A stretch of DNA of 64,000 nucleotides, taken from Pseudacidovorax sp. RU35E. Its GTDB lineage: Bacteria > Pseudomonadota > Gammaproteobacteria > Burkholderiales > Burkholderiaceae_C. Below, piece by piece: positions 1 through 64,000 of this stretch (within the stretch, counting starts at the first letter, position 1; each line of letters begins with the position of its first letter). Both the position numbers and the translations under genes were made by a program. The DNA lies in NCBI RefSeq assembly GCF_900156165.1, contig NZ_FTMY01000007.1:248001-312000 (forward strand), given 5' to 3'. Below the pieces are notes generated by a model. The model was not told the origin of the DNA, ran no database searches, and was given only the letters and a program-made list of their open reading frames with translations.

Positions 1-54
1 CATGCCGCGGCGGTCTTCGACGTTGTCGGATTCCTCATTGCCTTCCCAGCGCAT
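1..54 (-). CDS. ypfJ: YpfJ-family neutral zinc metallopeptidase, N-terminal fragment
   Basis: Only the first 18 codons are in the window. They read MRWEGNEESDNVEDRRG, which matches the conserved N-terminus of the YpfJ/KPN_02809 putative neutral zinc metallopeptidase family. The catalytic part lies outside the window. The call rests on a short but characteristic stretch. Confidence 0.6.
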   Translation of the reverse strand, partial: MRWEGNEESDNVEDRRGM

Positions 55-85
55 CGCTTTCCTTTCCAGAGGGACCCGGCGCGCC

Positions 86-352
86 TCAACGCGACAGGGT
101 GTAGGCCACGGACTGTACGCCGATCGGTTGCTGGAAAGCCGCGGTCAGGCGCTCGCGCTGCGTACGCGTTTCGGCGGCGGTCTGAACCTGGATACGGGCC
201 TGTGCTTCACGCTGGTGGGCCGCACGCACCTGCCCTTGAGCCACCTCGTAAAAGGCGGCGAGCAGAAAAAGGGCGACGACGACGAGTGTTGCCATCAGCA
301 GGCGCTGGATCGGAGACGAGGACGGACGGCTTGGCGTGAAGAGGTTGGGCAT
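86..352 (-). CDS. small membrane protein of unknown function
   Basis: An 88-residue protein with one membrane segment at about residues 18-37 (LLMATLVVVALFLLAAF), followed by a charged, Arg/Gln-rich extracytoplasmic or cytoplasmic tail. A good ribosome-binding site (CAGGAG) lies just upstream of the chosen ATG. It sits between dcd and the ypfJ-like gene on the same strand. No family is recognised. Confidence 0.55.
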   Translation of the reverse strand: MPNLFTPSRPSSSPIQRLLMATLVVVALFLLAAFYEVAQGQVRAAHQREAQARIQVQTAAETRTQRERLTAAFQQPIGVQSVAYTLSR

Positions 353-511
353 CTGGAGCTCCTGCGCGGACCATCCGCGTCGGTGGCGCAGAGCATGGTC
401 AGCCGCCCGGGCACGGATTGGCGGCCCCCTACGCGCAACCGTGTAGGTGTCGCCAAGCGCGGCGTGTCGGATGCACCCGGCATCCGCCGGATGCGCCCGA
501 CGCGGTCGGAC

Positions 512-1078
512 TCAGGCCTTGGGCAGCGTCACGCCGCTTTGTCCCTGGTACTTGCCGCCGCGATCCTTGTAGCTGACCTCGCAGACCTCGTCGCTTTCGA
601 AGAACAACACCTGCGCGCAGCCCTCGCCCGCATAGATCTTGGCGGGCAGTGGCGTGGTGTTGGAAAACTCGAGCGTCACGTAGCCTTCCCACTCTGGCTC
701 GAAGGGCGTGACGTTGACGATGATGCCGCAGCGAGCGTAGGTGCTCTTGCCCAGGCAGATGGTCAGCACGTTGCGCGGAATACGGAAGTACTCCACCGTG
801 CGCGCCAGCGCGAAGCTGTTGGGCGGGATGATGCAGACGTCGGCCTGGATGTCGACGAAGCTCTTCTCATCGAAATTCTTCGGGTCCACCACCGTGCTGT
901 GGATGTTGGTAAAGACCTTGAATTCCGGCGCGCAGCGGATGTCGTAGCCATAGCTGCTGGTGCCGTAGCTGATGAGCTTGCGGCCGTCCTGCTGGCGCAC
1001 CTGGCCCGGCTCGAAGGGCTCGATCATGCCGTGCTGCTCGGCCATGCGCCGGATCCATTGGTCGCTCTTGATGCTCAT
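512..1078 (-). CDS. dcd: dCTP deaminase
   Basis: 188 residues, the normal length for Dcd. It deaminates dCTP to dUTP, feeding dTMP synthesis. The core motifs of the trimeric dUTPase-like fold are present: SSYGYDIR, the catalytic segment around KSTYARCG, and the C-terminal GKYQGQ lid. The start is the ATG giving [15 protein letters not shown], typical of the family. It stands alone between a small membrane protein and guaD. Confidence 0.95.
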
Positions 1079-1158
1079 GGGATGACTCGCGCTGGGCGTG
1101 CCGGAACACGCGTCGGAAAAGAGGGCCCGCATTGTGGCACGCGCGCACTGGGCATCAC

Positions 1159-2448
1159 TCAACCGGCGCAGGCGATCACGGTGCGCTCGATGACACGGTC
1201 GTCGCCCAGCACGATCAGGGCGAACAGCAGCTCTTCCAGCGAGGCCGCGGCGGCGGCCTTGCGCGCCAGCAAGGGCATGGCGGCCGGATCCAGCACCAGG
1301 AAGTCGGCCTCGCAGCCCGGCTGCAGGTTGCCGATGGTGCCGGCCAGGCCCAGCGCCTGGGCGGCGCCGGCCGTGTGCAGCCACCACAGGCGCGAAGGCG
1401 CCAGGCTCAGGCCGGGCTTGGTCTGGCCCTCGCGGCCGACGTAGTAGGCCGCCAGCATGGTCTGGAAGGGACTGAAGCTGGTGCCAGCGCCCACGTCGCT
1501 GGCCAGGCCATGCAGGTAGTCGACGCGCTGGGCGCCCTCGAAGTCGAAGAAGCCGCTGCCCAGGAACAGGTTGCTGGTCGGGCTCACGGCTGCCGCCGTG
1601 CGCGTGGCACGCATCAGTTGGCGGTCGTCGTCGTCGAAGTGGATGCAGTGGGCGTACACCGCGCGCTCGCGCATCAGGCCGAAGTCGTCGTAGATGCCCA
1701 GGTAGGAGCGCGATGCGGGAAACAGCTCGCGCGCCCACTTCACCTCGTCCTTGTTCTCGGCCACGTGCGACTGGATCCAGGTGTCGGCATAGCGCGCCGC
1801 CAGTTCGCCTGCACCGCGCAGCTGGGCCTCGGTGCTGGTGGGCGCAAAACGCGGCGTGATCGCATAGCCGAGCCGATCCACGCCATGCCAGCGGCGGATG
1901 AGATCCTCGGTGTCGGCCAGGCTGCGCTCGGTTTCGTCGCGAACGCCGTCGGGCGAATGGCGGTCCTGCAGCACCTTGCCGGTGATCAGGCGCATCTGCC
2001 GCCGCCGTGCGGCCGCGAAGAGGGCATCCACCGAAGCCGGATGCGAGGTCGCGAAGGTCAGCGAGGTGGTCACGCCGTGGCGCAGCAGCTCGTCCAGGAA
2101 GACCTCGGCCACCTCGGCCGAATGCGCGGCTTCGGCGAAGCGGGTCTCGGCGGGGAAGGTGTAGTTCTCCAGCCAGGGCAGCAGGCCGTCGGCGGGCGCG
2201 CCGATGATGTCCGTCTGGGGAAAGTGGATGTGCATGTCCACGAAGCCGGGCGCCAGGATGCGGCCGGGCAGGTGTTCGGGCTCCACGTCGGGATGGCGCG
2301 GCTGCACCGCGCCATGGCTGCCAGCGTCGACCACGCGGTCCCGGCCCTGGGCATCGGGCGCGACGACCAGCAGGCCGTCGGTGTCGAACAGGGGTCGGCC
2401 AGCGTCATCGAAACGCAGCAGCGAGGCGCGGTAGGCTTTTTTCATCAT
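1159..2448 (-). CDS. guaD: guanine deaminase
   Basis: 429 residues. It converts guanine to xanthine in purine salvage and catabolism. Amidohydrolase-superfamily metal and catalytic motifs are visible: [31 protein letters not shown] and [12 protein letters not shown] chose the ATG giving [13 protein letters not shown] because upstream codons look non-coding. Downstream of a BMP-type purine/nucleoside binding protein on the same strand, it fits a small purine-uptake-and-use unit. Confidence 0.93.
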
Positions 2449-2646
2449 GGGTGGAGGTGGGAGATGGCGCGGGGCCTGCAAGCGGCGGGCCCGGCGGATG
2501 GCGCCGACAGCGCGCACCACCGCGCCGAAGCGTACTGGAAGCGCGGGCAGGGAAACGGCGGCGCGCCGTATACCGCCTATATCGATGTACGCCAGACGCC
2601 CCGGCAGAGCCCGTCGGCACGACCCGGTACACCTGCCCCGTCATGC

Positions 2647-3744
2647 TCAGGGCGACACGCGGCCCTGCACACCTTCGGCCAGCCAGTTCATCTTGAGGAT
2701 CTGGCCATCGTCCAGCGCCTGCCCGCGTGCGATGACGACCTGGCCCTGGTTGTCGCGCACGTCGGCAGCAGCGGCGCGGAAGGGCTGCAGCCGGCCGGCA
2801 GCGATATCCTGCTGGCGGGCCAGCACTTCCTCCTGCACCGCCTTGGGCACCTTGGGGCCGAAGTCGCCGACGCGGATCATCCCCTCCTTGACGCCGCCCC
2901 AGGTGTCGGTGCTCTTCCAGGTTCCATCCAGCACGGCTCTGGCGCGCTGGACGTAGTAGTCGCCCCAGCGGTGCGTGACCGCGACGATCTGCGCGTCGGG
3001 CGCCACCTGCCGCATGTCGGAGTGATAGGCCACGGCCATCCGGCCACGTTCCTGCGCCGCCTTCATCACGGCGGTGGAGCCAGTGTGGAAGGCGAGCACA
3101 TCCGCGCCCTGGTCCATCAAACGCATGGCCGCATCCCGCTCCAGCGCCGGATCGAACCACTGGTTGAGCCACACGACCTTGACCTGGGCAGTCGGGTCGA
3201 CCGAGCGCATGCCGAGCGTGAAGGCGTTGATGCCCTGCAGCACCTCGGGAATCGGGAAGCCCGCCACATAGCCGGCCACATGCGACTTGCTCATGCGCCC
3301 TGCAACCACGCCGGCCAGGTAGCGGCCTTCGTAGTAGCGCGCATTGGCCGTCGCCACGTTGTCGGCACGCTGGTAGCCGGTGATCGATTCGAAACGCACC
3401 TGCGGAAACTCGCGCGCCACGCGCATCGTCGGCGCCATGTAGCCGAAGCTGGGCGTGATGATGAGCTGGTTGCCCTGGCGTGCCAGGTCGCGGATCACGC
3501 GCTCGGCGTCGGGCCCTTCGGCCACGTTCTCCACATAACTGGTCTTCACCTTGCCGGGCAGCGCCGCCTCGATGGCCTGGCGGCCCAGTTCGTGCTGGTG
3601 CACCCAGCCGGCATCGCCCAGCGGCGCGACATAGACGATGCCGACCTTCAGAGGCACCTGGGACGGCGCCGGTTGGGCATGGGCGAAGGGAGAAGAAAGA
3701 AAACAGCAGGCGGCCGCGAGCGCGGCTGCGAGGTTTTTGTACAT
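2647..3744 (-). CDS. BMP/PnrA-family ABC transporter substrate-binding protein
   Basis: 365 residues with a Sec signal peptide (about residues 1-23, ending AHA) and a periplasmic-binding fold of the basic membrane protein/PnrA type (KVGIVYVAPLGDAGW near the mature N-terminus). Family members bind nucleosides or purines. The ATG at 3744 has a good AGGA ribosome-binding site. No permease or ATPase is adjacent in this window. The substrate is inferred from the neighbouring guaD. Confidence 0.85.
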   Translation of the reverse strand: MYKNLAAALAAACCFLSSPFAHAQPAPSQVPLKVGIVYVAPLGDAGWVHQHELGRQAIEAALPGKVKTSYVENVAEGPDAERVIRDLARQGNQLIITPSFGYMAPTMRVAREFPQVRFESITGYQRADNVATANARYYEGRYLAGVVAGRMSKSHVAGYVAGFPIPEVLQGINAFTLGMRSVDPTAQVKVVWLNQWFDPALERDAAMRLMDQGADVLAFHTGSTAVMKAAQERGRMAVAYHSDMRQVAPDAQIVAVTHRWGDYYVQRARAVLDGTWKSTDTWGGVKEGMIRVGDFGPKVPKAVQEEVLARQQDIAAGRLQPFRAAAADVRDNQGQVVIARGQALDDGQILKMNWLAEGVQGRVSP

Positions 3745-3771
3745 GGTGTTCCTCGACATGGCCCCGAAACG

Positions 3772-3803
3772 AAAAACGCCGTGCAGCGGGGCACTGCACG
3801 GCG
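3772..3803 (-). terminator. rho-independent terminator after ahpF
   Basis: A perfect 10-bp inverted repeat (CGCCGTGCAG / CTGCACGGCG, 7-nt loop) is followed on the minus strand by a run of T. It lies just past the ahpF stop and before the BMP-family gene. Confidence 0.85.
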
Positions 3804-3881
3804 GGCGGGATTCTAAAGAGCAGCGGCGCAACACCGCGGTCTGGGGGCAAAGGCGGCACCCTTCGCGGGCGCCGCCCTCGC

Positions 3882-5444
3882 TCAGGCGGCCACGGGCGCA
3901 CTGGTGCGGATCAGGTGGTCGAAGGCGCTGAGCGCCGCCTTCGCGCCCTCGCCGGCGGCAATGATGATCTGCTTGTACGGCACCGTGGTGCAGTCGCCCG
4001 CCGCGAACACGCCTGGCACGGAGGTCTGGCCCTTCGCGTCCACGATGATCTCGCCGTGGCGCGACAGCTCGACCGTGCCCTTGAGCCAGTCGGTGTTGGG
4101 CACCAGCCCGATCTGGATGAACACGCCCTCCAGGTCCACGCGCTGCTCCTGGCCGGTCGCACGGTCCTTGTAGGTCAGGCCGTTCACCTTGTCGGTGCCG
4201 GTGATGGACGTGGTCTGCGCGTTGGTCAGCACCCTCACGTTGGGGAGGCTCGTGAGCTTGCGCTGGAGCACGGCATCAGCGCGCAGCTGGGTGTCGAACT
4301 CGATCAGCGTCACGTGCCCAACGATGCCGGCCAGGTCGATGGCCGCCTCGACGCCGGAGTTGCCGCCGCCGATCACCGCCACGCGCTTGCCCTTGAACAG
4401 CGGACCGTCGCAGTGCGGGCAGTAGGCCACGCCTTTGTTCTTGAACTCCTGCTCACCGGGAACGTTGATGTTGCGCCAGCGCGCACCCGTCGACAGGATC
4501 ACGGTCTTTGCCTTGAGCGTCGCGCCGCTTTCCATGCGCACCTCGATCATGTCCTTGCCCGGTATCAGTGCTGAGGCGCGTTGCAGGTTCATCACGTCCA
4601 CGTCGTAGTGACGCACGTGCTCGTCCAGCGCCAGCGCGAAGTGCGGGCCCTGCGTCTCCTTGACGGAGATGAAGTTCTCGATGCCCAAGGTATCCAGCAC
4701 CTGGCCACCGAAACGCTCGGCGGCCACGCCGGTGCGGATGCCCTTGCGGGCAGCGTACACGGCCGCGGCAGCGCCAGCGGGGCCGCCGCCGACGATCAGC
4801 ACGTCGAAGGCTTCCTTGGCGCTGAGCTTCTTCGCCTCGCGCTCGACGCCGCTGGTGTCGATCTTGGCCAGGATCTCTTCCAGGCTCATGCGGCCGGAGC
4901 CGAACATCTGGCCGTTCATGAAGACGGTGGGCACGCCCATGATCTGGCGGTCCTCTATCTCCTTCTGGAAGGTGCCGCCCTCGATCATGGTGGTCTTGAT
5001 GCGCGGGTTCTGCACCGCCATCAGGTTCAGCGCCTGCACCACGTCCGGGCAGTTGTGGCAGGTGAGCGAGACGTAGACCTCGAACTCGAAGTCGCCGTCG
5101 ATCTGCTTGATCTGGTCGAGGATGGCCTGCTCGACCTTGGGCGGATAGCCGCCCTGCTGCAGCATGGCCAGGATGAGCGAGGTGAATTCATGGCCCATCG
5201 GCAGGCCGGCGAAGAGCGGGCCGTCGGTCTGGCCAGGCTTGTTGATCGAGAACGAGGGCTTGCGCTCGCTGCTCTCTGCCCGGTCGATCACGGTGACCAG
5301 CTTGGACGTGCTGGCGATGTCCTGGAGCAGCTCGCGCGTCTGTGCCGACGCCGACGAGTCGTCCAGCGCAGCCACGATCTCGATGGGCTGGGAAATGCGC
5401 TCCAGGTAGCTGGAAAGCTGGGCTTTGGTGGCGGCGTCAAGCAT
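3882..5444 (-). CDS. ahpF: alkyl hydroperoxide reductase subunit F
   Basis: 520 residues, full length. This flavin disulphide reductase passes electrons from NAD(P)H to AhpC. The N-terminal tandem thioredoxin-like domain carries the C129-x2-C132 pair (CHNC). The reductase part has the FAD motif [10 protein letters not shown], the redox pair CPHC, and the NAD(P)H motif [10 protein letters not shown]. It lies behind ahpC, separated by 250 bp that contain a terminator. Confidence 0.96.
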
Positions 5445-5544
5445 GGCGGTGTCTTTCTGGCGTTCGGGTCTTCAATGGGAGAGGAGCTTCGGGGCGCTTG
5501 CCCGGCGGCGGGGCTCGTCTCCAGCATCTAGGGACGGGCCGGCA

Positions 5545-5579
5545 ATAAAAAAGCCCGGGTCACAAGGGTGCCCCGGGCT
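5545..5579 (-). terminator. terminator between ahpC and ahpF
   Basis: The stem AGCCCGGG / CCCGGGCT is followed on the minus strand by six T. It sits in the ahpC-ahpF gap, so it probably lets ahpC be made in excess of ahpF. Confidence 0.8.
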
Positions 5580-5696
5580 CGGGGGCAGCTGCTGCGCAGC
5601 CACCCGGCAGGCAGGTTCAGGCGTGCGCCGCCCACCCCTTCTCAGGGGACCGGACACGGTGCGCGGCGCCTGACGCCAGCCGGGCGAAGGGCATGC

Positions 5697-6260
5697 TCAG
5701 ATCTTGCCGACCAGGTCGAAGGAAGGCTTCAGGGTGGCGGCGCCTTCTTCCCACTTGGCGGGGCAGACTTCACCGGGGTGGGCGGCGACGTACTGGGCGG
5801 CCTTGACCTTGCGCAGCAGGTCCTTGGCGTCGCGGCCGATGCCTTCGGCGGTGATTTCCAGCGCCTGGATCACGCCTTGCGGGTCGACGATGAAGGTGCC
5901 GCGGTTGGCCAGGCCCTGGTCTTCACGCAGCACTTCGAAGTTGCGGCTGATGGCCAGCGTGGGGTCGCCGATCATCGTGTACTTGATCTTGCCGATGGTC
6001 TCGGACGAGTCGTGCCAGGCCTTGTGGGTGAAGTGGGTGTCGGTCGAGACCGAGTAGATCTCCACGCCCATCTTCTGGAACTCGGCGTAGTGGTCGGCCA
6101 CATCGCCCAGCTCGGTCGGGCACACGAAGGTGAAGTCGGCCGGGTAGAAGAAGAAGACGGACCACTTGCCCTTGACGTCGTCGCTGGAGACGTCGACGAA
6201 CTTGCCATCCTTGTAAGCGGTGGCCTTGAAGGGCTTGATTTCGGTGTTGATCACGGACAT
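5697..6260 (-). CDS. ahpC: alkyl hydroperoxide reductase subunit C (peroxiredoxin)
   Basis: 187 residues, a 2-Cys peroxiredoxin that reduces H2O2, organic peroxides and peroxynitrite. The peroxidatic Cys47 is in DFTFVCPTE and the resolving Cys in GEVCPAKW near the C-terminus. The ATG at 6260 has an AGAGGAA ribosome-binding site. A longer in-frame start exists but lacks one. It is transcribed divergently from bfr, with an OxyR-like site in the promoter. Confidence 0.97.
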
Positions 6261-6300
6261 GTGCGGTTCCTCTTGAGGTCGAAAAAACTTGCGAGGCTCT

Positions 6301-6345
6301 AGTATATGCATGAGCTACAGGAACTTGATAGATAAACACTATCAA
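6301..6345 (-). promoter_or_regulatory. ahpC promoter with OxyR-type binding site
   Basis: The perfect inverted repeat TTGATAG-ATAAACA-CTATCAA (6325-6345) contains ATAG-N7-CTAT. It matches the OxyR core (ATAGnTnnnAnCTAT) with one mismatch. On the minus strand a TATACT -10 box lies at 6301-6306 with no good -35, as expected for an OxyR-activated promoter. Binding is inferred from the motif alone. Confidence 0.8.
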
Positions 6346-6513
6346 TCGGGAGCCCGGTCGCTATGGCGAAGTCGGCGGGCGCGACCGAAGCGATACGAAC
6401 GCCTCTCACGATCAAACGCATGCAGACCAGACCGGCCGGGTCTTGCCTTGTGGGCACTGGAGTGCACCCGCACAATCCGCCGCTTTGGGACCTTCAGGTC
6501 CGAGGACGAGAAC

Positions 6514-6990
6514 ATGCAAGGCGATCCCCAGGTCATCGATCATCTCCAGGCCCAGCTCAAGATCGAACTGACGGCCATCAACCAGTACTTCCTTCACTAC
6601 CGGATGCTCAAGCATTGGGGCTTCGACAAGCTGGCGAAGAAGGAATATTCCGAATCCATCGAAGCGATGAAGCACGCGGACAAGCTGATGGACCGCATCT
6701 TCATGCTCGACGGCCTGCCCAACCTCCAGGATCTGGGCAAGCTCAACGTGGGCGAAGACGTTTCCGAAATCCTCGACTGCGACCTGCGCACCGAGCAGGG
6801 CTCGCAATCCACGCTCAAGGCCGGCATTGCCTACTGCGAGTCGGTGCGCGACTTCGTCTCGCGCGACCTGCTGGAGGACCTCCTCGAAGACACCGAGGAG
6901 CAGATCGACTTCCTGGAGACGCAGATCAATTTGGTCGGCAAGGTGGGCCTGCAGAATTACCTGCAGTCGCAGATGGGCGACGCCGACTGA
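6514..6990 (+). CDS. bfr: bacterioferritin
   Basis: 158 residues, full length. A 24-mer haem-containing iron-storage protein. The sequence has the ferroxidase pattern of the family (E in IELTAINQYF, then EYSESIEAMKHADKLMDRI, and LEDLLEDTEEQIDFLE near the C-terminus) and the haem-ligand Met region around residue 52. The start MQGDPQVIDHLQAQL is typical, preceded by GAGGACGAG. It is followed by bfd and the tonB-exbBD genes, making an iron block. Confidence 0.95.
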   Translation: MQGDPQVIDHLQAQLKIELTAINQYFLHYRMLKHWGFDKLAKKEYSESIEAMKHADKLMDRIFMLDGLPNLQDLGKLNVGEDVSEILDCDLRTEQGSQSTLKAGIAYCESVRDFVSRDLLEDLLEDTEEQIDFLETQINLVGKVGLQNYLQSQMGDAD

Positions 6991-7024
6991 GCAACCGGCG
7001 GCGCTGCCGCCCGATGGAAACGCA

Positions 7025-7049
7025 GGGGCCTCGATGGCCCCTTCTTTTT
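7025..7049 (+). terminator. bfr terminator
   Basis: GGGGCC-TCGAT-GGCCCC followed by TTCTTTTT directly after bfr. Confidence 0.85.
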
Positions 7050-7120
7050 GCGCGTCATGCTGGCAAGCCGATGAGCGCACGGCGAGCAGGAATGCCCCCT
7101 GCGCCGGACCAGGATAGAGA

Positions 7121-7150
7121 TTGCGAATGCGAGAAATTCGTATTTATAAT
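7121..7150 (+). promoter_or_regulatory. bfd promoter with overlapping palindrome (possible Fur site)
   Basis: TTGCGA (7121-7126), an 18-bp spacer and a perfect TATAAT (7145-7150). The spacer holds the inverted repeat CGAAT-GCGAGAA-ATTCG (7124-7140). It sits where an iron repressor would block polymerase and shares the GCGAAT core with the clearer Fur box upstream of hemP. The promoter is well supported; Fur binding is a guess. Confidence 0.6.
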
Positions 7151-7193
7151 CGTTGCACTTCTTCCTCACAGCCAGCCAACTGCAGCCACCGCC

Positions 7194-7466
7194 ATGATCG
7201 TCTGTGTATGCCGCCGAGTGTCGGACCGCGAGATCGTGCGGCATGCCCGTGCAGGCATGAGTTTCGACGAGATCCAATTCGAGCTCGGCGTGGCCACCCA
7301 GTGCGGCCGCTGCGAAACCTGTGCCCGCGACGTGGTGGCCCAATGCAGTGCGTCGCACCCGGTTGCCGCCCTCCACAGCGACATCGAACCCCGCGCGATC
7401 CAGCTTGCCACCGCCATCACGGAAAGCAAAGCATGGAATTCGTCGCAGCCCTTGTCGGCAGCCTGA
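7194..7466 (+). CDS. bfd: bacterioferritin-associated ferredoxin
   Basis: 90 residues. Bfd carries a [2Fe-2S] cluster and donates electrons to bacterioferritin to release stored iron. The four cluster cysteines have the expected spacing: C4-x-C6 and C37-x2-C40. It lies just downstream of bfr with its own strong promoter, so it is probably induced by iron shortage while bfr is not. Confidence 0.92.
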   Translation: MIVCVCRRVSDREIVRHARAGMSFDEIQFELGVATQCGRCETCARDVVAQCSASHPVAALHSDIEPRAIQLATAITESKAWNSSQPLSAA

Positions 7467-7504
7467 TCTTCGCCGGCTCGGTCTGGTGGGTATTGCGCCG
7501 CTAG
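7433..7504 (+). CDS. tiny single-span membrane peptide (possible)
   Basis: An ATG inside the end of bfd opens a 23-codon frame (MEFVAALVGSLIFAGSVWWVLRR), almost entirely one membrane helix ending in Arg-Arg, 34 nt overlapping bfd. It lies between bfd and tonB. There is no independent proof that it is translated. Confidence 0.25.
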   Translation: MEFVAALVGSLIFAGSVWWVLRR

Positions 7505-7570
7505 ATCCCTTATTTCTGATCTACGCTCAGCGGCGCCACGTTCGCGCCGGGCTGTCTTTCTGGGTTGACC

Positions 7571-8293
7571 GTGTCGAGCCGATTCTCTTCCCCCTCCTCT
7601 TCCCCACTCGGCGTCTCCCGCACGACCCTGATCGTCGGCGGCGTGGTGCTCTTCCATGCCGCTGCGCTGTGGGCCTTGCAGAGCGGGCTCATCCGCAAGG
7701 CCGCCGAGGTGGTCGTGCCAGTCGAACTGCTGGCGCAGATCATCGAGCCGCCTCGGCCGGCGCCGCCACCACCGCCCCCTCCGCCCCCGCCGCCGTCTCC
7801 TCCACAGAAGCAAACCCCCAAGCCACCGCCTCGCCCGGTGGCGATCCGCGAGACCAAGCCCGTGCCGGCTCCCAATGCCCCGACGGGCGCGGTGGAACCC
7901 CCGCCGGTGACGGCGCCGGCGCCTGAACCACCCGCGCCACCCGCACCGCCGGCCCCGGTCGCTCCGCCCGCGCCGGTGGCTCCTCCGGCACCGTCACGCG
8001 TGGAACTCACGGGCGCGCAAGCCGAATGGCTGGTTGCGCCGCCCCTGGCCTTCCCGCCGATGAGTCAGCGCCTTGGCGAGTCGGGCATGGTGGTCGTGCG
8101 CATCACCTTCGATACCAACGGCGTCGCCCGACAGGCCCAGGTCGTGACGTCGAGCGGTTATGAAAGGCTGGACCGTGCCGCCCGAGAGGCCGCACTCAAG
8201 TCGCGCATCGCGATCCGACGTCCGGCGGGCGCGCCGCCCGCCTCCGAGTACGTCTACAACGCGCCGCTCAACTTCACGCTGCACAACAACTGA
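7571..8293 (+). CDS. tonB: TonB energy-transducing protein
   Basis: About 240 residues. An N-terminal membrane anchor (about residues 15-36), a long Pro-rich periplasmic spacer (about residues 55-145, many PP/PAP runs) and a C-terminal TonB domain (GVARQAQVVTSSGYERLDRA). With ExbB and ExbD it powers uptake through outer-membrane receptors. I use the GTG at 7571; an in-frame TTG two codons upstream is also possible, and neither has a strong ribosome-binding site. Confidence 0.92.
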   Translation: MSSRFSSPSSSPLGVSRTTLIVGGVVLFHAAALWALQSGLIRKAAEVVVPVELLAQIIEPPRPAPPPPPPPPPPPSPPQKQTPKPPPRPVAIRETKPVPAPNAPTGAVEPPPVTAPAPEPPAPPAPPAPVAPPAPVAPPAPSRVELTGAQAEWLVAPPLAFPPMSQRLGESGMVVVRITFDTNGVARQAQVVTSSGYERLDRAAREAALKSRIAIRRPAGAPPASEYVYNAPLNFTLHNN

Positions 8294-8312
8294 ACCTTCC
8301 GCAGGAGTATTT

Positions 8313-9029
<717 letters not shown>

Positions 9030-9033
9030 CGCC

Positions 9034-9447
9034 ATGGCCTTCGGAACCCAGGACGACACCGACGACGTGATGAACGAGATCAACATGACGCCCCTGGTGG
9101 ACGTCATGCTGGTGCTGCTCATCATCTTCATCATCACCGTGCCGGTGATGAAGCATGCGGTGAACATCGACCTGCCGCGCGCCACCAACGAGCGCGAAGA
9201 GACCAAGCCGCAGACCATCCAGCTGAGCGTGGCCGCCGACGGCAGCTACTTCTGGAATCAGGAAAAGGTCGATGACGCGACCATGGTCTCGCGTCTTGCG
9301 GCCGAGGGCGCTCGCGACCCGCAGCCCGAATTGCACATCCGCGGCGACAAGGACGTGCGCTACGAGCGTGTGGCCACGGCCATGGCCGCTGCCCAGAGGG
9401 CCGGCGTGCGCAAGATCGGCTTCATCACCGATCCGACGCCGCAGTAA
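9034..9447 (+). CDS. exbD: ExbD, TonB-system proton channel subunit
   Basis: 137 residues. One N-terminal membrane helix containing the essential Asp (NMTPLVDVMLVLLIIF) and a periplasmic domain. It couples proton flow to TonB with ExbB. It is the last gene of the tonB-exbB-exbD operon, with a terminator 43 bp downstream; the prophage begins 116 bp after its stop. Confidence 0.96.
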   Translation: MAFGTQDDTDDVMNEINMTPLVDVMLVLLIIFIITVPVMKHAVNIDLPRATNEREETKPQTIQLSVAADGSYFWNQEKVDDATMVSRLAAEGARDPQPELHIRGDKDVRYERVATAMAAAQRAGVRKIGFITDPTPQ

Positions 9448-9489
9448 CGTCCTGCGGGGGCGGTGTCCCCATCACGTGGCCTCGAGACA

Positions 9490-9512
9490 AGCCGGCACCC
9501 GCCGGCTTTTTT
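9490..9512 (+). terminator. exbD terminator
   Basis: AGCCGGC-ACCC-GCCGGCT followed by TTTTT. Confidence 0.9.
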
Positions 9513-9559
9513 CATGGTTGCGGACCAGAAGCAGGGATGGGCGCGGAAGTCCTCGCCCC

Positions 9560-9563
9560 ACCA
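9560..9563. repeat. left copy of 4-bp host direct repeat (ACCA) flanking prophage
   Basis: ACCA immediately precedes the TG of the left prophage end. The same four bases follow the CA of the right end at 52488-52491. It is read as the target-site duplication; Mu-type elements usually make 5 bp, and here the fifth base differs (C before on the left, C after on the right). Confidence 0.6.
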
Positions 9564-9577
9564 TGTGGGGAGGTGAC

Positions 9578-9589
9578 CGTTTTGTCAGA
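9578..9589 (+). repeat. putative transposase-binding site L1
   Basis: CGTTTTGTCAGA, 14 bp from the left terminus. It matches the reverse complement of the outermost right-end site in 10 of 12 bases at the same distance from the end. Confidence 0.7.
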
Positions 9590-9662
9590 CCCGGATGGAG
9601 GTCGGCGAATTGGGAAACCTGAATCGGGACGCGGGGTTACGTGAGGTTGGCCGGGTCGGCGG

Positions 9663-9675
9663 GCCGTTTGGCAGA
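9663..9675 (+). repeat. putative transposase-binding site L2
   Basis: GCCGTTTGGCAGA closely matches the inverted right-end consensus GCGCTTTGGCAGA. It is about 85 bp inside L1, reminiscent of the asymmetric spacing of the Mu left-end sites. Confidence 0.6.
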
Positions 9676-9853
9676 TTGGGCCGATTTGGGCCGCCCGAGG
9701 CGTCAGAACGGCCGCTGTGGGCCTGAAATGGGGCGGGCCGGGCCAGGGTAGCCCGGAACGGGCCGGGCCGTCCAGAGGCCTGATTTCATTGGGGAAAGCC
9801 GCTCGGCAGCCCTTTGGAGTCGGCCGCCAGCCTCAGCCGCCACACCGGTGCCA

Positions 9854-10119
9854 AGGTCGGACGTTTGAGGTCGGACGCCCCGTTTAGCGTCCGACCTCAG
9901 AAAAACCAGACGTGTCAAAGACTTACCGGACCCTGCCCCGCCGTGACCAGACGTCCGACCTCGCTCAAGGTCGGACATGAAAAACGGCCCGCGTGGGGCC
10001 GTTTTGGGTGGGATACCGCGTCCGGGCATGGGCTGAGGTCGGACGTTTAACTCGGCGCGCTGGAGGTTAACCGGGGCCGAGTTAAACCTACAGATCGAGC
10101 TGCGCCTGCAGGTCGGACG
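9854..10119. repeat. seven copies of AGGTCGGACG at the phage left end
   Basis: Copies at 9854, 9868, 9888 (inverted), 9952 (inverted), 9968 (last base changed), 10036 and 10110. Two pairs form inverted repeats (9868-9897 with a 10-nt loop; 9952-9976 with a 6-nt loop). They fill the gene-free 525 bp at the left end, and the last lies inside the mor 3' end. Possible operator, enhancer or packaging-type sites; the function is unknown. The rest of this gap holds L1, L2 and a terminator. Confidence 0.75.
9981..10005. terminator. terminator of the leftward early operon
   Basis: AAAACGGCCC-GCGTG-GGGCCGTTTT, a perfect 10-bp stem with T runs on both sides, so it can work in both directions. It lies about 80 bp beyond the mor stop and would keep early transcription out of the host. 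Confidence 0.8.
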
Positions 10120-10498
10120 CCTGGTCGGCGCCCGCCACGATGCGCTCCACGGACCGCTCCGTCAGCCGGTAGATGAGGGCCAGCTCGCGCGCCGTCCGGT
10201 GCTTGTACTCCTCCCGGATCCGGGCGTTGCGGACTGCCGTCAGGGCGGCCGTCGCCTTCGGCATCGGATAACGCAGGCCGTGTCCGTCCTGGGAGAACTC
10301 GGCGCACAGTGCCCGCAGGTTGTCCAGGCCGATCAGCTCGGCGAAGGGATGCTCGGCGGTGGCCTCAGCCGGGATGTAGACGCGCACCCCGCCGTACTGC
10401 TCCACGAAGCGCAGCGTCGCCGGCAACCCGATCAGGCGCACGAACTGCTGCAGCAGCGGGGGCAGCAGCTCTTCGGCCGGTGCGGTCTTGTCCATCAT
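10088..10498 (-). CDS. mor: Mor-family transcription activator
   Basis: 136 residues, the length of Mu Mor/C. The C-terminal half has the family pattern (NARIREEYKHRTARELALIYRLTERSVERIV), including the helix-turn-helix. In Mu, Mor switches on middle genes. Here it is the last gene of the early operon, so it would be made after the transposition genes and could activate the rightward late promoters. Its ATG overlaps the gemA stop. Confidence 0.85.
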   Translation of the reverse strand: MMDKTAPAEELLPPLLQQFVRLIGLPATLRFVEQYGGVRVYIPAEATAEHPFAELIGLDNLRALCAEFSQDGHGLRYPMPKATAALTAVRNARIREEYKHRTARELALIYRLTERSVERIVAGADQASDLQAQLDL

Positions 10499-10920
10499 GG
10501 CCGGGCGTCCGCCTTCGGTCGGTTAAGCATGGCCTTCAGGGCTTCGATCACCTTCGTGGCGTCGGCAACCGGAAGGAAGCGCGCGTGGGAATAGCCCGTG
10601 CCGGTGACGCGGGCGATGAACGCGAGCAGGGCCTGGGGCGAGGCGTCACGGATGCGCTGCGCCTCGCCCAGCTTCTTCCACAGCCACTCGATCTTCTCGG
10701 GCTGGCCGAAGGGTCGCTTCTTCGCTGGGGCTGCTCCCTGCGTCTGAAGGTAGCGGAGCATGCGCTGGCGGCCGGCGTGGTCCAGGTCGCGGGCGCTGCT
10801 GACGCCGCATTGCGTCATCAGCACCGTCCGGTACGTGGCATCGTCCATGCCGAGCTGCGCCTTCGCCATGTGGATCCGGGCGAGGTCAGCGTTGCGGTTA
10901 TCGCGGGCAAGCTTGCTCAT
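10495..10920 (-). CDS. gemA: GemA / gp16-family regulatory protein (DUF1018)
   Basis: 141 residues, with the family signature RIHMAKAQLGMDDATYRTVL near the N-terminus and ARFLPVADATKVIEALKAML at the C-terminus. In Mu, GemA affects host gene expression and DNA topology. It is coupled to mor by an ATGA overlap, as in many Mu-like phages. Confidence 0.85.
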   Translation of the reverse strand: MSKLARDNRNADLARIHMAKAQLGMDDATYRTVLMTQCGVSSARDLDHAGRQRMLRYLQTQGAAPAKKRPFGQPEKIEWLWKKLGEAQRIRDASPQALLAFIARVTGTGYSHARFLPVADATKVIEALKAMLNRPKADARP

Positions 10921-10923
10921 GCT

Positions 10924-11487
10924 TCACTCCTCGCCCGGGCGGCGGTGCACCTCGATGTACTCCCCTTCACCATCCTTCGCCAGACTGACGTACTGCCGCT
11001 CGGTGAGCCATTCGAAGGCTTGGACGATGACCGGATCGGCTTCCTCCAGGGTGCGCACGACAGAGCGGCCCGACTCATCCATCAGGGCCAGAACCAAGCG
11101 ATGCGAATCGCCGGCCCTGCAATGCGCCTGGAGCAACTCGAACATGTGCAGGTCCGCCAGCTGCAGGGCGCGCGCGCTCAACTTGTCGTCCAGCGCCCGG
11201 TGCTCGCACCATCTGCTGATCTCGCGGATGAAGATGCTCAACCAGGGCGAGGGATGCTGAGAAGGCAGGCCGGTCGCCTCGGTGGCTTGGCGTGCGCATT
11301 CGTCGTAGTCCGGGAGCGGCGTAGCCGGATCCTTCGGGACCAACACCCAGCCTTCGGGCGACACTGCGTCGTTGACCACGGCGGCGAAGTCGCGCGCCAG
11401 GTCCATGCTCATCCACCGTCCGGTCTGATGGTCGATCACGTCGGGCCCGAACGCCCCGTCAGGGCGATAGGTGAATCGCTTGCTCAT
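10924..11487 (-). CDS. phage protein of unknown function
   Basis: 187 residues, soluble, with the N-terminus MSKRFTYRPDGAFGPDVIDHQTGRW and no motif I can name. Its ATG overlaps the stop of the upstream Cys-rich gene (ATGA), so it belongs to the early operon. Confidence 0.6.
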   Translation of the reverse strand: MSKRFTYRPDGAFGPDVIDHQTGRWMSMDLARDFAAVVNDAVSPEGWVLVPKDPATPLPDYDECARQATEATGLPSQHPSPWLSIFIREISRWCEHRALDDKLSARALQLADLHMFELLQAHCRAGDSHRLVLALMDESGRSVVRTLEEADPVIVQAFEWLTERQYVSLAKDGEGEYIEVHRRPGEE

Positions 11488-11774
11488 GGTTGCACCAAGT
11501 GGGTGAAGAGGTTGCGCTGCCCGATCTCGTCCACGGCCTCTGTGCGGCAGCTGGGGCACAGGTGGCTGTTGGGTCCGACCTGGGTCGCGTGGCCCTCACA
11601 CATGGCGGCATCGCACGTCCCTTTGCCAGACTTCGAAGGGCCATCGCAGAGGAAGCCGCTGGGGGCGAGGCACGCGGCCTCCTTCCCTTCGATCAGCACG
11701 CGGGCAGCGCAGGGCGCGGGCAGCTTCGAGCCCTTCATGTGCACGATCCCGTTGCCCAGGCGATAGAACGGCAT
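11484..11774 (-). CDS. small Cys-rich phage protein, probable zinc-binding
   Basis: 96 residues with many cysteines, including PC, CDG, TCDAAMC and a C-terminal CPSC with nearby His. This suggests one or two zinc ribbons. The start MPFYRLGNG overlaps the end of the cytosine methyltransferase by 1 nt, and the stop overlaps the next gene. Function unknown. Confidence 0.65.
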   Translation of the reverse strand: MPFYRLGNGIVHMKGSKLPAPCAARVLIEGKEAACLAPSGFLCDGPSKSGKGTCDAAMCEGHATQVGPNSHLCPSCRTEAVDEIGQRNLFTHLVQP

Positions 11775-13537
11775 CAGGCGGCCCTCCGGCTCTCGTGGAA
11801 GTCGCTGTAGTTCGCGGCCACGATCAGGCGCATGGGCAGCGGGCTGACGCTGTTGCCGCACATGCGCACTTGTGCCTTGGCGGAGAGGCGCTTGCCGTCA
11901 GCCGTGCGGTCGATGATGTAGCCCGGGGGGAAGTCCTGGGCGTTGTACAGCTCGCGCGGCACCAGCATGCGCAGGCAGATGTCCACGATCACCCATGGCT
12001 CGCCCTTGAGCCACACGGTCACCAGCGCGAGGCGGTCGTGCGTGGTGATGGTGGTCATCGGGTCGCGCAGGTCTGCCCACTGGCCCCCGGTGCCGTGGTA
12101 GCGCATCAGGAAGGCCGCGCAGCGCAGCGCGCCCGCCTCCTCGTGCTCGGTGAGGCCGTGGCGCAGCTCCGCGGTGATGAGCTGCTGTTGGCTGCCGCTG
12201 GTGGTGGCGGTGGACAGCGGCTCCCGCACGTCACGCGCGTGTGTGGCGTTGAACCCGCCGTTCGCCTGCACCAGGTAGGCCGTTGTCAGGCCCTGGCCCG
12301 CACCGCTGGCCGTGATCGTGCCCACCGGGCCGCGAATGTCGTTGACGCCGTAGCTCCAACGCTCGCCGCCTGCAGCTCCCTCGCCGTGCCCCATCTGCAC
12401 CAGCGTGGCGGCGGCAACGCCGAACTTCCCGCCTCCCGCGACGATGGTGCCGAGAGGCTGCTGCGGATCGAGCGCGCGCGGCGCCTGGCGGTCCCGCTCG
12501 CCGTATCCCATCTGGATCAGCGTCGCCACCGCCAGGGCCGTCTCGCCCCCGTTGGCCGTGGTGATGGTGCGCAGCGGCTCCTTGGTGCTGTAGGCCGTGT
12601 CCCGGCTGTGCGTCACCGGGACCAAGCAGGCCGGTACGATGAAGGGATCGGCGCTGTCCAGCACGAAGCGGCGCAGGCCATAGGCCGTGCGGCGCATCGT
12701 CGCCTCGGCCAGCGGCTTCTCGCGGTCGAAGATGCTGCGGCCGGGAATGCTCCAGTCGATGCAGTCGGCGGCAGGGCGGTAGGCCTTGAGCTTGCCCGTG
12801 GGCTTCTTCGCGTGGGTCTGCTCGGGCCACGTGATGGGCAGGCCATCGCAGCGGGCCACCAGGTAGAGACGCTTGCGGGTGCTGTGGGCGCCCAGTTGGG
12901 CGTTGACGATCACGCGCCACTGCACCACGTAGCCCAGCGAGCGCAGCGCCCCGACGAAGTGCTCCCAGTTGTGGCCCTTGCGCGAAGGGTCGGGCACCAG
13001 GAACTGATTGCCGCGCGGCACCTGCTCGCCAGGCTCGGCCACGCGGTGCACGAGCTTGCCCGTCTTCGGGTCGCGCACTCGGTCGAGCGTCAGCACGCGG
13101 CCGGTGGTGGGGTCGCGCTTGGCGATCAGCGGTGACCAGACCAGCATCTGCTCCACGTTCTCCAGCGTGATCACGTCCGGCCGCACCTTGCCCGCCCAGC
13201 GCAGCACCTGCCATGCGAGGGAGCGGATTTCCTGTTTGCGCGGCTGGCCGCCCAGGGCCTGGGAGTGGTGGGTGCAATCGGGCGACGCGTGCAGCAGGCC
13301 CACGGCCTGGCCGCGGGTCACCGCCAGCGGATCCACCTCGCGGATGTCGGCGCGGAAATGCCGGGTCTGCGGGTGGTTCGCCTCGTGCATGCCGATGGCG
13401 TCCTCGTCGTGGTTGATCGCCACGTCGACGGGACGGCCGAGGGCCTGCTCGATGCCGGTGGACGCACCGCCGCCGCCAGCGAACAGGTCGATCACCAGCT
13501 TGGCGGCCAGCGCCAGCATGAACTGGGGCGTCAGCAT
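11774..13537 (-). CDS. DNA cytosine-5 methyltransferase
   Basis: 587 residues. C5-MTase motifs: I (DLFAGGGGAS, residues 17-26), IV as SPDCTHHS with catalytic Cys88 (PDC instead of the usual PC), VI (ENVEQM) and VIII (STRKRLYLV). Between these and the C-terminal motifs (GNSVSPLP) lies a long region with five repeats of the form PLxTI-x4-G. The gene probably protects or marks phage DNA. It is coupled to DUF5131 by a 7-nt overlap. Confidence 0.92.
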   Translation of the reverse strand: MLTPQFMLALAAKLVIDLFAGGGGASTGIEQALGRPVDVAINHDEDAIGMHEANHPQTRHFRADIREVDPLAVTRGQAVGLLHASPDCTHHSQALGGQPRKQEIRSLAWQVLRWAGKVRPDVITLENVEQMLVWSPLIAKRDPTTGRVLTLDRVRDPKTGKLVHRVAEPGEQVPRGNQFLVPDPSRKGHNWEHFVGALRSLGYVVQWRVIVNAQLGAHSTRKRLYLVARCDGLPITWPEQTHAKKPTGKLKAYRPAADCIDWSIPGRSIFDREKPLAEATMRRTAYGLRRFVLDSADPFIVPACLVPVTHSRDTAYSTKEPLRTITTANGGETALAVATLIQMGYGERDRQAPRALDPQQPLGTIVAGGGKFGVAAATLVQMGHGEGAAGGERWSYGVNDIRGPVGTITASGAGQGLTTAYLVQANGGFNATHARDVREPLSTATTSGSQQQLITAELRHGLTEHEEAGALRCAAFLMRYHGTGGQWADLRDPMTTITTHDRLALVTVWLKGEPWVIVDICLRMLVPRELYNAQDFPPGYIIDRTADGKRLSAKAQVRMCGNSVSPLPMRLIVAANYSDFHESRRAA

Positions 13538-14547
13538 GGCGCGACGCCTCCAGCCGCATTCGGCATCTCGTCCCAAGTGCGGCCGTCAAGCAGTCGGCCG
13601 GTGGCCTTCTTGCCTGGGCGCTGCATCCAGACATGGTGGTCCCCGCCGGAGCCTAAGTCGCTCCCGTCCTCGCCTGTGTCCGTGAGTCGAACGCGTGGAA
13701 CGCCGTCGATCAGCGGATAGCCCCAAGACTCCGGGCCCCGCGGCATCCACTCGCCCCACTGCTTGAAGAAGAAGGCGGTGCCGGCGGCATGACATTGGTC
13801 GCGCAGGCTGCGCGCCCAGTCCGGGTGCATCGGCCGAGCGCCTTGACCGCTCTCGCCGCCCACGATCACCCAGTCGATGAACCGCTGGCCAGCCTGGGAA
13901 CCCGTTTCGACCCGCGTGAGCAACTGCGCGTTGAGCTGGATAGGGCCGAGCAGCGGCTCCAGGGACAGATAGCGCACGGCGGCACGCACGTCGAGCAACT
14001 CAGAGATACGCTCGTCCGCGCGCCGCTGGTCCTCGGCGCTGACACCCAACCAGACGTTGTACAGCGGCAGGCCGGTCCACACACTCATCGGATTGCCGCT
14101 GTACGCGAACTCCAGCTGGGCGATCTGCTTACCGATCAGCGCCTCGCGCACAGGATGCGCAAAGTACTGCCGCATGCGCCGAGCGCGTTTCGTGAGCACC
14201 TGGAATGTGTGGCGACGGGCCAGCGCCATCACCGCAAACACTCGGTCAATGACGGCGTCCGGCACCTCCTCGTGGAACAGATCGCCATGCGCGCAGACGA
14301 AGATCATGCGCGGGCGGGTCCACTGCAGGGGCTGCTCCATCCAGCCCTCGTTCACACGGATCTCGCCGGTCCATACCGGGCCGGCCGAGGTCATCGTGGT
14401 TAAACCGGCTCGGCTGGGGTGGTTCTTCAGGCGCGTGCCGGCCAGCTTCATGGCGTAGCAGAGTTTGCAGCCCGGGCTCTCCAGGCTGCAGCCGGTCACC
14501 GGGTTCCAGGTGGCATCCGTCCACTCGATGGTGCTGTGGTCGCTCAT
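13531..14547 (-). CDS. Gp37/Gp68-family (DUF5131) three-Cys protein
   Basis: 338 residues. The N-terminus has WTDATWNPVTGC followed by C20-x6-C27-x2-C30, the three-Cys signature of the phage Gp37/Gp68 family, which resembles an iron-sulphur/radical-SAM-type cluster site. Later motifs include FVCAHGDLFHE, LTKRARRM and SLEPLLGPI. The biochemical role is not established. Its place between a C5-MTase and DUF2786/HD genes hints at nucleic-acid modification. Confidence 0.8.
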   Translation of the reverse strand: MSDHSTIEWTDATWNPVTGCSLESPGCKLCYAMKLAGTRLKNHPSRAGLTTMTSAGPVWTGEIRVNEGWMEQPLQWTRPRMIFVCAHGDLFHEEVPDAVIDRVFAVMALARRHTFQVLTKRARRMRQYFAHPVREALIGKQIAQLEFAYSGNPMSVWTGLPLYNVWLGVSAEDQRRADERISELLDVRAAVRYLSLEPLLGPIQLNAQLLTRVETGSQAGQRFIDWVIVGGESGQGARPMHPDWARSLRDQCHAAGTAFFFKQWGEWMPRGPESWGYPLIDGVPRVRLTDTGEDGSDLGSGGDHHVWMQRPGKKATGRLLDGRTWDEMPNAAGGVAPC

Positions 14548-14699
14548 ACCGTGCTCCGGCGAAGAGGTTGGGACGGGGAGGAAACCGCGCTGCAGCTGCC
14601 CTTCCAGGCGAAGCAAACCTGCATGTCGGCATAGCCGAGCTTCGCGAGGATGCAGGCGGTCAGGTACATGGCTCCGACGATGGCGAGGGCGGTCTTCAT
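14544..14699 (-). CDS. 51-residue membrane-anchored peptide
   Basis: [22 protein letters not shown]... begins with a hydrophobic segment that looks like a signal anchor. Its ATG overlaps the DUF2786 stop and its own stop overlaps the DUF5131 start (ATGA on both sides), which supports it as a real gene in the coupled chain. No family is recognised. Confidence 0.6.
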   Translation of the reverse strand: MKTALAIVGAMYLTACILAKLGYADMQVCFAWKGSCSAVSSPSQPLRRSTV

Positions 14700-15397
14700 G
14701 TCAGTAACCCCTTGGGCGCCAAGGCACCCACACCGCGGTTGAGCTGGGCCCTTTCTGCCGCCGACATGCCCGCCATGAAATGGCCGGCGTCCGGGTTGCG
14801 CTTCAGCTTCTTCTGCCGCACCTTCTCGGTGGTCATGTCCGGGTGCTTCGCCTCCATGTAGTCCAGCAGCAACTGGGCATTGCGCTCGGGCTGGGCGAAG
14901 GCTTCCAGCTTGTCCTCAACCCGATAGACCCATCCCTCCGCAAACGCGTCGCCGCGCGCCGTCTTCGTCGCCGGCTTGCAGTTGCGGGGCTGCTTGGCGA
15001 TGTGGGCCAGGCGGTCACGGGCGCACTGGCGCGACAGGACTTCGTGTGCATAGCCGGCAAGCGTTGGCGCTTCGGACAGGCCCACATAGACGAAGTAGCG
15101 CGTGGTCACCACGTTGAAGGCAGCGTTCAAACTGCGCTTCACATTGATGAAGTGATCGCAGCCGAAGGCTTCGTCGATCATCTGCGCGAGCCGCGATTCC
15201 CATTGGGTGGCGGACTTGTGGCTGGCCTTCACGCGAACCTCGTTCACGTCGGCCAGGCTGACGTCCCGCTCGGTCAGGCCGTGCAGATCCATTAGCTTGC
15301 GCGCCTGGTTCAACGCGACGGCCGCTTCCTCGGGACTGTTACCCCGGGCAACAGCCAGGCATTTCTTGATCTTGGCGAGGGCCTGATCGGGGGTCAT
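14696..15397 (-). CDS. DUF2786 domain protein
   Basis: 233 residues. The N-terminal DUF2786 signature is clear ([28 protein letters not shown], residues about 9-37). The middle domain (residues about 75-140) has the pattern of phage and plasmid DUF2786 proteins, and the tail is Lys-rich. Molecular function unknown. It is linked by ATGA overlaps to its neighbours. Confidence 0.75.
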
Positions 15398-15933
15398 TCC
15401 GACGCCTCCCCGCGCAGCTGCGCATAGCGGCCCAGGAAGAGGTTGTAGGCCTCTTGCGGCGCCCAGGGGGTGATGGTGATGGACAGGCACGCAACGCCGG
15501 CGATCAGCGGCCACTCGTCGTCGTGGGGCGGCATGAGGTCGCGCTGCTCGGTGGCCAGCATCACGCGGTCGAAGTACTTCACGCTCTCGGGCAGCGGCAG
15601 CGGCACATTGAAGCGCTCCATCACGGCGGCCTCCACGCGCTTCTCCAGGCGGCGGTACTCCGGCAACAACTCCTTCAGCGGGCGCGGCATGTCGCCCACG
15701 AAGGCCTCGGCCGCGTCATGCATGAGCGCCGCATAGGCATCTGCAGGCGGCACGTAGTACGACATCAGCACGCTGTGCTGGGCGACCGAGTAGAAGCGAC
15801 GGGTGTGGCCGCCGAAACGGCAGAGCTTCGAAAGGGCGGCGGCGATGTCGGTGATGTCGAAGACGGATTGGGCCGGCGCCAGGAAGTTGAAGTAGTTCCC
15901 ACCGGCGGTGAGGATGTCTGGGCGAGCGGTCAT
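15394..15933 (-). CDS. YfbR-like HD-domain phosphohydrolase (5'-deoxynucleotidase type)
   Basis: 179 residues. HD-domain metal ligands are visible: H43 and H53 ([14 protein letters not shown]), the HD pair H72-D73 ([12 protein letters not shown]) and a later Asp in [10 protein letters not shown]. Relatives dephosphorylate deoxynucleoside monophosphates. It would adjust the nucleotide pool during phage replication. A GAGG ribosome-binding site supports this start over an upstream ATG. Confidence 0.8.
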
Positions 15934-15943
15934 GGTCTGGCCC

Positions 15944-16651
15944 TCAGTCATCGTGCGGCTCGGCGGCGCGCGACACGTCGTCTTCGTCGAGATCCACATC
16001 GAGGCGCGTGCGCCCAACGTACATCGACATCAGGATCGCGTCGAAGCCGCTGATCACGTCAGGTCGGGACGCCGGGGTGACCTGCTTGTCTCGCAGACGA
16101 AGAGCGTAAACCTCGCCTTCGCGCGTGACGGCAAGCTGGACCTTCGCGTCGTACTTACTCATCGTCCGGGAATGGAACAGCGCTGACGAGCCAGTTTCGT
16201 CGTGCAGATAGAGGTGGCCGCCACCCCCGTGCTCAGCGGGTTCCCACAAGGCATAGAAAGCCTCCTCTTTTCCCTTGTGGAAGCCACCTCTGGCCTCCTC
16301 AAGCAGCTCGGACAGCTTCACCACCGAAGGCACTTCCGGCAGCGCGTCGGCGGCGGCCTTCTTCAGCGCCGTCTTAACCGCTTCTGCGTTCATGCTCCCC
16401 ACGAGGCTGGTCAGCGCATCGTTGAGGACATGCTGAAACTTGGCGACGTCGTCCAGTCGGAGCCCGTGGGGCAACATGCCGCGGAGCTGTTCCTGCAGCC
16501 CTTTGCGGAACTCACTATCCCATCCCGTGGCGTCGCGAATGGCCGACGTGATGGCCTCGGTGAGGTGCTTGTCGAGGATGGGTGCCAGCTTCTCCGGCGC
16601 GATGGCCGCAGCGACCGCCGCCTCCAGATTTAGTTCGACTTGGATCTTCAT
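15944..16651 (-). CDS. phage protein of unknown function
   Basis: 235 residues. The N-terminal third looks helical ([22 protein letters not shown]) and the C-terminus is acidic ([11 protein letters not shown]). A strong ribosome-binding site (CAGGAG) supports the start. No recognised family; part of the early operon. Confidence 0.55.
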
Positions 16652-16679
16652 GATGGGTGCTCCTGCTGGGCTGATCGCG

Positions 16680-16955
16680 TCAGCCCTTGATCTCTTCGAG
16701 AAATTGCATTGCGGCAGCCAGACGCGGCTGGATGAGCCAGCGCCAAATACCGATGAGGCTGGTGATCGAGAACACCAGGTGTTGCGCCTGCAGGCGCCAG
16801 TGGCCCGTCTCGCGGCCGAAGACCCACCAGACGACATTGCTGGCCAGGAAGAGGACGAAGCCCCAGCCTGCGTGGCGGCTATTGAGGGCGAGCAGCAGCG
16901 CGCCGGCAGCTCCGAGCACAGCGCCCAGCGTCTCGATCCATTCGAGATACGTCAC
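16680..16955 (-). CDS. small membrane protein, three predicted helices
   Basis: 91 residues from a GTG that overlaps the upstream stop (GTGA). Membrane segments at about residues 5-22, 30-46 and 58-73, with Trp-rich boundaries (GWGFVLFLASNVVWWVFGR). A small inner-membrane protein of unknown role; the layout is loosely like a fragment of a PnuC-type carrier. Confidence 0.6.
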   Translation of the reverse strand: MTYLEWIETLGAVLGAAGALLLALNSRHAGWGFVLFLASNVVWWVFGRETGHWRLQAQHLVFSITSLIGIWRWLIQPRLAAAMQFLEEIKG

Positions 16956-17380
16956 GGTGCAACCCTCACGTTGCGCTGCAGCCATTCGGTCGCGAGGCGG
17001 TTGATGGCGGCCCACTGGAAGGGAAGGAAGTTGTGGTTCCAGATGGGCACGGTGTCGGTCGCACGCGCTTCCGCGAGCTCTTCCTGCAGCTCGGTGCAGC
17101 AGAGGTGCACTCCGAACGTGTCGGGCATGCCGGTGTCCACGTTGTGCTCGAACACATCGGCCGCCAGCGGGCCGCCGCATTCCGGGCATCGGATGAAGCC
17201 CGGCAGCTCCACGTAGCCGGCGCGGCTGAGCACCACCGGGCCGATGCCCAGCCGCGCCCGGGCCTGGGCAAACTCGACCACCGTCGCAAGCCGGGCTTGC
17301 AGGGTCCGCCGGTCGATGTCGACGCGCAGCCGCACCTGGGCGAGGCTGCACGCGGTCTCGATGTGGAATAGGGCGTTCAT
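16952..17380 (-). CDS. phage protein with putative zinc site
   Basis: 142 residues with CPECGG in the middle and a CC pair later (HLCCTELQ), suggesting a zinc-bound ribbon. Coupled to both neighbours by overlapping stop/start codons. Function unknown. Confidence 0.55.
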   Translation of the reverse strand: MNALFHIETACSLAQVRLRVDIDRRTLQARLATVVEFAQARARLGIGPVVLSRAGYVELPGFIRCPECGGPLAADVFEHNVDTGMPDTFGVHLCCTELQEELAEARATDTVPIWNHNFLPFQWAAINRLATEWLQRNVRVAP

Positions 17381-17496
17381 TCGCCCTGCTCCTTGCCGCG
17401 CCCGAAGGCGCCGAAACAGAAGCAGAGAAGAACGATGCCCACGACCACGCCCAACCCGAAGGTGAGCGCGTAGCTGGCGAAGGTGCCGAGCGTCAT
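17377..17496 (-). CDS. 39-residue single-span membrane peptide
   Basis: MTLGTFASYALTFGLGVVVG... is one membrane helix followed by a basic/acidic tail (GRGKEQGE). Its stop overlaps the next start (ATGA), and it begins 4 bp after the DUF3164 stop, so it fills a gap in an otherwise gapless operon. No family known. Confidence 0.5.
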   Translation of the reverse strand: MTLGTFASYALTFGLGVVVGIVLLCFCFGAFGRGKEQGE

Positions 17497-17500
17497 GGCG

Positions 17501-18118
17501 TCACACAGAGGCCAGGTCGAGCGCAATGGCGACGTATTCGCCGCTGTGCTCGTCGCGCTCGTAGAAGCGGATGTAGGGCTTGCTGTGCGCGACCTTCATG
17601 GAGTCGCCAATGGCATCCATGGCGCGCTGCCAGCGCTCGTCGTCGATCTTGAGGCGGCGCAGACCCAGCACGCGGCCGGTGTTGATCTTGCCGGACGTGT
17701 CGACGTCGAACGCGTCGTTGATCAGCGCCTTGATCTCCGCTTTGCTGCCCTTGCTCCATTCCTGGATGCACTCGTCCACCAGTGCCTTGGCGGCTTGCAG
17801 ACGCTCGTCGAAGACTAGCGTGTCCTGGATGGATCGGATGATCTTGAAGCGGCCGTCGAACGTCGTCAGCGTCACGTTGCCCTTGGCACCGCCCCACTTC
17901 GTGTCGTATTCCTTCAGGCTGCGCTCCATGAACTCCTGCACGGCCGCCATCGTGTTCAACTTGAACGCGGTGAGCTTCGCCTGCTCGTCCTTCGCCATGG
18001 CCACCAGGGCCTCCACGACCTGCGTGCGGTCCTTGTCGATGGCCTTGATCTTGGAGACCGGGATATAGGCGCCACGGGCGTCTTCCCAGTAGCCCGGGGG
18101 GATGTCTTTCTTGCTCAT
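17501..18118 (-). CDS. DUF3164 family protein
   Basis: 205 residues. It matches the DUF3164 family that marks the early regions of Mu-like phages: PPGYWEDARGAYIPVSKIK near the start, RFKIIRSIQDTLVFDERLQ in the middle, GLRRLKIDDERWQRAMDAI and SKPYIRFYER near the end. The role is unknown; proximity to transposition genes suggests a DNA-related function. Confidence 0.85.
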   Translation of the reverse strand: MSKKDIPPGYWEDARGAYIPVSKIKAIDKDRTQVVEALVAMAKDEQAKLTAFKLNTMAAVQEFMERSLKEYDTKWGGAKGNVTLTTFDGRFKIIRSIQDTLVFDERLQAAKALVDECIQEWSKGSKAEIKALINDAFDVDTSGKINTGRVLGLRRLKIDDERWQRAMDAIGDSMKVAHSKPYIRFYERDEHSGEYVAIALDLASV

Positions 18119-18142
18119 GCGTTTTCCTTTCGGGGTGGTGGA

Positions 18143-18376
18143 TCAGTGGATGGGTGCGCCAGACGGCGCGGTCCCTCGGGCGGCCATGGCGATCTGCATC
18201 GCAGCCGTCATGGCGGTGTTGGCAGCGGACTGCGTGCAGCACGGGTGCTGCACGGCGACCGTGCGATAGAGCGATAGCAGCGTGCTGAGGGCGACGTTGT
18301 GGTGCTGGTCCTGCAGGCAGGCGCCGAGCTTGTCGATCAGTGCAGCCACCTCGGCTTCAGTCTTCGGATCAGGCAT
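18143..18376 (-). CDS. small phage protein of unknown function
   Basis: 77 residues, mostly helical (EAEVAALIDKLGACLQD), with a CC pair in the middle. It lies in the early operon upstream of DUF3164. No recognisable domain. Confidence 0.45.
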   Translation of the reverse strand: MPDPKTEAEVAALIDKLGACLQDQHHNVALSTLLSLYRTVAVQHPCCTQSAANTAMTAAMQIAMAARGTAPSGAPIH

Positions 18377-18385
18377 GGCGCCTCC

Positions 18386-18655
18386 TCAGTGAATGGTTTC
18401 CATCAGCTCCAGCAGCGTCACGCCCTGGAGAACCGTGCACTGCGGGGTCACGCAGTACTCGTAGTGCAGCCCGCCCTCTGCGAGCCTTCGCTGGCAGCAG
18501 CCGGACTTGTGCAGGTTGCGCATCGCGTTGCCCAGGTGGGTGCCGAACTCCCGCCACGCGCGGTTCTCGGCCAGCAGCTCGGTCACGCTCCACCAGCCGC
18601 CGGCACGAAGGAGATGCAGCCATACCTGGCGGGTGCGCTCGGTCGCGTTCGCCAT
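18386..18655 (-). CDS. small winged-helix-like phage protein
   Basis: 89 residues. RQVWLHLLRAGGWWSVTELLAE...LGNAMRNLHKSGCCQRR reads like a winged helix-turn-helix that opens or closes a promoter or binds DNA ends. This is suggestive only. It overlaps the upstream 36-residue gene by one base. Confidence 0.5.
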   Translation of the reverse strand: MANATERTRQVWLHLLRAGGWWSVTELLAENRAWREFGTHLGNAMRNLHKSGCCQRRLAEGGLHYEYCVTPQCTVLQGVTLLELMETIH

Positions 18656-18765
18656 CAGCCAGCCCTCCCGAGCAGCACCCGGAGGCGGTGGGCCAGGCGG
18701 GCCCAGCGGCTGCAGCGGTAGACCACCACGGCGCCGGGCTCGAAAGGGAAGCGGGTCGCGCTCAT
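18655..18765 (-). CDS. 36-residue basic peptide (small early gene)
   Basis: MSATRFPFEPGAVVVYRCSR... is Arg-rich. Its ATG overlaps the upstream gene's stop and its stop shares a base with the downstream ATG, as in the rest of the coupled early chain. No family known. Confidence 0.4.
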   Translation of the reverse strand: MSATRFPFEPGAVVVYRCSRWARLAHRLRVLLGRAG

Positions 18766-18944
18766 AGCCGACCTCCGCGGACAGCCGTCAGGTGCGCGCC
18801 GCCGGGCAGCACGAAGTCGATGTAGTCGCGGTGCGCGTCAGCGATGGCCATGCGGCGGTCGATGCCGTAGAAGCGCATCAGCCGGCGCGCGCGGCGCTTG
18901 ATCCAGGCCAGCCGAGGCCGCTCGATGTGGATGGCGGGCATCAC
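18762..18944 (-). CDS. 60-residue basic phage protein
   Basis: Arg-rich N-terminal half (RPRLAWIKRRARRLMRFYG) followed by a short hydrophobic region. ATGA overlaps at both ends. Possibly nucleic-acid binding, judging only from charge. Confidence 0.45.
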   Translation of the reverse strand: MMPAIHIERPRLAWIKRRARRLMRFYGIDRRMAIADAHRDYIDFVLPGGAHLTAVRGGRL

Positions 18945-19351
18945 TCCGCCCCCCTTGGCTTGCGCGGTTTAACTTCGCGCTCCGGCGCGGGCGCGCAGGC
19001 AGCCTTGTGCGGGCACTTCTGGCACGCCTGCCAGTGCTGCATCTCGCGCGGGTTGCTGGTGGGCGCGCCGCGCCATGCATAGGCCCGGCAGCGGTCGGCC
19101 GTGATGACGACGGGCTCGCCATCACCAGAGTCGGCGGTGAGGTACGGGCAGGCGTACTGCCCGAAGGTGTGGATCACCTTGTCAGCGATGCGGGCGGTGC
19201 TCGCCTCGCCGCTGCCGTATTTGGCTTTGGCGTTGAGCACCACGCTCAGCGTTCCTCGACTGATGCCCAACCGCTCCGCCACTTCGAAGTGCTTCATGGC
19301 CCGGCAGCGATCCACCAGGATCATGAACCAGGGCTCCTGCGTGTAGCTCAC
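18941..19351 (-). CDS. helix-turn-helix phage protein with Cys cluster
   Basis: 136 residues from a GTG overlapping the upstream stop. HTH-like segment at about residues 20-43 (HFEVAERLGISRGTLSVVLN). The C-terminal part has CRAY...CQKCPHKAAC, a possible zinc knuckle or iron-sulphur site. Probably a DNA-binding regulator of the early region. Confidence 0.6.
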   Translation of the reverse strand: MSYTQEPWFMILVDRCRAMKHFEVAERLGISRGTLSVVLNAKAKYGSGEASTARIADKVIHTFGQYACPYLTADSGDGEPVVITADRCRAYAWRGAPTSNPREMQHWQACQKCPHKAACAPAPEREVKPRKPRGAE

Positions 19352-19944
19352 AGCGTGCGGCCCTTTCCTCTGGCGCGCAGATCCGGCGGCGTGGGCCCGA
19401 GGTCGACGGTCAGCCCGTAGCGCTTCGCGCCCTTGATGCGTCGGTCGCTGACCTGGATGGCGAGCGGGCACTGCCGCGACCAGGCGAGCAGCAGCTCGCT
19501 GGCACGGGTGCGCGCCCGGCCGACGTCCTCGCCCGCGTCCAGCAGCAGGTTGGCCGCCTCCTCCGCCGTGAGCACCTTGCGGATGCACAGGAGCCGCCAC
19601 AGGCGCCCCGCGAAGGGTTCCACCTGGTCGGCAGGCGTCATGGGGCCGTGCGCAGCTTTGTGCAGCGTCGGCAGCAGCTTCTTGGCCCCCTGCACGGCTT
19701 CACAGCCTGCCGAGGTCAGCCGGTATTGAAGGGGCGCCGTGTCCGCCACCCCCGCCTGCGGCGCCAGCTCGATCAGCTTGGCGCGCAGCATGGCGTGGAT
19801 GGCGGCGCGCGCGGCCGACGTGCTGCGCAGCGACGGCACCCAGGCCGCCAGCGCGCCTTCGTTGAACGTCAGGCTCGAGTCGGCTTCACGGGCCTGCAGC
19901 GTGAGCAGCACCACGGCCACCTGCCAGGTCTTGACGGCCGCCAT
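19348..19944 (-). CDS. phage protein, probable winged-helix regulator
   Basis: 198 residues, directly downstream of the MuB-type ATPase. The N-terminal part (SARAAIHAMLRAKLIELAPQ...LQYRLTSAGCEAV) reads like a winged-helix domain, and the C-terminus is basic. The family is not recognised with certainty. Confidence 0.5.
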   Translation of the reverse strand: MAAVKTWQVAVVLLTLQAREADSSLTFNEGALAAWVPSLRSTSAARAAIHAMLRAKLIELAPQAGVADTAPLQYRLTSAGCEAVQGAKKLLPTLHKAAHGPMTPADQVEPFAGRLWRLLCIRKVLTAEEAANLLLDAGEDVGRARTRASELLLAWSRQCPLAIQVSDRRIKGAKRYGLTVDLGPTPPDLRARGKGRTL

Positions 19945-19945
19945 G

Positions 19946-20692
19946 TCAGGCTCCCACGCGACCGATGGGCGCCGGCTTGAACTCGCTGACCAGGCGCTTG
20001 TTGGCGATCTGGCTCGCCTCGACCCGATTGAGGCTGTTCGCCTGGGCCCACGCCTCGATCAGCGGGATCGCGTTCAGGACGCCGCGGATCATGCCCTTGG
20101 ATTGGCGATGGATCTCCTCGATCACGCCTTCATCGACCGCCACCTCGCACTTGGCCTGCACCGTGGCGCGCACGTCTGCGATGTCCAGCGGCTTCAGCTC
20201 CACGTCGCCGCCGACGCGGCTGCCGATCCAGCCGTGGGCGTCAACCTTGAGGCCGAGCTGCTTCATGCCCACCAACACACAGACGATGCCCGTCAGGTCG
20301 GTGATGTCGCGCAGCGCCTCCATCAGATCGATGGTCAACTTGGAGCCGGCGCCCTTGAACAGGTGGTCGGCTTCGTCGATGACGATGGGCGTCATGTGCA
20401 CGCCCAGGTGCGCGATGCACGCGTTCTGGATCTGGGCCACGCTGCCGCGGGGGTCAAGCCCGAGGGCCGATGCCAGCTCGGCCAACATCGACTTGGTCCG
20501 CCAAGTGCTCTTCGCGCGCAGGAACACGCCGCCGATGTCCACCGTCCACCGGTTGGTCAGCTCGCTCTTGCCGATGCCGTAGGGGCCGTATACGACCAGC
20601 AGGCCGGCCTCGCGTGCGCCACGGCCTTCAACCTGTTTGAACCGTTGCTGCAGCGCCTTGTAGTTCGCCGTTTTGACGAATCCTGGCTTCAT
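19946..20692 (-). CDS. MuB/TnsC-type transposition ATPase
   Basis: 248 residues, AAA+ ATPase. Walker A GPYGIGKS (residues 36-43) and Walker B IVIDEAD (residues 103-109). Such proteins bind target DNA, activate the transposase and give target immunity. The ATG at 20692 has a strong AAGGAG site. An alternative GTG at 20761 overlapping the transposase stop would add 23 residues. Confidence 0.9.
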   Translation of the reverse strand: MKPGFVKTANYKALQQRFKQVEGRGAREAGLLVVYGPYGIGKSELTNRWTVDIGGVFLRAKSTWRTKSMLAELASALGLDPRGSVAQIQNACIAHLGVHMTPIVIDEADHLFKGAGSKLTIDLMEALRDITDLTGIVCVLVGMKQLGLKVDAHGWIGSRVGGDVELKPLDIADVRATVQAKCEVAVDEGVIEEIHRQSKGMIRGVLNAIPLIEAWAQANSLNRVEASQIANKRLVSEFKPAPIGRVGA

Positions 20693-20757
20693 GATCACAA
20701 TCTCCTTGTCTGTGGCATCACCACGTTTGCAGGCACGCTCGGTGAAGGTGGCCGCCT

Positions 20758-22932
20758 TCACCGGGCACTCTTAAAAATCGCTTCGTCGTCATCCCAGGCC
20801 AGCCCCCGGCTCTGGAAGTACTCCCGAAGTCCGGCGTACTCAGCGCCCGCGACGTAGCCCCGCACCCACTGGGTGTCTTCCCCGCTCCACTCGCCGCGAT
20901 GGCCCATCAGCCACTCGTAGCGGTCGCTCTCGGACTCGAAGAAAGGCCGCCTCAAGGTGGCTCGCACCTCCTCGACTTCGTCGTGGGAAGTGGGGAGGGG
21001 CTCGGCAAAGGAAGTCCCCACGACGATGGGCACCAGCACCTCGGGGGCGCTGGGCTCGGGCAGCAAAAGGGTTTCGGCCAGCGGGGGGCCGCTGATCTCG
21101 CGCAGGGCCAGCTCGACCTTGTCTTCCAGCCGGCGAACCGCGCGGCGGGCCCGCTGTTCGCGGGCGTGGTCGATGACGGCCTTCGGGAAGTAGTCGCCCT
21201 TGCGGCCGTCCCACTTCGCCTGGCAGACGAATTCGCCGGCCGTCGTGTAGATCAACACGAAGCTCGGGTCGTGGATGTCGTAGCGCACCGAGACCTGCTT
21301 GCCGTCCACCGCCATGCCCATCAGCTCGTCGGCCGTGTAGTCCTGGTTGAACAGCGTCACGAGGCCGCGCGTGGCGGTGCGCAGCACCGAAGGCATGAAG
21401 GTCATGCGCAGCTGCTGCACGTCCAGCTTGACCTGCAGCTCGGGCTCGAACATTGCCTCCCACGCCTCGTCCGGCGTCATGCGCTTGTTGTCTGCGCGCC
21501 GAGGCAGGGAGCGATGCCGATGGCATGCGTTGTATTCGGCGACGCCGGCTTCGACGGCATCGAGGAACTGCTGCCAGCTCGGCACCTTGGGCGTCAGCGC
21601 CACCACACCGCCGGATGACTCGGCGCGCTTGAGCGCGCGCCGCTCCTTGTCGATGTCTGCGCGAACCTTGCGAAGCGTGCCTTGGTCGACATCGCTACCC
21701 TGGTAGGAGCCGAAGCGCCGCGCCACGTTGATCATGTGGGTGCGCCAGCTGCGCTCGATCAGGCCGTGGCCCTGCGGGTGGCCAGCGATGCCGGTGCGGT
21801 GATCGCTGCCCAGGCGCTTCATGATCCCGTCGACCGGGCAGTCGAAGACCTTGGCCCGCTCGCCCGCGCCGTTGTCGGAGTAGACGATGGCCCACACGCC
21901 CGCGTTGCCGACTGCGTGGCGCATGGCGTCACCGACCGCGATGGTGTTCTCCGACAGCGAGGCAGACCAGCCGCAGACCCGGCGCGTGGCCGCGTCGATC
22001 ACCAGCGTTACTTCGGGCGCGAAGGGGGCACCGTGATCCGGGTGGCGCACCTTCGCCTTGAAGGTGTGGCCGTCCACCAGACACACGTCCAGCGGGCGCA
22101 GCATGCTGGTGTCGCGCTTCTTGTAGGGCAGCTTGGCCGCGCGCTCCGACCCGCTGTGCCGGGCCTTGATGAGCTTGACCTTGTCGACCTTGGCGAGGGC
22201 GCGCCGGGCCCGGCCGTAGAGCTGCTCCCAGCTGTCATAGGTGCGGCCAAGATCCTTGGTTACCTCCTTGGCTGCGACCGACAGATTGCGGTAGAGCGCA
22301 TTTCGGGAGTGGTAGCGCGCCAGCACCTCGGCGACGTCCTCGTCCAGCGCTGCCACTACCTCGCGTGTCTGCTCGGCCGGCAGGAGACCAGACCAGCCAT
22401 CCGTCTGGTACTGGGAGAGCCAGCGATAGAGAGTGCGGGCGCTGACGGCGGCGGTGCGGGCCCGCCGGTTTGCCAGCCGCGCGGCCATCTGCAGCTCAGC
22501 GCTGGCCTGGCCCGTCAGCAACTGCAGCGCCAGCATCTGGCAGGCCTTGTCGCGCCCTTGCAGGCCGGCGAGGTCTATGGCGTGCTGTATCAGGATCAGC
22601 CGGGCATCGGCGCAGGCGCGCTCCTGATCGCTGGGCGGGCGGCGGGCCGCCGTGGCCACCGCCGGCAGGGCAGCGGACTGGATGGGCTTGGCGATGGGCG
22701 TCGCAAGGGCGGCAGTGGGCAACACCGGCACGGCCGCGATCTGGTTAACCAGGATCGCCTTGCGCGTCTCGGCAGGCAGCGCGCTGCAGTCGTATTCCAT
22801 GCCGCCGCCGCCTTCACGGCCGGCGCGTTGCCGACTGGGCAGGCCAAGACGCGCCAGCCGCTCACGCGTCCGCCGTTCGGATGAGGGCATGCCGGGTAGG
22901 CCTGCCAACTCGCGGGCTGTACGCCAGGTCAC
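20758..22932 (-). CDS. MuA-type DDE transposase
   Basis: 724 residues. N-terminal HTH DNA-binding region (TARELAGLPGMPSSERRTRERL), further site-specific binding domains, an RNase-H-fold catalytic core and a Mu-type C-terminal domain. Candidate catalytic residues are D287 (LVDGHTF), D353 (YSDNGAG) and E393 (HGLIERSW). It cuts the TG/CA ends and joins them to target DNA. The GTG start overlaps the upstream Ner-like gene stop. Confidence 0.95.
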   Translation of the reverse strand: MTWRTARELAGLPGMPSSERRTRERLARLGLPSRQRAGREGGGGMEYDCSALPAETRKAILVNQIAAVPVLPTAALATPIAKPIQSAALPAVATAARRPPSDQERACADARLILIQHAIDLAGLQGRDKACQMLALQLLTGQASAELQMAARLANRRARTAAVSARTLYRWLSQYQTDGWSGLLPAEQTREVVAALDEDVAEVLARYHSRNALYRNLSVAAKEVTKDLGRTYDSWEQLYGRARRALAKVDKVKLIKARHSGSERAAKLPYKKRDTSMLRPLDVCLVDGHTFKAKVRHPDHGAPFAPEVTLVIDAATRRVCGWSASLSENTIAVGDAMRHAVGNAGVWAIVYSDNGAGERAKVFDCPVDGIMKRLGSDHRTGIAGHPQGHGLIERSWRTHMINVARRFGSYQGSDVDQGTLRKVRADIDKERRALKRAESSGGVVALTPKVPSWQQFLDAVEAGVAEYNACHRHRSLPRRADNKRMTPDEAWEAMFEPELQVKLDVQQLRMTFMPSVLRTATRGLVTLFNQDYTADELMGMAVDGKQVSVRYDIHDPSFVLIYTTAGEFVCQAKWDGRKGDYFPKAVIDHAREQRARRAVRRLEDKVELALREISGPPLAETLLLPEPSAPEVLVPIVVGTSFAEPLPTSHDEVEEVRATLRRPFFESESDRYEWLMGHRGEWSGEDTQWVRGYVAGAEYAGLREYFQSRGLAWDDDEAIFKSAR

Positions 22933-23318
22933 GCGGCAGCCCTCGCCAGTTGGGCCTTCGTCCGGCGCAGGGGTGGCTTCTTCGCGGGCGGCCAGATCTC
23001 GTCAACTGGCTTACCCAGGATCTCGGCAATACGGTTACGGATACGCGCCGAGACGCTCCGACCACTGATGACCTGCGACATGGTGGGCGTCGACACGCCC
23101 AGTTGCTCCGCAATCGCCGCAGGGGTTACCCCCTTCATGCGCAGGCCTGCCTTGATGCGCTCGGGGTCCATTGGCTTGCAGGCGCGCGCAGGCGTGGCGC
23201 GATGTCGCGTAAGGAACTGCTTGCAGCGAACGAGATGCACCTGGAAGTAGTCGGGCGGGCAGTACACCAACGAGAGTGCGCCGTCCGTGTGGAGGCGATA
23301 GCGCGGCTTCATCACCAT
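22929..23318 (-). CDS. Ner/Nlp-like helix-turn-helix regulator
   Basis: 129 residues. The C-terminal half (from residue 50) is a Ner/Nlp-type HTH: DPERIKAGLRMKGVTPAAIAEQLGVS followed by SQVISGRSVSARIRNRIAEILG. An N-terminal extension of about 49 residues is atypical. A GAGGA site supports the long start; a short start at 23171 would give the usual Ner size of about 80 residues. In Mu, Ner damps early transcription. Confidence 0.8.
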   Translation of the reverse strand: MVMKPRYRLHTDGALSLVYCPPDYFQVHLVRCKQFLTRHRATPARACKPMDPERIKAGLRMKGVTPAAIAEQLGVSTPTMSQVISGRSVSARIRNRIAEILGKPVDEIWPPAKKPPLRRTKAQLARAAA

Positions 23319-23329
23319 GTGTCTGGTCC

Positions 23330-23575
23330 TCAGCCGTGCTTCTGACGACGCTGACGAACAGCGATGCGCTTGGCGCGGCCGACGTCGTTCATGCCGCACC
23401 ACAACACAGCTCGCATGGCGCGAATGTGTTTCCGATAGGCAGAGGCGCTTATGCCTTGATCGCTCCGCTGAGCTTCCAACGAGGCGTGTGCAGCGGCAGC
23501 GAAGTCCAGCGCTGCGCGCATCGCCTCTTCCATAGCCTGCGCGCCGGTCGCCTTCGTGTTCGGGGCTGGTTTCAT
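23330..23575 (-). CDS. small phage protein of unknown function
   Basis: 81 residues, Ala-rich helix (AMEEAMRAALDFAAAAHASLEA) and a strongly basic C-terminus (RAKRIAVRQRRQKHG). It lies between the two early HTH genes. Possibly DNA-binding by charge; no known family. Confidence 0.5.
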   Translation of the reverse strand: MKPAPNTKATGAQAMEEAMRAALDFAAAAHASLEAQRSDQGISASAYRKHIRAMRAVLWCGMNDVGRAKRIAVRQRRQKHG

Positions 23576-23603
23576 GATGCTGTTAAACAGTGTGAAAATC
23601 GAA

Positions 23604-23810
23604 TCAGTCGTTGACGGGCAGGCCCAGCTTCAGACGCACCTCTCGGCCTTCACCGAAGTTGCCTTGGCGAAGGCCCCGCACCACATCGCTGACGGTGCGG
23701 TACTTGAAGCCGTTCTCGGCGGCGAAGGACTTGAGCGTCTTGCCCTGCTTGCGCAGGCTGTGCTTGATTTCGTTGGCGGTTGGTGTGCGCATGTGTTCGC
23801 TGTTAGTCAT
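23604..23810 (-). CDS. BcepMu gp16-family phage protein (first early gene)
   Basis: 68 residues. It fits the BcepMu gp16 family of small HTH proteins: EIKHSLRKQGKTLKSFAAENGFKYRTVSDVVRG then LKLGLP. It is the first gene of the leftward early operon and begins about 12 nt after the predicted transcription start, so it may be the anti-repressor or Cro-like partner of the divergent repressor. An internal ATG at 23792 is an alternative start. Confidence 0.75.
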   Translation of the reverse strand: MTNSEHMRTPTANEIKHSLRKQGKTLKSFAAENGFKYRTVSDVVRGLRQGNFGEGREVRLKLGLPVND

Positions 23811-23828
23811 TGCGAATCGGTGCGAGGA

Positions 23829-23870
23829 ATTATGGGACGAATAAGTCCCGTGTCAAGGATTTATTCGTCC
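23829..23870 (-). promoter_or_regulatory. early promoter overlapped by repressor operator
   Basis: On the minus strand a perfect TTGACA (23856-23851), 16-bp spacer and CATAAT (23834-23829) drive the early operon. The 10-bp inverted repeat GGACGAATAA / TTATTCGTCC (23835-23844, 23861-23870) covers the spacer and the region upstream of the -35. A nested GGGAC-N6-GTCCC (23834-23849) is also present. The repressor ATG starts 2 nt after the operator. Confidence 0.8.
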
Positions 23871-23871
23871 A

Positions 23872-24222
23872 ATGAAGAACGAGTTCGAGGCGGTGGGAGC
23901 GCGGATCGCGGAGGTGCGAGGCAGCCTGACAAAGCAGGAGTTCGCACAGCGCATTGGTGTTGACAGAAAGACGGTCGAGCGCTGGGAAGCTGGCGAGCGC
24001 CTGCCCGATGGTTCTAAGCTGATGAAGCTTCTGACGGAGTTCGATGCGGACCTGAACTACCTGCTCAACGGAAGACCTCTGGGTGAGGCGCCAGCGCTGA
24101 AGGAGGACGAGCGAATCCTGCTGGACAACTACCGCAACAGCCCGCCAGAAGCCAAGGCCGCAATCAAGGCGGCAAGCGATCCGTTCAAGGCGTCAGTGAC
24201 GTCCAAGAAGAAGGCTGCTTAA
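23872..24222 (+). CDS. XRE-family phage repressor
   Basis: 116 residues. N-terminal HTH (LTKQEFAQRIGVDRKTVERWEAGERLPDGSKL), then a short C-terminal tail (ILLDNYRNSPPEAKAAIKAA) of the kind seen in small phage repressors. It is divergent from the early operon and next to the operator palindrome. It lacks a LexA-like peptidase domain, so induction is unlikely to work by self-cleavage. Confidence 0.85.
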   Translation: MKNEFEAVGARIAEVRGSLTKQEFAQRIGVDRKTVERWEAGERLPDGSKLMKLLTEFDADLNYLLNGRPLGEAPALKEDERILLDNYRNSPPEAKAAIKAASDPFKASVTSKKKAA

Positions 24223-24255
24223 CAACGGGCCTGCAAGCCCAACACCGGAGGGGTC

Positions 24256-24555
24256 ATGGATTACTTCTTGATCATGGTCGGCGTGGCACTCGTGGTCGGC
24301 TTGATTTCCGTTGCCCAGCAGAAGGCCGTTACGGCGCCTGGTCGCGACCTGGCGAACACGTTTGCCGCGTTGGGAACGCTAACTGGGCGTACCGAGCAAG
24401 AGATCGTGGATGCTGTAGGCCCAGCCAATGCCATCAGCGCCATGGCTGACGGAGGAAAGCTGATGCAGTGGCAGCGCACCGGCTACCACATCGCGCTTGC
24501 CTTCAAGGAAGGGGTGTGTGCAGGCGTTACGCATGAGTACCTGCACCACAACTGA
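24256..24555 (+). CDS. small membrane-anchored phage protein
   Basis: 99 residues with an N-terminal membrane segment (MDYFLIMVGVALVVGLISVA) and a soluble domain (residues about 35-99, GRTEQEIVDAVGPANAIS...GYHIALAFKEGVCAGVTHE). It is co-oriented with the repressor, so may be expressed in the lysogen. Function unknown; a lysogenic-conversion role is only speculation. Confidence 0.6.
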   Translation: MDYFLIMVGVALVVGLISVAQQKAVTAPGRDLANTFAALGTLTGRTEQEIVDAVGPANAISAMADGGKLMQWQRTGYHIALAFKEGVCAGVTHEYLHHN

Positions 24556-24600
24556 GTTTGCTTGGCTCGTGAGCATCGACCCCCTTTCGACGGCCACCGA

Positions 24601-24675
24601 TTGACCGTGTCGTCGGGGCCGTGCTAAGTTAGAAAGCCCTCAACGAGGACTCAAGGCCGACATCTGTCGGCCTTA
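24601..24675 (+). promoter_or_regulatory. promoter-hairpin element 1 (before lysis genes)
   Basis: TTGACC (24601-24606), 18 bp, then TGCTAAGTT (weak extended -10), followed 22 bp later by a perfect 9-bp hairpin AAGGCCGAC-ATCT-GTCGGCCTT and TATTC. Two other right-arm gaps carry the same hairpin (31098, 37560). It could be a late promoter with a terminator-like or stabilising leader. Confidence 0.65.
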
Positions 24676-24709
24676 TTCGTTTGGGCGACGCGGACCACGA
24701 TCCCGGTCC

Positions 24710-25279
24710 ATGCGAGTCCCCACCACAGTCTGGAAGTTCGGCGCGCCGCTGGCCCTGGCGAGCGCGGGCCTGATGGCGTTCATTGGCCAGTGGGAGCCGG
24801 ACCACGCCAACCCTGGACGCGTATATGCCGACAACCTGGCCAGCGGCCTGCCCACGGTATGCAACGGCATCACGAAGTACGTGAGCCCGTACCCCGTGGT
24901 GATCGGCGACACCTGGTCGCCCGAGCGCTGCGCCGAGGTCGAGCAGCTGGTGATCGAGCGCGGCCAGCTCACGCTGCTCGACTGCGTGAAGACGCGCATC
25001 GGGCAGAACACCTTCGACGCCCTCTCATCGTTCGCCCACAACCTCGGCAACCGCAACCTCTGCGAAAGCCGCGCGCTCGGACTGATCAATGCCGGCCGCC
25101 TTGCCGAAGGCTGCCGCGCCCTCGCCTTCACCCCTGACGGAAAGCCCAACTGGGCGCTGGTGCGCACCGGCCGCATGTTGCCCAACGGCCAGCCCGAGTA
25201 CCGCTTCGTCCAGGGTCTCCACAACCGCCGCAAGGCGGAGGCCGCTTGGTGCATCAAGCCCGATGGAGCCAAGCCATGA
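24710..25279 (+). CDS. phage lysozyme (GH24-like endolysin) with N-terminal membrane anchor
   Basis: 189 residues. An N-terminal weakly hydrophobic segment (FGAPLALASAGLMAFIG) looks like a SAR signal-anchor. It is followed by a GH24-like region starting WEPDHANPGRVYAD...LPTVCNGITK and FDALSSFAHNLG. It cleaves peptidoglycan at the end of the lytic cycle. First gene of the lysis cassette, coupled to Rz by ATGA. Confidence 0.85.
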   Translation: MRVPTTVWKFGAPLALASAGLMAFIGQWEPDHANPGRVYADNLASGLPTVCNGITKYVSPYPVVIGDTWSPERCAEVEQLVIERGQLTLLDCVKTRIGQNTFDALSSFAHNLGNRNLCESRALGLINAGRLAEGCRALAFTPDGKPNWALVRTGRMLPNGQPEYRFVQGLHNRRKAEAAWCIKPDGAKP

Positions 25280-25941
25280 ACGGATTCAAGTCCTACCTCT
25301 GGGCCGTGGTCGCGATGCTGGCCTTCGCGGCCATGCTCTTCGGCCTCGGCGCCCTGGCCTACCACGCGGGCGACAACGCGGGCCAGAACCGCGAGCGCGT
25401 CATCTGGGTGAAGAAGGAGCGCGACCAGGCCGAAGCCTTCGCGCAGCAGCTCGCCGCCGAGGCCAAGCGCGGTCAACAGGCCTCTGCCGATCTGAATCGC
25501 CGGCTGCTCACCCTCAACGATTCCTACACCGCCCTCGAAGGGAAATACCGTGATGTTCTGGCTCGCGTGCCTCTTGTCGTTCCTGCTGCTGTTCGCCCTG
25601 TCCGTGTGGCTGGGGGTTCGGGCAGTCCATCGCCAGGTGCTGCTCAGCCGGCCAGCCCTGATGCGGCTGCTGGCCAGCCGAAGCGTGGCGATGTCGATGC
25701 TGATCGTTTTCGCCTCAGCCTTGCTGCTGTATGGATGTGGAACAGCTCGCTCGCCGGCACTGATGTCCCGGCCCATTCCTGCGGATCTGCTGACACCTCC
25801 GAGCAAGCCTGTGCTGCTGATTCCGGCCTCAGCCTCGCCGACGCCTGGGCCAACCATCACGCCAACGCCAAGAGCTGCGCCGTCGACCGAGAACGACACC
25901 GCGCGCTGATCGAGTTCCTCACCGAGAGCCCCGCCCAATGA
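25276..25941 (+). CDS. Rz-like inner-membrane spanin
   Basis: 221 residues: one N-terminal membrane helix (LWAVVAMLAFAAMLFGLGALAY) and a charged coiled-coil-like periplasmic part (KKERDQAEAFAQQLAAEAKRG). The position after the endolysin and the nested +1-frame lipoprotein gene are diagnostic of Rz/Rz1. It is longer than typical Rz (about 150) with a Cys-containing C-terminal extension. Confidence 0.8.
   Translation: MNGFKSYLWAVVAMLAFAAMLFGLGALAYHAGDNAGQNRERVIWVKKERDQAEAFAQQLAAEAKRGQQASADLNRRLLTLNDSYTALEGKYRDVLARVPLVVPAAVRPVRVAGGSGSPSPGAAQPASPDAAAGQPKRGDVDADRFRLSLAAVWMWNSSLAGTDVPAHSCGSADTSEQACAADSGLSLADAWANHHANAKSCAVDRERHRALIEFLTESPAQ
25553..25909 (+). CDS. nested Rz1-like outer-membrane spanin lipoprotein
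   Basis: Encoded entirely inside the Rz gene in another frame. It carries a lipobox (LLLYGC) followed by a Pro-rich tail (SRPIPADLLTPPSKP, then more Pro), the hallmark of Rz1. The ATG at 25553 has a GAAGGGA site but adds an extra N-terminal membrane segment; starts at 25691 or 25697 would give the usual compact lipoprotein. Confidence 0.7.
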   Translation: MFWLACLLSFLLLFALSVWLGVRAVHRQVLLSRPALMRLLASRSVAMSMLIVFASALLLYGCGTARSPALMSRPIPADLLTPPSKPVLLIPASASPTPGPTITPTPRAAPSTENDTAR

Positions 25942-26294
25942 GCGCACCCGAAGAACAAGACCGCGGCCGTGACAGCGCCCGCACCCAGGAGCTGCTGCTG
26001 CTGGGCCAGATCCACGGCATGGTGCAGGCACTGCGCGACGGGCAGGAGGCCACCAACGCCCGGATCGAGGAGCAGGGCCGGACGATCAACGCGCGCATGG
26101 AGGCCCAGGGCAACGCGTTCAATGCCCGACTGGAGGGCATCGACGGCCGCCTGCGCACGGTCGAGCAGCGCGCGGCCGTGGCCGGGGCCGTCTCGGGCGG
26201 CGCCATGGCGGTCGGCACCGCGCTGATCATCGAAGGCATCAAGGCCTGGTTCCGCGGCGGCGGTGGTGGCGGCGGCATGTTCCCGGGCCCCTGA
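25938..26294 (+). CDS. coiled-coil protein with C-terminal membrane helix (XhlA-like layout; holin candidate)
   Basis: 118 residues. Heptad-like region (EATNARIEEQGRTINARME), one C-terminal membrane helix (VSGGAMAVGTALIIEGIKAWF) and a Gly-rich end. The layout resembles XhlA-type holin-associated proteins. It overlaps the Rz stop (ATGA) and is the last gene of the lysis cassette. No other clear holin was found, so this is the best candidate. Confidence 0.55.
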   Translation: MSAPEEQDRGRDSARTQELLLLGQIHGMVQALRDGQEATNARIEEQGRTINARMEAQGNAFNARLEGIDGRLRTVEQRAAVAGAVSGGAMAVGTALIIEGIKAWFRGGGGGGGMFPGP

Positions 26295-26297
26295 CCC

Positions 26298-26795
26298 ATG
26301 GCACACGGCTCGGAGAAGCGCACTACGCTGCGCGGCCTGTACGTCTACCAGCGCCTGCCGATGGAAATCGCCTGCACCAAGGCAGGCGTGCCCAAGTCGA
26401 CGGGTAATCGCTGGAAGACGGAGGCCAAGGCGGCGGGCGATGACTGGGACAGCGTCCGCTCGGCCGTGGCCCTGGGCGACGAGAACTTCGCCACCATGGG
26501 CAAGAAGCTGCTGGAGGACTACCTTGTCCAGCACCAGGCCGCCATGGACATGCTGCGAGACGACAAGAACATGTCCGCCCGCGACCGCGCAGAGACGCTG
26601 GCGAGCATGAGCGACAGTTTCAACAAGACGATGGCTTCGTTCCGCCGCCTGTCGCCCGAGTTGAACAAGCAGGCGGTCCAGCTGGACGTGCTGCGCCTGC
26701 TGGCCGGGTTCGCCCAGCGCCGCTTTCCCCAGCACGTCGCAGCGCTGCTGGACATGCTCGAACCCTTCGGCGAAGAGCTGGCGAAGGCGGGTTAA
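26298..26795 (+). CDS. terminase small subunit-like protein (DUF1804)
   Basis: 165 residues. N-terminal HTH (YQRLPMEIACTKAGVPKSTGNRWKTEAK) and a helical C-terminal part (LDVLRLLAGFAQRRFPQHVAALLDMLEPF), typical of the DUF1804 family beside terminase genes of Mu-like phages. It likely recognises the packaging site. It ends 3 bp before the large subunit. Confidence 0.8.
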   Translation: MAHGSEKRTTLRGLYVYQRLPMEIACTKAGVPKSTGNRWKTEAKAAGDDWDSVRSAVALGDENFATMGKKLLEDYLVQHQAAMDMLRDDKNMSARDRAETLASMSDSFNKTMASFRRLSPELNKQAVQLDVLRLLAGFAQRRFPQHVAALLDMLEPFGEELAKAG

Positions 26796-26798
26796 ACC

Positions 26799-28475
26799 GT
26801 GGCAAAGAAACCGGGCAAGGAGTTCTTCGAAGGCCTTGCGCAGCTCGCCGAGCAGCTGCGCCGCCAGATCGATGCCAACCTCGACGGCTGGGACATCTCG
26901 CCGGAGGCCGTGGCAGAGCGCCGCCGCAAGGTGTTCGATCCGATCAGCGGCTATGAATTCTGGGACCGCACCTACTTCCCGCACTACGGCACGGCCGAAC
27001 CGAGCGAGCTGCACAAGTACCTGTATGAGCGCCTGCCGCGCATCGTCGCCACGAAGGCCGGCCAGCGCGATGCCATCGCCGCGCCACGGGGTGAAGCCAA
27101 GTCCACGAAGGTCTCCATGTCCTTCGTGCTCTGGACCGTCATCACCGGGATCAAGTGGTATCCGGTGATCGTGATGGACGCATTCGAGCAGGCCGCCGAA
27201 ATGCTCGAAGCGATCAAGGCCGAGCTGGAGGCCAACCCGCGGATCGCGGGCGACTTCCCCGAGGCTGCGGGCCAGGGTAAGGTCTGGCGGGCCGGGGTGA
27301 TCGTCACGGCCAACGGCCGAAAGATCGAGGCTTTCGGCTCGGCCAAGAAGATCCGGGGCCGCCGCCATGGTTCTCACCGTCCTGACCTGGCCATCATGGA
27401 CGACATCGAGAACGACGAGAACGTCCAGACGCCAGCGCAACGGGACAAACTCGCCAAGTTCGTGACGGCCAGCGTGCTCAACCTGGGCCCGCCCGATGAC
27501 AGCATGGACGCCATCATCATCGGGACGGTGCTGGCCTACGACTCGGTGCTTGCGCGGTTCCTGAAGAACCCGATGTGGCACGGCAAGGTCATGAAGGCCA
27601 TCATCCAGTGGCCGGATGACATGGACAAGTGGGACACCTTCGAGGGCCTGCTGCTCAACGCCGGCTCGCCCGATGAAGGGATGGCCTCGGCCATGGCCTT
27701 CTACGAAGAGAACAAGGCGGCCATGGACAAGGGCGCCAAGGTCTCCTGGCCGGCTCTGCGCCCGCTGGTCAAGCTCATGATCAAGCGGGCCCGCGAGGGC
27801 CACGGCGCCTTCGACAGCGAGCAGCAGAACGACCCCACGGCCGGTGACGACGCACCTTTCGCCGACAGCATCCGCTTCTGGGTGAATCGCCTCGCCGAGT
27901 GGATCTTCTACGGCGCCTGCGATCCGTCGCTCGGCCGTGCTGGCAAAGGCCGGACCAACAAGACCGATCCGAGCGCCATCGGCATTGGCGGCTACCAGCG
28001 CGCGCTGGGCATCATGGATGTGGTCGAGGCCAAGATCAAGAAGCGCACGCCCGACCGGATCATCAGCGACATCATCGAGCTGCAGCGGGAGTACTGCTGC
28101 ATCGTGTGGGGCATAGAAAGTGTGCAGTTCCAGGAGTTCCTGCGCACCGAGCTGATCAAGCGCAGCGCCCAACAAGGCGTGCCGGTGCCCGCCCGCGCGC
28201 TCACGCCGATCACGGACAAGGATCTGCGCATCGAGAGCCTGCAGCCCCACATGCACAACGGGCTGATCCGGCTGCATTCCAGCCAGTCGACGCTGATCGA
28301 CCAGTTCCGCCACTTCCCCAACGCTGACCACGACGACGGTCCCGACATGGTCCAGATGCTCTGGACGCTGTGCGTGACCGGTGGCGTGGCGGCGGCCGCC
28401 CAGGGGGGCGCCAAGGCCCCCGCCCAGACCGCGCGGGAGCGCTACGGCCGCCAGGCGCGGCGCATGTTCCGCTGA
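26799..28475 (+). CDS. terminase large subunit
   Basis: 558 residues from a GTG. ATPase part: Walker A-like APRGEAKST (residues 95-103) and Walker B LAIMDDIENDE. Nuclease part: metal-binding CDPSLGR near residue 374 and further acidic motifs downstream. It packages DNA into the prohead; in Mu-like phages it cuts host-flanked copies headful-fashion. Confidence 0.92.
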   Translation: MAKKPGKEFFEGLAQLAEQLRRQIDANLDGWDISPEAVAERRRKVFDPISGYEFWDRTYFPHYGTAEPSELHKYLYERLPRIVATKAGQRDAIAAPRGEAKSTKVSMSFVLWTVITGIKWYPVIVMDAFEQAAEMLEAIKAELEANPRIAGDFPEAAGQGKVWRAGVIVTANGRKIEAFGSAKKIRGRRHGSHRPDLAIMDDIENDENVQTPAQRDKLAKFVTASVLNLGPPDDSMDAIIIGTVLAYDSVLARFLKNPMWHGKVMKAIIQWPDDMDKWDTFEGLLLNAGSPDEGMASAMAFYEENKAAMDKGAKVSWPALRPLVKLMIKRAREGHGAFDSEQQNDPTAGDDAPFADSIRFWVNRLAEWIFYGACDPSLGRAGKGRTNKTDPSAIGIGGYQRALGIMDVVEAKIKKRTPDRIISDIIELQREYCCIVWGIESVQFQEFLRTELIKRSAQQGVPVPARALTPITDKDLRIESLQPHMHNGLIRLHSSQSTLIDQFRHFPNADHDDGPDMVQMLWTLCVTGGVAAAAQGGAKAPAQTARERYGRQARRMFR

Positions 28476-28488
28476 CCACGAGACCACC

Positions 28489-29994
28489 ATGAGCCTGCTC
28501 ACCCGCATCGCCGAGGCCCTTGGCCTTCAGTCCAGCCCCGCCACAGCCGAGCCCATGCGCGAAGCCGCCGCCGTCCAGAGCAAAGACGAACCCGGGTGGA
28601 CGCGCCTGACGGGCGACGGCACCGGCCGCTACAACGAGCGCGACCTGGCGCCGCTGGCGCAGGACCGCATGGTGAAGCTGGCGGAATACCTGTGGCAATC
28701 CAACCTGCTGGCCAACCGCCTGGTGGAGCTGACGCTTGCCTACCTGCTGGCCGAAGGTGTGACGCTGCAGTGCAAGGACGATCAGCACCAGAAGGTGCTC
28801 GACCGTTTCTGGAACGACCCCATCAACAACTGGCCCATGAAGCTGGAACCCCGCGTGCGCGAGCTGTTCCTGGCCGGGGAGCAGTGCTACATCTGCCACG
28901 TCAACGAAGGCAGCGGCATGGTGCGCCTGGGCTACCTTGACCCGCGGCAGATCTCCACCGTGGTGATGGACCCGGACAACCCCGAGCAGCCCATCGGCGT
29001 GGTCACTCGGAAAGACACCAAGGGGCGCTACAACAAGTTCCGCGTCGTGGTGCTGGGCGACGATGCCGAGCTGTTCACTCAGCGCACGGCCCAGATCCGC
29101 GAGAACGACTTCCAAGATGGGGAGTGCTTCCTCTTCCAGATCAACAAGCTGCCCAGTGGGACGCGCGGCCGGTCAGACCTGCTGGGCCAGATGGACTGGC
29201 TGGACGCCTACGACAACTTCCTGTTCGACGAGATCGACCGGATCGGCTTCCTCCGCTCGTTCGCCTGGGACGTGACAATGGCGGGCGCGGACGAGGACAA
29301 GGTCAAGGAGTTCGAGAAGAACTTCACGCCCCCCGCGCCCAACAGCACCTTCGTCCACAACGACTCGGTCAAGCTTGAAGCGAAGTCCCCCAGCCTCCAG
29401 GCGGCCGACACCAGCACCAGCGCCCGCCTTCTGCGCAACCACGTCCTGGGTGGTGCCACGGTGCCCGAGCACTGGTTCGGCGGCGGCGGCGACGTCAACC
29501 GCGCGGCGGCCTCGGAGATGGGCGAGCCCACGTTCAAGGTGCTCACCAGCCGGCAGACCAAGCTGAAGCTGATGCTCGAGGAGATCGGCCGCTACGTGCT
29601 GATGCAGTCGGACCGCAGCGGCGACACGCCGGACTGGAGCGATCCGGCGTGGCAGGTGACGGCCGTCTTCCCTGAGCTGATCAATGCCGACCTGACGAAG
29701 TTTGCCGCCGCTATGCAGGGCGTGGTCAACGCTGTCTCGATGCTGATCGACAAGGGCCTGATGACCGAGGAAACCGCCCTGGGCATCGTGGCCGACGTTG
29801 CGCAGCGCTTCGGGCAGGAGTTCGACGCCAAGGCAGAGCTGCAGCAAGCCCGCGCCGAGCACGCCCAGCGAAAGGCCGCCCAGGCCGCCCAGGACGTGTT
29901 CAACCTGCCTGCGGATCTCCAGCAGGCCGCGCGGGACAGCGGCAGCGGCGCATCCACGCCCGCGCCAGCTCCTGGGCCCGCCCCGGGCGCATGA
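28489..29994 (+). CDS. phage portal protein
   Basis: 501 residues. Portal-type sequence: NEGSGMVRLGYLDPRQIS, the loop NDFQDGECFLFQINKLP, and TSARLLRNHVLGGATVPEHWFGGG. It forms the dodecameric DNA entry pore. The N-terminus holds IAEA and MREA, which fit the cleavage motif proposed for the capsid polyprotein. It lies between terminase and minor head protein, as usual. Confidence 0.88.
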   Translation: MSLLTRIAEALGLQSSPATAEPMREAAAVQSKDEPGWTRLTGDGTGRYNERDLAPLAQDRMVKLAEYLWQSNLLANRLVELTLAYLLAEGVTLQCKDDQHQKVLDRFWNDPINNWPMKLEPRVRELFLAGEQCYICHVNEGSGMVRLGYLDPRQISTVVMDPDNPEQPIGVVTRKDTKGRYNKFRVVVLGDDAELFTQRTAQIRENDFQDGECFLFQINKLPSGTRGRSDLLGQMDWLDAYDNFLFDEIDRIGFLRSFAWDVTMAGADEDKVKEFEKNFTPPAPNSTFVHNDSVKLEAKSPSLQAADTSTSARLLRNHVLGGATVPEHWFGGGGDVNRAAASEMGEPTFKVLTSRQTKLKLMLEEIGRYVLMQSDRSGDTPDWSDPAWQVTAVFPELINADLTKFAAAMQGVVNAVSMLIDKGLMTEETALGIVADVAQRFGQEFDAKAELQQARAEHAQRKAAQAAQDVFNLPADLQQAARDSGSGASTPAPAPGPAPGA

Positions 29995-30920
29995 CGCCGG
30001 AGCAGAAGTCCTTCCAGGCCGCGCTGGCTGAGCGCCTGCGTGAGCGGGCGCGCACCCAGCTGTCGGGCGAGACCCAGGTGCTCAAGCAGCTGGCCCAGGC
30101 ACGCGCCAGCATCTTGTCCATCCTGGCGGGTCTGCCGTCGGACTATCAACAGTGGCAGCTCTCACGCCTTCTGGGCCAGATCAACGACGTGATCGACGGG
30201 GCAACCACCCAGGCCGGCGTGCTGTTCGACAGCACTGCCCGGGCGATCTGGCAGCAGGGCGAGGACTTCATCGACAAGCCGCTCGCCGTGATCGGCCGCG
30301 CCGTGGAGCTGCAGCTGCCCCTCCTCGACACCCGCGTCCTGACGGCGATGCGCAGCTTCGGCCAGCTGCGCCTCAAGGACGTGGGGAGGGAAGCCACCAG
30401 CAAGATCGGCGCGCAGCTCAGCCAGGTCACCATCGGCGCCCAGCCGGTCCAGGACGCCGTCCGGGCCATCCAGGCCCAGCTGGCGGGCCCGACGCCCGTG
30501 CGCGCGACCACCATCGTGCGCACTGAGGTTGGCCGGGTGTTCGCGGTGGCCAGCGAGGACCGCCTGGAGCAGGCGGCCGACCTGGTGCCGGATCTGCAGA
30601 AACAGTGGCGGCGCAGCGCCAAGATCCACAGCCGGTGGACGCACGACCTGATGGACGGCCAGGTCGTGGGGGCGAAGGAGTCGTTCAAGGTGCCCAATCC
30701 CGGCGGCGGCTTCGACATGATGAAGTGCCCCCACGACCCTCAGGCACCCGCCGAGCAGGTGATCAACTGCGGCTGCGTGATGCTCCCGACCATGAAGGGA
30801 TGGCAGGTGATGACCCCGGGCGCCAAGCCTTTCACCAAGAAAGAGCTTCAACAGGACGGCCGAAAAGCTGCCCTTGACCAGGCCGCCAAGCGCGCCGGAC
30901 GGCGGCAGGAAACCGCCTGA
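29991..30920 (+). CDS. minor head protein (Mu gpF / SPP1 gp7-like)
   Basis: 309 residues. C-terminal motif typical of the head-morphogenesis family: SRWTHDLMDGQVV...FKVPNPGGGFDMMKCPHDPQAPAEQVINCGC. Its ATG overlaps the portal stop. It probably sits inside the portal/head and helps assembly or ejection. Confidence 0.85.
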   Translation: MTPEQKSFQAALAERLRERARTQLSGETQVLKQLAQARASILSILAGLPSDYQQWQLSRLLGQINDVIDGATTQAGVLFDSTARAIWQQGEDFIDKPLAVIGRAVELQLPLLDTRVLTAMRSFGQLRLKDVGREATSKIGAQLSQVTIGAQPVQDAVRAIQAQLAGPTPVRATTIVRTEVGRVFAVASEDRLEQAADLVPDLQKQWRRSAKIHSRWTHDLMDGQVVGAKESFKVPNPGGGFDMMKCPHDPQAPAEQVINCGCVMLPTMKGWQVMTPGAKPFTKKELQQDGRKAALDQAAKRAGRRQETA

Positions 30921-31029
30921 AACGGCTCGAGGCCGTAGGAGCCGCGATCCGACCTCCACGCCACCAGGGTATGGATTTTTCCGGCGCGGCCCGCCATCGC
31001 ACGGTTTGCGTGGAGTTAAACCTATTCCC

Positions 31030-31119
31030 GGCCCCACCCGGCGGTCTGGAGTTCGGCCGGGGGCCGTGGTAGCCTGAAAACGCTCTCCACGGGCCCCGGC
31101 CGACGCCTGTCGGCCTTAT
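31030..31119 (+). promoter_or_regulatory. promoter-hairpin element 2 (before head genes)
   Basis: Sequence GCCGTGGTAGCCTGAAAACGC aligned with element 1, then a 7-bp hairpin GGCCGAC-GCCT-GTCGGCC followed by TTAT. It occupies the only sizeable gap between minor head protein and capsid genes. The rest of the 253-bp gap has no gene. No clear -35 box, so an activator may be needed. Confidence 0.55.
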
Positions 31120-31173
31120 CTATATGTCGGCCGTCGCTGACAGTCGCTCCATCCCTTATCTGGAGCGATCTCG

Positions 31174-31419
31174 ATGTCCGATCCCACCCAGGCCGACAAG
31201 GCCGCCAAGCAGCTGACCGCGAACGATGCGGCCAAGCTCGTGCGCCGCACCGTCGTGGAGACGGTCGACGGCAAGGACAACGACGGCAACGCCGTCAAGG
31301 TCCAGAAGCCCAAGAAGGTCGGCGTGACCGCCTCCGAGGTGCTGGACTTCAAGGACTACGGCAGCCACGTCGTCGTGGTCACCCGAGACGGCCAGAAGCT
31401 GTCGAGCCTGGACGCCTGA
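31174..31419 (+). CDS. small phage protein upstream of capsid gene
   Basis: 81 residues, charged, ending TASEVLDFKDYGSHVVVVTRDGQKLSSLDA. First gene of the head unit, 7 bp before the capsid polyprotein. No family recognised. Confidence 0.6.
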   Translation: MSDPTQADKAAKQLTANDAAKLVRRTVVETVDGKDNDGNAVKVQKPKKVGVTASEVLDFKDYGSHVVVVTRDGQKLSSLDA

Positions 31420-31426
31420 ACCGCCC

Positions 31427-33844
31427 ATGGCCGTCAAGCTGATTCCCGCGGGCAGCGGCTTCGCCCGCATCACCGAGGCCGTCACCACCGAGTACAGCCA
31501 GCTCATCGAGCTGGTGCGCCAGGCGGTCCTGGCCAAGGTGCGCCTGGCCGGCGGCATCACGAGCGACTACTACGTCGACGTGCGCGGCATCTGGCCCGAC
31601 CAAGTGGTGGTATGCCTGCGCGGCCGGCTCTACGCCTACCCCTACACCATCGACGCCACCAACACCGTGTCGGTGGGCGACGAGCAGGAGGTCGTGGCGA
31701 GCTATCAGCCAGTGGCAGGCGCCGACCCGGCGCCGGTGCGCGAGAGCGCCCAGCAACCGGGCGGCCGGCGCCCCAATGTCGTGGTCATCGATGACGGGCA
31801 GCTCGGCGGCGATATCGCGGCGGTGCTGCGCGAAGCCGCGGACGGCTCCATCCAGGTCACCCTGCTGCGCGCCGGCCAGTCGCTCAACGGCAACTACTAC
31901 CCGGACGCTGTGCTGCGCGAAGCGGCGCCCCAGTTCGAGGGGGTGCGCGTCTTCGTCAAGAGCGACGACGAGCACACCAAGGGCACCGGCAAGTCCGTGC
32001 GCAACCTGATCGGCGGCGTCTACGGCGTGCGCTTCGTCGAAGGCAAGGGCGCCGACCAGGGTGCGCTGACGGGCACCTTCAAGCCGCTGGACCCCAAGGA
32101 TGCCTCCGTGGTCAAGATGACCGAGGCGGTCAAGCGCGGCCTGGCTGGGCTGCTGGGCCTGTCCATCGACGCAGTCGCTCAGACCAAGAAGCGCCAGCAA
32201 GGCCGCGAGGTGCTGCGCGAGGCCGCCAAGTTCATCAAGGTTCATTCCGTCGACCTGATCGTCGAGCCGGGCGCTGGTGGCGGCCTGGATCGTCTCACCG
32301 AAGCCACCGCCACCGACATCTCCCCCAACTCCCCCGAAGGAAGCACCATGCCCCTGTGGAAGAAGCGCCTGCTGGAGGCCATCCAGGCCAAGGATCCGGC
32401 CGCGCACGCCAAGATCGACCCCGCCACCATCGGTGACGACGAGCTGGTCAACCTGCACGAGTCGGTCTGCGGCTCGCTGGTGACGCCGCCCGGCACGTCC
32501 CGCGTCACCGAGGCCGCTCAGCAGGGCGAGAACGCCCCCATCACGCGCGCTGACCTGGCCATGTTCCAGCTGCGCCAGACGGCCGTGACGCGCATCGGCG
32601 CCAGCAAGCTGCCGCAGCCGGCCAAGGATCGCCTGGCCACCCGGTTCAACGCGCTGGAGCGCTTCACCGAGGCCGAGATCGATTCGGCCATCAAGGACGA
32701 GGGCGACTACCTGGCCCGCTTCACCGAGTCCGGCGCCGTTCGCGTGCCGTCCTTCGGCACCGTGTCGGTGGAAGACCGCAGCGCCGTCATCAAGGGCATG
32801 CTGGACGCCTTCTTCGACCCGGCCCACAAGGACCACCGCAACGTCCAGTCGTTCCGCGAATGCTACGTGGAGATCACGGGCGACCGCCGCGTGACCGGCC
32901 GCATCGAGAACTGCGACCTGAGTCGCCTGTCGGAGAGCCTGGGCATCATGCGCGAGTCGGTTTCCAGCTCGACCTTCTCGGCCGCGCTGGGCGACAGCAT
33001 CACCCGCCGCATGCAGGTCCTGTACCTGGGCATGGCGGATCTGGACACCTGGAAGAAGGTGGCGATCTGGGGCCCGGTGAACGACTTCCGCACGCAGGAA
33101 CGCATCCGCATCGGCGGCTATGGCAACCTGCCGGCCGTGGCCCAGGGCGCCGCCTACCAGGCGCTGACCAGCCCGGGCGACGAGAAGGCGACCTATGCCG
33201 TCAGCAAGCGCGGTGGTACCGAGGACGTGACGCTGGAGGCGATCAAGAACGACGACGTGCAGGCGCTGCGCCGGATCCCGCTGGAGCTGGCCCTGGCCGC
33301 CAAGAACACGCTGTACGAGTTCGTGTTCGACTTCTATCGCTCGAACCCGACGATCTACGACACCAAGGCCCTGTACCACGCGGACCACGGCAACCTGTTC
33401 ACGGCCGCGCTTTCGGCCGCCGAATTCGCCGCGCACCGCCTGGCCATGCAGAAGCAGACGCGCGCCGGCAGCGGCAAGCGGCTGGCCACGGCGCCCACCG
33501 CGCTGCTGGTGCCCTTCGAGCTTCAGGAGACGGCCTACAACCTGTTCGTGCGCGGCCAGAACCTGGACAAGACCTTCGTCCAGACCATCAACCCGGAAGT
33601 CATTCCGGTGTCGTACTGGACCGATGGCAACGACTGGGTGACGGTGGGCGACCCCAACCGCACGCCTGTGGTGGAGATCGGCTTCCTCGACGGCCGCGAA
33701 GAGCCCGAGCTGTTCGTGCAGGACATGCCCAACGTCGGCTCCATGTTCACCAACGACAAGGTGACCTACAAGATCCGCCACATCTACGGCGGCAACGTGC
33801 TGGTCGACGGCTTCAAGGCCACCACCAAGGCCGTGGTGGCCTGA
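31427..33844 (+). CDS. head protease-scaffold-major capsid polyprotein
   Basis: 805 residues. Protease-like region at about 115-285 (SLNGNYYPDAVL, KSDDEHTKGTGKS, GLLGLSIDAV, KVHSVDLIVEP), a charged scaffold-like linker (about 290-500) and a Mu gpT-like major capsid domain (about 511-805: ITRRMQVLYLGMADLDTW). A strong in-frame internal start (GAAGGAAG then ATG) at 32348 would give scaffold-capsid alone. Motif [LIVMF]-x-E-[AS] recurs about 14 times before residue 512 and not after. Confidence 0.85.
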   Translation: MAVKLIPAGSGFARITEAVTTEYSQLIELVRQAVLAKVRLAGGITSDYYVDVRGIWPDQVVVCLRGRLYAYPYTIDATNTVSVGDEQEVVASYQPVAGADPAPVRESAQQPGGRRPNVVVIDDGQLGGDIAAVLREAADGSIQVTLLRAGQSLNGNYYPDAVLREAAPQFEGVRVFVKSDDEHTKGTGKSVRNLIGGVYGVRFVEGKGADQGALTGTFKPLDPKDASVVKMTEAVKRGLAGLLGLSIDAVAQTKKRQQGREVLREAAKFIKVHSVDLIVEPGAGGGLDRLTEATATDISPNSPEGSTMPLWKKRLLEAIQAKDPAAHAKIDPATIGDDELVNLHESVCGSLVTPPGTSRVTEAAQQGENAPITRADLAMFQLRQTAVTRIGASKLPQPAKDRLATRFNALERFTEAEIDSAIKDEGDYLARFTESGAVRVPSFGTVSVEDRSAVIKGMLDAFFDPAHKDHRNVQSFRECYVEITGDRRVTGRIENCDLSRLSESLGIMRESVSSSTFSAALGDSITRRMQVLYLGMADLDTWKKVAIWGPVNDFRTQERIRIGGYGNLPAVAQGAAYQALTSPGDEKATYAVSKRGGTEDVTLEAIKNDDVQALRRIPLELALAAKNTLYEFVFDFYRSNPTIYDTKALYHADHGNLFTAALSAAEFAAHRLAMQKQTRAGSGKRLATAPTALLVPFELQETAYNLFVRGQNLDKTFVQTINPEVIPVSYWTDGNDWVTVGDPNRTPVVEIGFLDGREEPELFVQDMPNVGSMFTNDKVTYKIRHIYGGNVLVDGFKATTKAVVA
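32348..33844 (+). CDS. internal in-frame product: scaffold + capsid (proposed)
   Basis: ATG at codon 308 of the polyprotein (MPLWKKRLLEAI) is preceded by GAAGGAAGC with good spacing. It would produce a 498-residue protein without the protease, like lambda Nu3 inside C. It would raise the capsid-to-protease ratio. Proposed from the ribosome-binding site only. Confidence 0.5.
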   Translation: MPLWKKRLLEAIQAKDPAAHAKIDPATIGDDELVNLHESVCGSLVTPPGTSRVTEAAQQGENAPITRADLAMFQLRQTAVTRIGASKLPQPAKDRLATRFNALERFTEAEIDSAIKDEGDYLARFTESGAVRVPSFGTVSVEDRSAVIKGMLDAFFDPAHKDHRNVQSFRECYVEITGDRRVTGRIENCDLSRLSESLGIMRESVSSSTFSAALGDSITRRMQVLYLGMADLDTWKKVAIWGPVNDFRTQERIRIGGYGNLPAVAQGAAYQALTSPGDEKATYAVSKRGGTEDVTLEAIKNDDVQALRRIPLELALAAKNTLYEFVFDFYRSNPTIYDTKALYHADHGNLFTAALSAAEFAAHRLAMQKQTRAGSGKRLATAPTALLVPFELQETAYNLFVRGQNLDKTFVQTINPEVIPVSYWTDGNDWVTVGDPNRTPVVEIGFLDGREEPELFVQDMPNVGSMFTNDKVTYKIRHIYGGNVLVDGFKATTKAVVA

Positions 33845-33897
33845 AGAAGAACCTGAACGCCCGCGAAGGGCAAGCAGTGAGGGTGGCGCCCTACGCC

Positions 33898-33924
33898 CCC
33901 GCCTCCGAATGGAGGCGGGTTTCT
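33898..33924 (+). terminator. terminator-like hairpin after capsid gene
   Basis: CCCGCCTCC-GAAT-GGAGGCGGG followed by TTTCTCC, in the 130-bp gap behind the capsid gene. Probably a partial terminator or an mRNA 3'-end stabiliser, since the downstream genes are on the same strand. Confidence 0.65.
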
Positions 33925-33974
33925 CCAGGCGCCGCCCTGGCCCCTGAAGAAACCCGACGCCCCGTTTAACTTCC

Positions 33975-34667
33975 ATGGCCCTGTCCGACTACCAGCAGCT
34001 CGTGCGCCGTCTCATCGGCGGCTCGGACGCGACCGCGAGCGATGGCGACATCGACGACGCCATCGGCCTGGCGCTGGTCCGTTACAGCGCCGACATGCCC
34101 CGCGTGCTGATCCGCGACACGGCATGGCTGGTGTCCGGCTATCTCGGCCCGCTCCCCGCCGGCTGGGAGACGGCCAGCAAGGTTCTCTCGGCGGAATACC
34201 CCATTGGCCGCCAGCCGCCCCGCATCATCCCCGCCTCAATCTACGAGGACGACGGCGGCGCCGTGCTGGTGACCGTCGACTCGCTCCCGGCCGCTGCCGA
34301 GGTGCGGATCTCCTTCTCGGCACCGCACATGCTGACCGACCAGGCCGACACCATCCCGCTGGTGCACCGCGAGGCGGTGGCCAGCTATGCGGCGCATTCG
34401 CTGTGCCGCCAGCTGGCGGCGCGCTTCAGCGGGGAGCGCGAGGCGTCCATCAATGCGGATGGGAGCAACACCGAGAGCCGGGCACGCAACTATGCGGCCC
34501 GGGCCAAGGAATACCGGGCCGTCTACTACGGCGCGCTCGGCAAGCCGGATCCTGCCCTGTTGACGAGCGGCCAGACCGCCGGGTCGGGTGCGACGCCGGC
34601 TGCATCAGTGGGCAGCTGGCCCGGGCGGCCGCGCAACCGTCTGACCCGCATGGGGCTGGACCTGTGA
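33975..34667 (+). CDS. head-tail connector-like protein
   Basis: 230 residues. Position directly after the capsid gene and N-terminal MALSDYQQLVRRLIGGSD plus many small residues suggest a head-completion or adaptor protein, but no motif names it. Its TGA overlaps the GTG of the next gene. Confidence 0.55.
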   Translation: MALSDYQQLVRRLIGGSDATASDGDIDDAIGLALVRYSADMPRVLIRDTAWLVSGYLGPLPAGWETASKVLSAEYPIGRQPPRIIPASIYEDDGGAVLVTVDSLPAAAEVRISFSAPHMLTDQADTIPLVHREAVASYAAHSLCRQLAARFSGEREASINADGSNTESRARNYAARAKEYRAVYYGALGKPDPALLTSGQTAGSGATPAASVGSWPGRPRNRLTRMGLDL

Positions 34668-35167
34668 GCGCGCTTGCCCTGAGCGCGCCCGCCCTTGCGG
34701 CCATCAGCCAGGGGCTGCAGCAGGATCCGGCCATGGCGCGGCGCGAGCTGCTCATCACGATGACCGAGGCCACGCTGCTGGTCGAGCGCGAGGCGAAGGA
34801 ACGTATGCCGCGCGGCGCCACGGGGTTGACGGCACAGAGCATCCAGTCCGACGCCTTCAGCACGCCCGCCGGGGTGCTGGGCGTGGTCGCCAGCTCGCTG
34901 CCCTCGGCGGGTGCCGTCGAGTTCGGTACCCGCCCGCATATGCCGCCAGTCTCGGCCCTGGTGCCGTGGGTGCGCGCCGTGCTGGGAGTGTCGGCCAAGG
35001 AGGAGCTGGGCGTGGCCTACCTGGTCGCCCGCAAGATCGCCCGCCGCGGCACGGAAGCCCAGGCCCCGTTCGCCAAGGCCATCGCGGCGACCGAGTCGCA
35101 GGTGCTGCGCATGTTCGAGGCCGCTGCTGTCCGCATCGCCGCGCGCATGGCCGGAGGTGCAGCGTGA
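34664..35167 (+). CDS. HK97 gp10-like neck/tail completion protein
   Basis: 167 residues from a GTG overlapping the previous stop. Pattern AKERMPRGATGLTAQSIQSDAF...AGAVEFGTRPHMPPVSALVPWV is that of HK97 gp10-like tail-completion proteins. Confidence 0.75.
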   Translation: MSALALSAPALAAISQGLQQDPAMARRELLITMTEATLLVEREAKERMPRGATGLTAQSIQSDAFSTPAGVLGVVASSLPSAGAVEFGTRPHMPPVSALVPWVRAVLGVSAKEELGVAYLVARKIARRGTEAQAPFAKAIAATESQVLRMFEAAAVRIAARMAGGAA

Positions 35168-35643
35168 GCACCGTGGCCGAAGTGCGGGCCGCCATCGCGG
35201 CTGCCGCCCGCGCCGTGCCTGACTTCGGCCAAGTGCATGAGTACGAGCGGTACGTGCGCGACGAAGCGAAGTTCAAGCAGCTCTACACCTTCACGCCGTC
35301 GAACGGTCCGTTGCAGCTTCGCGGCTGGTGGATGCGCCGGGTGCGCACGGTGGAGCGCTCGCCTCACATCGGCCGCGTCATCAACGTTCACGACTGGCGC
35401 ATGCGGGGCTACATGTCGCTCGCCGACGCCGACGCGTCCGAGCTGGAGTTCGACCGGCTGATCGAAGCCTTCCGCGATGCGGTGCGCGCCGACCCGACCT
35501 TCGGCGGCGTGTGCATCCCCGGCGACCAGGTCGACGGCGACACCCAGAGCGGCGTCCAGGTCGAAGACCTGAACCCCGTGCTGTTCTGCAACGTGCTGTG
35601 CAACAGCGCGGTGCTTTCCCTCAAGACCTGGAGCTACCTGTGA
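35164..35643 (+). CDS. tail terminator-like phage protein
   Basis: 159 residues from a GTG overlapping the previous stop. The order connector, gp10-like, this gene, tail tube suggests the tail terminator, but the assignment is by position. Middle segment LRGWWMRRVRTVERSPHIGRVINVHDWRMRGYM. Confidence 0.5.
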   Translation: MSTVAEVRAAIAAAARAVPDFGQVHEYERYVRDEAKFKQLYTFTPSNGPLQLRGWWMRRVRTVERSPHIGRVINVHDWRMRGYMSLADADASELEFDRLIEAFRDAVRADPTFGGVCIPGDQVDGDTQSGVQVEDLNPVLFCNVLCNSAVLSLKTWSYL

Positions 35644-35825
35644 CCCGAAGGCCCAACGTTGACACCGACACCCCCGTGCCCGCGGCCCAAGCGCCGGCCG
35701 CGCCCCAACCGGCCCCCGCGCCCGAAGCGCCCGCCGCCGACGAACACGCCGGCCGGGGCGGCCTGTACGAAATGCGCGACGGCAAGCGCGTACTGATCGA
35801 GCGCGGCGGCGACGCCCAGGCCTGA
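35640..35825 (+). CDS. small Pro/Ala-rich phage protein
   Basis: 61 residues from a GTG overlapping the previous stop (GTGA). A low-complexity Ala/Pro region followed by a compact C-terminus (GGLYEMRDGKRVLIERGG). Probably a minor neck or head-surface component; function unknown. Confidence 0.5.
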   Translation: MTRRPNVDTDTPVPAAQAPAAPQPAPAPEAPAADEHAGRGGLYEMRDGKRVLIERGGDAQA

Positions 35826-35858
35826 TCGGCAGACCCCACCCACAAGGAGTTAAACGCC

Positions 35859-36785
35859 ATGGCGAAATTCATGCGCAAGATGGCCCTGCTGGCCAAGATC
35901 GAGGCCGTTCGCGGCACTGACGCCGTGCCCACCGGGGCGGCCAATGCCATCCTGGCCAGCAACGTCAACCTCACGCCGCTGGATGGCGACGCCGTCGAGC
36001 GCGACGTGATCCGCCCCTATCTGGGTGCCGGCGGCTCGGTGATGGCCACGCTCTTCAACAAGGTGGCCTTCAGCGTCGAGGCGGCCGGCGTGGCCGCAGC
36101 CGGCGACCAGCCCGCCTACACCGCGCTGCTGCGCGCCTGCGCCATGTCGGTCACCGTGGCTGCCGGCGCGACGTGCACCTTCGCGCCGATCTCGGACGCC
36201 ATGGAGTCGGTCACGATCTACGGCGTGGTGGACGGGGTGGTGCACAAGATGCTCGACGCGCACGGCACGGTGAAGCTGACGGCGGATGCCAAGGGCATTC
36301 CGAAGTGGGACTTCGAGTTCACCGGTCTCTTCGTGCCCGTGGCCGACGTGGCGATGCCCGTGGCGGTGTACACGGCCTACCAGCGCCCGCTGCCGGTCAA
36401 CAAGCTCAACACCACCCTCACGCTCGACGGCTACACGGCCGCCGCCAGTGCCTTCAGCTTCGACGCGGGCAACACGGTGGTCAAGCGCGATCTGATCGGC
36501 GTCGACTCGGTGGAGATCAGCAACCGCAAGTCGGTTGGCTCGGTGACGCTCGAAGCCACGTCGGTAGCCGCCAAGGCTTGGGTGAACATGGCCGCTGCCA
36601 GCGCCCAGGTGCCCCTGGTGCTGAACCACGGCCAGGCCGCCACGAACGTGGTGCAGCTCAATGCACCGAAGGCCGAGCTGGGCAAGCCCACCTACTCCGA
36701 CAGCGATGGCATCCAGATGGTCACGCTGCCGCTGACGTTCGTGCCCACCAGCGGCAACGACGAGTTCTCCATCGTCATCCACTGA
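35859..36785 (+). CDS. major tail tube protein
   Basis: 308 residues, rich in beta-strand-like alternation, with repeating Ser/Thr/Val patterns and the family-like ending LPLTFVPTSGNDEFSIVIH. A good ribosome-binding site (AAGGAG) and its place just before the chaperone/tape-measure genes identify the siphovirus tail tube. Confidence 0.82.
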   Translation: MAKFMRKMALLAKIEAVRGTDAVPTGAANAILASNVNLTPLDGDAVERDVIRPYLGAGGSVMATLFNKVAFSVEAAGVAAAGDQPAYTALLRACAMSVTVAAGATCTFAPISDAMESVTIYGVVDGVVHKMLDAHGTVKLTADAKGIPKWDFEFTGLFVPVADVAMPVAVYTAYQRPLPVNKLNTTLTLDGYTAAASAFSFDAGNTVVKRDLIGVDSVEISNRKSVGSVTLEATSVAAKAWVNMAAASAQVPLVLNHGQAATNVVQLNAPKAELGKPTYSDSDGIQMVTLPLTFVPTSGNDEFSIVIH

Positions 36786-36790
36786 ACGCC

Positions 36791-37168
36791 ATGGCCCAGA
36801 AGCTCAAGATCAACGCCAAGCCCACCTTCAGCGCCCCGGTGCTGCTGACCCTGGCCGGCGACGACGGCAAGACGGTGGAGGTGCACTTCACGGCCGTATT
36901 CCGCCGCCTGCCCGATTCGCAGGCTAAGGACGTCCAGAAGCGCATGGACGGCGGCACCATGACGGACGACGAGCTGATCGCCCTGGTGCTGTGCGGCTGG
37001 TCGCAGCTGGAGGCCGACGACGGCACCCCGTTCGCGTTCACCGCCGAGAACCTGGCGGCGGCGCGCGAGGACTGGCCGACCTTCGCGGCGGCCATCATCT
37101 TCAGCTACTTCAAGCACAACGACGCGGCCGTCATAAAAAACTCCGCGCGGCCGTCCGCTTCCTCCTAG
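36791..37168 (+). CDS. tail assembly chaperone (short product, lambda G-like)
   Basis: 125 residues, 5 bp after the tail tube gene. It ends just past the heptamer A-AAA-AAC, where some ribosomes are expected to slip. The pair corresponds to lambda G and GT, which hold the tape measure during tail assembly. Confidence 0.8.
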   Translation: MAQKLKINAKPTFSAPVLLTLAGDDGKTVEVHFTAVFRRLPDSQAKDVQKRMDGGTMTDDELIALVLCGWSQLEADDGTPFAFTAENLAAAREDWPTFAAAIIFSYFKHNDAAVIKNSARPSASS

Positions 37169-37515
37169 GCGGCGGCGCGGCCAGCGTTCACGATGAGCTT
37201 GACGATGATCTTCAGAGCCAGGCTGTTCGGCTTGGCATCGATGCTGCGCGGTTGTGCAGCGATGACGCCCGCCGCGACGCCGGTGGCTTCGAACTGTGGG
37301 AGGAGCACGTCGAAGCCTTCCAGGTCTTCTACCTTTGCGCGCGCCAGTGGCGCTTCAGCCTCGGGTTCGGCACGGTCTGGTATGAGGGCCTGGATCTGGG
37401 TGCGGTGGACGTGGCGATGCGGCGCCTGCGTGTCCCCGATGAACGGTCGGAGACGGTGCTGCTTCAGCTCCGGGTGATGGAAGAGGAAGGGCGCGACGTG
37501 CTCAACGCGCGTTGA
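36791..37515 (+). CDS. tail assembly chaperone, -1 frameshift product (GT-like, DUF1799 part)
   Basis: Slippage at A-AAA-AAC (37135-37141) would join 117 codons of the short frame to 124 codons of the -1 frame (starting L-R-A-A-V-R), giving 241 residues. The added part reads like DUF1799 (HVEAFQVFYLCARQWRFSLGFGTVWYEGLDL). The -1 frame has no ribosome-binding site of its own. Confidence 0.75.
37135..37176 (+). promoter_or_regulatory. programmed -1 ribosomal frameshift signal
   Basis: Slippery heptamer A-AAA-AAC in the correct phase (ATA AAA AAC). After an 8-nt spacer, a stem pairs 37150-37158 with 37169-37176: eight GC pairs with one bulged T at 37154 and a 10-nt loop. Confidence 0.85.
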
Positions 37516-37583
37516 CGCCCACGCTGGCGCCGGGCAGACTGGAGCCAGCCAACAGCAAAAAGGCCGACACGCGTCGGCCTTAT
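37512..37583 (+). promoter_or_regulatory. promoter-hairpin element 3 (before tape measure)
   Basis: TTGACG (37512-37517, overlapping the chaperone stop), 17 bp, CAGACT, then 19 bp later the perfect 9-bp hairpin AAGGCCGAC-ACGC-GTCGGCCTT followed by ATTC. Same hairpin as elements 1 and 2. Confidence 0.65.
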
Positions 37584-37614
37584 TCATTTGGGGCCGCGCG
37601 CAGACCATGCCGGC

Positions 37615-40600
37615 ATGGCAGGTCAAGAGCGGCAGGTCGGTATTCGGATGACCCTCGACGCCACTTCGGTGGTGTCGGGTCTGCCGGTGGCTGGCCGCGA
37701 GGTCGACCGCTTCGGCAGCCAGGTGGTCGCCGCCTCGCAGAAGGCGACCCAGGGCCTGGACCGCGTGCGGATCTCCACGCGCGACCTGATCGGAAGCGCG
37801 GCCGGTCTGACCGTCGTGGCGGCGGGCGTGGCGGCCGTCACGCAGGCCCTTACCAGCCTGCCGCAGCGCGGCATCGGTTTCAGCGCCGAGATCGAGGTGG
37901 CCCAGCTGGGCATGGCCGGCATCCTGCGCTCCATGACGGCCGTCAACGGCCGGCAGACCGAGTGGAACCAGGCCCTTGGCATTGCCGGCGACATGATCGG
38001 CAAGCTCAACGACGACGCGCTGCGCACGGCAGCGTCGAGCCAGGAGCTGGTGGGCGTATTCCAGGCGCTGCTCGGCCCTGGCCTGGCCGCCCGCATGACG
38101 CTCGACCAGATCCGCGAGCTGACTGTCGTCGGCACCAACGCCGTGAAGAGCCTGGGCCTGAACGGCGCCCAGGTGGTGCAGGAGCTGCGCGACCTGGTGC
38201 AGGGCGGCATCACCACGGCCGGCTCGTCGCTGGCCACCGCCCTTGGCCTGAAGGACGAGGACATCGCGAAGGCGAAGGCATCGAGCGAGGGCCTGTTTAA
38301 CTTCCTGATGAAGCGGCTGCAGGGCTTCAAGGATTCCTCCGACGCCTTCGGCAACACGCTGAAGGGCAGCCTCGACCAGCTGCAGGAGGGTGCAACCCGC
38401 GTCGCGGCCGATGGCATGCAGCCGCTCACCGAGGCCATCAAGGCGGCGGTGCAGGAAAGCGCCAAGCTCTTCGTGACCACGGATGCCAGCGGGCAGCAGC
38501 AGGTCAATCAGCAGCTGGTCGCCGGCATTCGTGAATATGCCCAGGGCGCCGCCACCGCGCTCCAGGTGGGCCGGGACGTGGCAGTGCAGGCATGGGCGCA
38601 CCGGGACGCCATCGTCGCGCTGGCGGGTGCCTATGCAGCCTTCCGGCTGGGCCAGTGGGGTGCCGAGGCGGCAACCGCGGTGCGCGCGCAGCTCGATCTT
38701 GCCCAGGCCTCGCGACTGGCGCGCGTTGAGGCGGCTGCGACCGTGGCCACGGATGCACAGGCCGCGATGACAAGCCGCGAGAAGGTCGCCGCACTGCTCG
38801 CGGAACTGCAGGCGACACAGGCCACTACCGCGGCCGAGGCGCAGGCTGCAGCGTCCAAGGTGACCCAGCTGGCCGCGACGAACGAGGCAATCGTGGCATC
38901 GCGGGCCGAAGTGGTGGCGAAGATGGAGGCCGCCCGCGCCACGATGGCCCAGGCCCAGGCGCAGATCCAGGCCGCTGCCGCAGCAGGCGCCCAGAGCTAT
39001 GCGCTCGCGACGCTGCGTGAAGGCACCGCCACGCTGGCGGCCGCGCAGGCTCGCCATGCAGCGCTGATGGCGGAGCTGGCTGTGCTGGGCCAGCAGCAGA
39101 CCCGGGTGAGCGCGCAGCTCGCGGCGGCGACGGCCGCGCAGACCGCGGCACAGGAGGCCGCTGCTGCCTCCGCCGGCCGTCTCGCCGCTGCGACCGGCGC
39201 TGCGGGGGCTGCTGCGGGTGCCGCCTCCCTGGCCGCGCGCGGCTTCGGCGTGGTGGTGGGTGCGCTGGGCGGCCCGGTCGGCATCGCCATCATGGCCGTC
39301 ACCGGCCTGGCCATGTGGCTCTACCGCCTCAAGTCCGCCGCCGACGACGCGGCCGTGACGGCCGTGCAGATCCAGCGGGCCGAGCAGATGGCCGCCAGCG
39401 GCAAGACGCCCGAGCTGCGCGACGTCGCCGCCATGGAAGCGGAGCTGGGCCGCTGGAAGCAGAAGCGCGACGAGCTGATGGCCTCCGGTGGCAGCAGTAC
39501 GGAATGGATCAACGGGGCGCCGGTTAAATCGACGCTCGACAGCGTGAACGCCGGCATCGCCCAGCTCGAAGAGCGGCTCGGCAAGGTCAAGGCCGCGTCC
39601 GGCCAGGCCAGCCAGGGCAACCAGCAGATGACGCTGACCCTGGAGGGCGCGCGGCAGGCATGGATGAAGTCCAACGCGGACGTGAAGACCGGCTCTGCCA
39701 TCCAGCAGGAATACCAGCAGAAGCTGCAGGCCAGCCGCAACGCGTTCCAGCAGTACCTGGAGGTGCTGAAGGCCCAGCCCGGCGGCGCATCACTGCGGAC
39801 GCTGGAAGACGCCCAGGCCCGCCAGCTCGAGAACGAGAAGGGCCTGAAGCAAGAGCGCGACAAGGCCATCAAGGCCCTCAACGCCGACGCTGTGCAGGCG
39901 GACAAGCACAACCTGGACGCGCAGATCGAGGCCGTCAAGCAGGGCTACAAGCTGAAGGCGGTGGCCACCGCTGATGGGCTGGACGAGATCGACAGCCTGG
40001 TCAAGCGCGACCTGCTGTCGGAGTACTCGGCCGTCGCGCGCCGCCGCGAACTTCAACTGGCCGACCTGCAAAGCCGGGAGCAGGCCCTGCGCCGCGAGCT
40101 GGAGCTGACGCGCAAGAAGAAGGACTCGCAGAAGGAAGCCGCCGCCCTGGAAGGTGAGCTGGTGGAGCTGGCTGCGCAGCGGCAGACGCTGCTGAACAAG
40201 TCCGGCCGCGATCAGGAAGAGCTGCTCGTCGCGCCACAGCTGGCCCAGCTGAAGGCCATGCGCGACACGGTGGCCAGCACCTACGAGCAGATCGCGGCGC
40301 AGGAGCTGCAGAACGCCTCTATCGGCAAGGCCAAGACGGCGGCCAACGACTTCACCATCGCGCAACTTCAGCGCCAGCGCGCCGACCTGGAGGCCACGGA
40401 CAACGTCATCCCCGGCTACGTCAAAGCACTCGATGACCGCATCGCCGCCGAGCAGCGCCTGCGCCGAGTTGTTGGGGCGGGCGAAGGCATACAGATCGCG
40501 GTGGACTGGCAGAACCAGCAGCGCGATCAGGCGCGCAAGATGGGCGAGGACGTGCGGTCCAACTTCCTGCAGGGTGTCACGAGCCTGATGGAAGGCGACA

Positions 40601-41259
40601 CGAGCGCCCTCGCCTCCATCGGCAAGTCGTTCAGGAACACCATCGTCACCGCGATTGCAGGCGCGTTCTACGACGCCACGATCAAGCAGTCGGTCGAGCA
40701 GTTCACGAGCTGGCTGTCGTCTGCATTGCGCGACGCGATGGGCGGCGGTTCTGGCAGCTCGGGCGTGTCACTCGGCGTCAGCATCTTGAAGGGGCTGGGC
40801 AGTGCCTATGCGGGTGGCCTGTCGGGCGACTCGGCCGCCGCGGTGGCGAGCATTGTCGGGAAGGATGACTCGCTCGGCACCATGATCGGTCTGATGGGGT
40901 TGGCCAAGAACGCCAACGGCGGGGTGTATGACGGCACCGCGGGCCTACGCGCCTACAGCAGCAGCGTCGTGGACCGTCCCACGATCTTCCCGTTCGCCAA
41001 GGGCGGCATCGGCCTGATGGGCGAGGCCGGCACCGAGGGCATCTTCCCGCTGAAGCGGGACAGCCAGGGCCGCCTGGGCGTGATCGCCATGGGCGGTGCA
41101 AACGGCGGCACCCAAATCACCTTCGCGCCGGTGAGCCATCTCTACATGGATGCACGTGCCGACCTCGGCGCGTCCATGGCGGCTGGCCAGCGCATGCTGG
41201 CCGAGAACAACAAGCGCCAGGCTGCCGAGTTCAAGCGCGCGGGGGTGATGCCCGAATGA
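37615..41259 (+). CDS. tail tape measure protein
   Basis: 1214 residues. A long helical protein with Ala/Gln-rich coiled regions (residues about 330-520) and a hydrophobic segment (VVVGALGGPVGIAIMAVTGLAMWLY), then C-terminal GGVYDG...FAKGGIGLMGEAGTEGIFPL, a common tape-measure ending. Sets tail length and helps DNA passage. The start is uncertain: no clear ribosome-binding site. Confidence 0.92.
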   Translation: MAGQERQVGIRMTLDATSVVSGLPVAGREVDRFGSQVVAASQKATQGLDRVRISTRDLIGSAAGLTVVAAGVAAVTQALTSLPQRGIGFSAEIEVAQLGMAGILRSMTAVNGRQTEWNQALGIAGDMIGKLNDDALRTAASSQELVGVFQALLGPGLAARMTLDQIRELTVVGTNAVKSLGLNGAQVVQELRDLVQGGITTAGSSLATALGLKDEDIAKAKASSEGLFNFLMKRLQGFKDSSDAFGNTLKGSLDQLQEGATRVAADGMQPLTEAIKAAVQESAKLFVTTDASGQQQVNQQLVAGIREYAQGAATALQVGRDVAVQAWAHRDAIVALAGAYAAFRLGQWGAEAATAVRAQLDLAQASRLARVEAAATVATDAQAAMTSREKVAALLAELQATQATTAAEAQAAASKVTQLAATNEAIVASRAEVVAKMEAARATMAQAQAQIQAAAAAGAQSYALATLREGTATLAAAQARHAALMAELAVLGQQQTRVSAQLAAATAAQTAAQEAAAASAGRLAAATGAAGAAAGAASLAARGFGVVVGALGGPVGIAIMAVTGLAMWLYRLKSAADDAAVTAVQIQRAEQMAASGKTPELRDVAAMEAELGRWKQKRDELMASGGSSTEWINGAPVKSTLDSVNAGIAQLEERLGKVKAASGQASQGNQQMTLTLEGARQAWMKSNADVKTGSAIQQEYQQKLQASRNAFQQYLEVLKAQPGGASLRTLEDAQARQLENEKGLKQERDKAIKALNADAVQADKHNLDAQIEAVKQGYKLKAVATADGLDEIDSLVKRDLLSEYSAVARRRELQLADLQSREQALRRELELTRKKKDSQKEAAALEGELVELAAQRQTLLNKSGRDQEELLVAPQLAQLKAMRDTVASTYEQIAAQELQNASIGKAKTAANDFTIAQLQRQRADLEATDNVIPGYVKALDDRIAAEQRLRRVVGAGEGIQIAVDWQNQQRDQARKMGEDVRSNFLQGVTSLMEGDTSALASIGKSFRNTIVTAIAGAFYDATIKQSVEQFTSWLSSALRDAMGGGSGSSGVSLGVSILKGLGSAYAGGLSGDSAAAVASIVGKDDSLGTMIGLMGLAKNANGGVYDGTAGLRAYSSSVVDRPTIFPFAKGGIGLMGEAGTEGIFPLKRDSQGRLGVIAMGGANGGTQITFAPVSHLYMDARADLGASMAAGQRMLAENNKRQAAEFKRAGVMPE

Positions 41260-41879
41260 CCACCATCGCCATGCCAGACACGCTGGCCATCGGTGCCCAG
41301 GTCTGGGGCATCCGCAACTTCGACCTGACCTTCGCGAACGCCGACACGGGCTCGATGCAGGTTGGGGTGTTCGGCCCTCCGCGCTGGAAGTGCTCGATGA
41401 CCAGCGAGGAGCGCATCCCCGTGGTGGCCGATGCTGCGCTGTGGCGCGCGACCATCCTGTCGCTGCGCGGCCAGGTGAACTGCCTGGCCGTGTACGACCG
41501 GCTGCGGCCCCAGCCGCGCGGCACCGCCCGCGGCGCGTGGACGGCCGTGGGGTCGCTGGCCGGCGCGGCGCAGATCTCGATCAATGCCGGCGTCGGCCAG
41601 GCCGGAAAGACGTTGCTGCAGGGCGACCGCATCGGCGTCCAACAAGACAGCGATGACCGCCAGCTGCTGAGCGTGCAGGCGGACGCGGTGGTTGGCGTCG
41701 ACGGCGTGCTGCTGGTCACCGTGGAGCCCGTGCTGCGCCGCACGCTGGTCGCCGGCAGCGTGGTGGTGTGGGACCGGCCGACGTGCCGCATGCGCCGCAC
41801 CTCGAACGACACGCAGTGGGACACGAAGGGCAGCCGCGAAGGCGGCTTCAGCCTCGACCTGCTGGAGAGCTGGGAATGA
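41256..41879 (+). CDS. distal tail / minor tail protein
   Basis: 207 residues, coupled to the tape measure by ATGA. Pattern AIGAQVWGIRNFDLTFANADTGSMQVG...GPPRWKCSMTSEE and the position suggest a distal tail component of siphovirus-type Mu-like phages. Confidence 0.65.
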   Translation: MTTIAMPDTLAIGAQVWGIRNFDLTFANADTGSMQVGVFGPPRWKCSMTSEERIPVVADAALWRATILSLRGQVNCLAVYDRLRPQPRGTARGAWTAVGSLAGAAQISINAGVGQAGKTLLQGDRIGVQQDSDDRQLLSVQADAVVGVDGVLLVTVEPVLRRTLVAGSVVVWDRPTCRMRRTSNDTQWDTKGSREGGFSLDLLESWE

Positions 41880-42499
41880 CCGTCCAGACGAACGCAGGCT
41901 TCGACGCGGTCGCGGGCTCGGCCGCCTACGGCATCGCCACCATGGTCGAGGCGCAGGCCCGGTCGGGGACGGTGCGGTTAACCGACTGGCCTGTGGACCT
42001 GGTGGCGCTGGGCAACACCTGGCGCGGCATCGGTGCGCTGGGCCAAGTCGGCGAGCTGCGTGAGGCCGACGACGGCGGCGCGCAGGAGCTGACCATGTCT
42101 CTGACACCCATCGACATCGGCATTCGGGGCTTCGCGTTGGGCGAGGCGTCCGACTACCAGGACCGGCCGATCCGGCTGTGGATCTGCATGATCGATGCGC
42201 AGACTTTCCAGCCCGCCGGGGCGCCGGTGCTGCGCTTCGGCGGCGTGATGGACGTGATGAAGTTCCCGCGCGATGACGAGGCCCGCACGATCTCGCTGGA
42301 GCTGACCTGCCGCGTGGCGAGCTACGACGTGCGCAGCAACCCGAGCGCGCTGCGCATGAACGATGCCCAGCACCGCGCCAAGTATCCCGGCGAGCTGGGC
42401 TTTCAGTACCTGCAGAGCCTGATCGGTAACCCGGCGATCTACACGTCGAAGGCCTTCGGCGCTTATCTGCGCATCCGCTCGATGCTGGGACTGCAGTGA
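41876..42499 (+). CDS. minor tail protein (DUF2163-like)
   Basis: 207 residues, ATGA-coupled on the 5' side. QELTMSLTPIDIGIRGFAL...FGGVMDVMKFPRDDEARTISLELTCRV resembles proteins located between the distal tail protein and the NlpC/J proteins. Exact role unknown. Confidence 0.65.
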   Translation: MTVQTNAGFDAVAGSAAYGIATMVEAQARSGTVRLTDWPVDLVALGNTWRGIGALGQVGELREADDGGAQELTMSLTPIDIGIRGFALGEASDYQDRPIRLWICMIDAQTFQPAGAPVLRFGGVMDVMKFPRDDEARTISLELTCRVASYDVRSNPSALRMNDAQHRAKYPGELGFQYLQSLIGNPAIYTSKAFGAYLRIRSMLGLQ

Positions 42500-42912
42500 T
42501 GGACGAGTTGGACGCCTTCATCCATCTGCGCGCCGGCCGCGCGTTCGCCTGGTGGGACGCCGACTGCACCATCCTGGCCGCCGAGTGGGTGCTGCAGCGC
42601 ACGGGCGCCGACCCGCTCGCACCGCTGCGCGCCGAGGGCGGCATGCTCGCTGGCCGCCGGCTGCTGCCTGCCCTGCGCAAGGTTCGGGCCCGGGGCGGGT
42701 TTGCCGTGGTGGCCAGCGAGCTGCTCGGGCCCGCCATGCCCGGGCTGATGGCCCAGCGCGGTGATGTGGTGTTGGTGCGCAGCGGCCAGCGTGCGGGGCG
42801 CGTGCGCGGCCTGGCCTTTGGGGTGTGCACCGGCGCCAACATTGCAGCGCCTGGCGCTCACGGCATCGCATTTCTCCCGGTCACCGGCGCGGAGGCGGCA
42901 TGGCGGGTCTGA
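42499..42912 (+). CDS. small tail protein (DUF6950-like)
   Basis: 137 residues. MDELDAFIHLRAGRAFAWWDADCTILAAEWV has the pattern of the DUF6950 family found just before J-like genes; a single Cys after DAD sits where NlpC/P60 peptidases have a catalytic Cys, and a His lies near the end (APGAHGIAF), so a degenerate peptidase is possible. Overlaps the J gene by 13 bp. Confidence 0.6.
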   Translation: MDELDAFIHLRAGRAFAWWDADCTILAAEWVLQRTGADPLAPLRAEGGMLAGRRLLPALRKVRARGGFAVVASELLGPAMPGLMAQRGDVVLVRSGQRAGRVRGLAFGVCTGANIAAPGAHGIAFLPVTGAEAAWRV

Positions 42913-45900
42913 TGCGCGCATTGCTCGGTCTGCTCGCGTTGTTTGCCGCTGCACCGGCCCATGCCGAGGTCGTGACGTTCTTCACATGGGTCGGCGGCTT
43001 GGTGGGCGCCTCCGGCGCGTCTGCGGCGGCCGTGGGCGCCTTCGTCGTCACGACGGCGGTCAGCATCGTCTCGAGCGCCTACGCCAGCAGCCAGGCCAAG
43101 AAGAAGGCCCGCCAGGAAGCGCAGCGCAAGCTGGCGCAGGACATCGCGAACCTGCAGGACCGCACCATCACCCTGTTGGGCAGCGATTCGCCCCACGCCG
43201 TGGTCTACGGCAGCCCGGCGCCGTTCGCCGGTGCGCTGGTGGCCATGGTCACCACCGGCATGGGCGCGGAGTGGACGCACCTGGTGATCATCTTCGCGGC
43301 GCACGAGTGCGAGGCCATCGACGAGATCTACATCGACGACGACGCCATTGCGGCGGACGAGAACGGCTACACGACGAACGAGAACCTGACCATCGTCGCC
43401 ACCGGCCTGGACTACTCGGCGGGCCCGGCGGTCCACATCACCAAGCACCTGGGCGCCGGTGAGGACGTGGCCGACCCGTGGCTGATCAACGCCTGCAACA
43501 CGGGCGGCGCCCCGGGCATGTGGACCACGGCCCACAAGCTCACGGGCTACACCTACGCGGTGGTGTCGGTCAACAAGGTGTTGGACCGCTTCCAGTCGGG
43601 CCCGCCCAACGTCAAGGCCAAGATCCGCGGCAAGAAGGTGCTGGACCCGCGCACGGGCCAGACCGCCTACAGCCGCAACGTGGTGCTGTGCCTGGCAGAC
43701 TTCATCCGCTCGGCCCAGGGGTACGGCGCCAGCGCCGATCAGCTCGACATCAACACCTGGATCGCCGGGGCCAATGCCTGCGACATGCAGGTCTACGGCA
43801 TCGAGGCCGACGCGGATCCGCTCAACTACGGCTACTCGCGGTCGCGCTACGTGGTCGACGGCATGTTCCGCACCGACCAGTCGCGCGAGACGACGCTGCA
43901 GCAGCTGGAAGAGGCCATGGCCGGCTTCACGGTCGAATCGGCCGGCGTGTGGCGCTTCGTGCCCGGCGCGTGGACCACGCCCGTTATGTCGCTGGGCGAT
44001 GACGACATGGTGGCGCCCACTGCGGTTGAACAGACCTGCTTCCCGGGCACGGCGCGGTTCAACGGCGCCCGCGGCACCTTCATCGCGGCCAACGGCAACG
44101 GCGTGTCGCAGGACTTCGCGCCGTACAGCAACCCCACCTTCCTGGCGGCCGATGGCAAGGAGAAGCTGACCGACGTGGCGCTGCCGTGGGTCGGTTCCCA
44201 GGTGCGCTGCCACCAGATCGCGCGCATCAAGGTCGAGAAGAGCCGGGGCGGCTTCACCGTGCGGATCTCGCCCAAGATGTTCGCGTGGGGCCTGCAGCCG
44301 GGCGACCGCGTGCTGCTGTCGTCGGCCTTCTTCGGCTTCACGAACAAGAGCTTCATCGTCACGGACTGGGCCTACTCGCGCACGAAGGCCCTGTCGCTGC
44401 TGCTGGAAGAGGACGTGCCGGCCTACTACGACCTGGCCGACGAGCAGCTGCTGGACGCGGCGCCCAACACGAACCTGCCGAACCCCTTCGAGGCGCCGGC
44501 CAAGCCGGAGAACCTGCAGGCGGCCAGCGGCATCGATGAGCTGGCCCGCCAGGGTGCCACGCTGCTGGCCCGCGCGCGCATCAGCTGGAACCGGTCCACC
44601 ACGGCCGCTGTGCTGCTGGGCGGCCGGGTGCGGATCGATCACCGGCAGGAGGCCCTTGTGCTCGGCGAGGGTGGCGTGCCCGAGGCGGGGACGCTGCCCT
44701 GGATCTCGACGCTCATGGCTGGCGACGCGCGCGAGGTCTACCTGCTCGGCCTGGACGTGGGCCAGGCGTTCTCGGCGCGCGTGCGTTTCGAGACGGCCTT
44801 CGCGTCCTCGGACTGGGCCTATGTGGGCGACGTGCTCCAGGGCACCGGTGCGCCCAGCGACGTCAGCAACCTGACGCTGCAGGTGACCGATGACGGCATC
44901 CTGGCCAGCTGGCTGGCGCCCACCGATCTGGACCTGATCGAGTGGGACCGCACCCAGGTGCGCCGCGGCCCCACCTGGGAAGAGGCCGAGGGCGACACGC
45001 ACTTCGACGGCCACGCCACCAGCGCGCTGCTGGGCTTCTTCCCGGCCGGCCTGCAGAAAGCCTGGGCGGCGCATCACAGCCGCAATGGGTTCTGGTCGAC
45101 GCCGATGTCCGCCAGCCTCACCGTGCTGGCGCCGCTGACGCCCGCCGTGCAGGACAGCACGCAAGGGCGGTCCGTTGCGCTGACCTGGTCGGACTGCCGC
45201 ACCACGCAGCCGATCCGCGAGTACCAGATCGCCAAGGGCGACACGCTGGGCGCAGCCGTGGAGATCGGCCGCACGGTGGCGCGGTCGCTAACGCGGGTTG
45301 AACCCGAGCCCGGGCTGCACCGCTACTGGATCCGCGCGGTCGACATGGGCGGCAATGCCGGGCCGTGGGGAACCAGCGAGGCGATGACGCTCGGCGACTT
45401 CGATGACGTGCCCAACATTGCGAAGTATGTGGAGCGCGTGGACTCGCGGCTGCAGTCGTTCCGCGACCAGGCTGCAGCGGCGGACCTGAACGGCATCCTG
45501 CGGGCGGAGGTGAGCGTGTCCGAGATGGGCAAGAGCCTGCGTCGGCTGACCACCATCCTGGAAGCGAAGGTCGATCACAACTATGCGATCTACGCCGAGC
45601 AGATCGAGGTGTTGGTGGCCGCCGACGAGGCGATGGCGAGCCGCATCACGCTGCTGTCCGCCGGGCTGGAGCAGGCGCAGGCCGACATCCTTGAAGAGCA
45701 GCTCGTGCGCGCCACCGCTGACGACGCGCTGGCCAGCGACATCCTGACGATGCGCGCCCGGGTCGATGACATCGAGGCGACCTATGTCAGCCACGTCGAA
45801 CTGACGGCCACGCTGGGCTCGGCCATCGCGGAGAACAACGAATACCTGGTCTCGGCCATCGGACCGGTGGGAGAGCTATCCGCCACGGTCAGCAATCAGT

Positions 45901-46541
45901 CGATGACGCTGGCCAGCCTCGACGGCAACGTGGCCGCGCAGATGATGCTGAAGACCGAGATCTCGGCAGGCGGCAAACGCGTGATTGCAGGCATCAAGTC
46001 GAGCGTGAGCAGCATGAACGGCGGCACGGACGTGCAGTCGGAAGTCGCAGTGCTGGCCAGCGTGTTCCGCGTCATGAACGACCTGGGCTCCGCGATGGAC
46101 GCGCCGTTCAAGGTGCAGGACGGCCGGACGTACATCGACATGGCCATGATCCGCAACGCGGAGATCGACACGCTCAAGGTTGCGGGCGGTGCCATCGTGG
46201 CGCCAGCCTTCGCCTCCGGCGCCGGCTCTGCCTCGATCAGCTTCACGGTGCCAGCCGGCCAGGTCTGGGAAGCGTTCGCCGTCGCCGAGTTTGGGCAGCA
46301 ATCCACGTGGGGCCCGGCAAGCTCCACCACGGAAACCCGGTCGCTGACCGGCGCCGGCAGCACGGTGATCCATCCCGACGCACAGTGGCAGGACATGGGC
46401 GAAGGTGGCGGCAACATCTATCGCTTTCCGGCCTCCATGATGACGGGCATCGCCACGTTTGGCGCCGGCTTCCAGACCATCACCGCAGTGGGTGGCGAGA
46501 CCACTCGCCTGGCGGTCTTCATCGGGAAGCGAGGCGCCTGA
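42900..46541 (+). CDS. J-like tail tip / host specificity protein
   Basis: 1213 residues. The N-terminus looks like a signal sequence (LMRALLGLLALFAAAPAHA), then a second hydrophobic stretch (GASAAAVGAFVVTTAVSIVSS), a tail-tip domain, fibronectin-like segments (residues about 550-850, e.g. APSDVSNLTLQVTDDGILASWLAPTD) and a C-terminal region with helices (LEAKVDHNYAIYAEQIEVLVAADEAMASRI). It likely contacts the receptor. Confidence 0.88.
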   Translation: MAGLMRALLGLLALFAAAPAHAEVVTFFTWVGGLVGASGASAAAVGAFVVTTAVSIVSSAYASSQAKKKARQEAQRKLAQDIANLQDRTITLLGSDSPHAVVYGSPAPFAGALVAMVTTGMGAEWTHLVIIFAAHECEAIDEIYIDDDAIAADENGYTTNENLTIVATGLDYSAGPAVHITKHLGAGEDVADPWLINACNTGGAPGMWTTAHKLTGYTYAVVSVNKVLDRFQSGPPNVKAKIRGKKVLDPRTGQTAYSRNVVLCLADFIRSAQGYGASADQLDINTWIAGANACDMQVYGIEADADPLNYGYSRSRYVVDGMFRTDQSRETTLQQLEEAMAGFTVESAGVWRFVPGAWTTPVMSLGDDDMVAPTAVEQTCFPGTARFNGARGTFIAANGNGVSQDFAPYSNPTFLAADGKEKLTDVALPWVGSQVRCHQIARIKVEKSRGGFTVRISPKMFAWGLQPGDRVLLSSAFFGFTNKSFIVTDWAYSRTKALSLLLEEDVPAYYDLADEQLLDAAPNTNLPNPFEAPAKPENLQAASGIDELARQGATLLARARISWNRSTTAAVLLGGRVRIDHRQEALVLGEGGVPEAGTLPWISTLMAGDAREVYLLGLDVGQAFSARVRFETAFASSDWAYVGDVLQGTGAPSDVSNLTLQVTDDGILASWLAPTDLDLIEWDRTQVRRGPTWEEAEGDTHFDGHATSALLGFFPAGLQKAWAAHHSRNGFWSTPMSASLTVLAPLTPAVQDSTQGRSVALTWSDCRTTQPIREYQIAKGDTLGAAVEIGRTVARSLTRVEPEPGLHRYWIRAVDMGGNAGPWGTSEAMTLGDFDDVPNIAKYVERVDSRLQSFRDQAAAADLNGILRAEVSVSEMGKSLRRLTTILEAKVDHNYAIYAEQIEVLVAADEAMASRITLLSAGLEQAQADILEEQLVRATADDALASDILTMRARVDDIEATYVSHVELTATLGSAIAENNEYLVSAIGPVGELSATVSNQSMTLASLDGNVAAQMMLKTEISAGGKRVIAGIKSSVSSMNGGTDVQSEVAVLASVFRVMNDLGSAMDAPFKVQDGRTYIDMAMIRNAEIDTLKVAGGAIVAPAFASGAGSASISFTVPAGQVWEAFAVAEFGQQSTWGPASSTTETRSLTGAGSTVIHPDAQWQDMGEGGGNIYRFPASMMTGIATFGAGFQTITAVGGETTRLAVFIGKRGA

Positions 46542-47143
46542 TGCTGATGCGTCCCTTCGCCATCGTTGACGCCCACGGCAAGCTGGTGATGAGCGGTATG
46601 TCGCCGCAGCCGCCAGCCTGCCCCGAAGCCTGCACCCTACTCGGCACCGAGCCGCCGTCGCCCACCTCGTTCTGGGACTTCGCCACGCAGGCTTGGTGCG
46701 AGCCCAGCCCGCGCCCTTCTGCACGCCATGTCTTCGACTGGCCCAGCCATTCGTGGATCGACCCACGGACGCTCGCCGAGATCAAGGCAGACCAGCAGGC
46801 CGCGATCAGTGCAGAGGGGCGCCGCCGCGCCGCTGCTCTCACCGCCGGCTATCCCGACTTCGAACAGAAGACGTGGCCGACGCAGGAGCGCGAGGCGCTG
46901 GCCTGGGAAGTTAACCCGGCCGCGCCGACGCCCTTCCTGGATGGCATCGCCGCCGTGCGCGGCATTCCGGCCACTGAGATGCGCGCCAAGACGCTCGCGG
47001 CCGTGAACGCATTCCGCCAGGCCAGCCAGTACCTGGTGGGCACCCGCCAGGCGCTGCGCGACGCCATCGAGGCGGCCACCACCGCCGAGGCCGTCCAGGC
47101 CATTACCTGGCCCAACGATCCCACCACCACCGACGCCCCATGA
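46541..47143 (+). CDS. tail fibre-associated protein
   Basis: 200 residues. FDWPSHSWIDPRTLAEIKADQQAAISAEGRRRAAAL and TWPTQEREALAWEVNPAAPTPFLDGIAAVRG resemble the DUF4376/tail-fibre-assembly-type proteins. One base overlaps the J stop. Probably a fibre connector or chaperone. Confidence 0.65.
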   Translation: MLMRPFAIVDAHGKLVMSGMSPQPPACPEACTLLGTEPPSPTSFWDFATQAWCEPSPRPSARHVFDWPSHSWIDPRTLAEIKADQQAAISAEGRRRAAALTAGYPDFEQKTWPTQEREALAWEVNPAAPTPFLDGIAAVRGIPATEMRAKTLAAVNAFRQASQYLVGTRQALRDAIEAATTAEAVQAITWPNDPTTTDAP

Positions 47144-47460
47144 CCGACGCACTCGCCACCTCACCCATCATCGGCCTCGAGAAGACCATCGAGGATCCGC
47201 GCACGCGCGCCCAGTTGGGCTACCACACGCTCTATGCCTGCCAGATCGGGTTCCAGGTCCGCAGCACGGTCGCCACGCTCCGGTCGTACACCTCGCACCA
47301 GCACGCGGTCGAGGGCGCGGCCCATGTGTCGCTGATTCAGGTACAGCTACCCGGGCTGCCTGTGGGCGATGTGGATCAGTGGATCTACGCGCAGCTCATG
47401 GAGAGCGCCAGCGAGAAGAACATCCTGGCCGGCGCGGCGGCTGTGCGCGAGGTGATCTGA
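47140..47460 (+). CDS. small tail-region protein of unknown function
   Basis: 106 residues, ATGA-coupled to the previous gene and one base overlapping the fibre gene. No recognised motif (RTRAQLGYHTLYACQIGFQ in the middle). Confidence 0.5.
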   Translation: MTDALATSPIIGLEKTIEDPRTRAQLGYHTLYACQIGFQVRSTVATLRSYTSHQHAVEGAAHVSLIQVQLPGLPVGDVDQWIYAQLMESASEKNILAGAAAVREVI

Positions 47461-49838
47461 TGGCCTGGTACCGCACGGGCACCATCGCGCTCACCAACGG
47501 CTCTGCCTTGGTGAACGGCACCGGTACGGCCTGGGTGGCCAACGCCCTGCCGGGCGACATCCTGTCGGTGCCTGGGGCTGTGCTGGAGGTGAAGCGCATC
47601 GTCTCGGACACGCAGCTGGAGCTGGTGCTGCCGTACGGCGGCGCCACCGCTGCTGGCGTGAGCTACGCCCTGGTGCCGACGCAGGGCTACGTGCCCACCG
47701 CGCTGCAGACCATGCAGCAGATCCTGAGCGAGTTCGGAGACATCTGGCAGGCCTGGCACGCCGGTGACCTGCAGGGGCGCGGCCTCGTGCTCAAGGGGGC
47801 AGTGGCCGCAGTGTCCGACCTGCCCGCCGAAGGAAACACCGCAGGTGACGGCTACATCGTGGCGGGATCGAGCCTCCACGTCTGGAACGGCACGGCCTGG
47901 GCCTATGCGGGCGAGATGGTCAGCACACCTGAGCTTTTGGCGCTGCAGGCGGACGTGCGTGAACGGGCCGAGCTGGTTGCGGCTGGTGTCTCAACTGCAC
48001 AAGATGCAGCGACGCGAGCCGAGTCCAGTGCCACGGTTTCGCTGGCCACCATCAACATTCAGCCGGACCTGGCAACGGGTGCCGCGTCCGTTGCTGAGGA
48101 GGGTGTTTGCACGATCCTCGCCGGCGGTCCTGACGGATTGAAGCGCACGACCACCTTCGTCAAGCGCAGCGGCACGCTCGTGCCGGTTCTTGATCCCCTT
48201 TCCGGGGCTGAGTTCGACAGCTTGATTCGTCAGCGCCCTGGCGGGGCCGCTTCGAATTTCGTTGCGGCGGACGGCACGTCAATCGCGGGCGTGACTCGTG
48301 ACTCCTTCCACGCCCGTGCCTTCGATGTTGGGGGCAAGCTGGATGGGGAGCGGCTGCAAAAGTCCAAAGACCCCATTGACGTGCGTGCGCGCGACGGAAG
48401 CAGTGCATTCAAGGTCCGCGCCAGTGGCGTTGTTGACGCCCCCAGCCTGCGCTCCGTTCGCGCGCTCATCGGCGGCACGGAAGCATCTCGCGGCCGGTCG
48501 ACGGTTCGCCCTTGGGGCATTGGTGCACGTGACAACACCATCGGCTTTCTCATCGGGCGTGACGGAGCGCGCTTCGGCCGAGCCAACATCGACCGAATGT
48601 CGGCGCGAGTCGCCCGGGTCCGACGTCTCGATCAATCCATCGCGCGTGCTTTCCCCGCAGAGATCTGCCACATCATCATGTACGGGCAATCGTTGTCTCG
48701 CGGCGAGCGAGCTCTTGTGAACGGCACCACCGTGCTCAGCACCAGCCAGCGCTTTGACAGCCTGATGTTTGTCAGCGGAACGCAGCCGGACGTGTACGGA
48801 GACGCTGCCCCTTACGCTTCGTTCGTGCCACTCATCGAGAGCGCGCGAGCAGGGATCAACCAGGACTTGGCGGGCATCGCCAACCCTGGCGAAACACCTT
48901 TGTCGGGATGCTGCGATCAGATCAAGGCCGCGCTGCTCGCGGATGGCATCGCGCCGGCCGACTACCCTTTCCAGCTGTTGGGTTCGTGCGCGGGCCGTGG
49001 AGGAACGGCCCTAGATGGCCTCGCAGATGGAACCGCGCCTTTCGCGCGAGTCCTGGCGCAGGTCACGGCGGCCAAGGCGCTGGCCGACGCAGCCAGCAAG
49101 AGCTATCGCGTCCTGGCTGTTCCCTGGCTCCAGGGCGAGAGCGGCCCATATGCACGCAACGTCTACGCCATCGGACTTCAGCAGGTGCTCACGGCCTTGA
49201 ATACCCAGATCAAGGCGATCACTGGACAGGCCGAGGATGTCCTTTTCCCGCTGTATCAGACGTCGGGCACGTCCAACGTCGCAGCTGCGCTGGCGCAGGC
49301 CGACGTGGCGGATGCGCTAGCCAATGCCTTCGTGGCGGCACCGGTCTACCCGCTGCAGACGGTGCTGGCCCCTTGGTTCGACGGCGTGCACCTCAGCGCT
49401 GCGGCATCTCGACTCATCGGTGCGTATATCGGCCGCAGCCTCAAGCAATGGGCGCTGGATGGCGCCGGAACGAATGGTCTTCGAGCAACGGCGGTAACGC
49501 TGCTTTCGCCCCGGCTGATCGGAGTAGACCTGGCAGTGCCGGGCAGCCGGGCAGTCATTGACCGCAGCGACACGGCGACGGGCAATCCGCACCGCGCGGC
49601 CGCGGGCTTTGAGCTGATGTCGGCCGGCAGCGTCGGCATCGCCGATGTCTACATGGCATCACCCCGCCGCATCCACATCAGGACCACTGGCGACGTTCCC
49701 TCCGGGGCGTACCTGCTGTATGGCCGGATCGGCGGGAACGTTCGGGACGACAGCGGCGATCTCGACGTCGCCGAGGTGCTCGGCGCTCACGTGCCGCTTG
49801 ACCATTACATGCAAGTCTTCGACCACACCTTCGCTTAA
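47460..49838 (+). CDS. tail fibre with C-terminal SGNH (GDSL-type) esterase domain
   Basis: 792 residues. The N-terminus (MAWYRTGTIALTNGSALVNGTGTAW) is the attachment domain seen in many phage fibres. From about residue 400 an SGNH hydrolase follows: block I YGQS with Ser411, a Gly-rich loop (GSCAGRGG, 508-515), QGES (558-561) and the catalytic pair D641/H644 (DGVHLS). Such domains deacetylate surface polysaccharides. Confidence 0.82.
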   Translation: MAWYRTGTIALTNGSALVNGTGTAWVANALPGDILSVPGAVLEVKRIVSDTQLELVLPYGGATAAGVSYALVPTQGYVPTALQTMQQILSEFGDIWQAWHAGDLQGRGLVLKGAVAAVSDLPAEGNTAGDGYIVAGSSLHVWNGTAWAYAGEMVSTPELLALQADVRERAELVAAGVSTAQDAATRAESSATVSLATINIQPDLATGAASVAEEGVCTILAGGPDGLKRTTTFVKRSGTLVPVLDPLSGAEFDSLIRQRPGGAASNFVAADGTSIAGVTRDSFHARAFDVGGKLDGERLQKSKDPIDVRARDGSSAFKVRASGVVDAPSLRSVRALIGGTEASRGRSTVRPWGIGARDNTIGFLIGRDGARFGRANIDRMSARVARVRRLDQSIARAFPAEICHIIMYGQSLSRGERALVNGTTVLSTSQRFDSLMFVSGTQPDVYGDAAPYASFVPLIESARAGINQDLAGIANPGETPLSGCCDQIKAALLADGIAPADYPFQLLGSCAGRGGTALDGLADGTAPFARVLAQVTAAKALADAASKSYRVLAVPWLQGESGPYARNVYAIGLQQVLTALNTQIKAITGQAEDVLFPLYQTSGTSNVAAALAQADVADALANAFVAAPVYPLQTVLAPWFDGVHLSAAASRLIGAYIGRSLKQWALDGAGTNGLRATAVTLLSPRLIGVDLAVPGSRAVIDRSDTATGNPHRAAAGFELMSAGSVGIADVYMASPRRIHIRTTGDVPSGAYLLYGRIGGNVRDDSGDLDVAEVLGAHVPLDHYMQVFDHTFA

Positions 49839-49846
49839 GGACACAC

Positions 49847-50563
49847 ATGCAGTTCCTCACCAAGATCCCGACGTTCGACAGTCCTGTCGCCCTGGCAGAG
49901 CCTCCACTCGATATGGACGCGGCTTGGAGCGGCTTCTTCTCTGGCGCTGGCACCCTCGATCAGTCCGTCATCCACGGCCCCGCGCCCGTCTACTACGGGA
50001 GCAACTCGCCGCCGGTCTTCGAGGACTTCGGTGCCCGGCTGACGGGCGCCGATGCAGTTTCGACCGAGGCACCGGTGACCACGCCTGCCTACAGTCTGTG
50101 CACCGTCTTCAACTCCGACTCCCCCGCAGCTGTCTACGCGAGCATTCGCTTGGCCCTCGCTACCTGGGACGGCTCGGGCGGCTGGTGCGGGCTCGCGATC
50201 AATTCGAGCGGCCAGTTCTTCGTTGGCGTGCGCACCGGAGACACGACCGACGCGAACGTTGACACCGGCATCTCTGCGAGGGTGGGCCAGGACACGTTCG
50301 CAGGGCTCGTGGTCAGCGGGCAGGCGATCACGCTGTATGTGGGCGAAGAAGGCCGGCTCAAAAAGTACTTTCTGACCGCACCCGCGCCGCAGATCGCACC
50401 GCGGTGGCCATTCAAGGTCAATGGTTTGTCGGCGCCAAGTGATGGCACCTTCATCACTCGCTGCGCCGACGTCTACCAGGGCGCACAGCCGGAGTCCAAG
50501 ATCCTGGACCGGTATCTGAAGTGGCGCTTGTTCTTCTTGGACAACCTGATCACGGTCATCTGA
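49847..50563 (+). CDS. tail fibre / lectin-like surface protein
   Basis: 238 residues, strand-rich, with features of a concanavalin-like sandwich (STEAPVTTPAYSLCTVFNSDSP, WCGLAINSSGQFFVGVRTG, DTFAGLVVSGQAITLYVGEEGRL). It ends YLKWRLFFLDNLITVI. It follows the SGNH fibre, so it may be a second receptor-binding protein. Function inferred from fold-like pattern and position. Confidence 0.6.
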   Translation: MQFLTKIPTFDSPVALAEPPLDMDAAWSGFFSGAGTLDQSVIHGPAPVYYGSNSPPVFEDFGARLTGADAVSTEAPVTTPAYSLCTVFNSDSPAAVYASIRLALATWDGSGGWCGLAINSSGQFFVGVRTGDTTDANVDTGISARVGQDTFAGLVVSGQAITLYVGEEGRLKKYFLTAPAPQIAPRWPFKVNGLSAPSDGTFITRCADVYQGAQPESKILDRYLKWRLFFLDNLITVI

Positions 50564-50708
50564 GCACAAGGACCGACCGAAAAAAGACAGGGCGAATGCC
50601 TCCGGTGTTGCAGCACCTCGGGCACCCGCCTCCGCCGTGAACGAGCACGGCATCGACCGAAGACCCTGCCACCTGGTACCAGGCGGGGCGCATGATAGGT
50701 GATGCCCG

Positions 50709-50954
50709 ATGAGAGAGATTCGATGCGGCCAGTGCCGGCGAAAGCTGGCGATGGCCGATGGGGGAAGCGTAGAGATCAAGTGCCCGCGCTGCGGGACGTT
50801 GAACCACTGGAGGGACAGCGCTGCTGATCGGAGCAGCCCGAGCCCCACACCAGCGCGCCACCGAGCGCCCTTTGAACCAAAGGACGTTCATGACGCAGAA
50901 AAGCCCGCTGGCGTGGCTGGGTGGCAAGAGCCGCCTGGCAGACCAGATCATTGA
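50709..50954 (+). CDS. com: Com-family zinc-finger translational regulator
   Basis: 81 residues. MREIRCGQCRRKLAMADGGSVEIKCPRCGTLN matches Mu Com: zinc ligands C6, C9, C25, C28. Mu Com binds the mom mRNA and exposes its ribosome-binding site. Here com overlaps the start of an adenine methylase gene (50890) instead of mom. Confidence 0.85.
   Translation: MREIRCGQCRRKLAMADGGSVEIKCPRCGTLNHWRDSAADRSSPSPTPARHRAPFEPKDVHDAEKPAGVAGWQEPPGRPDH
50820..50883 (+). promoter_or_regulatory. two RNA hairpins upstream of the adenine methylase start (proposed Com target)
   Basis: CCTTTG-AAC-CAAAGG (50869-50883) pairs the AAGG of the methylase ribosome-binding site, 5 nt before ATG. A second hairpin GCTGCT-GATCGG-AGCAGC lies at 50820-50837. 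The layout parallels the Mu com-mom control region. Confidence 0.6.
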
Positions 50955-51675
50955 GCGGATGCCCGCTCACCAGACGTACTGCGAGGTCTTCGCAGGGGCC
51001 GCCTGGGTGCTCTTTAAAAAGCCGGAAAGCAAGGTCGAGATCATCAACGACATCAACTCCGAGCTGACCAACCTGTACCGCTGCGTGAAGCATCACTTGG
51101 TGGAGCTAGTGGCGCAGTTCCGGTGGATGCTGGTGGCCCGCGATGACTTCGACCGCTTCCTGCAGACGCCCGCCGAGTCGCTCACCGACATCCAGCGGGC
51201 GGCTCGGTTCTTCTACCTGGCCAAGTCGAGCTTCGGCGCCAAGATCCACAAGCCGACCTTCGGCATCGCGGCGACGGGCGCCCCGCGCTTGAACCTGCTG
51301 CGGATAGAGGAGGAACTGTCCGATGCCCATGCGCGCCTGGCGCGTGTGTTCATCGAGAACAAGCCCTTCGACGTGGTGCTGCAGCGCTTCGACAGGCCGG
51401 GAACGCTGTTCTACGTCGACCCGCCCTATTGGGGCTGCGAGAAGGACTATGGCGAGGGTCTGTTCACCCGTGACGACTTCGCGCGCCTGGCGGCCCTTCT
51501 GGGGGCTTGTAGGGGCAAGTTCATCTTGAGCCTCAACGACACACCCGGCGTGCGTGAGACTTTTCGGGAGTTCAGGATCGAGGCGGTCAAGACCCGCTAC
51601 TCGATCTCGGCCACGGCCAAACAGGAGGTGGGCGAGGTGCTCATCACCAACTTCAAGGCGGGGCGCAGTGGCTGA
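50890..51675 (+). CDS. D12-class DNA N6-adenine methyltransferase
   Basis: 261 residues. Motif X/I region SPLAWLGGKSRLAD and EVFAGAAWVLF, catalytic DPPY at residues 177-180 (YVDPPYWGC). The D12/Dam-like class methylates adenine; the recognised sequence cannot be read from the protein. The ATG at 50890 is preferred over an upstream TTG because of AAAGGA. It overlaps com by 65 bp. Confidence 0.9.
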   Translation: MTQKSPLAWLGGKSRLADQIIERMPAHQTYCEVFAGAAWVLFKKPESKVEIINDINSELTNLYRCVKHHLVELVAQFRWMLVARDDFDRFLQTPAESLTDIQRAARFFYLAKSSFGAKIHKPTFGIAATGAPRLNLLRIEEELSDAHARLARVFIENKPFDVVLQRFDRPGTLFYVDPPYWGCEKDYGEGLFTRDDFARLAALLGACRGKFILSLNDTPGVRETFREFRIEAVKTRYSISATAKQEVGEVLITNFKAGRSG

Positions 51676-51757
51676 GTGGGGCGGTCTGGCTTGGTTGCTG
51701 GCCGGCGCCGTCAGAGCGGTACTGGCGGTGTTCCAACGCAACCGCAAACCACCATGA
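51668..51757 (+). CDS. 29-residue possible membrane peptide
   Basis: From a GTG inside the methylase end, with a hydrophobic core (WGGLAWLLAGAVRAVLAVF) and a basic tail. It overlaps both neighbours, as is common in this phage, but nothing else supports it. Confidence 0.25.
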   Translation: MAEWGGLAWLLAGAVRAVLAVFQRNRKPP

Positions 51758-51999
51758 AGACCCAGACCTCCGACACCGGCCTCAACCTGATCCTGGCTCA
51801 GAGCGAGCCCACGGCCGAAGCTGCGTACCAGGCGCACCAGGCGAACATTGCGATCATCCTGGCCGCGCTGCATGATCGCCTCGCGGCGCACGCAGAGCGC
51901 GCGGCGGCCGACCCGACGAACTGGGGCTTCGCAGGCGACCTCGGCGCGATCCAGGGCCGGTTGTTGGAGGCCACCGAGTTCATGCCGCCTGTACGCTGA
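51754..51999 (+). CDS. small phage protein of unknown function
   Basis: 81 residues, helical and Ala-rich (AYQAHQANIAIILAALHDRLAAHAERAAADP). Last rightward gene; followed by a bidirectional terminator. Confidence 0.55.
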   Translation: MKTQTSDTGLNLILAQSEPTAEAAYQAHQANIAIILAALHDRLAAHAERAAADPTNWGFAGDLGAIQGRLLEATEFMPPVR

Positions 52000-52020
52000 G
52001 CGCCGCGCCAGGCAGAAAGA

Positions 52021-52042
52021 AGGCCCCTTCGGGGGCCTTTCT
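52021..52042. terminator. bidirectional terminator at phage right end
   Basis: AGGCCCC-TTCG-GGGGCCT with T-rich flanks on both strands, between convergent genes. Confidence 0.85.
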
Positions 52043-52059
52043 ACTGGGCGGCTCGTGGG

Positions 52060-52266
52060 CTACATCAGCGGCAGCGGGTCGGTGGCCTGCCAGTCGTCGG
52101 GCATGGGATAACGCAGGAAGACCTCGTCGACGGACGGTTGCCGAGACGGGAAGTGGCTAAGCGCACCGAGCTGGCCAGGGTTGGGGATGGACAGCGGCGG
52201 GAAGTAGCGGGCGACCACCTTTGCGTGCCAGGCGCGGCGGGTTGGAGAGAGGGCTTCGAGTTCCAT
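52060..52266 (-). CDS. small convergent phage gene at the right end
   Basis: 68 residues (MELEALSPTRRAWHAKVVARYFPPLS...), transcribed against the late genes and ending at the shared terminator. AAGG lies upstream of the ATG. No recognised family. Being near the end, it could be a cargo gene expressed in the lysogen. Confidence 0.4.
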   Translation of the reverse strand: MELEALSPTRRAWHAKVVARYFPPLSIPNPGQLGALSHFPSRQPSVDEVFLRYPMPDDWQATDPLPLM

Positions 52267-52380
52267 GGCTTCAGCCTTGGTTGTGGAGGAGCCAGGATCT
52301 TGGAGCGGCGCGCAAGGCCTGCCCGACGCGTTTTTCCCAGTTTGTTCTCCGGGCGCCTGGGACGGTTAACTTTGGTCGGC

Positions 52381-52477
52381 TCTGCCAAAGCGCGCGGCAG
52401 AGCACGCACTAACTTCCTCTGCCAAAGCGCGCGACAGTTTCTGCCAAAGGCGGCGCAAATCTCTGCCAAAGCGCGCG
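52381..52477 (-). repeat. array of four putative transposase sites at the right end
   Basis: TCTGCCAAAGCGCGCG at 52381, 52418 and 52462, and TCTGCCAAAGGCGGCG at 52440. The last three start 22 bp apart. The outermost lies 14 bp from the CA terminus, mirroring L1. The remainder of 52267-52380 holds no gene that I can support. Confidence 0.8.
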
Positions 52478-52487
52478 GCGCGCTTCA

Positions 52488-52491
52488 ACCA
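52488..52491. repeat. right copy of 4-bp host direct repeat (ACCA)
   Basis: ACCA immediately after the phage CA terminus, matching 9560-9563. Confidence 0.6.
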
Positions 52492-52534
52492 CATTCGGTG
52501 GCTGCGCTGCCCACAAAAAAACTCATCGCTACGA

Positions 52535-52567
52535 TTGCGCACCTGAGTGCGAATCGTTATCATTTGC
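52535..52567 (+). promoter_or_regulatory. hemP promoter with Fur box
   Basis: TTGCGC (52535-52540), 17 bp, TATCAT (52558-52563). The overlapping GCGAATCGTTATCATTTGC (52549-52567) matches the core of the Fur consensus on the minus strand (AATGATAACGATT against AATGATAATCATT, 11 of 13). The site lies fully outside the prophage. Confidence 0.8.
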
Positions 52568-52606
52568 TCATCCGCTTCACCCGATCCGATTCGAAAGGAC
52601 CCACCC

Positions 52607-52825
52607 GTGCAAGCCCAGTCCTCGCATTCCCAGAAAGTGCTCAGCCATTCCTCGCTCGATCAGGCCGGCAGCGGCGCCGCAGCGCATGGCACGCCTTCTC
52701 CCGCGCATGCCTTGCTGCAAAGCAGCGAACTCCTCAAAGGCCAGAAGACCATCGGCATCCTGCACAACGGTTCGCTCTATCGCCTGCAGGCCACCAAATT
52801 GGGCAAGCTCATCCTCACCAAGTGA
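52607..52825 (+). CDS. hemP: hemin uptake protein HemP
   Basis: 72 residues from a GTG with AAGGA upstream. The C-terminal half is the conserved HemP domain (IGILHNGSLYRLQATKLGKLILTK). In betaproteobacteria HemP helps switch on haem-uptake receptor genes. The strong Fur box fits iron control. Before phage insertion it lay about 270 bp downstream of exbD. Confidence 0.88.
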   Translation: MQAQSSHSQKVLSHSSLDQAGSGAAAHGTPSPAHALLQSSELLKGQKTIGILHNGSLYRLQATKLGKLILTK

Positions 52826-52958
52826 TGCGGCCCCTGCCCTGACCGTTCATCGTGGGGCGACTCGAGGAGATCTGACTCTCCAAGGGTCGTTTTTGGCCAG
52901 CCAGTGAATCGACCAGCCACGCCTTTTTTTCCGCGCTGAACCCATCCAGACCCAATGA

Positions 52959-52994
52959 AAAGAGCCCCGCCGGAATCGTCCGGCGGGGCTCTTT
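52959..52994. terminator. bidirectional terminator between hemP and the HbpS-like gene
   Basis: A near-perfect 15-16-bp stem (AAGAGCCCCGCCGGA / TCCGGCGGGGCTCTT, 4-nt loop) with A and T runs on either side. Confidence 0.9.
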
Positions 52995-53028
52995 CCGTTG
53001 GCGAGGGCGACGAGGTCGCCACCCACGC

Positions 53029-53436
53029 TTACAGACCGATGGCTGCGATCCCCGCCTTGGCGATCTGGGCGTCCTCGTTGGACTTCACGCCACTCACACC
53101 CACGGCGCCGATCACCTGGCCGTCCTTGACGATGGGCACGCCGCCCTCCAACAGACCGTCGACCGTCGGTGCCGACAGGAACGCCGTACGACCGCCATTG
53201 ATGATGTCCTCGTAGACCTTGCTCTCGCGCCGGCCCAACGCCGCAGTGCGAGCCTTGGCTGGACCGATGTGTGCGGAGACCGGCGCTGCACCATCCAGGC
53301 GCTGCAGCCACAGCAGATGGCCACCGTCGTCGCAGATCGCGATGGTCACGGCCCACTGGTTATTGATGGCTTCCGCCTCTGCGGCGGCGGCGATCTTCTT
53401 GACGTCTTCGAGTTCGAGAAAGTGCTTGGTCTTCAT
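53029..53436 (-). CDS. HbpS/GlcG-like protein (DUF336)
   Basis: 135 residues. Pattern of the haem-degrading/HbpS-like family: AICDDGGHLLWLQRLDGA, KARTAALGR and GGVPIVKDGQVIGAVGVSG. Members bind haem or cobalamin or accompany glycolate genes. Next to hemP a haem-related role is plausible. The start MKTKHFLELEDVKK is family-typical. Confidence 0.82.
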   Translation of the reverse strand: MKTKHFLELEDVKKIAAAAEAEAINNQWAVTIAICDDGGHLLWLQRLDGAAPVSAHIGPAKARTAALGRRESKVYEDIINGGRTAFLSAPTVDGLLEGGVPIVKDGQVIGAVGVSGVKSNEDAQIAKAGIAAIGL

Positions 53437-53621
53437 GGGGGCGAAGAATACAGGAACCATCTCGGATGCCCGGCACGTCTCATTGCCGCGCCGCCTGCAA
53501 GACCCCATGATCCCAAAGGACGACGCGCCATCCGGATATGCCTGCATCGGCCTTGATCTTTCCTAGAATGACCCACAACTGCCCGTCAAGCAGTCCCCTC
53601 AACCTCTTCAGGAGTTTTGCC

Positions 53622-54323
53622 ATGAACGACAGAGCCCCCACCTTCGACACACCGGCCGGTTACGGCCAGGTGCTGCCCCAGGCAGAGCGCCACCGCGTTC
53701 TGCGCAATACCTACTGGTTGCTCGCCCTGAGCATGGTGCCGACCGTGCTGGGCGCCTGGCTGGGTGTCGCCACCGGCATCACGGCGGCCCTCACGGGCGG
53801 CCTGGGCCTCGTGGTGTTCCTGGTCGGCGCCTTCGGCTTCATGTTCGCCATCGAGAAGACCAAGAACTCGGCCGCCGGCGTTCCGGTGCTGCTCGGCTTC
53901 ACCTTCTTCATGGGGCTGATGCTGTCGCGCCTCATCGCGATGGTGCTGGGCTTCAAGAACGGTTCAGAACTCGTGATGACCGCCTTCGCGGGAACGGCAG
54001 GCGTGTTCTTCGTGATGGCATCGCTGGCCACAGTGATCAAGCGCGACCTGAGCGGCATGGGCAAGTTCATGTTCGTGGGCGTGCTGGTGCTGTTCGTCGG
54101 CTCGATCATCAATGTCTTCATCGGCTCCAGCGCCGGAATGATGGCGATCTCGGTGGCGGCCATCGGTATCTTTTCGGCCTACATGCTGTATGACCTGAAG
54201 CAGATCATCGACGGCGGCGAGACCAACTACATCAGCGCCACGCTCGCGCTGTACCTGGACGTGTTCAACGTGTTCCAGAGCCTGCTGGCCCTGCTGGGCA
54301 TCTTTGGCGGCGAACGCGACTGA
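53622..54323 (+). CDS. Bax inhibitor-1/YccA family membrane protein
   Basis: 233 residues with about seven membrane segments; family pattern NTYWLLALSMVPTVLGAW at the start and FSAYMLYDLKQIIDGGETNYISATLALYLDVFN at the end. YccA-type members modulate the FtsH protease. The ATG at 53622 has CAGGAG. Confidence 0.9.
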   Translation: MNDRAPTFDTPAGYGQVLPQAERHRVLRNTYWLLALSMVPTVLGAWLGVATGITAALTGGLGLVVFLVGAFGFMFAIEKTKNSAAGVPVLLGFTFFMGLMLSRLIAMVLGFKNGSELVMTAFAGTAGVFFVMASLATVIKRDLSGMGKFMFVGVLVLFVGSIINVFIGSSAGMMAISVAAIGIFSAYMLYDLKQIIDGGETNYISATLALYLDVFNVFQSLLALLGIFGGERD

Positions 54324-54350
54324 CGCGCACCGTAGCCCGCGCGCCAACGA

Positions 54351-54382
54351 CAAAGGGGCCCTCTCGGGCCCCTTTGCTTTTG
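54351..54382. terminator. bidirectional terminator between the BI-1 gene and rlmD
   Basis: CAAAGGGGCCC-TCTC-GGGCCCCTTTG (11-bp perfect stem) then CTTTT, between convergent genes. Confidence 0.9.
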
Positions 54383-54397
54383 GCGTGCCGGGGTGCC

Positions 54398-55939
54398 TCA
54401 GTCCGCCAGGTCGAAGACGGCAATGGACTCGACGTGCGCCGTGTGCGGAAACATGTTCACCGCCCCAGCAAAACTGCAGCGATAGCCCGCCTGGTGCACC
54501 AGAAGACCCGCGTCACGTGCCAGCGTGGCCGGGTTGCAGCTCACATAGACGATGCGCTCCGGTGGCTGCCACCCGCCCGTGCGCAGTTCTGGCTGCTGGT
54601 GAAGATCCGCGAGCGCCTTGACGAGTGCGAAGGCGCCCTCGCGCGGCGGATCGACCAGCCAGCGGTCGGCGGGGCCATCCGCCACGAGCATCTCTGGCGT
54701 CATCTCGAACAGATTGCGGGCCACGAAGTCGGTGTTGCCCCACGCTCGCCGGGCGACCGACCGGTTGGCGGATGCATTGTCACGAGCCCGGGCCACCAGG
54801 GTCTCGCTGCCCTCGATGCCCAGCACCTCACGCGCCTCGGTGGCCAGCGGCAGCGTGAAGTTGCCCAGACCGCAGAACCAGTCGATGACCCGCTCCTCGG
54901 GTTGCACGGCAAGCAGGCGAAGGGCACGCGATACCAGCACCCGGTTGATGTGCGGGTTGACCTGCGTGAAATCGGTGGGCCGGAAAGGCATGGTGATGCC
55001 GAACTCGGGCAACTCATAGGCCAGCGGGGGCACGCCTTCGTCCATCAGGCGGACTGTGTCGGGGCCCTTGGGCTGCAGCCACCACTGCACGCCGGGATGC
55101 GCAGAAGCAAAGGCGCGCAGTCGCTCGCGATCAGCTTCACCCAACGGCTCCAGATGCCGCAGCACCAGCGCGATCACACCCAACTGCGTGGTCCCGGGAG
55201 CATCGCCGCAGGCGACCTCGATCTGCGGGCAGGTCAGGCGCGCGTCCATCGAGTCGATCAGCGTGCGCAAGGGCACCAGCATCTCGCTCACGGGCCGAGG
55301 CAGGACTGGGCACACCAACATGTCGGCCACGTAGCGGCTCTTGCGCTCGTGGAAGCCGATCAGCGTCGTGCCCTTCTTCTGCACGTAGCGCACCGACAGG
55401 CGGGCGCGGTAGCGGTAGTGCCATGCCGGGCCCTCGATGGGTCGCAGCAGGGTGTCCGGGCGTACCTTGCCCAGGTGCCAGAGGTTGTCTTCGAGCGCCC
55501 GCTGCTTCACCGCCACCTGGGCCGAGGCATGCAGATGCTGCATCTTGCATCCACCGCAAGCGCCAGCGTGCAGACCGAAGTGCGGGCAACCAGGACGAAC
55601 ACGCAGCGGCGACTCGCGCCGGATGTCCGTGAGCTGGCCCTGCTCCCAGTTGTTCTTCTTGCGATGCACGTTGGCCCGCACGATCTCGCCCGGCAGGGCG
55701 CCATCGATGAAGACGACTTTGCCATCGTCCCGGCGGGCCACGCCCTGGGCCTCGAGGTCGAGCGACTCGACGGCAAGCCAACCCGGCTCGATCGCGGCAG
55801 CGGCGACCGCGGATGGACCGGCGGGCGTCACGATCCTGTCGGAGGAGGAAGAAGCGGCCGACACGCCCGCGAAGGCTTCGGTGTCGGCGGGAGCGTTGGA
55901 CGTGGGAAGGGTGTCCTTGTCATCGAGGGAATCCGTCAT
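54398..55939 (-). CDS. rlmD: 23S rRNA (uracil-1939-C5)-methyltransferase
   Basis: 513 residues. N-terminal TRAM-type domain after a Ser/Thr/Ala-rich extension, the [4Fe-4S] cysteines ([19 protein letters not shown] and a later VCPVL), SAM-binding [11 protein letters not shown], and the catalytic/terminal motif [10 protein letters not shown]. Single-gene unit facing the BI-1 gene. Confidence 0.92.
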
Positions 55940-55983
55940 CCCTCGATTGTCGCCGGCCGTCCCAATGTGCGGCCGGCGCCCGG

Positions 55984-56886
55984 TCAGGGCCGCGCCGGCA
56001 GGTAGCGCGAAGGATCCACCGGCTTGCCCTGGCGGCGGATCTCGAAGTGCAGTTTCACGCGGTCGGCGTCGCTGCTGCCCATCTCGGCGATCTTCTGGCC
56101 CTTCTGCACCGACTGGTCTTCCTTGACCAGCAGCGCCTGGTTGTGCGCGTAGGCCGTCAGGAAAGTGTTGTTGTGCTTGAGGATGATCAGGTTGCCGTAG
56201 CCGCGCAGGCCCGCGCCGGCGTACACGACCTTGCCGTCCGCCGCCGCCAGCACCGGATCGCCGGCACGGCCCGCGATATCCAGACCCTTGTTCTTCGCGT
56301 CGTCGAAGCCGGCGATCAGGGCGCCCTGCGCAGGCCAGATCCATCCCAGGTCATCGTCTCCGCTTGCCGAGGGCGGGTTGCCCGCGGGCTTGGGCGTGGG
56401 CGTCGAGCCCGCCACGACGGGCGGAGCCACCGGCGGTGGCACTGCAGGCGCGGTGGTGGTGGTCGGGGGCAAGGTGCCCACGCCAGCGACGGCCGGAGGC
56501 GGCGTCACCACCCCACCGGCGACGGGCGGCACCACGCGCAGCACCTGGCCCACTTCGATGCGGTCGGGGTTGTCCAGGCCGTTCCAGCGCACGATGTCAC
56601 GCCAGTTCTGGCCCGTATCCAGGGCGATGCGCCGCACGGTGTCACCCGGCCGCACGGCGTAGTAGCCCGGCTTTCCCAGGTTTTCGATGCCGGGCAGCGG
56701 CTTGCCGCTGGCGTCCGTGGTGGGCAGCCCCGAAGCAGAGGATGCCGTCGTCGTGCCCGCCATGCCCACAGGGGCGCGATCTTCCACCGGCGCCGGCCCG
56801 CGGGACGAGGCGCAGCCCGCCAGCACCACGCAGGCCGCCGCAGCGCCCATCCAAGCCAGCGTGTGCCAGCGACCAGAACCCTGCAT
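55984..56886 (-). CDS. nlpD: NlpD-like lipoprotein: LysM + degenerate LytM (M23) domain
   Basis: 300 residues. Lipobox LAGC at about residue 24, LysM ([44 protein letters not shown]), a Pro/Thr linker, and a LytM domain lacking the first metal His (NKGLDIAG) and the first His of HxH (KLHFE). That points to an amidase activator rather than an active peptidase. Order surE-pcm-nlpD supports it; rpoS does not follow. AAGGA precedes this ATG. Confidence 0.88.
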
Positions 56887-56897
56887 ATGTCTTTCCT

Positions 56898-57689
56898 TCA
56901 TGCAATCCCTGATTTTAGAGGCACGAAATTGACGGCCTCAAGAAGCCTGCGCTCTATCCCCCTGTTCGTTTTATCAATGATGACAAGCGCTTGGCCTGTA
57001 TTTCCAGACTGCACTGGAGCAACGATCCGGCCTCCGGGGGCAAGCTGGTCGAGCCACGTCGATGGCAGATCGGCGCCCCCGGCCGCGGCGATGATGCCGG
57101 CGTAAGGCGCGCCGGCCGGATAGCCCTGCATGCCGTCGCCCAGCAGCAGGTGCACGGTCGCGAGCCGCAGAGGCCGGAGATTGGCGCGCGCCTTCTCGTG
57201 CAGCCCACGCAGGCGCTCGATGCTGTAGACCTCCCGCGCCACCTGGCTGAGCACCGCGGCCTGGTAGCCGCACCCGGTGCCGATCTCCAGCACGCGGCCG
57301 AGGCGCCCCTGCGGCTGATCGGCCAGCGCGGGGGCAGCCAGCAGAAGCTCGATCATCCGCGCCACAACGTTCGGCTTGGAGATGGTCTGGCCCAGTCCTA
57401 TGGGGAGGCTGGTGTCCTCATAAGCCTGCGCGGCCAGCGCGCCGTCGACGAAGGCGTGCCGCGCCACAGCGCCCATGGCCCGCAACACCCGCTCGTCGGC
57501 AATCCCCTGCGCGGCCAGGCGCTGCACCATCCGCTGGCGGACCGCGTCCGAGGCCATGGCCGGCGTGGCATGCACGGGCGTGGGAGGCACCACCGATGCT
57601 CGGGTGCGCGCAGCCGCCGCCGAACCGGGCACGGGAGCCCGCGGGAGCGTGACCGGAAAGGTGGGACGGGAACGTGGCGGCTGAGGCAC
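56898..57689 (-). CDS. pcm: protein-L-isoaspartate O-methyltransferase
   Basis: 263 residues. SAM motif [15 protein letters not shown] and family segments [27 protein letters not shown] and [11 protein letters not shown]. It repairs isoaspartyl damage. The GTG at 57689 is chosen for its CAGGAG site; it overlaps surE by 25 bases. An N-terminal Pro/Ala/Arg-rich extension of about 40 residues precedes the domain. Confidence 0.93.
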
Positions 57690-57712
57690 CGGGACTCCTG
57701 CGTCGGCGCCGC

Positions 57713-58477
57713 TCAGTCGCTCGCGTCCAGGCGGCGGACGGCCTCGCGCCACTCGCCCAGGCTGGCGTGGTCGGTCAGGTCGATCTGCAGCGGCGTGACG
57801 GCCACATGGCCCGCGGCGGTGGCGTGGAAATCGGTGCCTTCGCCGCTGTCCTTGGCGCCGCCGGCGCCGGCGATCCAGTACATGGTTTCACCCCGGGGGC
57901 TCTGCTGTGTGATCACCTTCTCGGCGGCGTGCCGGCGGCCGAGGCGACAGATCTTGATCGGCTTGAGGTCATCGGCCGGCAGATTGGGGATGTTGACGTT
58001 CAGCAGCCAGGCCGGCTGCTCGTGCATGCGCTCGCGCCGGATGCGCTCCACCAGTCGCCGCGCCGCCTGGGCCGCGGCATCGACATGGGCCCAGCCCTTC
58101 TCGGTCTGCGAGAAGGCGATGGCGGGAATACCGAACAGGTAGGCCTCCATGGCGGCCCCCACCGTGCCCGAATAGATGGTGTCGTCGCCCATGTTGGCGC
58201 CGTTGTTGATGCCGGAGACGACCAGATCGGGCCGGTAGTCGAGCAAGCCCTTGAGCGCGATGTGCACGCAGTCTGCAGGCGTGCCGGTGACATAGCGGAA
58301 GCCGTTGTGCGCACGGTGCACGTAAAGCGGTGCCGCCAGGGTCAGCGCGTTCGACTTGGCACTGTTGTTGTGTTCGGGGGCGATGACTTCGACATCGGCC
58401 ACCTCGCGCAGTGCATCGTGCAGGGCCACGATGCCAGGGGCTTGGTAGCCATCGTCGTTGGAGATGAGGATCTTCAT
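57713..58477 (-). CDS. surE: 5'/3'-nucleotidase SurE
   Basis: 254 residues. Metal-binding [12 protein letters not shown] with D8 and D9, N in EHNNSAKSN, and [23 protein letters not shown]. It dephosphorylates nucleotides. First gene of the surE-pcm-nlpD unit. Confidence 0.95.
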
Positions 58478-58595
58478 GGGCGGCGGGATTTTAGGAGGCG
58501 ATGGCCGATGCAACGGGAGGTCGCCGCAGAGACAAGAACGCCGCGAGGCAGCCCCCTATCATGCCTGCGCCTCAATGACGACGGAGACTGTTTCC

Positions 58596-59585
58596 ATGCA
58601 CGCATGGCTTTGCGAAAACCCGGTGGGCGTCGACGCGCTGACCTGGAAGGAATTGCCCACCCCGCAACCCGGACCGGGCGAAGTGCTAGTGGAAATCAAG
58701 GCCGCCAGCCTGAATTTTCCCGATCTGCTCATCGTGCAGAACAAATACCAGATCAAGCCGAAGCTGCCCTTCGTGCCGGGCTCCGAATATGCGGGCATCG
58801 TGCAGGCCGTCGGCGAAGGCGTCACCCATCTGAAAGTCGGCCAGCCCATCGCCTGCCTTTCCGGCACCGGCGGTTTCGGCACCCACACGCTGGCCCCGGC
58901 AGCCATGTGCATGCCGCTGCCACCGCAATTCGACATGGTGGATGCGGCAGCCTTCATCATGATCTATGCCACCTCTTGGCACGCCTTGATGGACCGCGCG
59001 GCGCTCAAAGCCGGCGAAACAGTGCTGGTGCTGGGCGCTGCGGGCGGCGTGGGCACTTCCGCGATCCAGATTGCCAAGGCGGCGGGCGCCCGGGTGATCG
59101 CAGCCGCCTCCACTGACGAGAAATGCGAACTGTGCAAAAGCATCGGGGCCGACGCGACGATCAATTACACGCAGCACTCCTTGCCCCAGGGCTTTCGCGA
59201 CGCTGTGAAGGAAGCGACGGACGGCAAAGGCCCGGACGTGATTTACGACCCGGTGGGCGGCGATTTCGCCGAACCTGCATTCCGATCCATCGCTTGGCGC
59301 GGCCGTTATCTGGTGGTGGGATTTGCCTCCGGCCCGATTCCCTCGCTGCCGCTGAACCTGACGCTGCTCAAGGGCGCCTCGCTGGTCGGCGTGTTCTGGG
59401 GTGATTTCGCGCGGCGGGAGCCCAAGGCCAATGCAAGCATGATGCAGGAACTGGCCACTTGGTACGCCCAAGGCAAGATCAAGCCGGTGATCGACCGCAC
59501 CATGCCGATGAGCGAACTGAAGGCCGCCTATGCCCACATGGGCTCGCGGGGGGTCAAGGGCAAGCTGGTGATGGTGAACCCGTAA
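58596..59585 (+). CDS. NADPH:quinone oxidoreductase-type (zinc-free MDR) protein
   Basis: 329 residues. N-terminal GroES-like part (FVPGSEYAGIVQAVGEGV) and a Rossmann domain with GAAGGVGTSAIQIAKAAGARVIA; no catalytic zinc ligands. Reduces quinones or alpha,beta-unsaturated carbonyls; substrate unknown. The ATG at 58596 was chosen; one 21 bases upstream is possible. Confidence 0.88.
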   Translation: MHAWLCENPVGVDALTWKELPTPQPGPGEVLVEIKAASLNFPDLLIVQNKYQIKPKLPFVPGSEYAGIVQAVGEGVTHLKVGQPIACLSGTGGFGTHTLAPAAMCMPLPPQFDMVDAAAFIMIYATSWHALMDRAALKAGETVLVLGAAGGVGTSAIQIAKAAGARVIAAASTDEKCELCKSIGADATINYTQHSLPQGFRDAVKEATDGKGPDVIYDPVGGDFAEPAFRSIAWRGRYLVVGFASGPIPSLPLNLTLLKGASLVGVFWGDFARREPKANASMMQELATWYAQGKIKPVIDRTMPMSELKAAYAHMGSRGVKGKLVMVNP

Positions 59586-59603
59586 AACCGGAAATCCGTA
59601 AAC

Positions 59604-59632
59604 AAAAAACCCACGCATTGCGTGGGTTTTTT
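59604..59632. terminator. bidirectional terminator
   Basis: AAAAAACCCACGC-ATT-GCGTGGGTTTTTT between the convergent oxidoreductase and H-NS-family genes. Confidence 0.95.
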
Positions 59633-59667
59633 GTTTGTACATGCTGCGGCCGACGCAGCGATGTTGC

Positions 59668-60021
59668 TTACTTGACCTCGAACTCTTCCAGCGATTTGCC
59701 GGCGGCCAGGGCCTCGGTCACCCAGCGGGGCTTGCGTCCGCGCCCGCCCGACCAGGTTTCACCCGTAGGGCTGCGGTATTTGACGACCGATGCGGTCTTG
59801 GTCGGTGCAGCGGAAACGCTGCGCTTGGTGCCGGTACTGGCGCCCCGGCCATTCAGCTTGAGGTCAGCGGCGGTAATGCCGTATTCAGCGATCTTCTTGC
59901 GGAGTTCTTCGATCACGCCGACGCGCTCGTGGCTTCGAAGTTCCTCGGCCTGACGACGCAATTCCGCGATTTCCTGATCCCGCTGCTGGATCTGCGCGGT
60001 GATCTCTGCCAAAGTTGCCAT
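59668..60021 (-). CDS. H-NS family nucleoid-associated protein
   Basis: 117 residues. N-terminal coiled coil (AEITAQIQQRDQEIAELRRQAEEL) for oligomerisation and a C-terminal DNA-binding domain (YRSPTGETWSGGRGRKPRWV). Such proteins silence AT-rich, often acquired DNA, which is relevant to the nearby prophage. Confidence 0.92.
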   Translation of the reverse strand: MATLAEITAQIQQRDQEIAELRRQAEELRSHERVGVIEELRKKIAEYGITAADLKLNGRGASTGTKRSVSAAPTKTASVVKYRSPTGETWSGGRGRKPRWVTEALAAGKSLEEFEVK

Positions 60022-60058
60022 TTCGAGAATCCTTTGTTTTGAGAAAGCAGTGCCGCGA

Positions 60059-60086
60059 ATTCTAATTGAAGAATTGACGACCGCAA
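60059..60086 (-). promoter_or_regulatory. probable promoter of the H-NS family gene
   Basis: On the minus strand TTGCGG (60086-60081), 16 bp, TAGAAT (60064-60059), about 40 bp upstream of the gene, in an AT-richer patch. Confidence 0.45.
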
Positions 60087-60194
60087 GCCGCCGCCCCGGG
60101 GCGCACGAATTGAATACCCTCGCTCTACAAGGGCATCCATCTCAAAATAAAGAAGATCGAGGCGGCGCAGCCGCCCCGCGGTCTACGGCTGCTG

Positions 60195-60911
60195 TCAGCG
60201 CGCGAGGCCCAGCAAACGATCCAGCAATGCCGGCTGGGCCAGCAATTCCGCGGCATCGCCGCGATGCACAACCGAGCTGTGGTCCAGCACCGCGGCACGA
60301 TCCGAAATCGCCAGAATGGCCTGTGGGTGCTGTTCCACGATGATGGCCGTCAATCCTTCATCGCGGGTCAGCCGGCGAATGGCGCGCAGCAATTCCTCCA
60401 CGATGATCGGCGCCAGACCTTCCAGCGGTTCGTCCAGCAGCACCAGCCGCGGATTGAGCACCAGTGCGCGGCCGACGGCCAGCATCTGCTGCTCACCCCC
60501 CGACAGCTGCGTGCCCAGGTTGCCTTTGCGCTCGGCCAGGCGCGGGAACATCTCGTAGACGCGCGCCGGACTCCAACGGCCGGGCCGCGCCACCGCCGTG
60601 AGGTTCTCGTGCACGGTGAGCGACTTGAAGATGTTGCGCTCCTGCGGCACCCAGCCGATACCGGCGGCGGCCCGGCGGTAGGCCGGCAGCGTGTGCAGCG
60701 GCTGGCCACCCAGCAGGATGCGTCCGCCATGCTGGCGCGTGGCGCCGGCCAGGGTGTTGATCAGCGTGGTCTTGCCGGTGCCGTTGCGGCCCAGCAGCGC
60801 CAGCGTCTCGCCCTCGCCCAGCGACAGCGAGACGTCGTTGAGCACCACGGCCTCGCCATAGCCGGCGCTGAGGCCCTCGATCTGCAACAGCGCATTCGTC
60901 GGGCCGCTCAT
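60195..60911 (-). CDS. livF: branched-chain amino-acid ABC transporter ATPase LivF
   Basis: 238 residues. Walker A GRNGTGKTT, signature LSGGEQQMLAVGRAL, Walker B LVLLDEPLEGL. ATG overlaps the livG stop (ATGA). Exact substrate unknown; the family also includes urea and amide carriers. Confidence 0.93.
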   Translation of the reverse strand: MSGPTNALLQIEGLSAGYGEAVVLNDVSLSLGEGETLALLGRNGTGKTTLINTLAGATRQHGGRILLGGQPLHTLPAYRRAAAGIGWVPQERNIFKSLTVHENLTAVARPGRWSPARVYEMFPRLAERKGNLGTQLSGGEQQMLAVGRALVLNPRLVLLDEPLEGLAPIIVEELLRAIRRLTRDEGLTAIIVEQHPQAILAISDRAAVLDHSSVVHRGDAAELLAQPALLDRLLGLAR

Positions 60912-61687
60912 GCGTGCACCTCCGTCTGGCCCAGGTAGACCTCGCGCACCCGCGGGTCGGCTGCGATCTCCTCGGGCGTGCCCTCGGTGAGCAGGGCGCC
61001 ATTGACCAGCACGGTCATGCGTTTGGCAAAGCTGAAGACGAGATCCATGTCGTGTTCGATCAGCAGGACGGAGACATCGGCCGGCAACGCGGCCACGGTC
61101 TGCAGCAGTTCCTCGCGCTCGCCGGCTGGCACGCCGGCGACCGGCTCGTCCAGCAGCAGCACCTGCGGTTCGCAGGCCAGCGCGATGGCGATCTCGAGCA
61201 GGCGGCGCTTGCCATAGGCCAGGTGACGCACTTCCACATGGGCCACGTCGGCCAGGTGGAACTGCGTCAGCAATTCGCCGGCACGCTCGGCCACCGACGC
61301 ATCGCGGCCCAGCGGTTGCCACCATCGGGCGCCCTGCCCGCGGTGCTGCGCCACGACAAGCGCCAGCGTCTGCAGCGGCGTCATGCTGTCGAAGAGCTGG
61401 TTGATCTGGAAGGTACGAACCAGGCCCCGCGCCACGCGCCGATGGGGCGCCAGGCGCGTGATGTCCTCGCCCATCAGACGGATGCGGCCTTCACTGGGCG
61501 TCAGCACACCGGTGAGTTGGTTGATGAGCGTGGTCTTGCCGGCGCCATTGGGGCCGATGAGCGCATGGCGCGCGCCCTTGGCCAGGCGCATCGACACATG
61601 GTCGGTGGCGGTGATGCCGCCAAAGCGCATCACCAGCGACTCGGCCTCGAGCACGATCTCGGGAGTCCCGGGAGACATGGCCGTCAT
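60908..61687 (-). CDS. livG: branched-chain amino-acid ABC transporter ATPase LivG
   Basis: 259 residues. Walker A GPNGAGKTT, the LivG-type long insert (TFQINQLFDSMTPLQTLALVV), and Walker B VLLLDEPVAGV; the signature is the variant LAYGKRRLLEIAIAL. The ATG at 61687 has GGGAGG; coupled to livM by ATGA. Confidence 0.93.
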   Translation of the reverse strand: MTAMSPGTPEIVLEAESLVMRFGGITATDHVSMRLAKGARHALIGPNGAGKTTLINQLTGVLTPSEGRIRLMGEDITRLAPHRRVARGLVRTFQINQLFDSMTPLQTLALVVAQHRGQGARWWQPLGRDASVAERAGELLTQFHLADVAHVEVRHLAYGKRRLLEIAIALACEPQVLLLDEPVAGVPAGEREELLQTVAALPADVSVLLIEHDMDLVFSFAKRMTVLVNGALLTEGTPEEIAADPRVREVYLGQTEVHA

Positions 61688-62670
61688 GCCGCACCTCCCT
61701 TGCGGAACCAGCTCTGCGGACGCAGCAGGCGCTCGCGCCCCACCAGCATCAGCAGCACCAGCAGCAGGCCGATCCAGAACATCCAGTACTGCGGCGTGAC
61801 ACTGGACAGCGTGTCCTGCAGCAGCTTGAAGACGATGGCGCCCGCCACGCCGCCATAGAGCCAACCCACGCCACCGATGACCAGCATCAGCAGCACGTCG
61901 GCCGAGCGGTCGAAGGCCAGCACGTCCAGCGAGGCGAAGCCGGTGGTCTGCGCCAGCAGTGCGCCCGCAGCGCCGGCGACAGCGGCGGCGATGGTGTAGA
62001 TCACCGACATGCGGGCCGTGACCGGAATGCCGATGGCCATGGCCCGCAGCCGGTTGTCGCGGATGGCCATCAGCGTGGCGCCGAAGGGCGAATGCACCAG
62101 CCGGCGCATGAGCAGGAAGAGCACGAGCGCCACGGCCAGCGAGTACCAGGCCGCCACGCGGCCATAGAGGTCGAAGTCAAACAGGCCCAGCACCGGCCCC
62201 ATCACCACGCCCTGCAGGCCGTCGGCGCCACCGGTCAGCCAGTCGAGCTTGTTGGCCAGCTCCAGCAGCAGCAGGGCCGTGCCCAGCGTCACCATCAGCC
62301 GCGTGAGGTCGCTGCCGCGCAGGATCGTCACGCTGGCGAGCAGGCCCAGCACCGCGGCCAGCACCGTGGCGACGACGAGGCCCACGGTCGGGTCGGGCAT
62401 CACCAGCTTGGCGAAGAGCGCCGCGGCATAGGCGCCGAAGCCGAAGAAGGCCGCATGGCCCAGCGAGACGATGCCCGTGTAGCCCAGCACCAGATCCAGC
62501 GACATCGCGAAGAGCGCCACGATGGCGATCTCGTTGACCATCAGCGCATGCTGCGGCAGCACCAGCGGCGCGGCGAAGGCCAGCGCCCAGAGCAGGAATT
62601 CCCACCAGCGCCAGCGGGCCTGACCAAGCAGCGGGGCGCGCCAGTCGTGGTTGCTTCCTTTGGTGATCAT
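61684..62670 (-). CDS. livM: branched-chain amino-acid ABC transporter permease LivM
   Basis: 328 residues with 8 or more membrane segments; family motif GYTGIVSLGHAAFFGFGAYAAAL. The ATG at 62670 with AAGGAG is preferred to an upstream start. Confidence 0.93.
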   Translation of the reverse strand: MITKGSNHDWRAPLLGQARWRWWEFLLWALAFAAPLVLPQHALMVNEIAIVALFAMSLDLVLGYTGIVSLGHAAFFGFGAYAAALFAKLVMPDPTVGLVVATVLAAVLGLLASVTILRGSDLTRLMVTLGTALLLLELANKLDWLTGGADGLQGVVMGPVLGLFDFDLYGRVAAWYSLAVALVLFLLMRRLVHSPFGATLMAIRDNRLRAMAIGIPVTARMSVIYTIAAAVAGAAGALLAQTTGFASLDVLAFDRSADVLLMLVIGGVGWLYGGVAGAIVFKLLQDTLSSVTPQYWMFWIGLLLVLLMLVGRERLLRPQSWFRKGGAA

Positions 62671-62806
62671 GCTGCGACTCCTTTCGAGAGGCCGCGGAGC
62701 AGGCCATGCCAGTGCACCCGTCGATCCGGCTTGGCCGGGCGAACGGGTGCGCCCCCTGCGAGGGGGGATTCGGCGACACGCAGTGAGCAAGAAACGGGGG
62801 TGGGCA

Positions 62807-63679
62807 TCATTTCCCTCCCTTACGGGTGAAGAGGCCTTGCGGGCGCCACATCAGGATCAGGATCATCAGCAGGTACACCGTGAAGGCGCCCATCTTTGGA
62901 ATGAAGTACTTGCCGCCCACGTCGGCAATGCCCAGCAGCAGTGCCGCCGCCAGCGGGCCGGTGATGGACGACGTGCCGCCCACGGCCACCACGATCAGGA
63001 AATAGATCATGTACTTGAGCGGAAAGGTCGGGTCCATGCCCAGCACCTCGGCACCCAGCGCACCGCCTAGGCCCGCAAGGCCCGAGCCCACCGCGAAGGT
63101 GGCCAGGAAGACCTGGTTCACGTTGATGCCCAGGCCCGCGGCCACGGTGGGGTCGTCGACCGCCGCACGCAGCCGGCTGCCGAAACGGGTGCGCGTGAGC
63201 ACGAGCTGCAGCACCACCGCGAGCACCGCGCACACCGCGATGATGAAAAGGCGGTAGTGGCCCATGCCCAATAGCAGCGCGCCATCGCCGATCTCGGTGC
63301 GGCCGCGCAACCACTCGGGCAGTTGCAGGTTCTGCTGCGAGGAACCCACGAAGTAGTCCAGGCCCGCGACCGCCATGAAGGCCAGGCCGATGGAGAACAG
63401 CACCTGGTCCAGGTGCGGCTTGCCGTACATCGGCCGGTAGAGCGTGCGCTCCAGCAGGGCGCCGATCAGCGCCGTCAACACGAAGGCCAGCGGCAGGCAC
63501 AGCAGAAAGGGCAGCCCCAGCTTCTGCATCGCATAGACCGTGATGTAGCCGCCCGCCATGGCGAAGGCGCCGTGCGCGAGGTTGATGAAGTTCATCAGCC
63601 CCAGCGTCACGGCCAGCCCCACGGCGAGCACGAATAGCAGCATGCCGTAGGCAATGCCGTCGAACAGGATAGTCAGCAT
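62807..63679 (-). CDS. livH: branched-chain amino-acid ABC transporter permease LivH
   Basis: 290 residues, about eight membrane segments, family motif LGLMNFINLAHGAFAMAGGY. Followed by livM after 136 bp that carry no gene. Confidence 0.94.
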   Translation of the reverse strand: MLTILFDGIAYGMLLFVLAVGLAVTLGLMNFINLAHGAFAMAGGYITVYAMQKLGLPFLLCLPLAFVLTALIGALLERTLYRPMYGKPHLDQVLFSIGLAFMAVAGLDYFVGSSQQNLQLPEWLRGRTEIGDGALLLGMGHYRLFIIAVCAVLAVVLQLVLTRTRFGSRLRAAVDDPTVAAGLGINVNQVFLATFAVGSGLAGLGGALGAEVLGMDPTFPLKYMIYFLIVVAVGGTSSITGPLAAALLLGIADVGGKYFIPKMGAFTVYLLMILILMWRPQGLFTRKGGK

Positions 63680-63809
63680 GGGCGCCGCATCGAGAAAGGA
63701 AGAGAAGAGACCGTGGACCGGCGTTGCCGGACCACTGGCGCGCGCCCCCGGCGGGGCGGGGGCCGGCTGCGCGGGCCCTCAGGGCCGCGCAGCCTGGAGG
63801 CGAGCCCCG

Positions 63810-64000
63810 TTACTTGGCCTTGCCCGGGTCCTTGACGGCCTTGATCACGTCGAACTCCACGTTGTAGAGCGACCCATCCTTCTTCTCGACCTTGCGCAGG
63901 TACACGTCCTGCACGATGTCGCGGGTCTGGGCGTCGATCAGCACCTGGCCGCGCGGGCTCTCGAAGATCTGGCCCTTCATCTTGTCCAGCAGCGCCGGGC
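63810..64000 (-). CDS. branched-chain amino-acid-type substrate-binding protein, C-terminal part
   Basis: The last 62 complete codons are in the window (…GQVLIDAQTRDIVQDVYLRKVEKKDGS…VKDPGKAK). The position upstream of livH and the sequence style fit a LivK-like periplasmic binding protein; the rest lies beyond the window. Confidence 0.75.
   Translation of the reverse strand, partial: PALLDKMKGQIFESPRGQVLIDAQTRDIVQDVYLRKVEKKDGSLYNVEFDVIKAVKDPGKAK

Follow-up and report, generated by a model that had tools for sequence, protein, structure and literature searches.

Gene layout and the three palindromes

The DNA analysed here, a stretch of 64,000 nucleotides (the window), contains a transposable Mu-like siphophage with its genes in the same order as those of Pseudomonas phage B3 (Table 1). 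The product encoded at 10088-10498 carries the PHROG label late transcriptional activator; its gene is the only Mor-family gene in the prophage, and no C paralogue was found. Perfect copies of the stem GGCCGAC/GTCGGCC, of which the initial annotation had reported three, occupy the gaps preceding the endolysin, capsid and tape-measure genes. Copies 1 and 3 extend by AA/TT, which accounts for the positions 24653 and 37560 given there, and the trailing TTAT is indeed present 3′ of every stem.

Table 1 Prophage genes and elements of the three predicted late promoters in the window
Feature	Position	Strand	Remarks
Mor-family activator gene	10088-10498	minus	early leftward operon; PF08765, E = 3e-10, above the cut-off
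GemA gene	10495-10920	minus	early gene; Mor comes next
B-like protein gene	19946-20761	minus	early gene
Transposase gene	20758-22932	minus	early gene
CI-like repressor gene	23872-24222		reads towards the lysis gene
Copy 1, upstream promoter (P_up)	24601-24630	plus	TTGACC (24601-24606), 18-nt spacer, extended -10 TGCTAAGTT (24622-24630)
Copy 1, dyad CAAGGCCGACATCTGTCGGCCTTA	24652-24675	plus	predicted operator (Mor dimer site), lysis promoter
Copy 1, perfect stem	24655-24672		
Copy 1, -10-like CACGAT	24696-24701	plus	predicted +1 at 24708-24710
Endolysin gene (Phage_lysozyme)	24710-25279	plus	late
Spanin gene	starts 25246	plus	late
Terminase gene	starts 26799	plus	late
Portal gene	starts 28381	plus	late
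Copy 2, P_up	31067-31075	plus	extended -10 TGGTAGCCT, no TTGAC box
Copy 2, dyad CCCGGCCGACGCCTGTCGGCCTTA	31095-31118	plus	predicted operator, capsid-block promoter
Copy 2, perfect stem	31098-31115		
Copy 2, -10-like GACAGT	31139-31144	plus	predicted +1 A at 31151
Protease/capsid gene	starts 31427	plus	late
Copy 3, upstream boxes	37512-37541	plus	TTGACG (37512-37517), 18-nt spacer, weak -10 AGACTG (37536-37541)
Copy 3, dyad AAAGGCCGACACGCGTCGGCCTTA	37559-37582	plus	predicted operator, tape-measure promoter
Copy 3, perfect stem	37562-37579		
Copy 3, -10-like GACCAT	37603-37608	plus	predicted +1 is the A of ATG 37615
Tape-measure gene	starts 37588/37615	plus	late

The sequence GGCCGACnnnnGTCGGCC was found at exactly three places in the 5,685,444-base genome, all three in the window, and the same pattern reversed occurred once per strand in the whole genome. 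When up to 3 mismatches were allowed, scanning of the window gave 14 matches versus 15.5 expected; thus, only the exact stem stands out.

The operator search yielded 60 matches, 46 of which were kept, and 36 of these, at less than 85% identity, formed the non-redundant set. The matches removed were 10 with no TTA 3′ of the stem (either mirror readings or matches with 3 mismatches), one mirror reading in G006, and three from G009, which are the same as those of the window. Because matches without TTA were removed, the TTA found 3′ of the stem is partly an effect of this filter. Only three stem substitutions were seen in total across the 36 non-redundant copies. The 4-nt "loop" had been described as varying in sequence, and it does vary; however, a T or C stands at position 4 in 34 of the 36 copies and an A at position 1 in 26, indicating constraint at both positions. 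The named carriers of stem and -10 were mostly Acidovorax, Pseudacidovorax, Comamonas, and Paracidovorax, of the family Comamonadaceae. Stem plus TTA was present, counted as sequence matches, in 11 of 399 genomes of the host's family.

Geometry of the probable promoters and predicted transcript starts

In all three window copies, a -10-like hexamer, missed in the initial annotation, begins exactly 23 nt past the stem. The hexamer [GC]AC[ACG][AG]T (variants AACGAT and CAAAGT) was observed at exactly this distance in 46/46 kept copies, part of which had been retrieved by a pattern already containing it. An offset scan was also made on 39 distinct sites retrieved by stem and TTAT alone, the -10 not being used: A[CA]n[AG]T occurred at offset 24 in 25 sites and at any other offset (0-59) in no more than 3. 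Of the 14 sites without the hexamer, 4 were mirror readings that repeat counted palindromes, and the remaining 10 belonged to other bacteria and archaea.

With the hexamer taken as the -10 (-12 to -7), the palindrome centre falls at -44.5, as it does in 3/3 window copies; across five operator types the dyad centre lies between -42.5 and -44.5. The position expected for a -35 box is occupied by the end of the dyad and a T-tract, with a -10 present, and +1 is most often an A (26/36 copies). Scanning for promoters detected none of the three element sites. In Mu, the site of the Mor dimer has its centre at -43.5 and takes the place of the -35 box (PMC4390567, PMC4287176). The Mu Pm scheme is 5-6-5, with two 5-bp inverted repeats flanking a G/C-rich centre of 6 bp; GCCGA-CnnnnG-TCGGC can be fitted to it, but the symmetry here continues outward as well as inward, and not every copy has a G/C-rich centre.

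Sequences upstream of the stem resemble a sigma70 promoter (P_up) in many copies. The TTGAC boxes reported ahead of copies 1 and 3 could be located (TTGACC at 24601 and TTGACG at 37512), the -10-like hexamer 18 nt past the former being TAAGTT, and the likeness noted upstream of copies 1 and 2 resides in a common block around GGGGCCGTG(C/G)TA. TGnTAnnnT was present within 60 nt upstream in 23 of the 36 non-redundant copies, compared with 0.44% of random 60-mers, and in 21 of these 23 it lay 22-25 nt from the stem, so that a transcript from P_up would read straight into the stem and the T-tract. TTGAC was seen 50-54 nt ahead of the stem in 7 copies, including 2 in the window. P_up was absent from some of the 36 copies, and reading of the B3 and DMS3 sequences did not reveal it. 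The upstream sigma70-like promoter is real, and the Mor model set out below does not explain it.

The start codons of the first genes were compared with the predicted +1, set 7 nt after the -10, at the most upstream site of 28 records (the window included, its copy G009 excluded). In 27 of the 28, an ATG opening at least 60 codons was located at +1 to +3; it was at +24 in G001. G015 and G017 showed no such start, and their first or only site is of the sequence type that their relatives have at the second site. Nine of the ten first-gene proteins scanned matched endolysin families, and the 114-aa frame of G003 matched none. AGGA, GGAG, GAGG, or AAGG was found 4-18 nt ahead of that ATG in only 1 of 28 records. 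In the window, the endolysin frame has no start codon ahead of ATG 24710, which lies 8 nt past the -10; under the promoter model, the leader can therefore be no longer than about 3 nt. For the capsid copy, a leader of 23 nt is predicted, ending at ATG 31174. At the third site, the predicted tape-measure ATG is at +1 in the window and G002 and at +4 in G005. A general leaderless start of the tape measure was considered and rejected: the long frame opens at +24 in G419 and G428, and the third-site ATG opens only 7-12 codons in nine other records. By reading, ATG was found at +1 or +2 in the B3 protease, both DMS3 sites, both TJ1 sites, and the first B23 site. We infer that the mRNAs for endolysin and for the window tape measure would be leaderless or nearly so, and the predicted leaderless endolysin mRNA would correct annotated starts of the B3 and DMS3 protease and in TJ1.

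Dyads and Mor recognition helices in related phages

A de novo search was performed in the window and twelve public phages for repeated dyads having a -10 at equal distance, with scores compared to those of shuffled sequences. The three window sites ranked first, with a triple score of 25.5 versus 19.5 for the best of 40 shuffles. In B3, the best triple was ATTTTCG...CGAAAAG at 11574, 19843, and 26826, ahead of lysis, protease, and tape measure; it scored 23.0, the highest of 40 shuffles reaching 20.5, and exceeded the shuffles as a triple only, the pair score of 24.5 being below the shuffle maximum of 25.5. Curvibacter phage TJ1 had a pair of a third dyad, scoring 27.5 versus 22.5 and 23.0 for the best of 12 shuffles per strand. 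The B23 score equalled that of its shuffles (22.0), and nothing above noise was detected in DMS3, D3112, KS10, RC1, QH16, YPCBV-1, POA1180, PCA1, and Mu. Since the search missed most other Mu-like phages and Mu itself, absence there means little. In DMS3, TGAACCCCTTC was recognized by reading at 10212 and 18987, followed by CACGAT and CACCAT, which place its centre at -43.5.

Mor was found in 10 of the 18 records of the first set. A Mor-alignment search gave 45 loci, of which 9 were in records already in the set; 26 of the other 36 were searched and 18 of these 26 fetched. In 24 of the 26, the GGCCGAC operator was not found even with 3 mismatches allowed. The dyads of the 18 fetched records were GGCCAGC (11), GGCCGAC (2), CCTGAA (3), and GGTGAA (2). 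The CCTGAA dyads scored 22.5-23.5, inside the shuffle range, and the three Mor proteins concerned are 95-96% identical to that of B23. The initial annotation had suggested searching for the same hairpin in other Mu-like siphoviruses; the GGCCGAC dyad was indeed found in 12 records having both Mor and dyad, but B3, TJ1, and the AGC-type phages carry other dyads.

Among all records having both Mor and dyad, the recognition helix LTERx[VI]xRI goes with GGCCGAC in 12/12 (one has MTER and RIL) and LTE[GS]x[VI]xRI goes with GGCCAGC in 11/11, counts that represent few independent events. Some half-sites are altered in two GAC records, G006 and G416. A close pair is provided by G431 and G012, whose Mor proteins are 87% identical over 107 residues: Ser replaces Arg in the recognition helix, the other differences lie outside this helix, and at the two sites compared every one of the four half-sites switches from GAC to AGC. 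From dyad to ATG the promoters of the pair are alike except for this change, and their upstream flanks differ. In the tree, AGC needs two changes, and the supported branches are compatible with one origin. Mor proteins of the B23 type have LTERRVWEI and the dyad CCTGAA; as they possess LTER with another dyad, the Arg counts within its helix context and not alone. The dyad changes in step with the DNA-reading helix of Mor in related phages, as read from these sequences. Within the context LTExx[VI]xRI, each half-site reads GAC when R115 is Arg and AGC when Gly or Ser takes its place, which would make a natural specificity switch. An AlphaFold model of Mor (pLDDT 84) places the start of the last helix at E114-R115. 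The five nearest solved structures in Foldseek were those of Mu C and Mu Mor, either by themselves or in complex with polymerase, at weak E values of 0.089 to 0.65; when the PDB was searched by sequence, Mor was not retrieved.

Probable late promoters of the Mor/C kind and other readings

The palindromes are most likely DNA operators of Mor upstream of the transcription start. As the initial annotation had proposed, each element is very probably a late promoter that the phage's own Mor activates, from which the lysis, capsid, and tape-measure operons would start; the fixed -10 spacing, the phage-specific dyads, and the covariation of helix and dyad all argue for it. Mor would be produced from the early operon and dimers of it would occupy the 24-bp dyad (TAA)GGCCGACRnnYGTCGGCC(TTA), centred at about -44.5. 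The bound protein would substitute for the -35 box and recruit RNA polymerase to the weak -10, [GC]AC[ACG][AG]T. Three late operons (lysis/packaging, capsid, and tape measure/tail) would be started in this way, making a separate C activator unnecessary. The identity and number of the copies, their fixed spacing, the occurrence of phage-specific dyads at the same place, and the helix-dyad covariation are direct properties of the sequences; Mor binding, Mor dependence, and the start sites are what we infer.

The same stem and T-tract might function at the RNA level, where they would form an intrinsic terminator or attenuator for transcripts coming from P_up or from the operon ahead, perhaps with relief by antitermination; this could be their main function or one additional to that of operator. 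P_up lies upstream of the stem in 23/36 copies, and at copy 1 the CI-like repressor gene reads towards the lysis gene. The elements were called terminator-like by a consensus scan, and a terminator score was above 0 in 30/36 copies, but the window copies are borderline at 4.8, -0.1, and 4.8. Pairing is complete in 45 of 46 GAC-type copies, including one in G006 that has wobble pairs after two changes, and a concerted change of both arms also keeps pairing and so fits RNA too; among AGC-type copies, however, the stem is broken by an internal A.G or A.A mismatch in 15/31. All 31 have at least 5 T among the 8 bases after the stem (TTA in 15, TTT in 15, TGT in 1), which makes the T-tract independent of the stem, and the B3 and DMS3 counterparts, as read, are without a T-tract. 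In Fc02, a rho-independent terminator appears to close the second of the late clusters (PMC9936078). Taken together, a terminator or attenuator role is possible, though we think it rather doubtful.

Selection on RNA structure, favoured in the initial annotation, was rejected as the main cause, because the sequence of the stem and not pairing alone is conserved and the AGC relatives fail full pairing in those 15 copies. The pyrimidine at "loop" position 4 lengthens the half-site at a point where base pairing in RNA is hardly possible, and Rfam gave no match in 23500-38500. Nor did the analysis support its placing of the hairpin within the late leader, as a terminator or a 5′ stabilizer: the stem is downstream of P_up and upstream of the predicted Mor start, the predicted starts being 36-38 nt downstream of it. 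A stabilizing hairpin would indeed lie between the upstream promoter and the genes, but with the predicted Mor-promoter transcript beginning 3′ of the stem, this role is highly improbable. We regard as equally improbable a lysogenic repressor operator acting as a roadblock on the late genes. A dimer site 3′ of a sigma70-like promoter could work so, and a CI-like gene is at hand; however, the dyad tracks the helix of Mor, the fixed downstream -10 would be left unexplained, and the lack of a further exact copy in the genome means that none lies at the early or repressor promoters, which argues against a repressor operator. The least probable reading is that the repeats are boundary sequences homogenized by recombination between modules, with no regulatory role; they do sit at module boundaries, but the exact -10 spacing, the start-site position, and the helix covariation would then be unexplained.

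Returning to Mor-activated promoters, the elements would form a variant within the Mu Mor/C promoter kind, as judged from their sequences, characterized by one activator, three late promoters, operator switching, and a predicted leaderless endolysin mRNA. Mu Pm likewise has a Mor-family protein, a dyad near -43.5 in place of the -35 box, and a recognizable -10. In contrast, Mu Mor drives one middle promoter, whereas here one dyad type, with symmetry exceeding 16 bp, precedes three late operons. Several late promoters sharing one common dyad, lysis and protease among them, are also found in Mu (Plys, PI, PP, and Pmom, activated by C), but this prophage has no C paralogue and its third promoter precedes the tape measure, not gene P. 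The T-tract resembles the run of 6T in the spacer of Mu Plys and Pmom (PMC4461284).

Promoter-proximal antitermination, as in lambda Q and HK022 put, is a known case of several promoters of one phage each followed by a shared hairpin. The present elements differ in that the main predicted start is downstream of the stem and the AGC relatives lose RNA pairing. More speculatively, and with the odds rather against it, late control could be a switch of three levels: one Mor residue and all operator copies would change together; the Mor start would fall on the AUG of the endolysin gene, so that only the Mor-initiated leaderless mRNA is translated; and transcripts reading through from P_up or from the repressor operon would run into the dyad and T-tract and lack a ribosome-binding site. 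If true, the dyad would be operator, insulator, and translation gate together.

In the literature found, the late control of Mu-like siphophages has been little mapped, and none of the titles and abstract openings listed there describes these repeats. The present data give a testable set of Mor operators across many phages and a rule for locating late promoters. B3 and Fc02 (Beetrevirus) share the genome layout, and B3 has three dyads ahead of the same three blocks; it differs in the dyad sequence (ATTTTCG...CGAAAAG), the lack of a T-tract, the centre at -42.5, and P_up not being seen by reading. For Fc02, the RNA-seq report assigns the gemA and mor homologues to the early operon and describes three forward-strand late clusters, namely holin/endolysin with packaging, structural, and a third (PMC9936078). 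These three clusters, whose starts were not mapped by that RNA-seq, agree with the three late promoters predicted here.

Promoters upstream of the predicted Mor operators

A sigma70-like promoter was observed 5′ of each of the three predicted Mor operators (dyads) in the window. This upstream promoter is oriented toward the dyad and the T-tract, and its extended -10 was present in 23 of the 36 non-redundant dyad copies.

Predicted leaderless starts

Comparison with annotation showed that the annotated starts in phages DMS3, B3 and TJ1 disagree with the predicted leaderless starts, at which the predicted +1 lies at or nearly at the ATG. At the third promoter, a mini-ORF of only 7–12 codons, with its ATG at +1 or +2, was observed in records G003, G004, G006, G007, G008, G012, G013, G014, and G016; it was lost in G010 and G015.

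Coordinates of promoters, predicted starts and genes
Feature	Position	Remark
Window, sigma70-like promoters	24601-24630, 31067-31075, 37512-37541	
DMS3 (L026)	10261	Predicted start of unannotated ORF
DMS3 (L026) protease	19037	Predicted start upstream of annotated codon
B3 (L028) protease	19887	Predicted start downstream of annotated codon
TJ1 (L122) gene	18620	Predicted start downstream of annotated codon
Window, protease/capsid protein	31427-33844	805 aa
Host Mor-family gene (L238)	G000:C17:554715-554933	Outside prophage

Protease/capsid protein and second Mor-family gene

The protease/capsid product is a single protein matching both protease-type and capsid families (Phage_capsid_4; PHROGs), and its nearest phage record, from Microcystis phage Mae-JY22, aligns with 98% of its length at 46% identity. 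The further Mor-family gene of the host genome is perhaps part of another Mu-like prophage.
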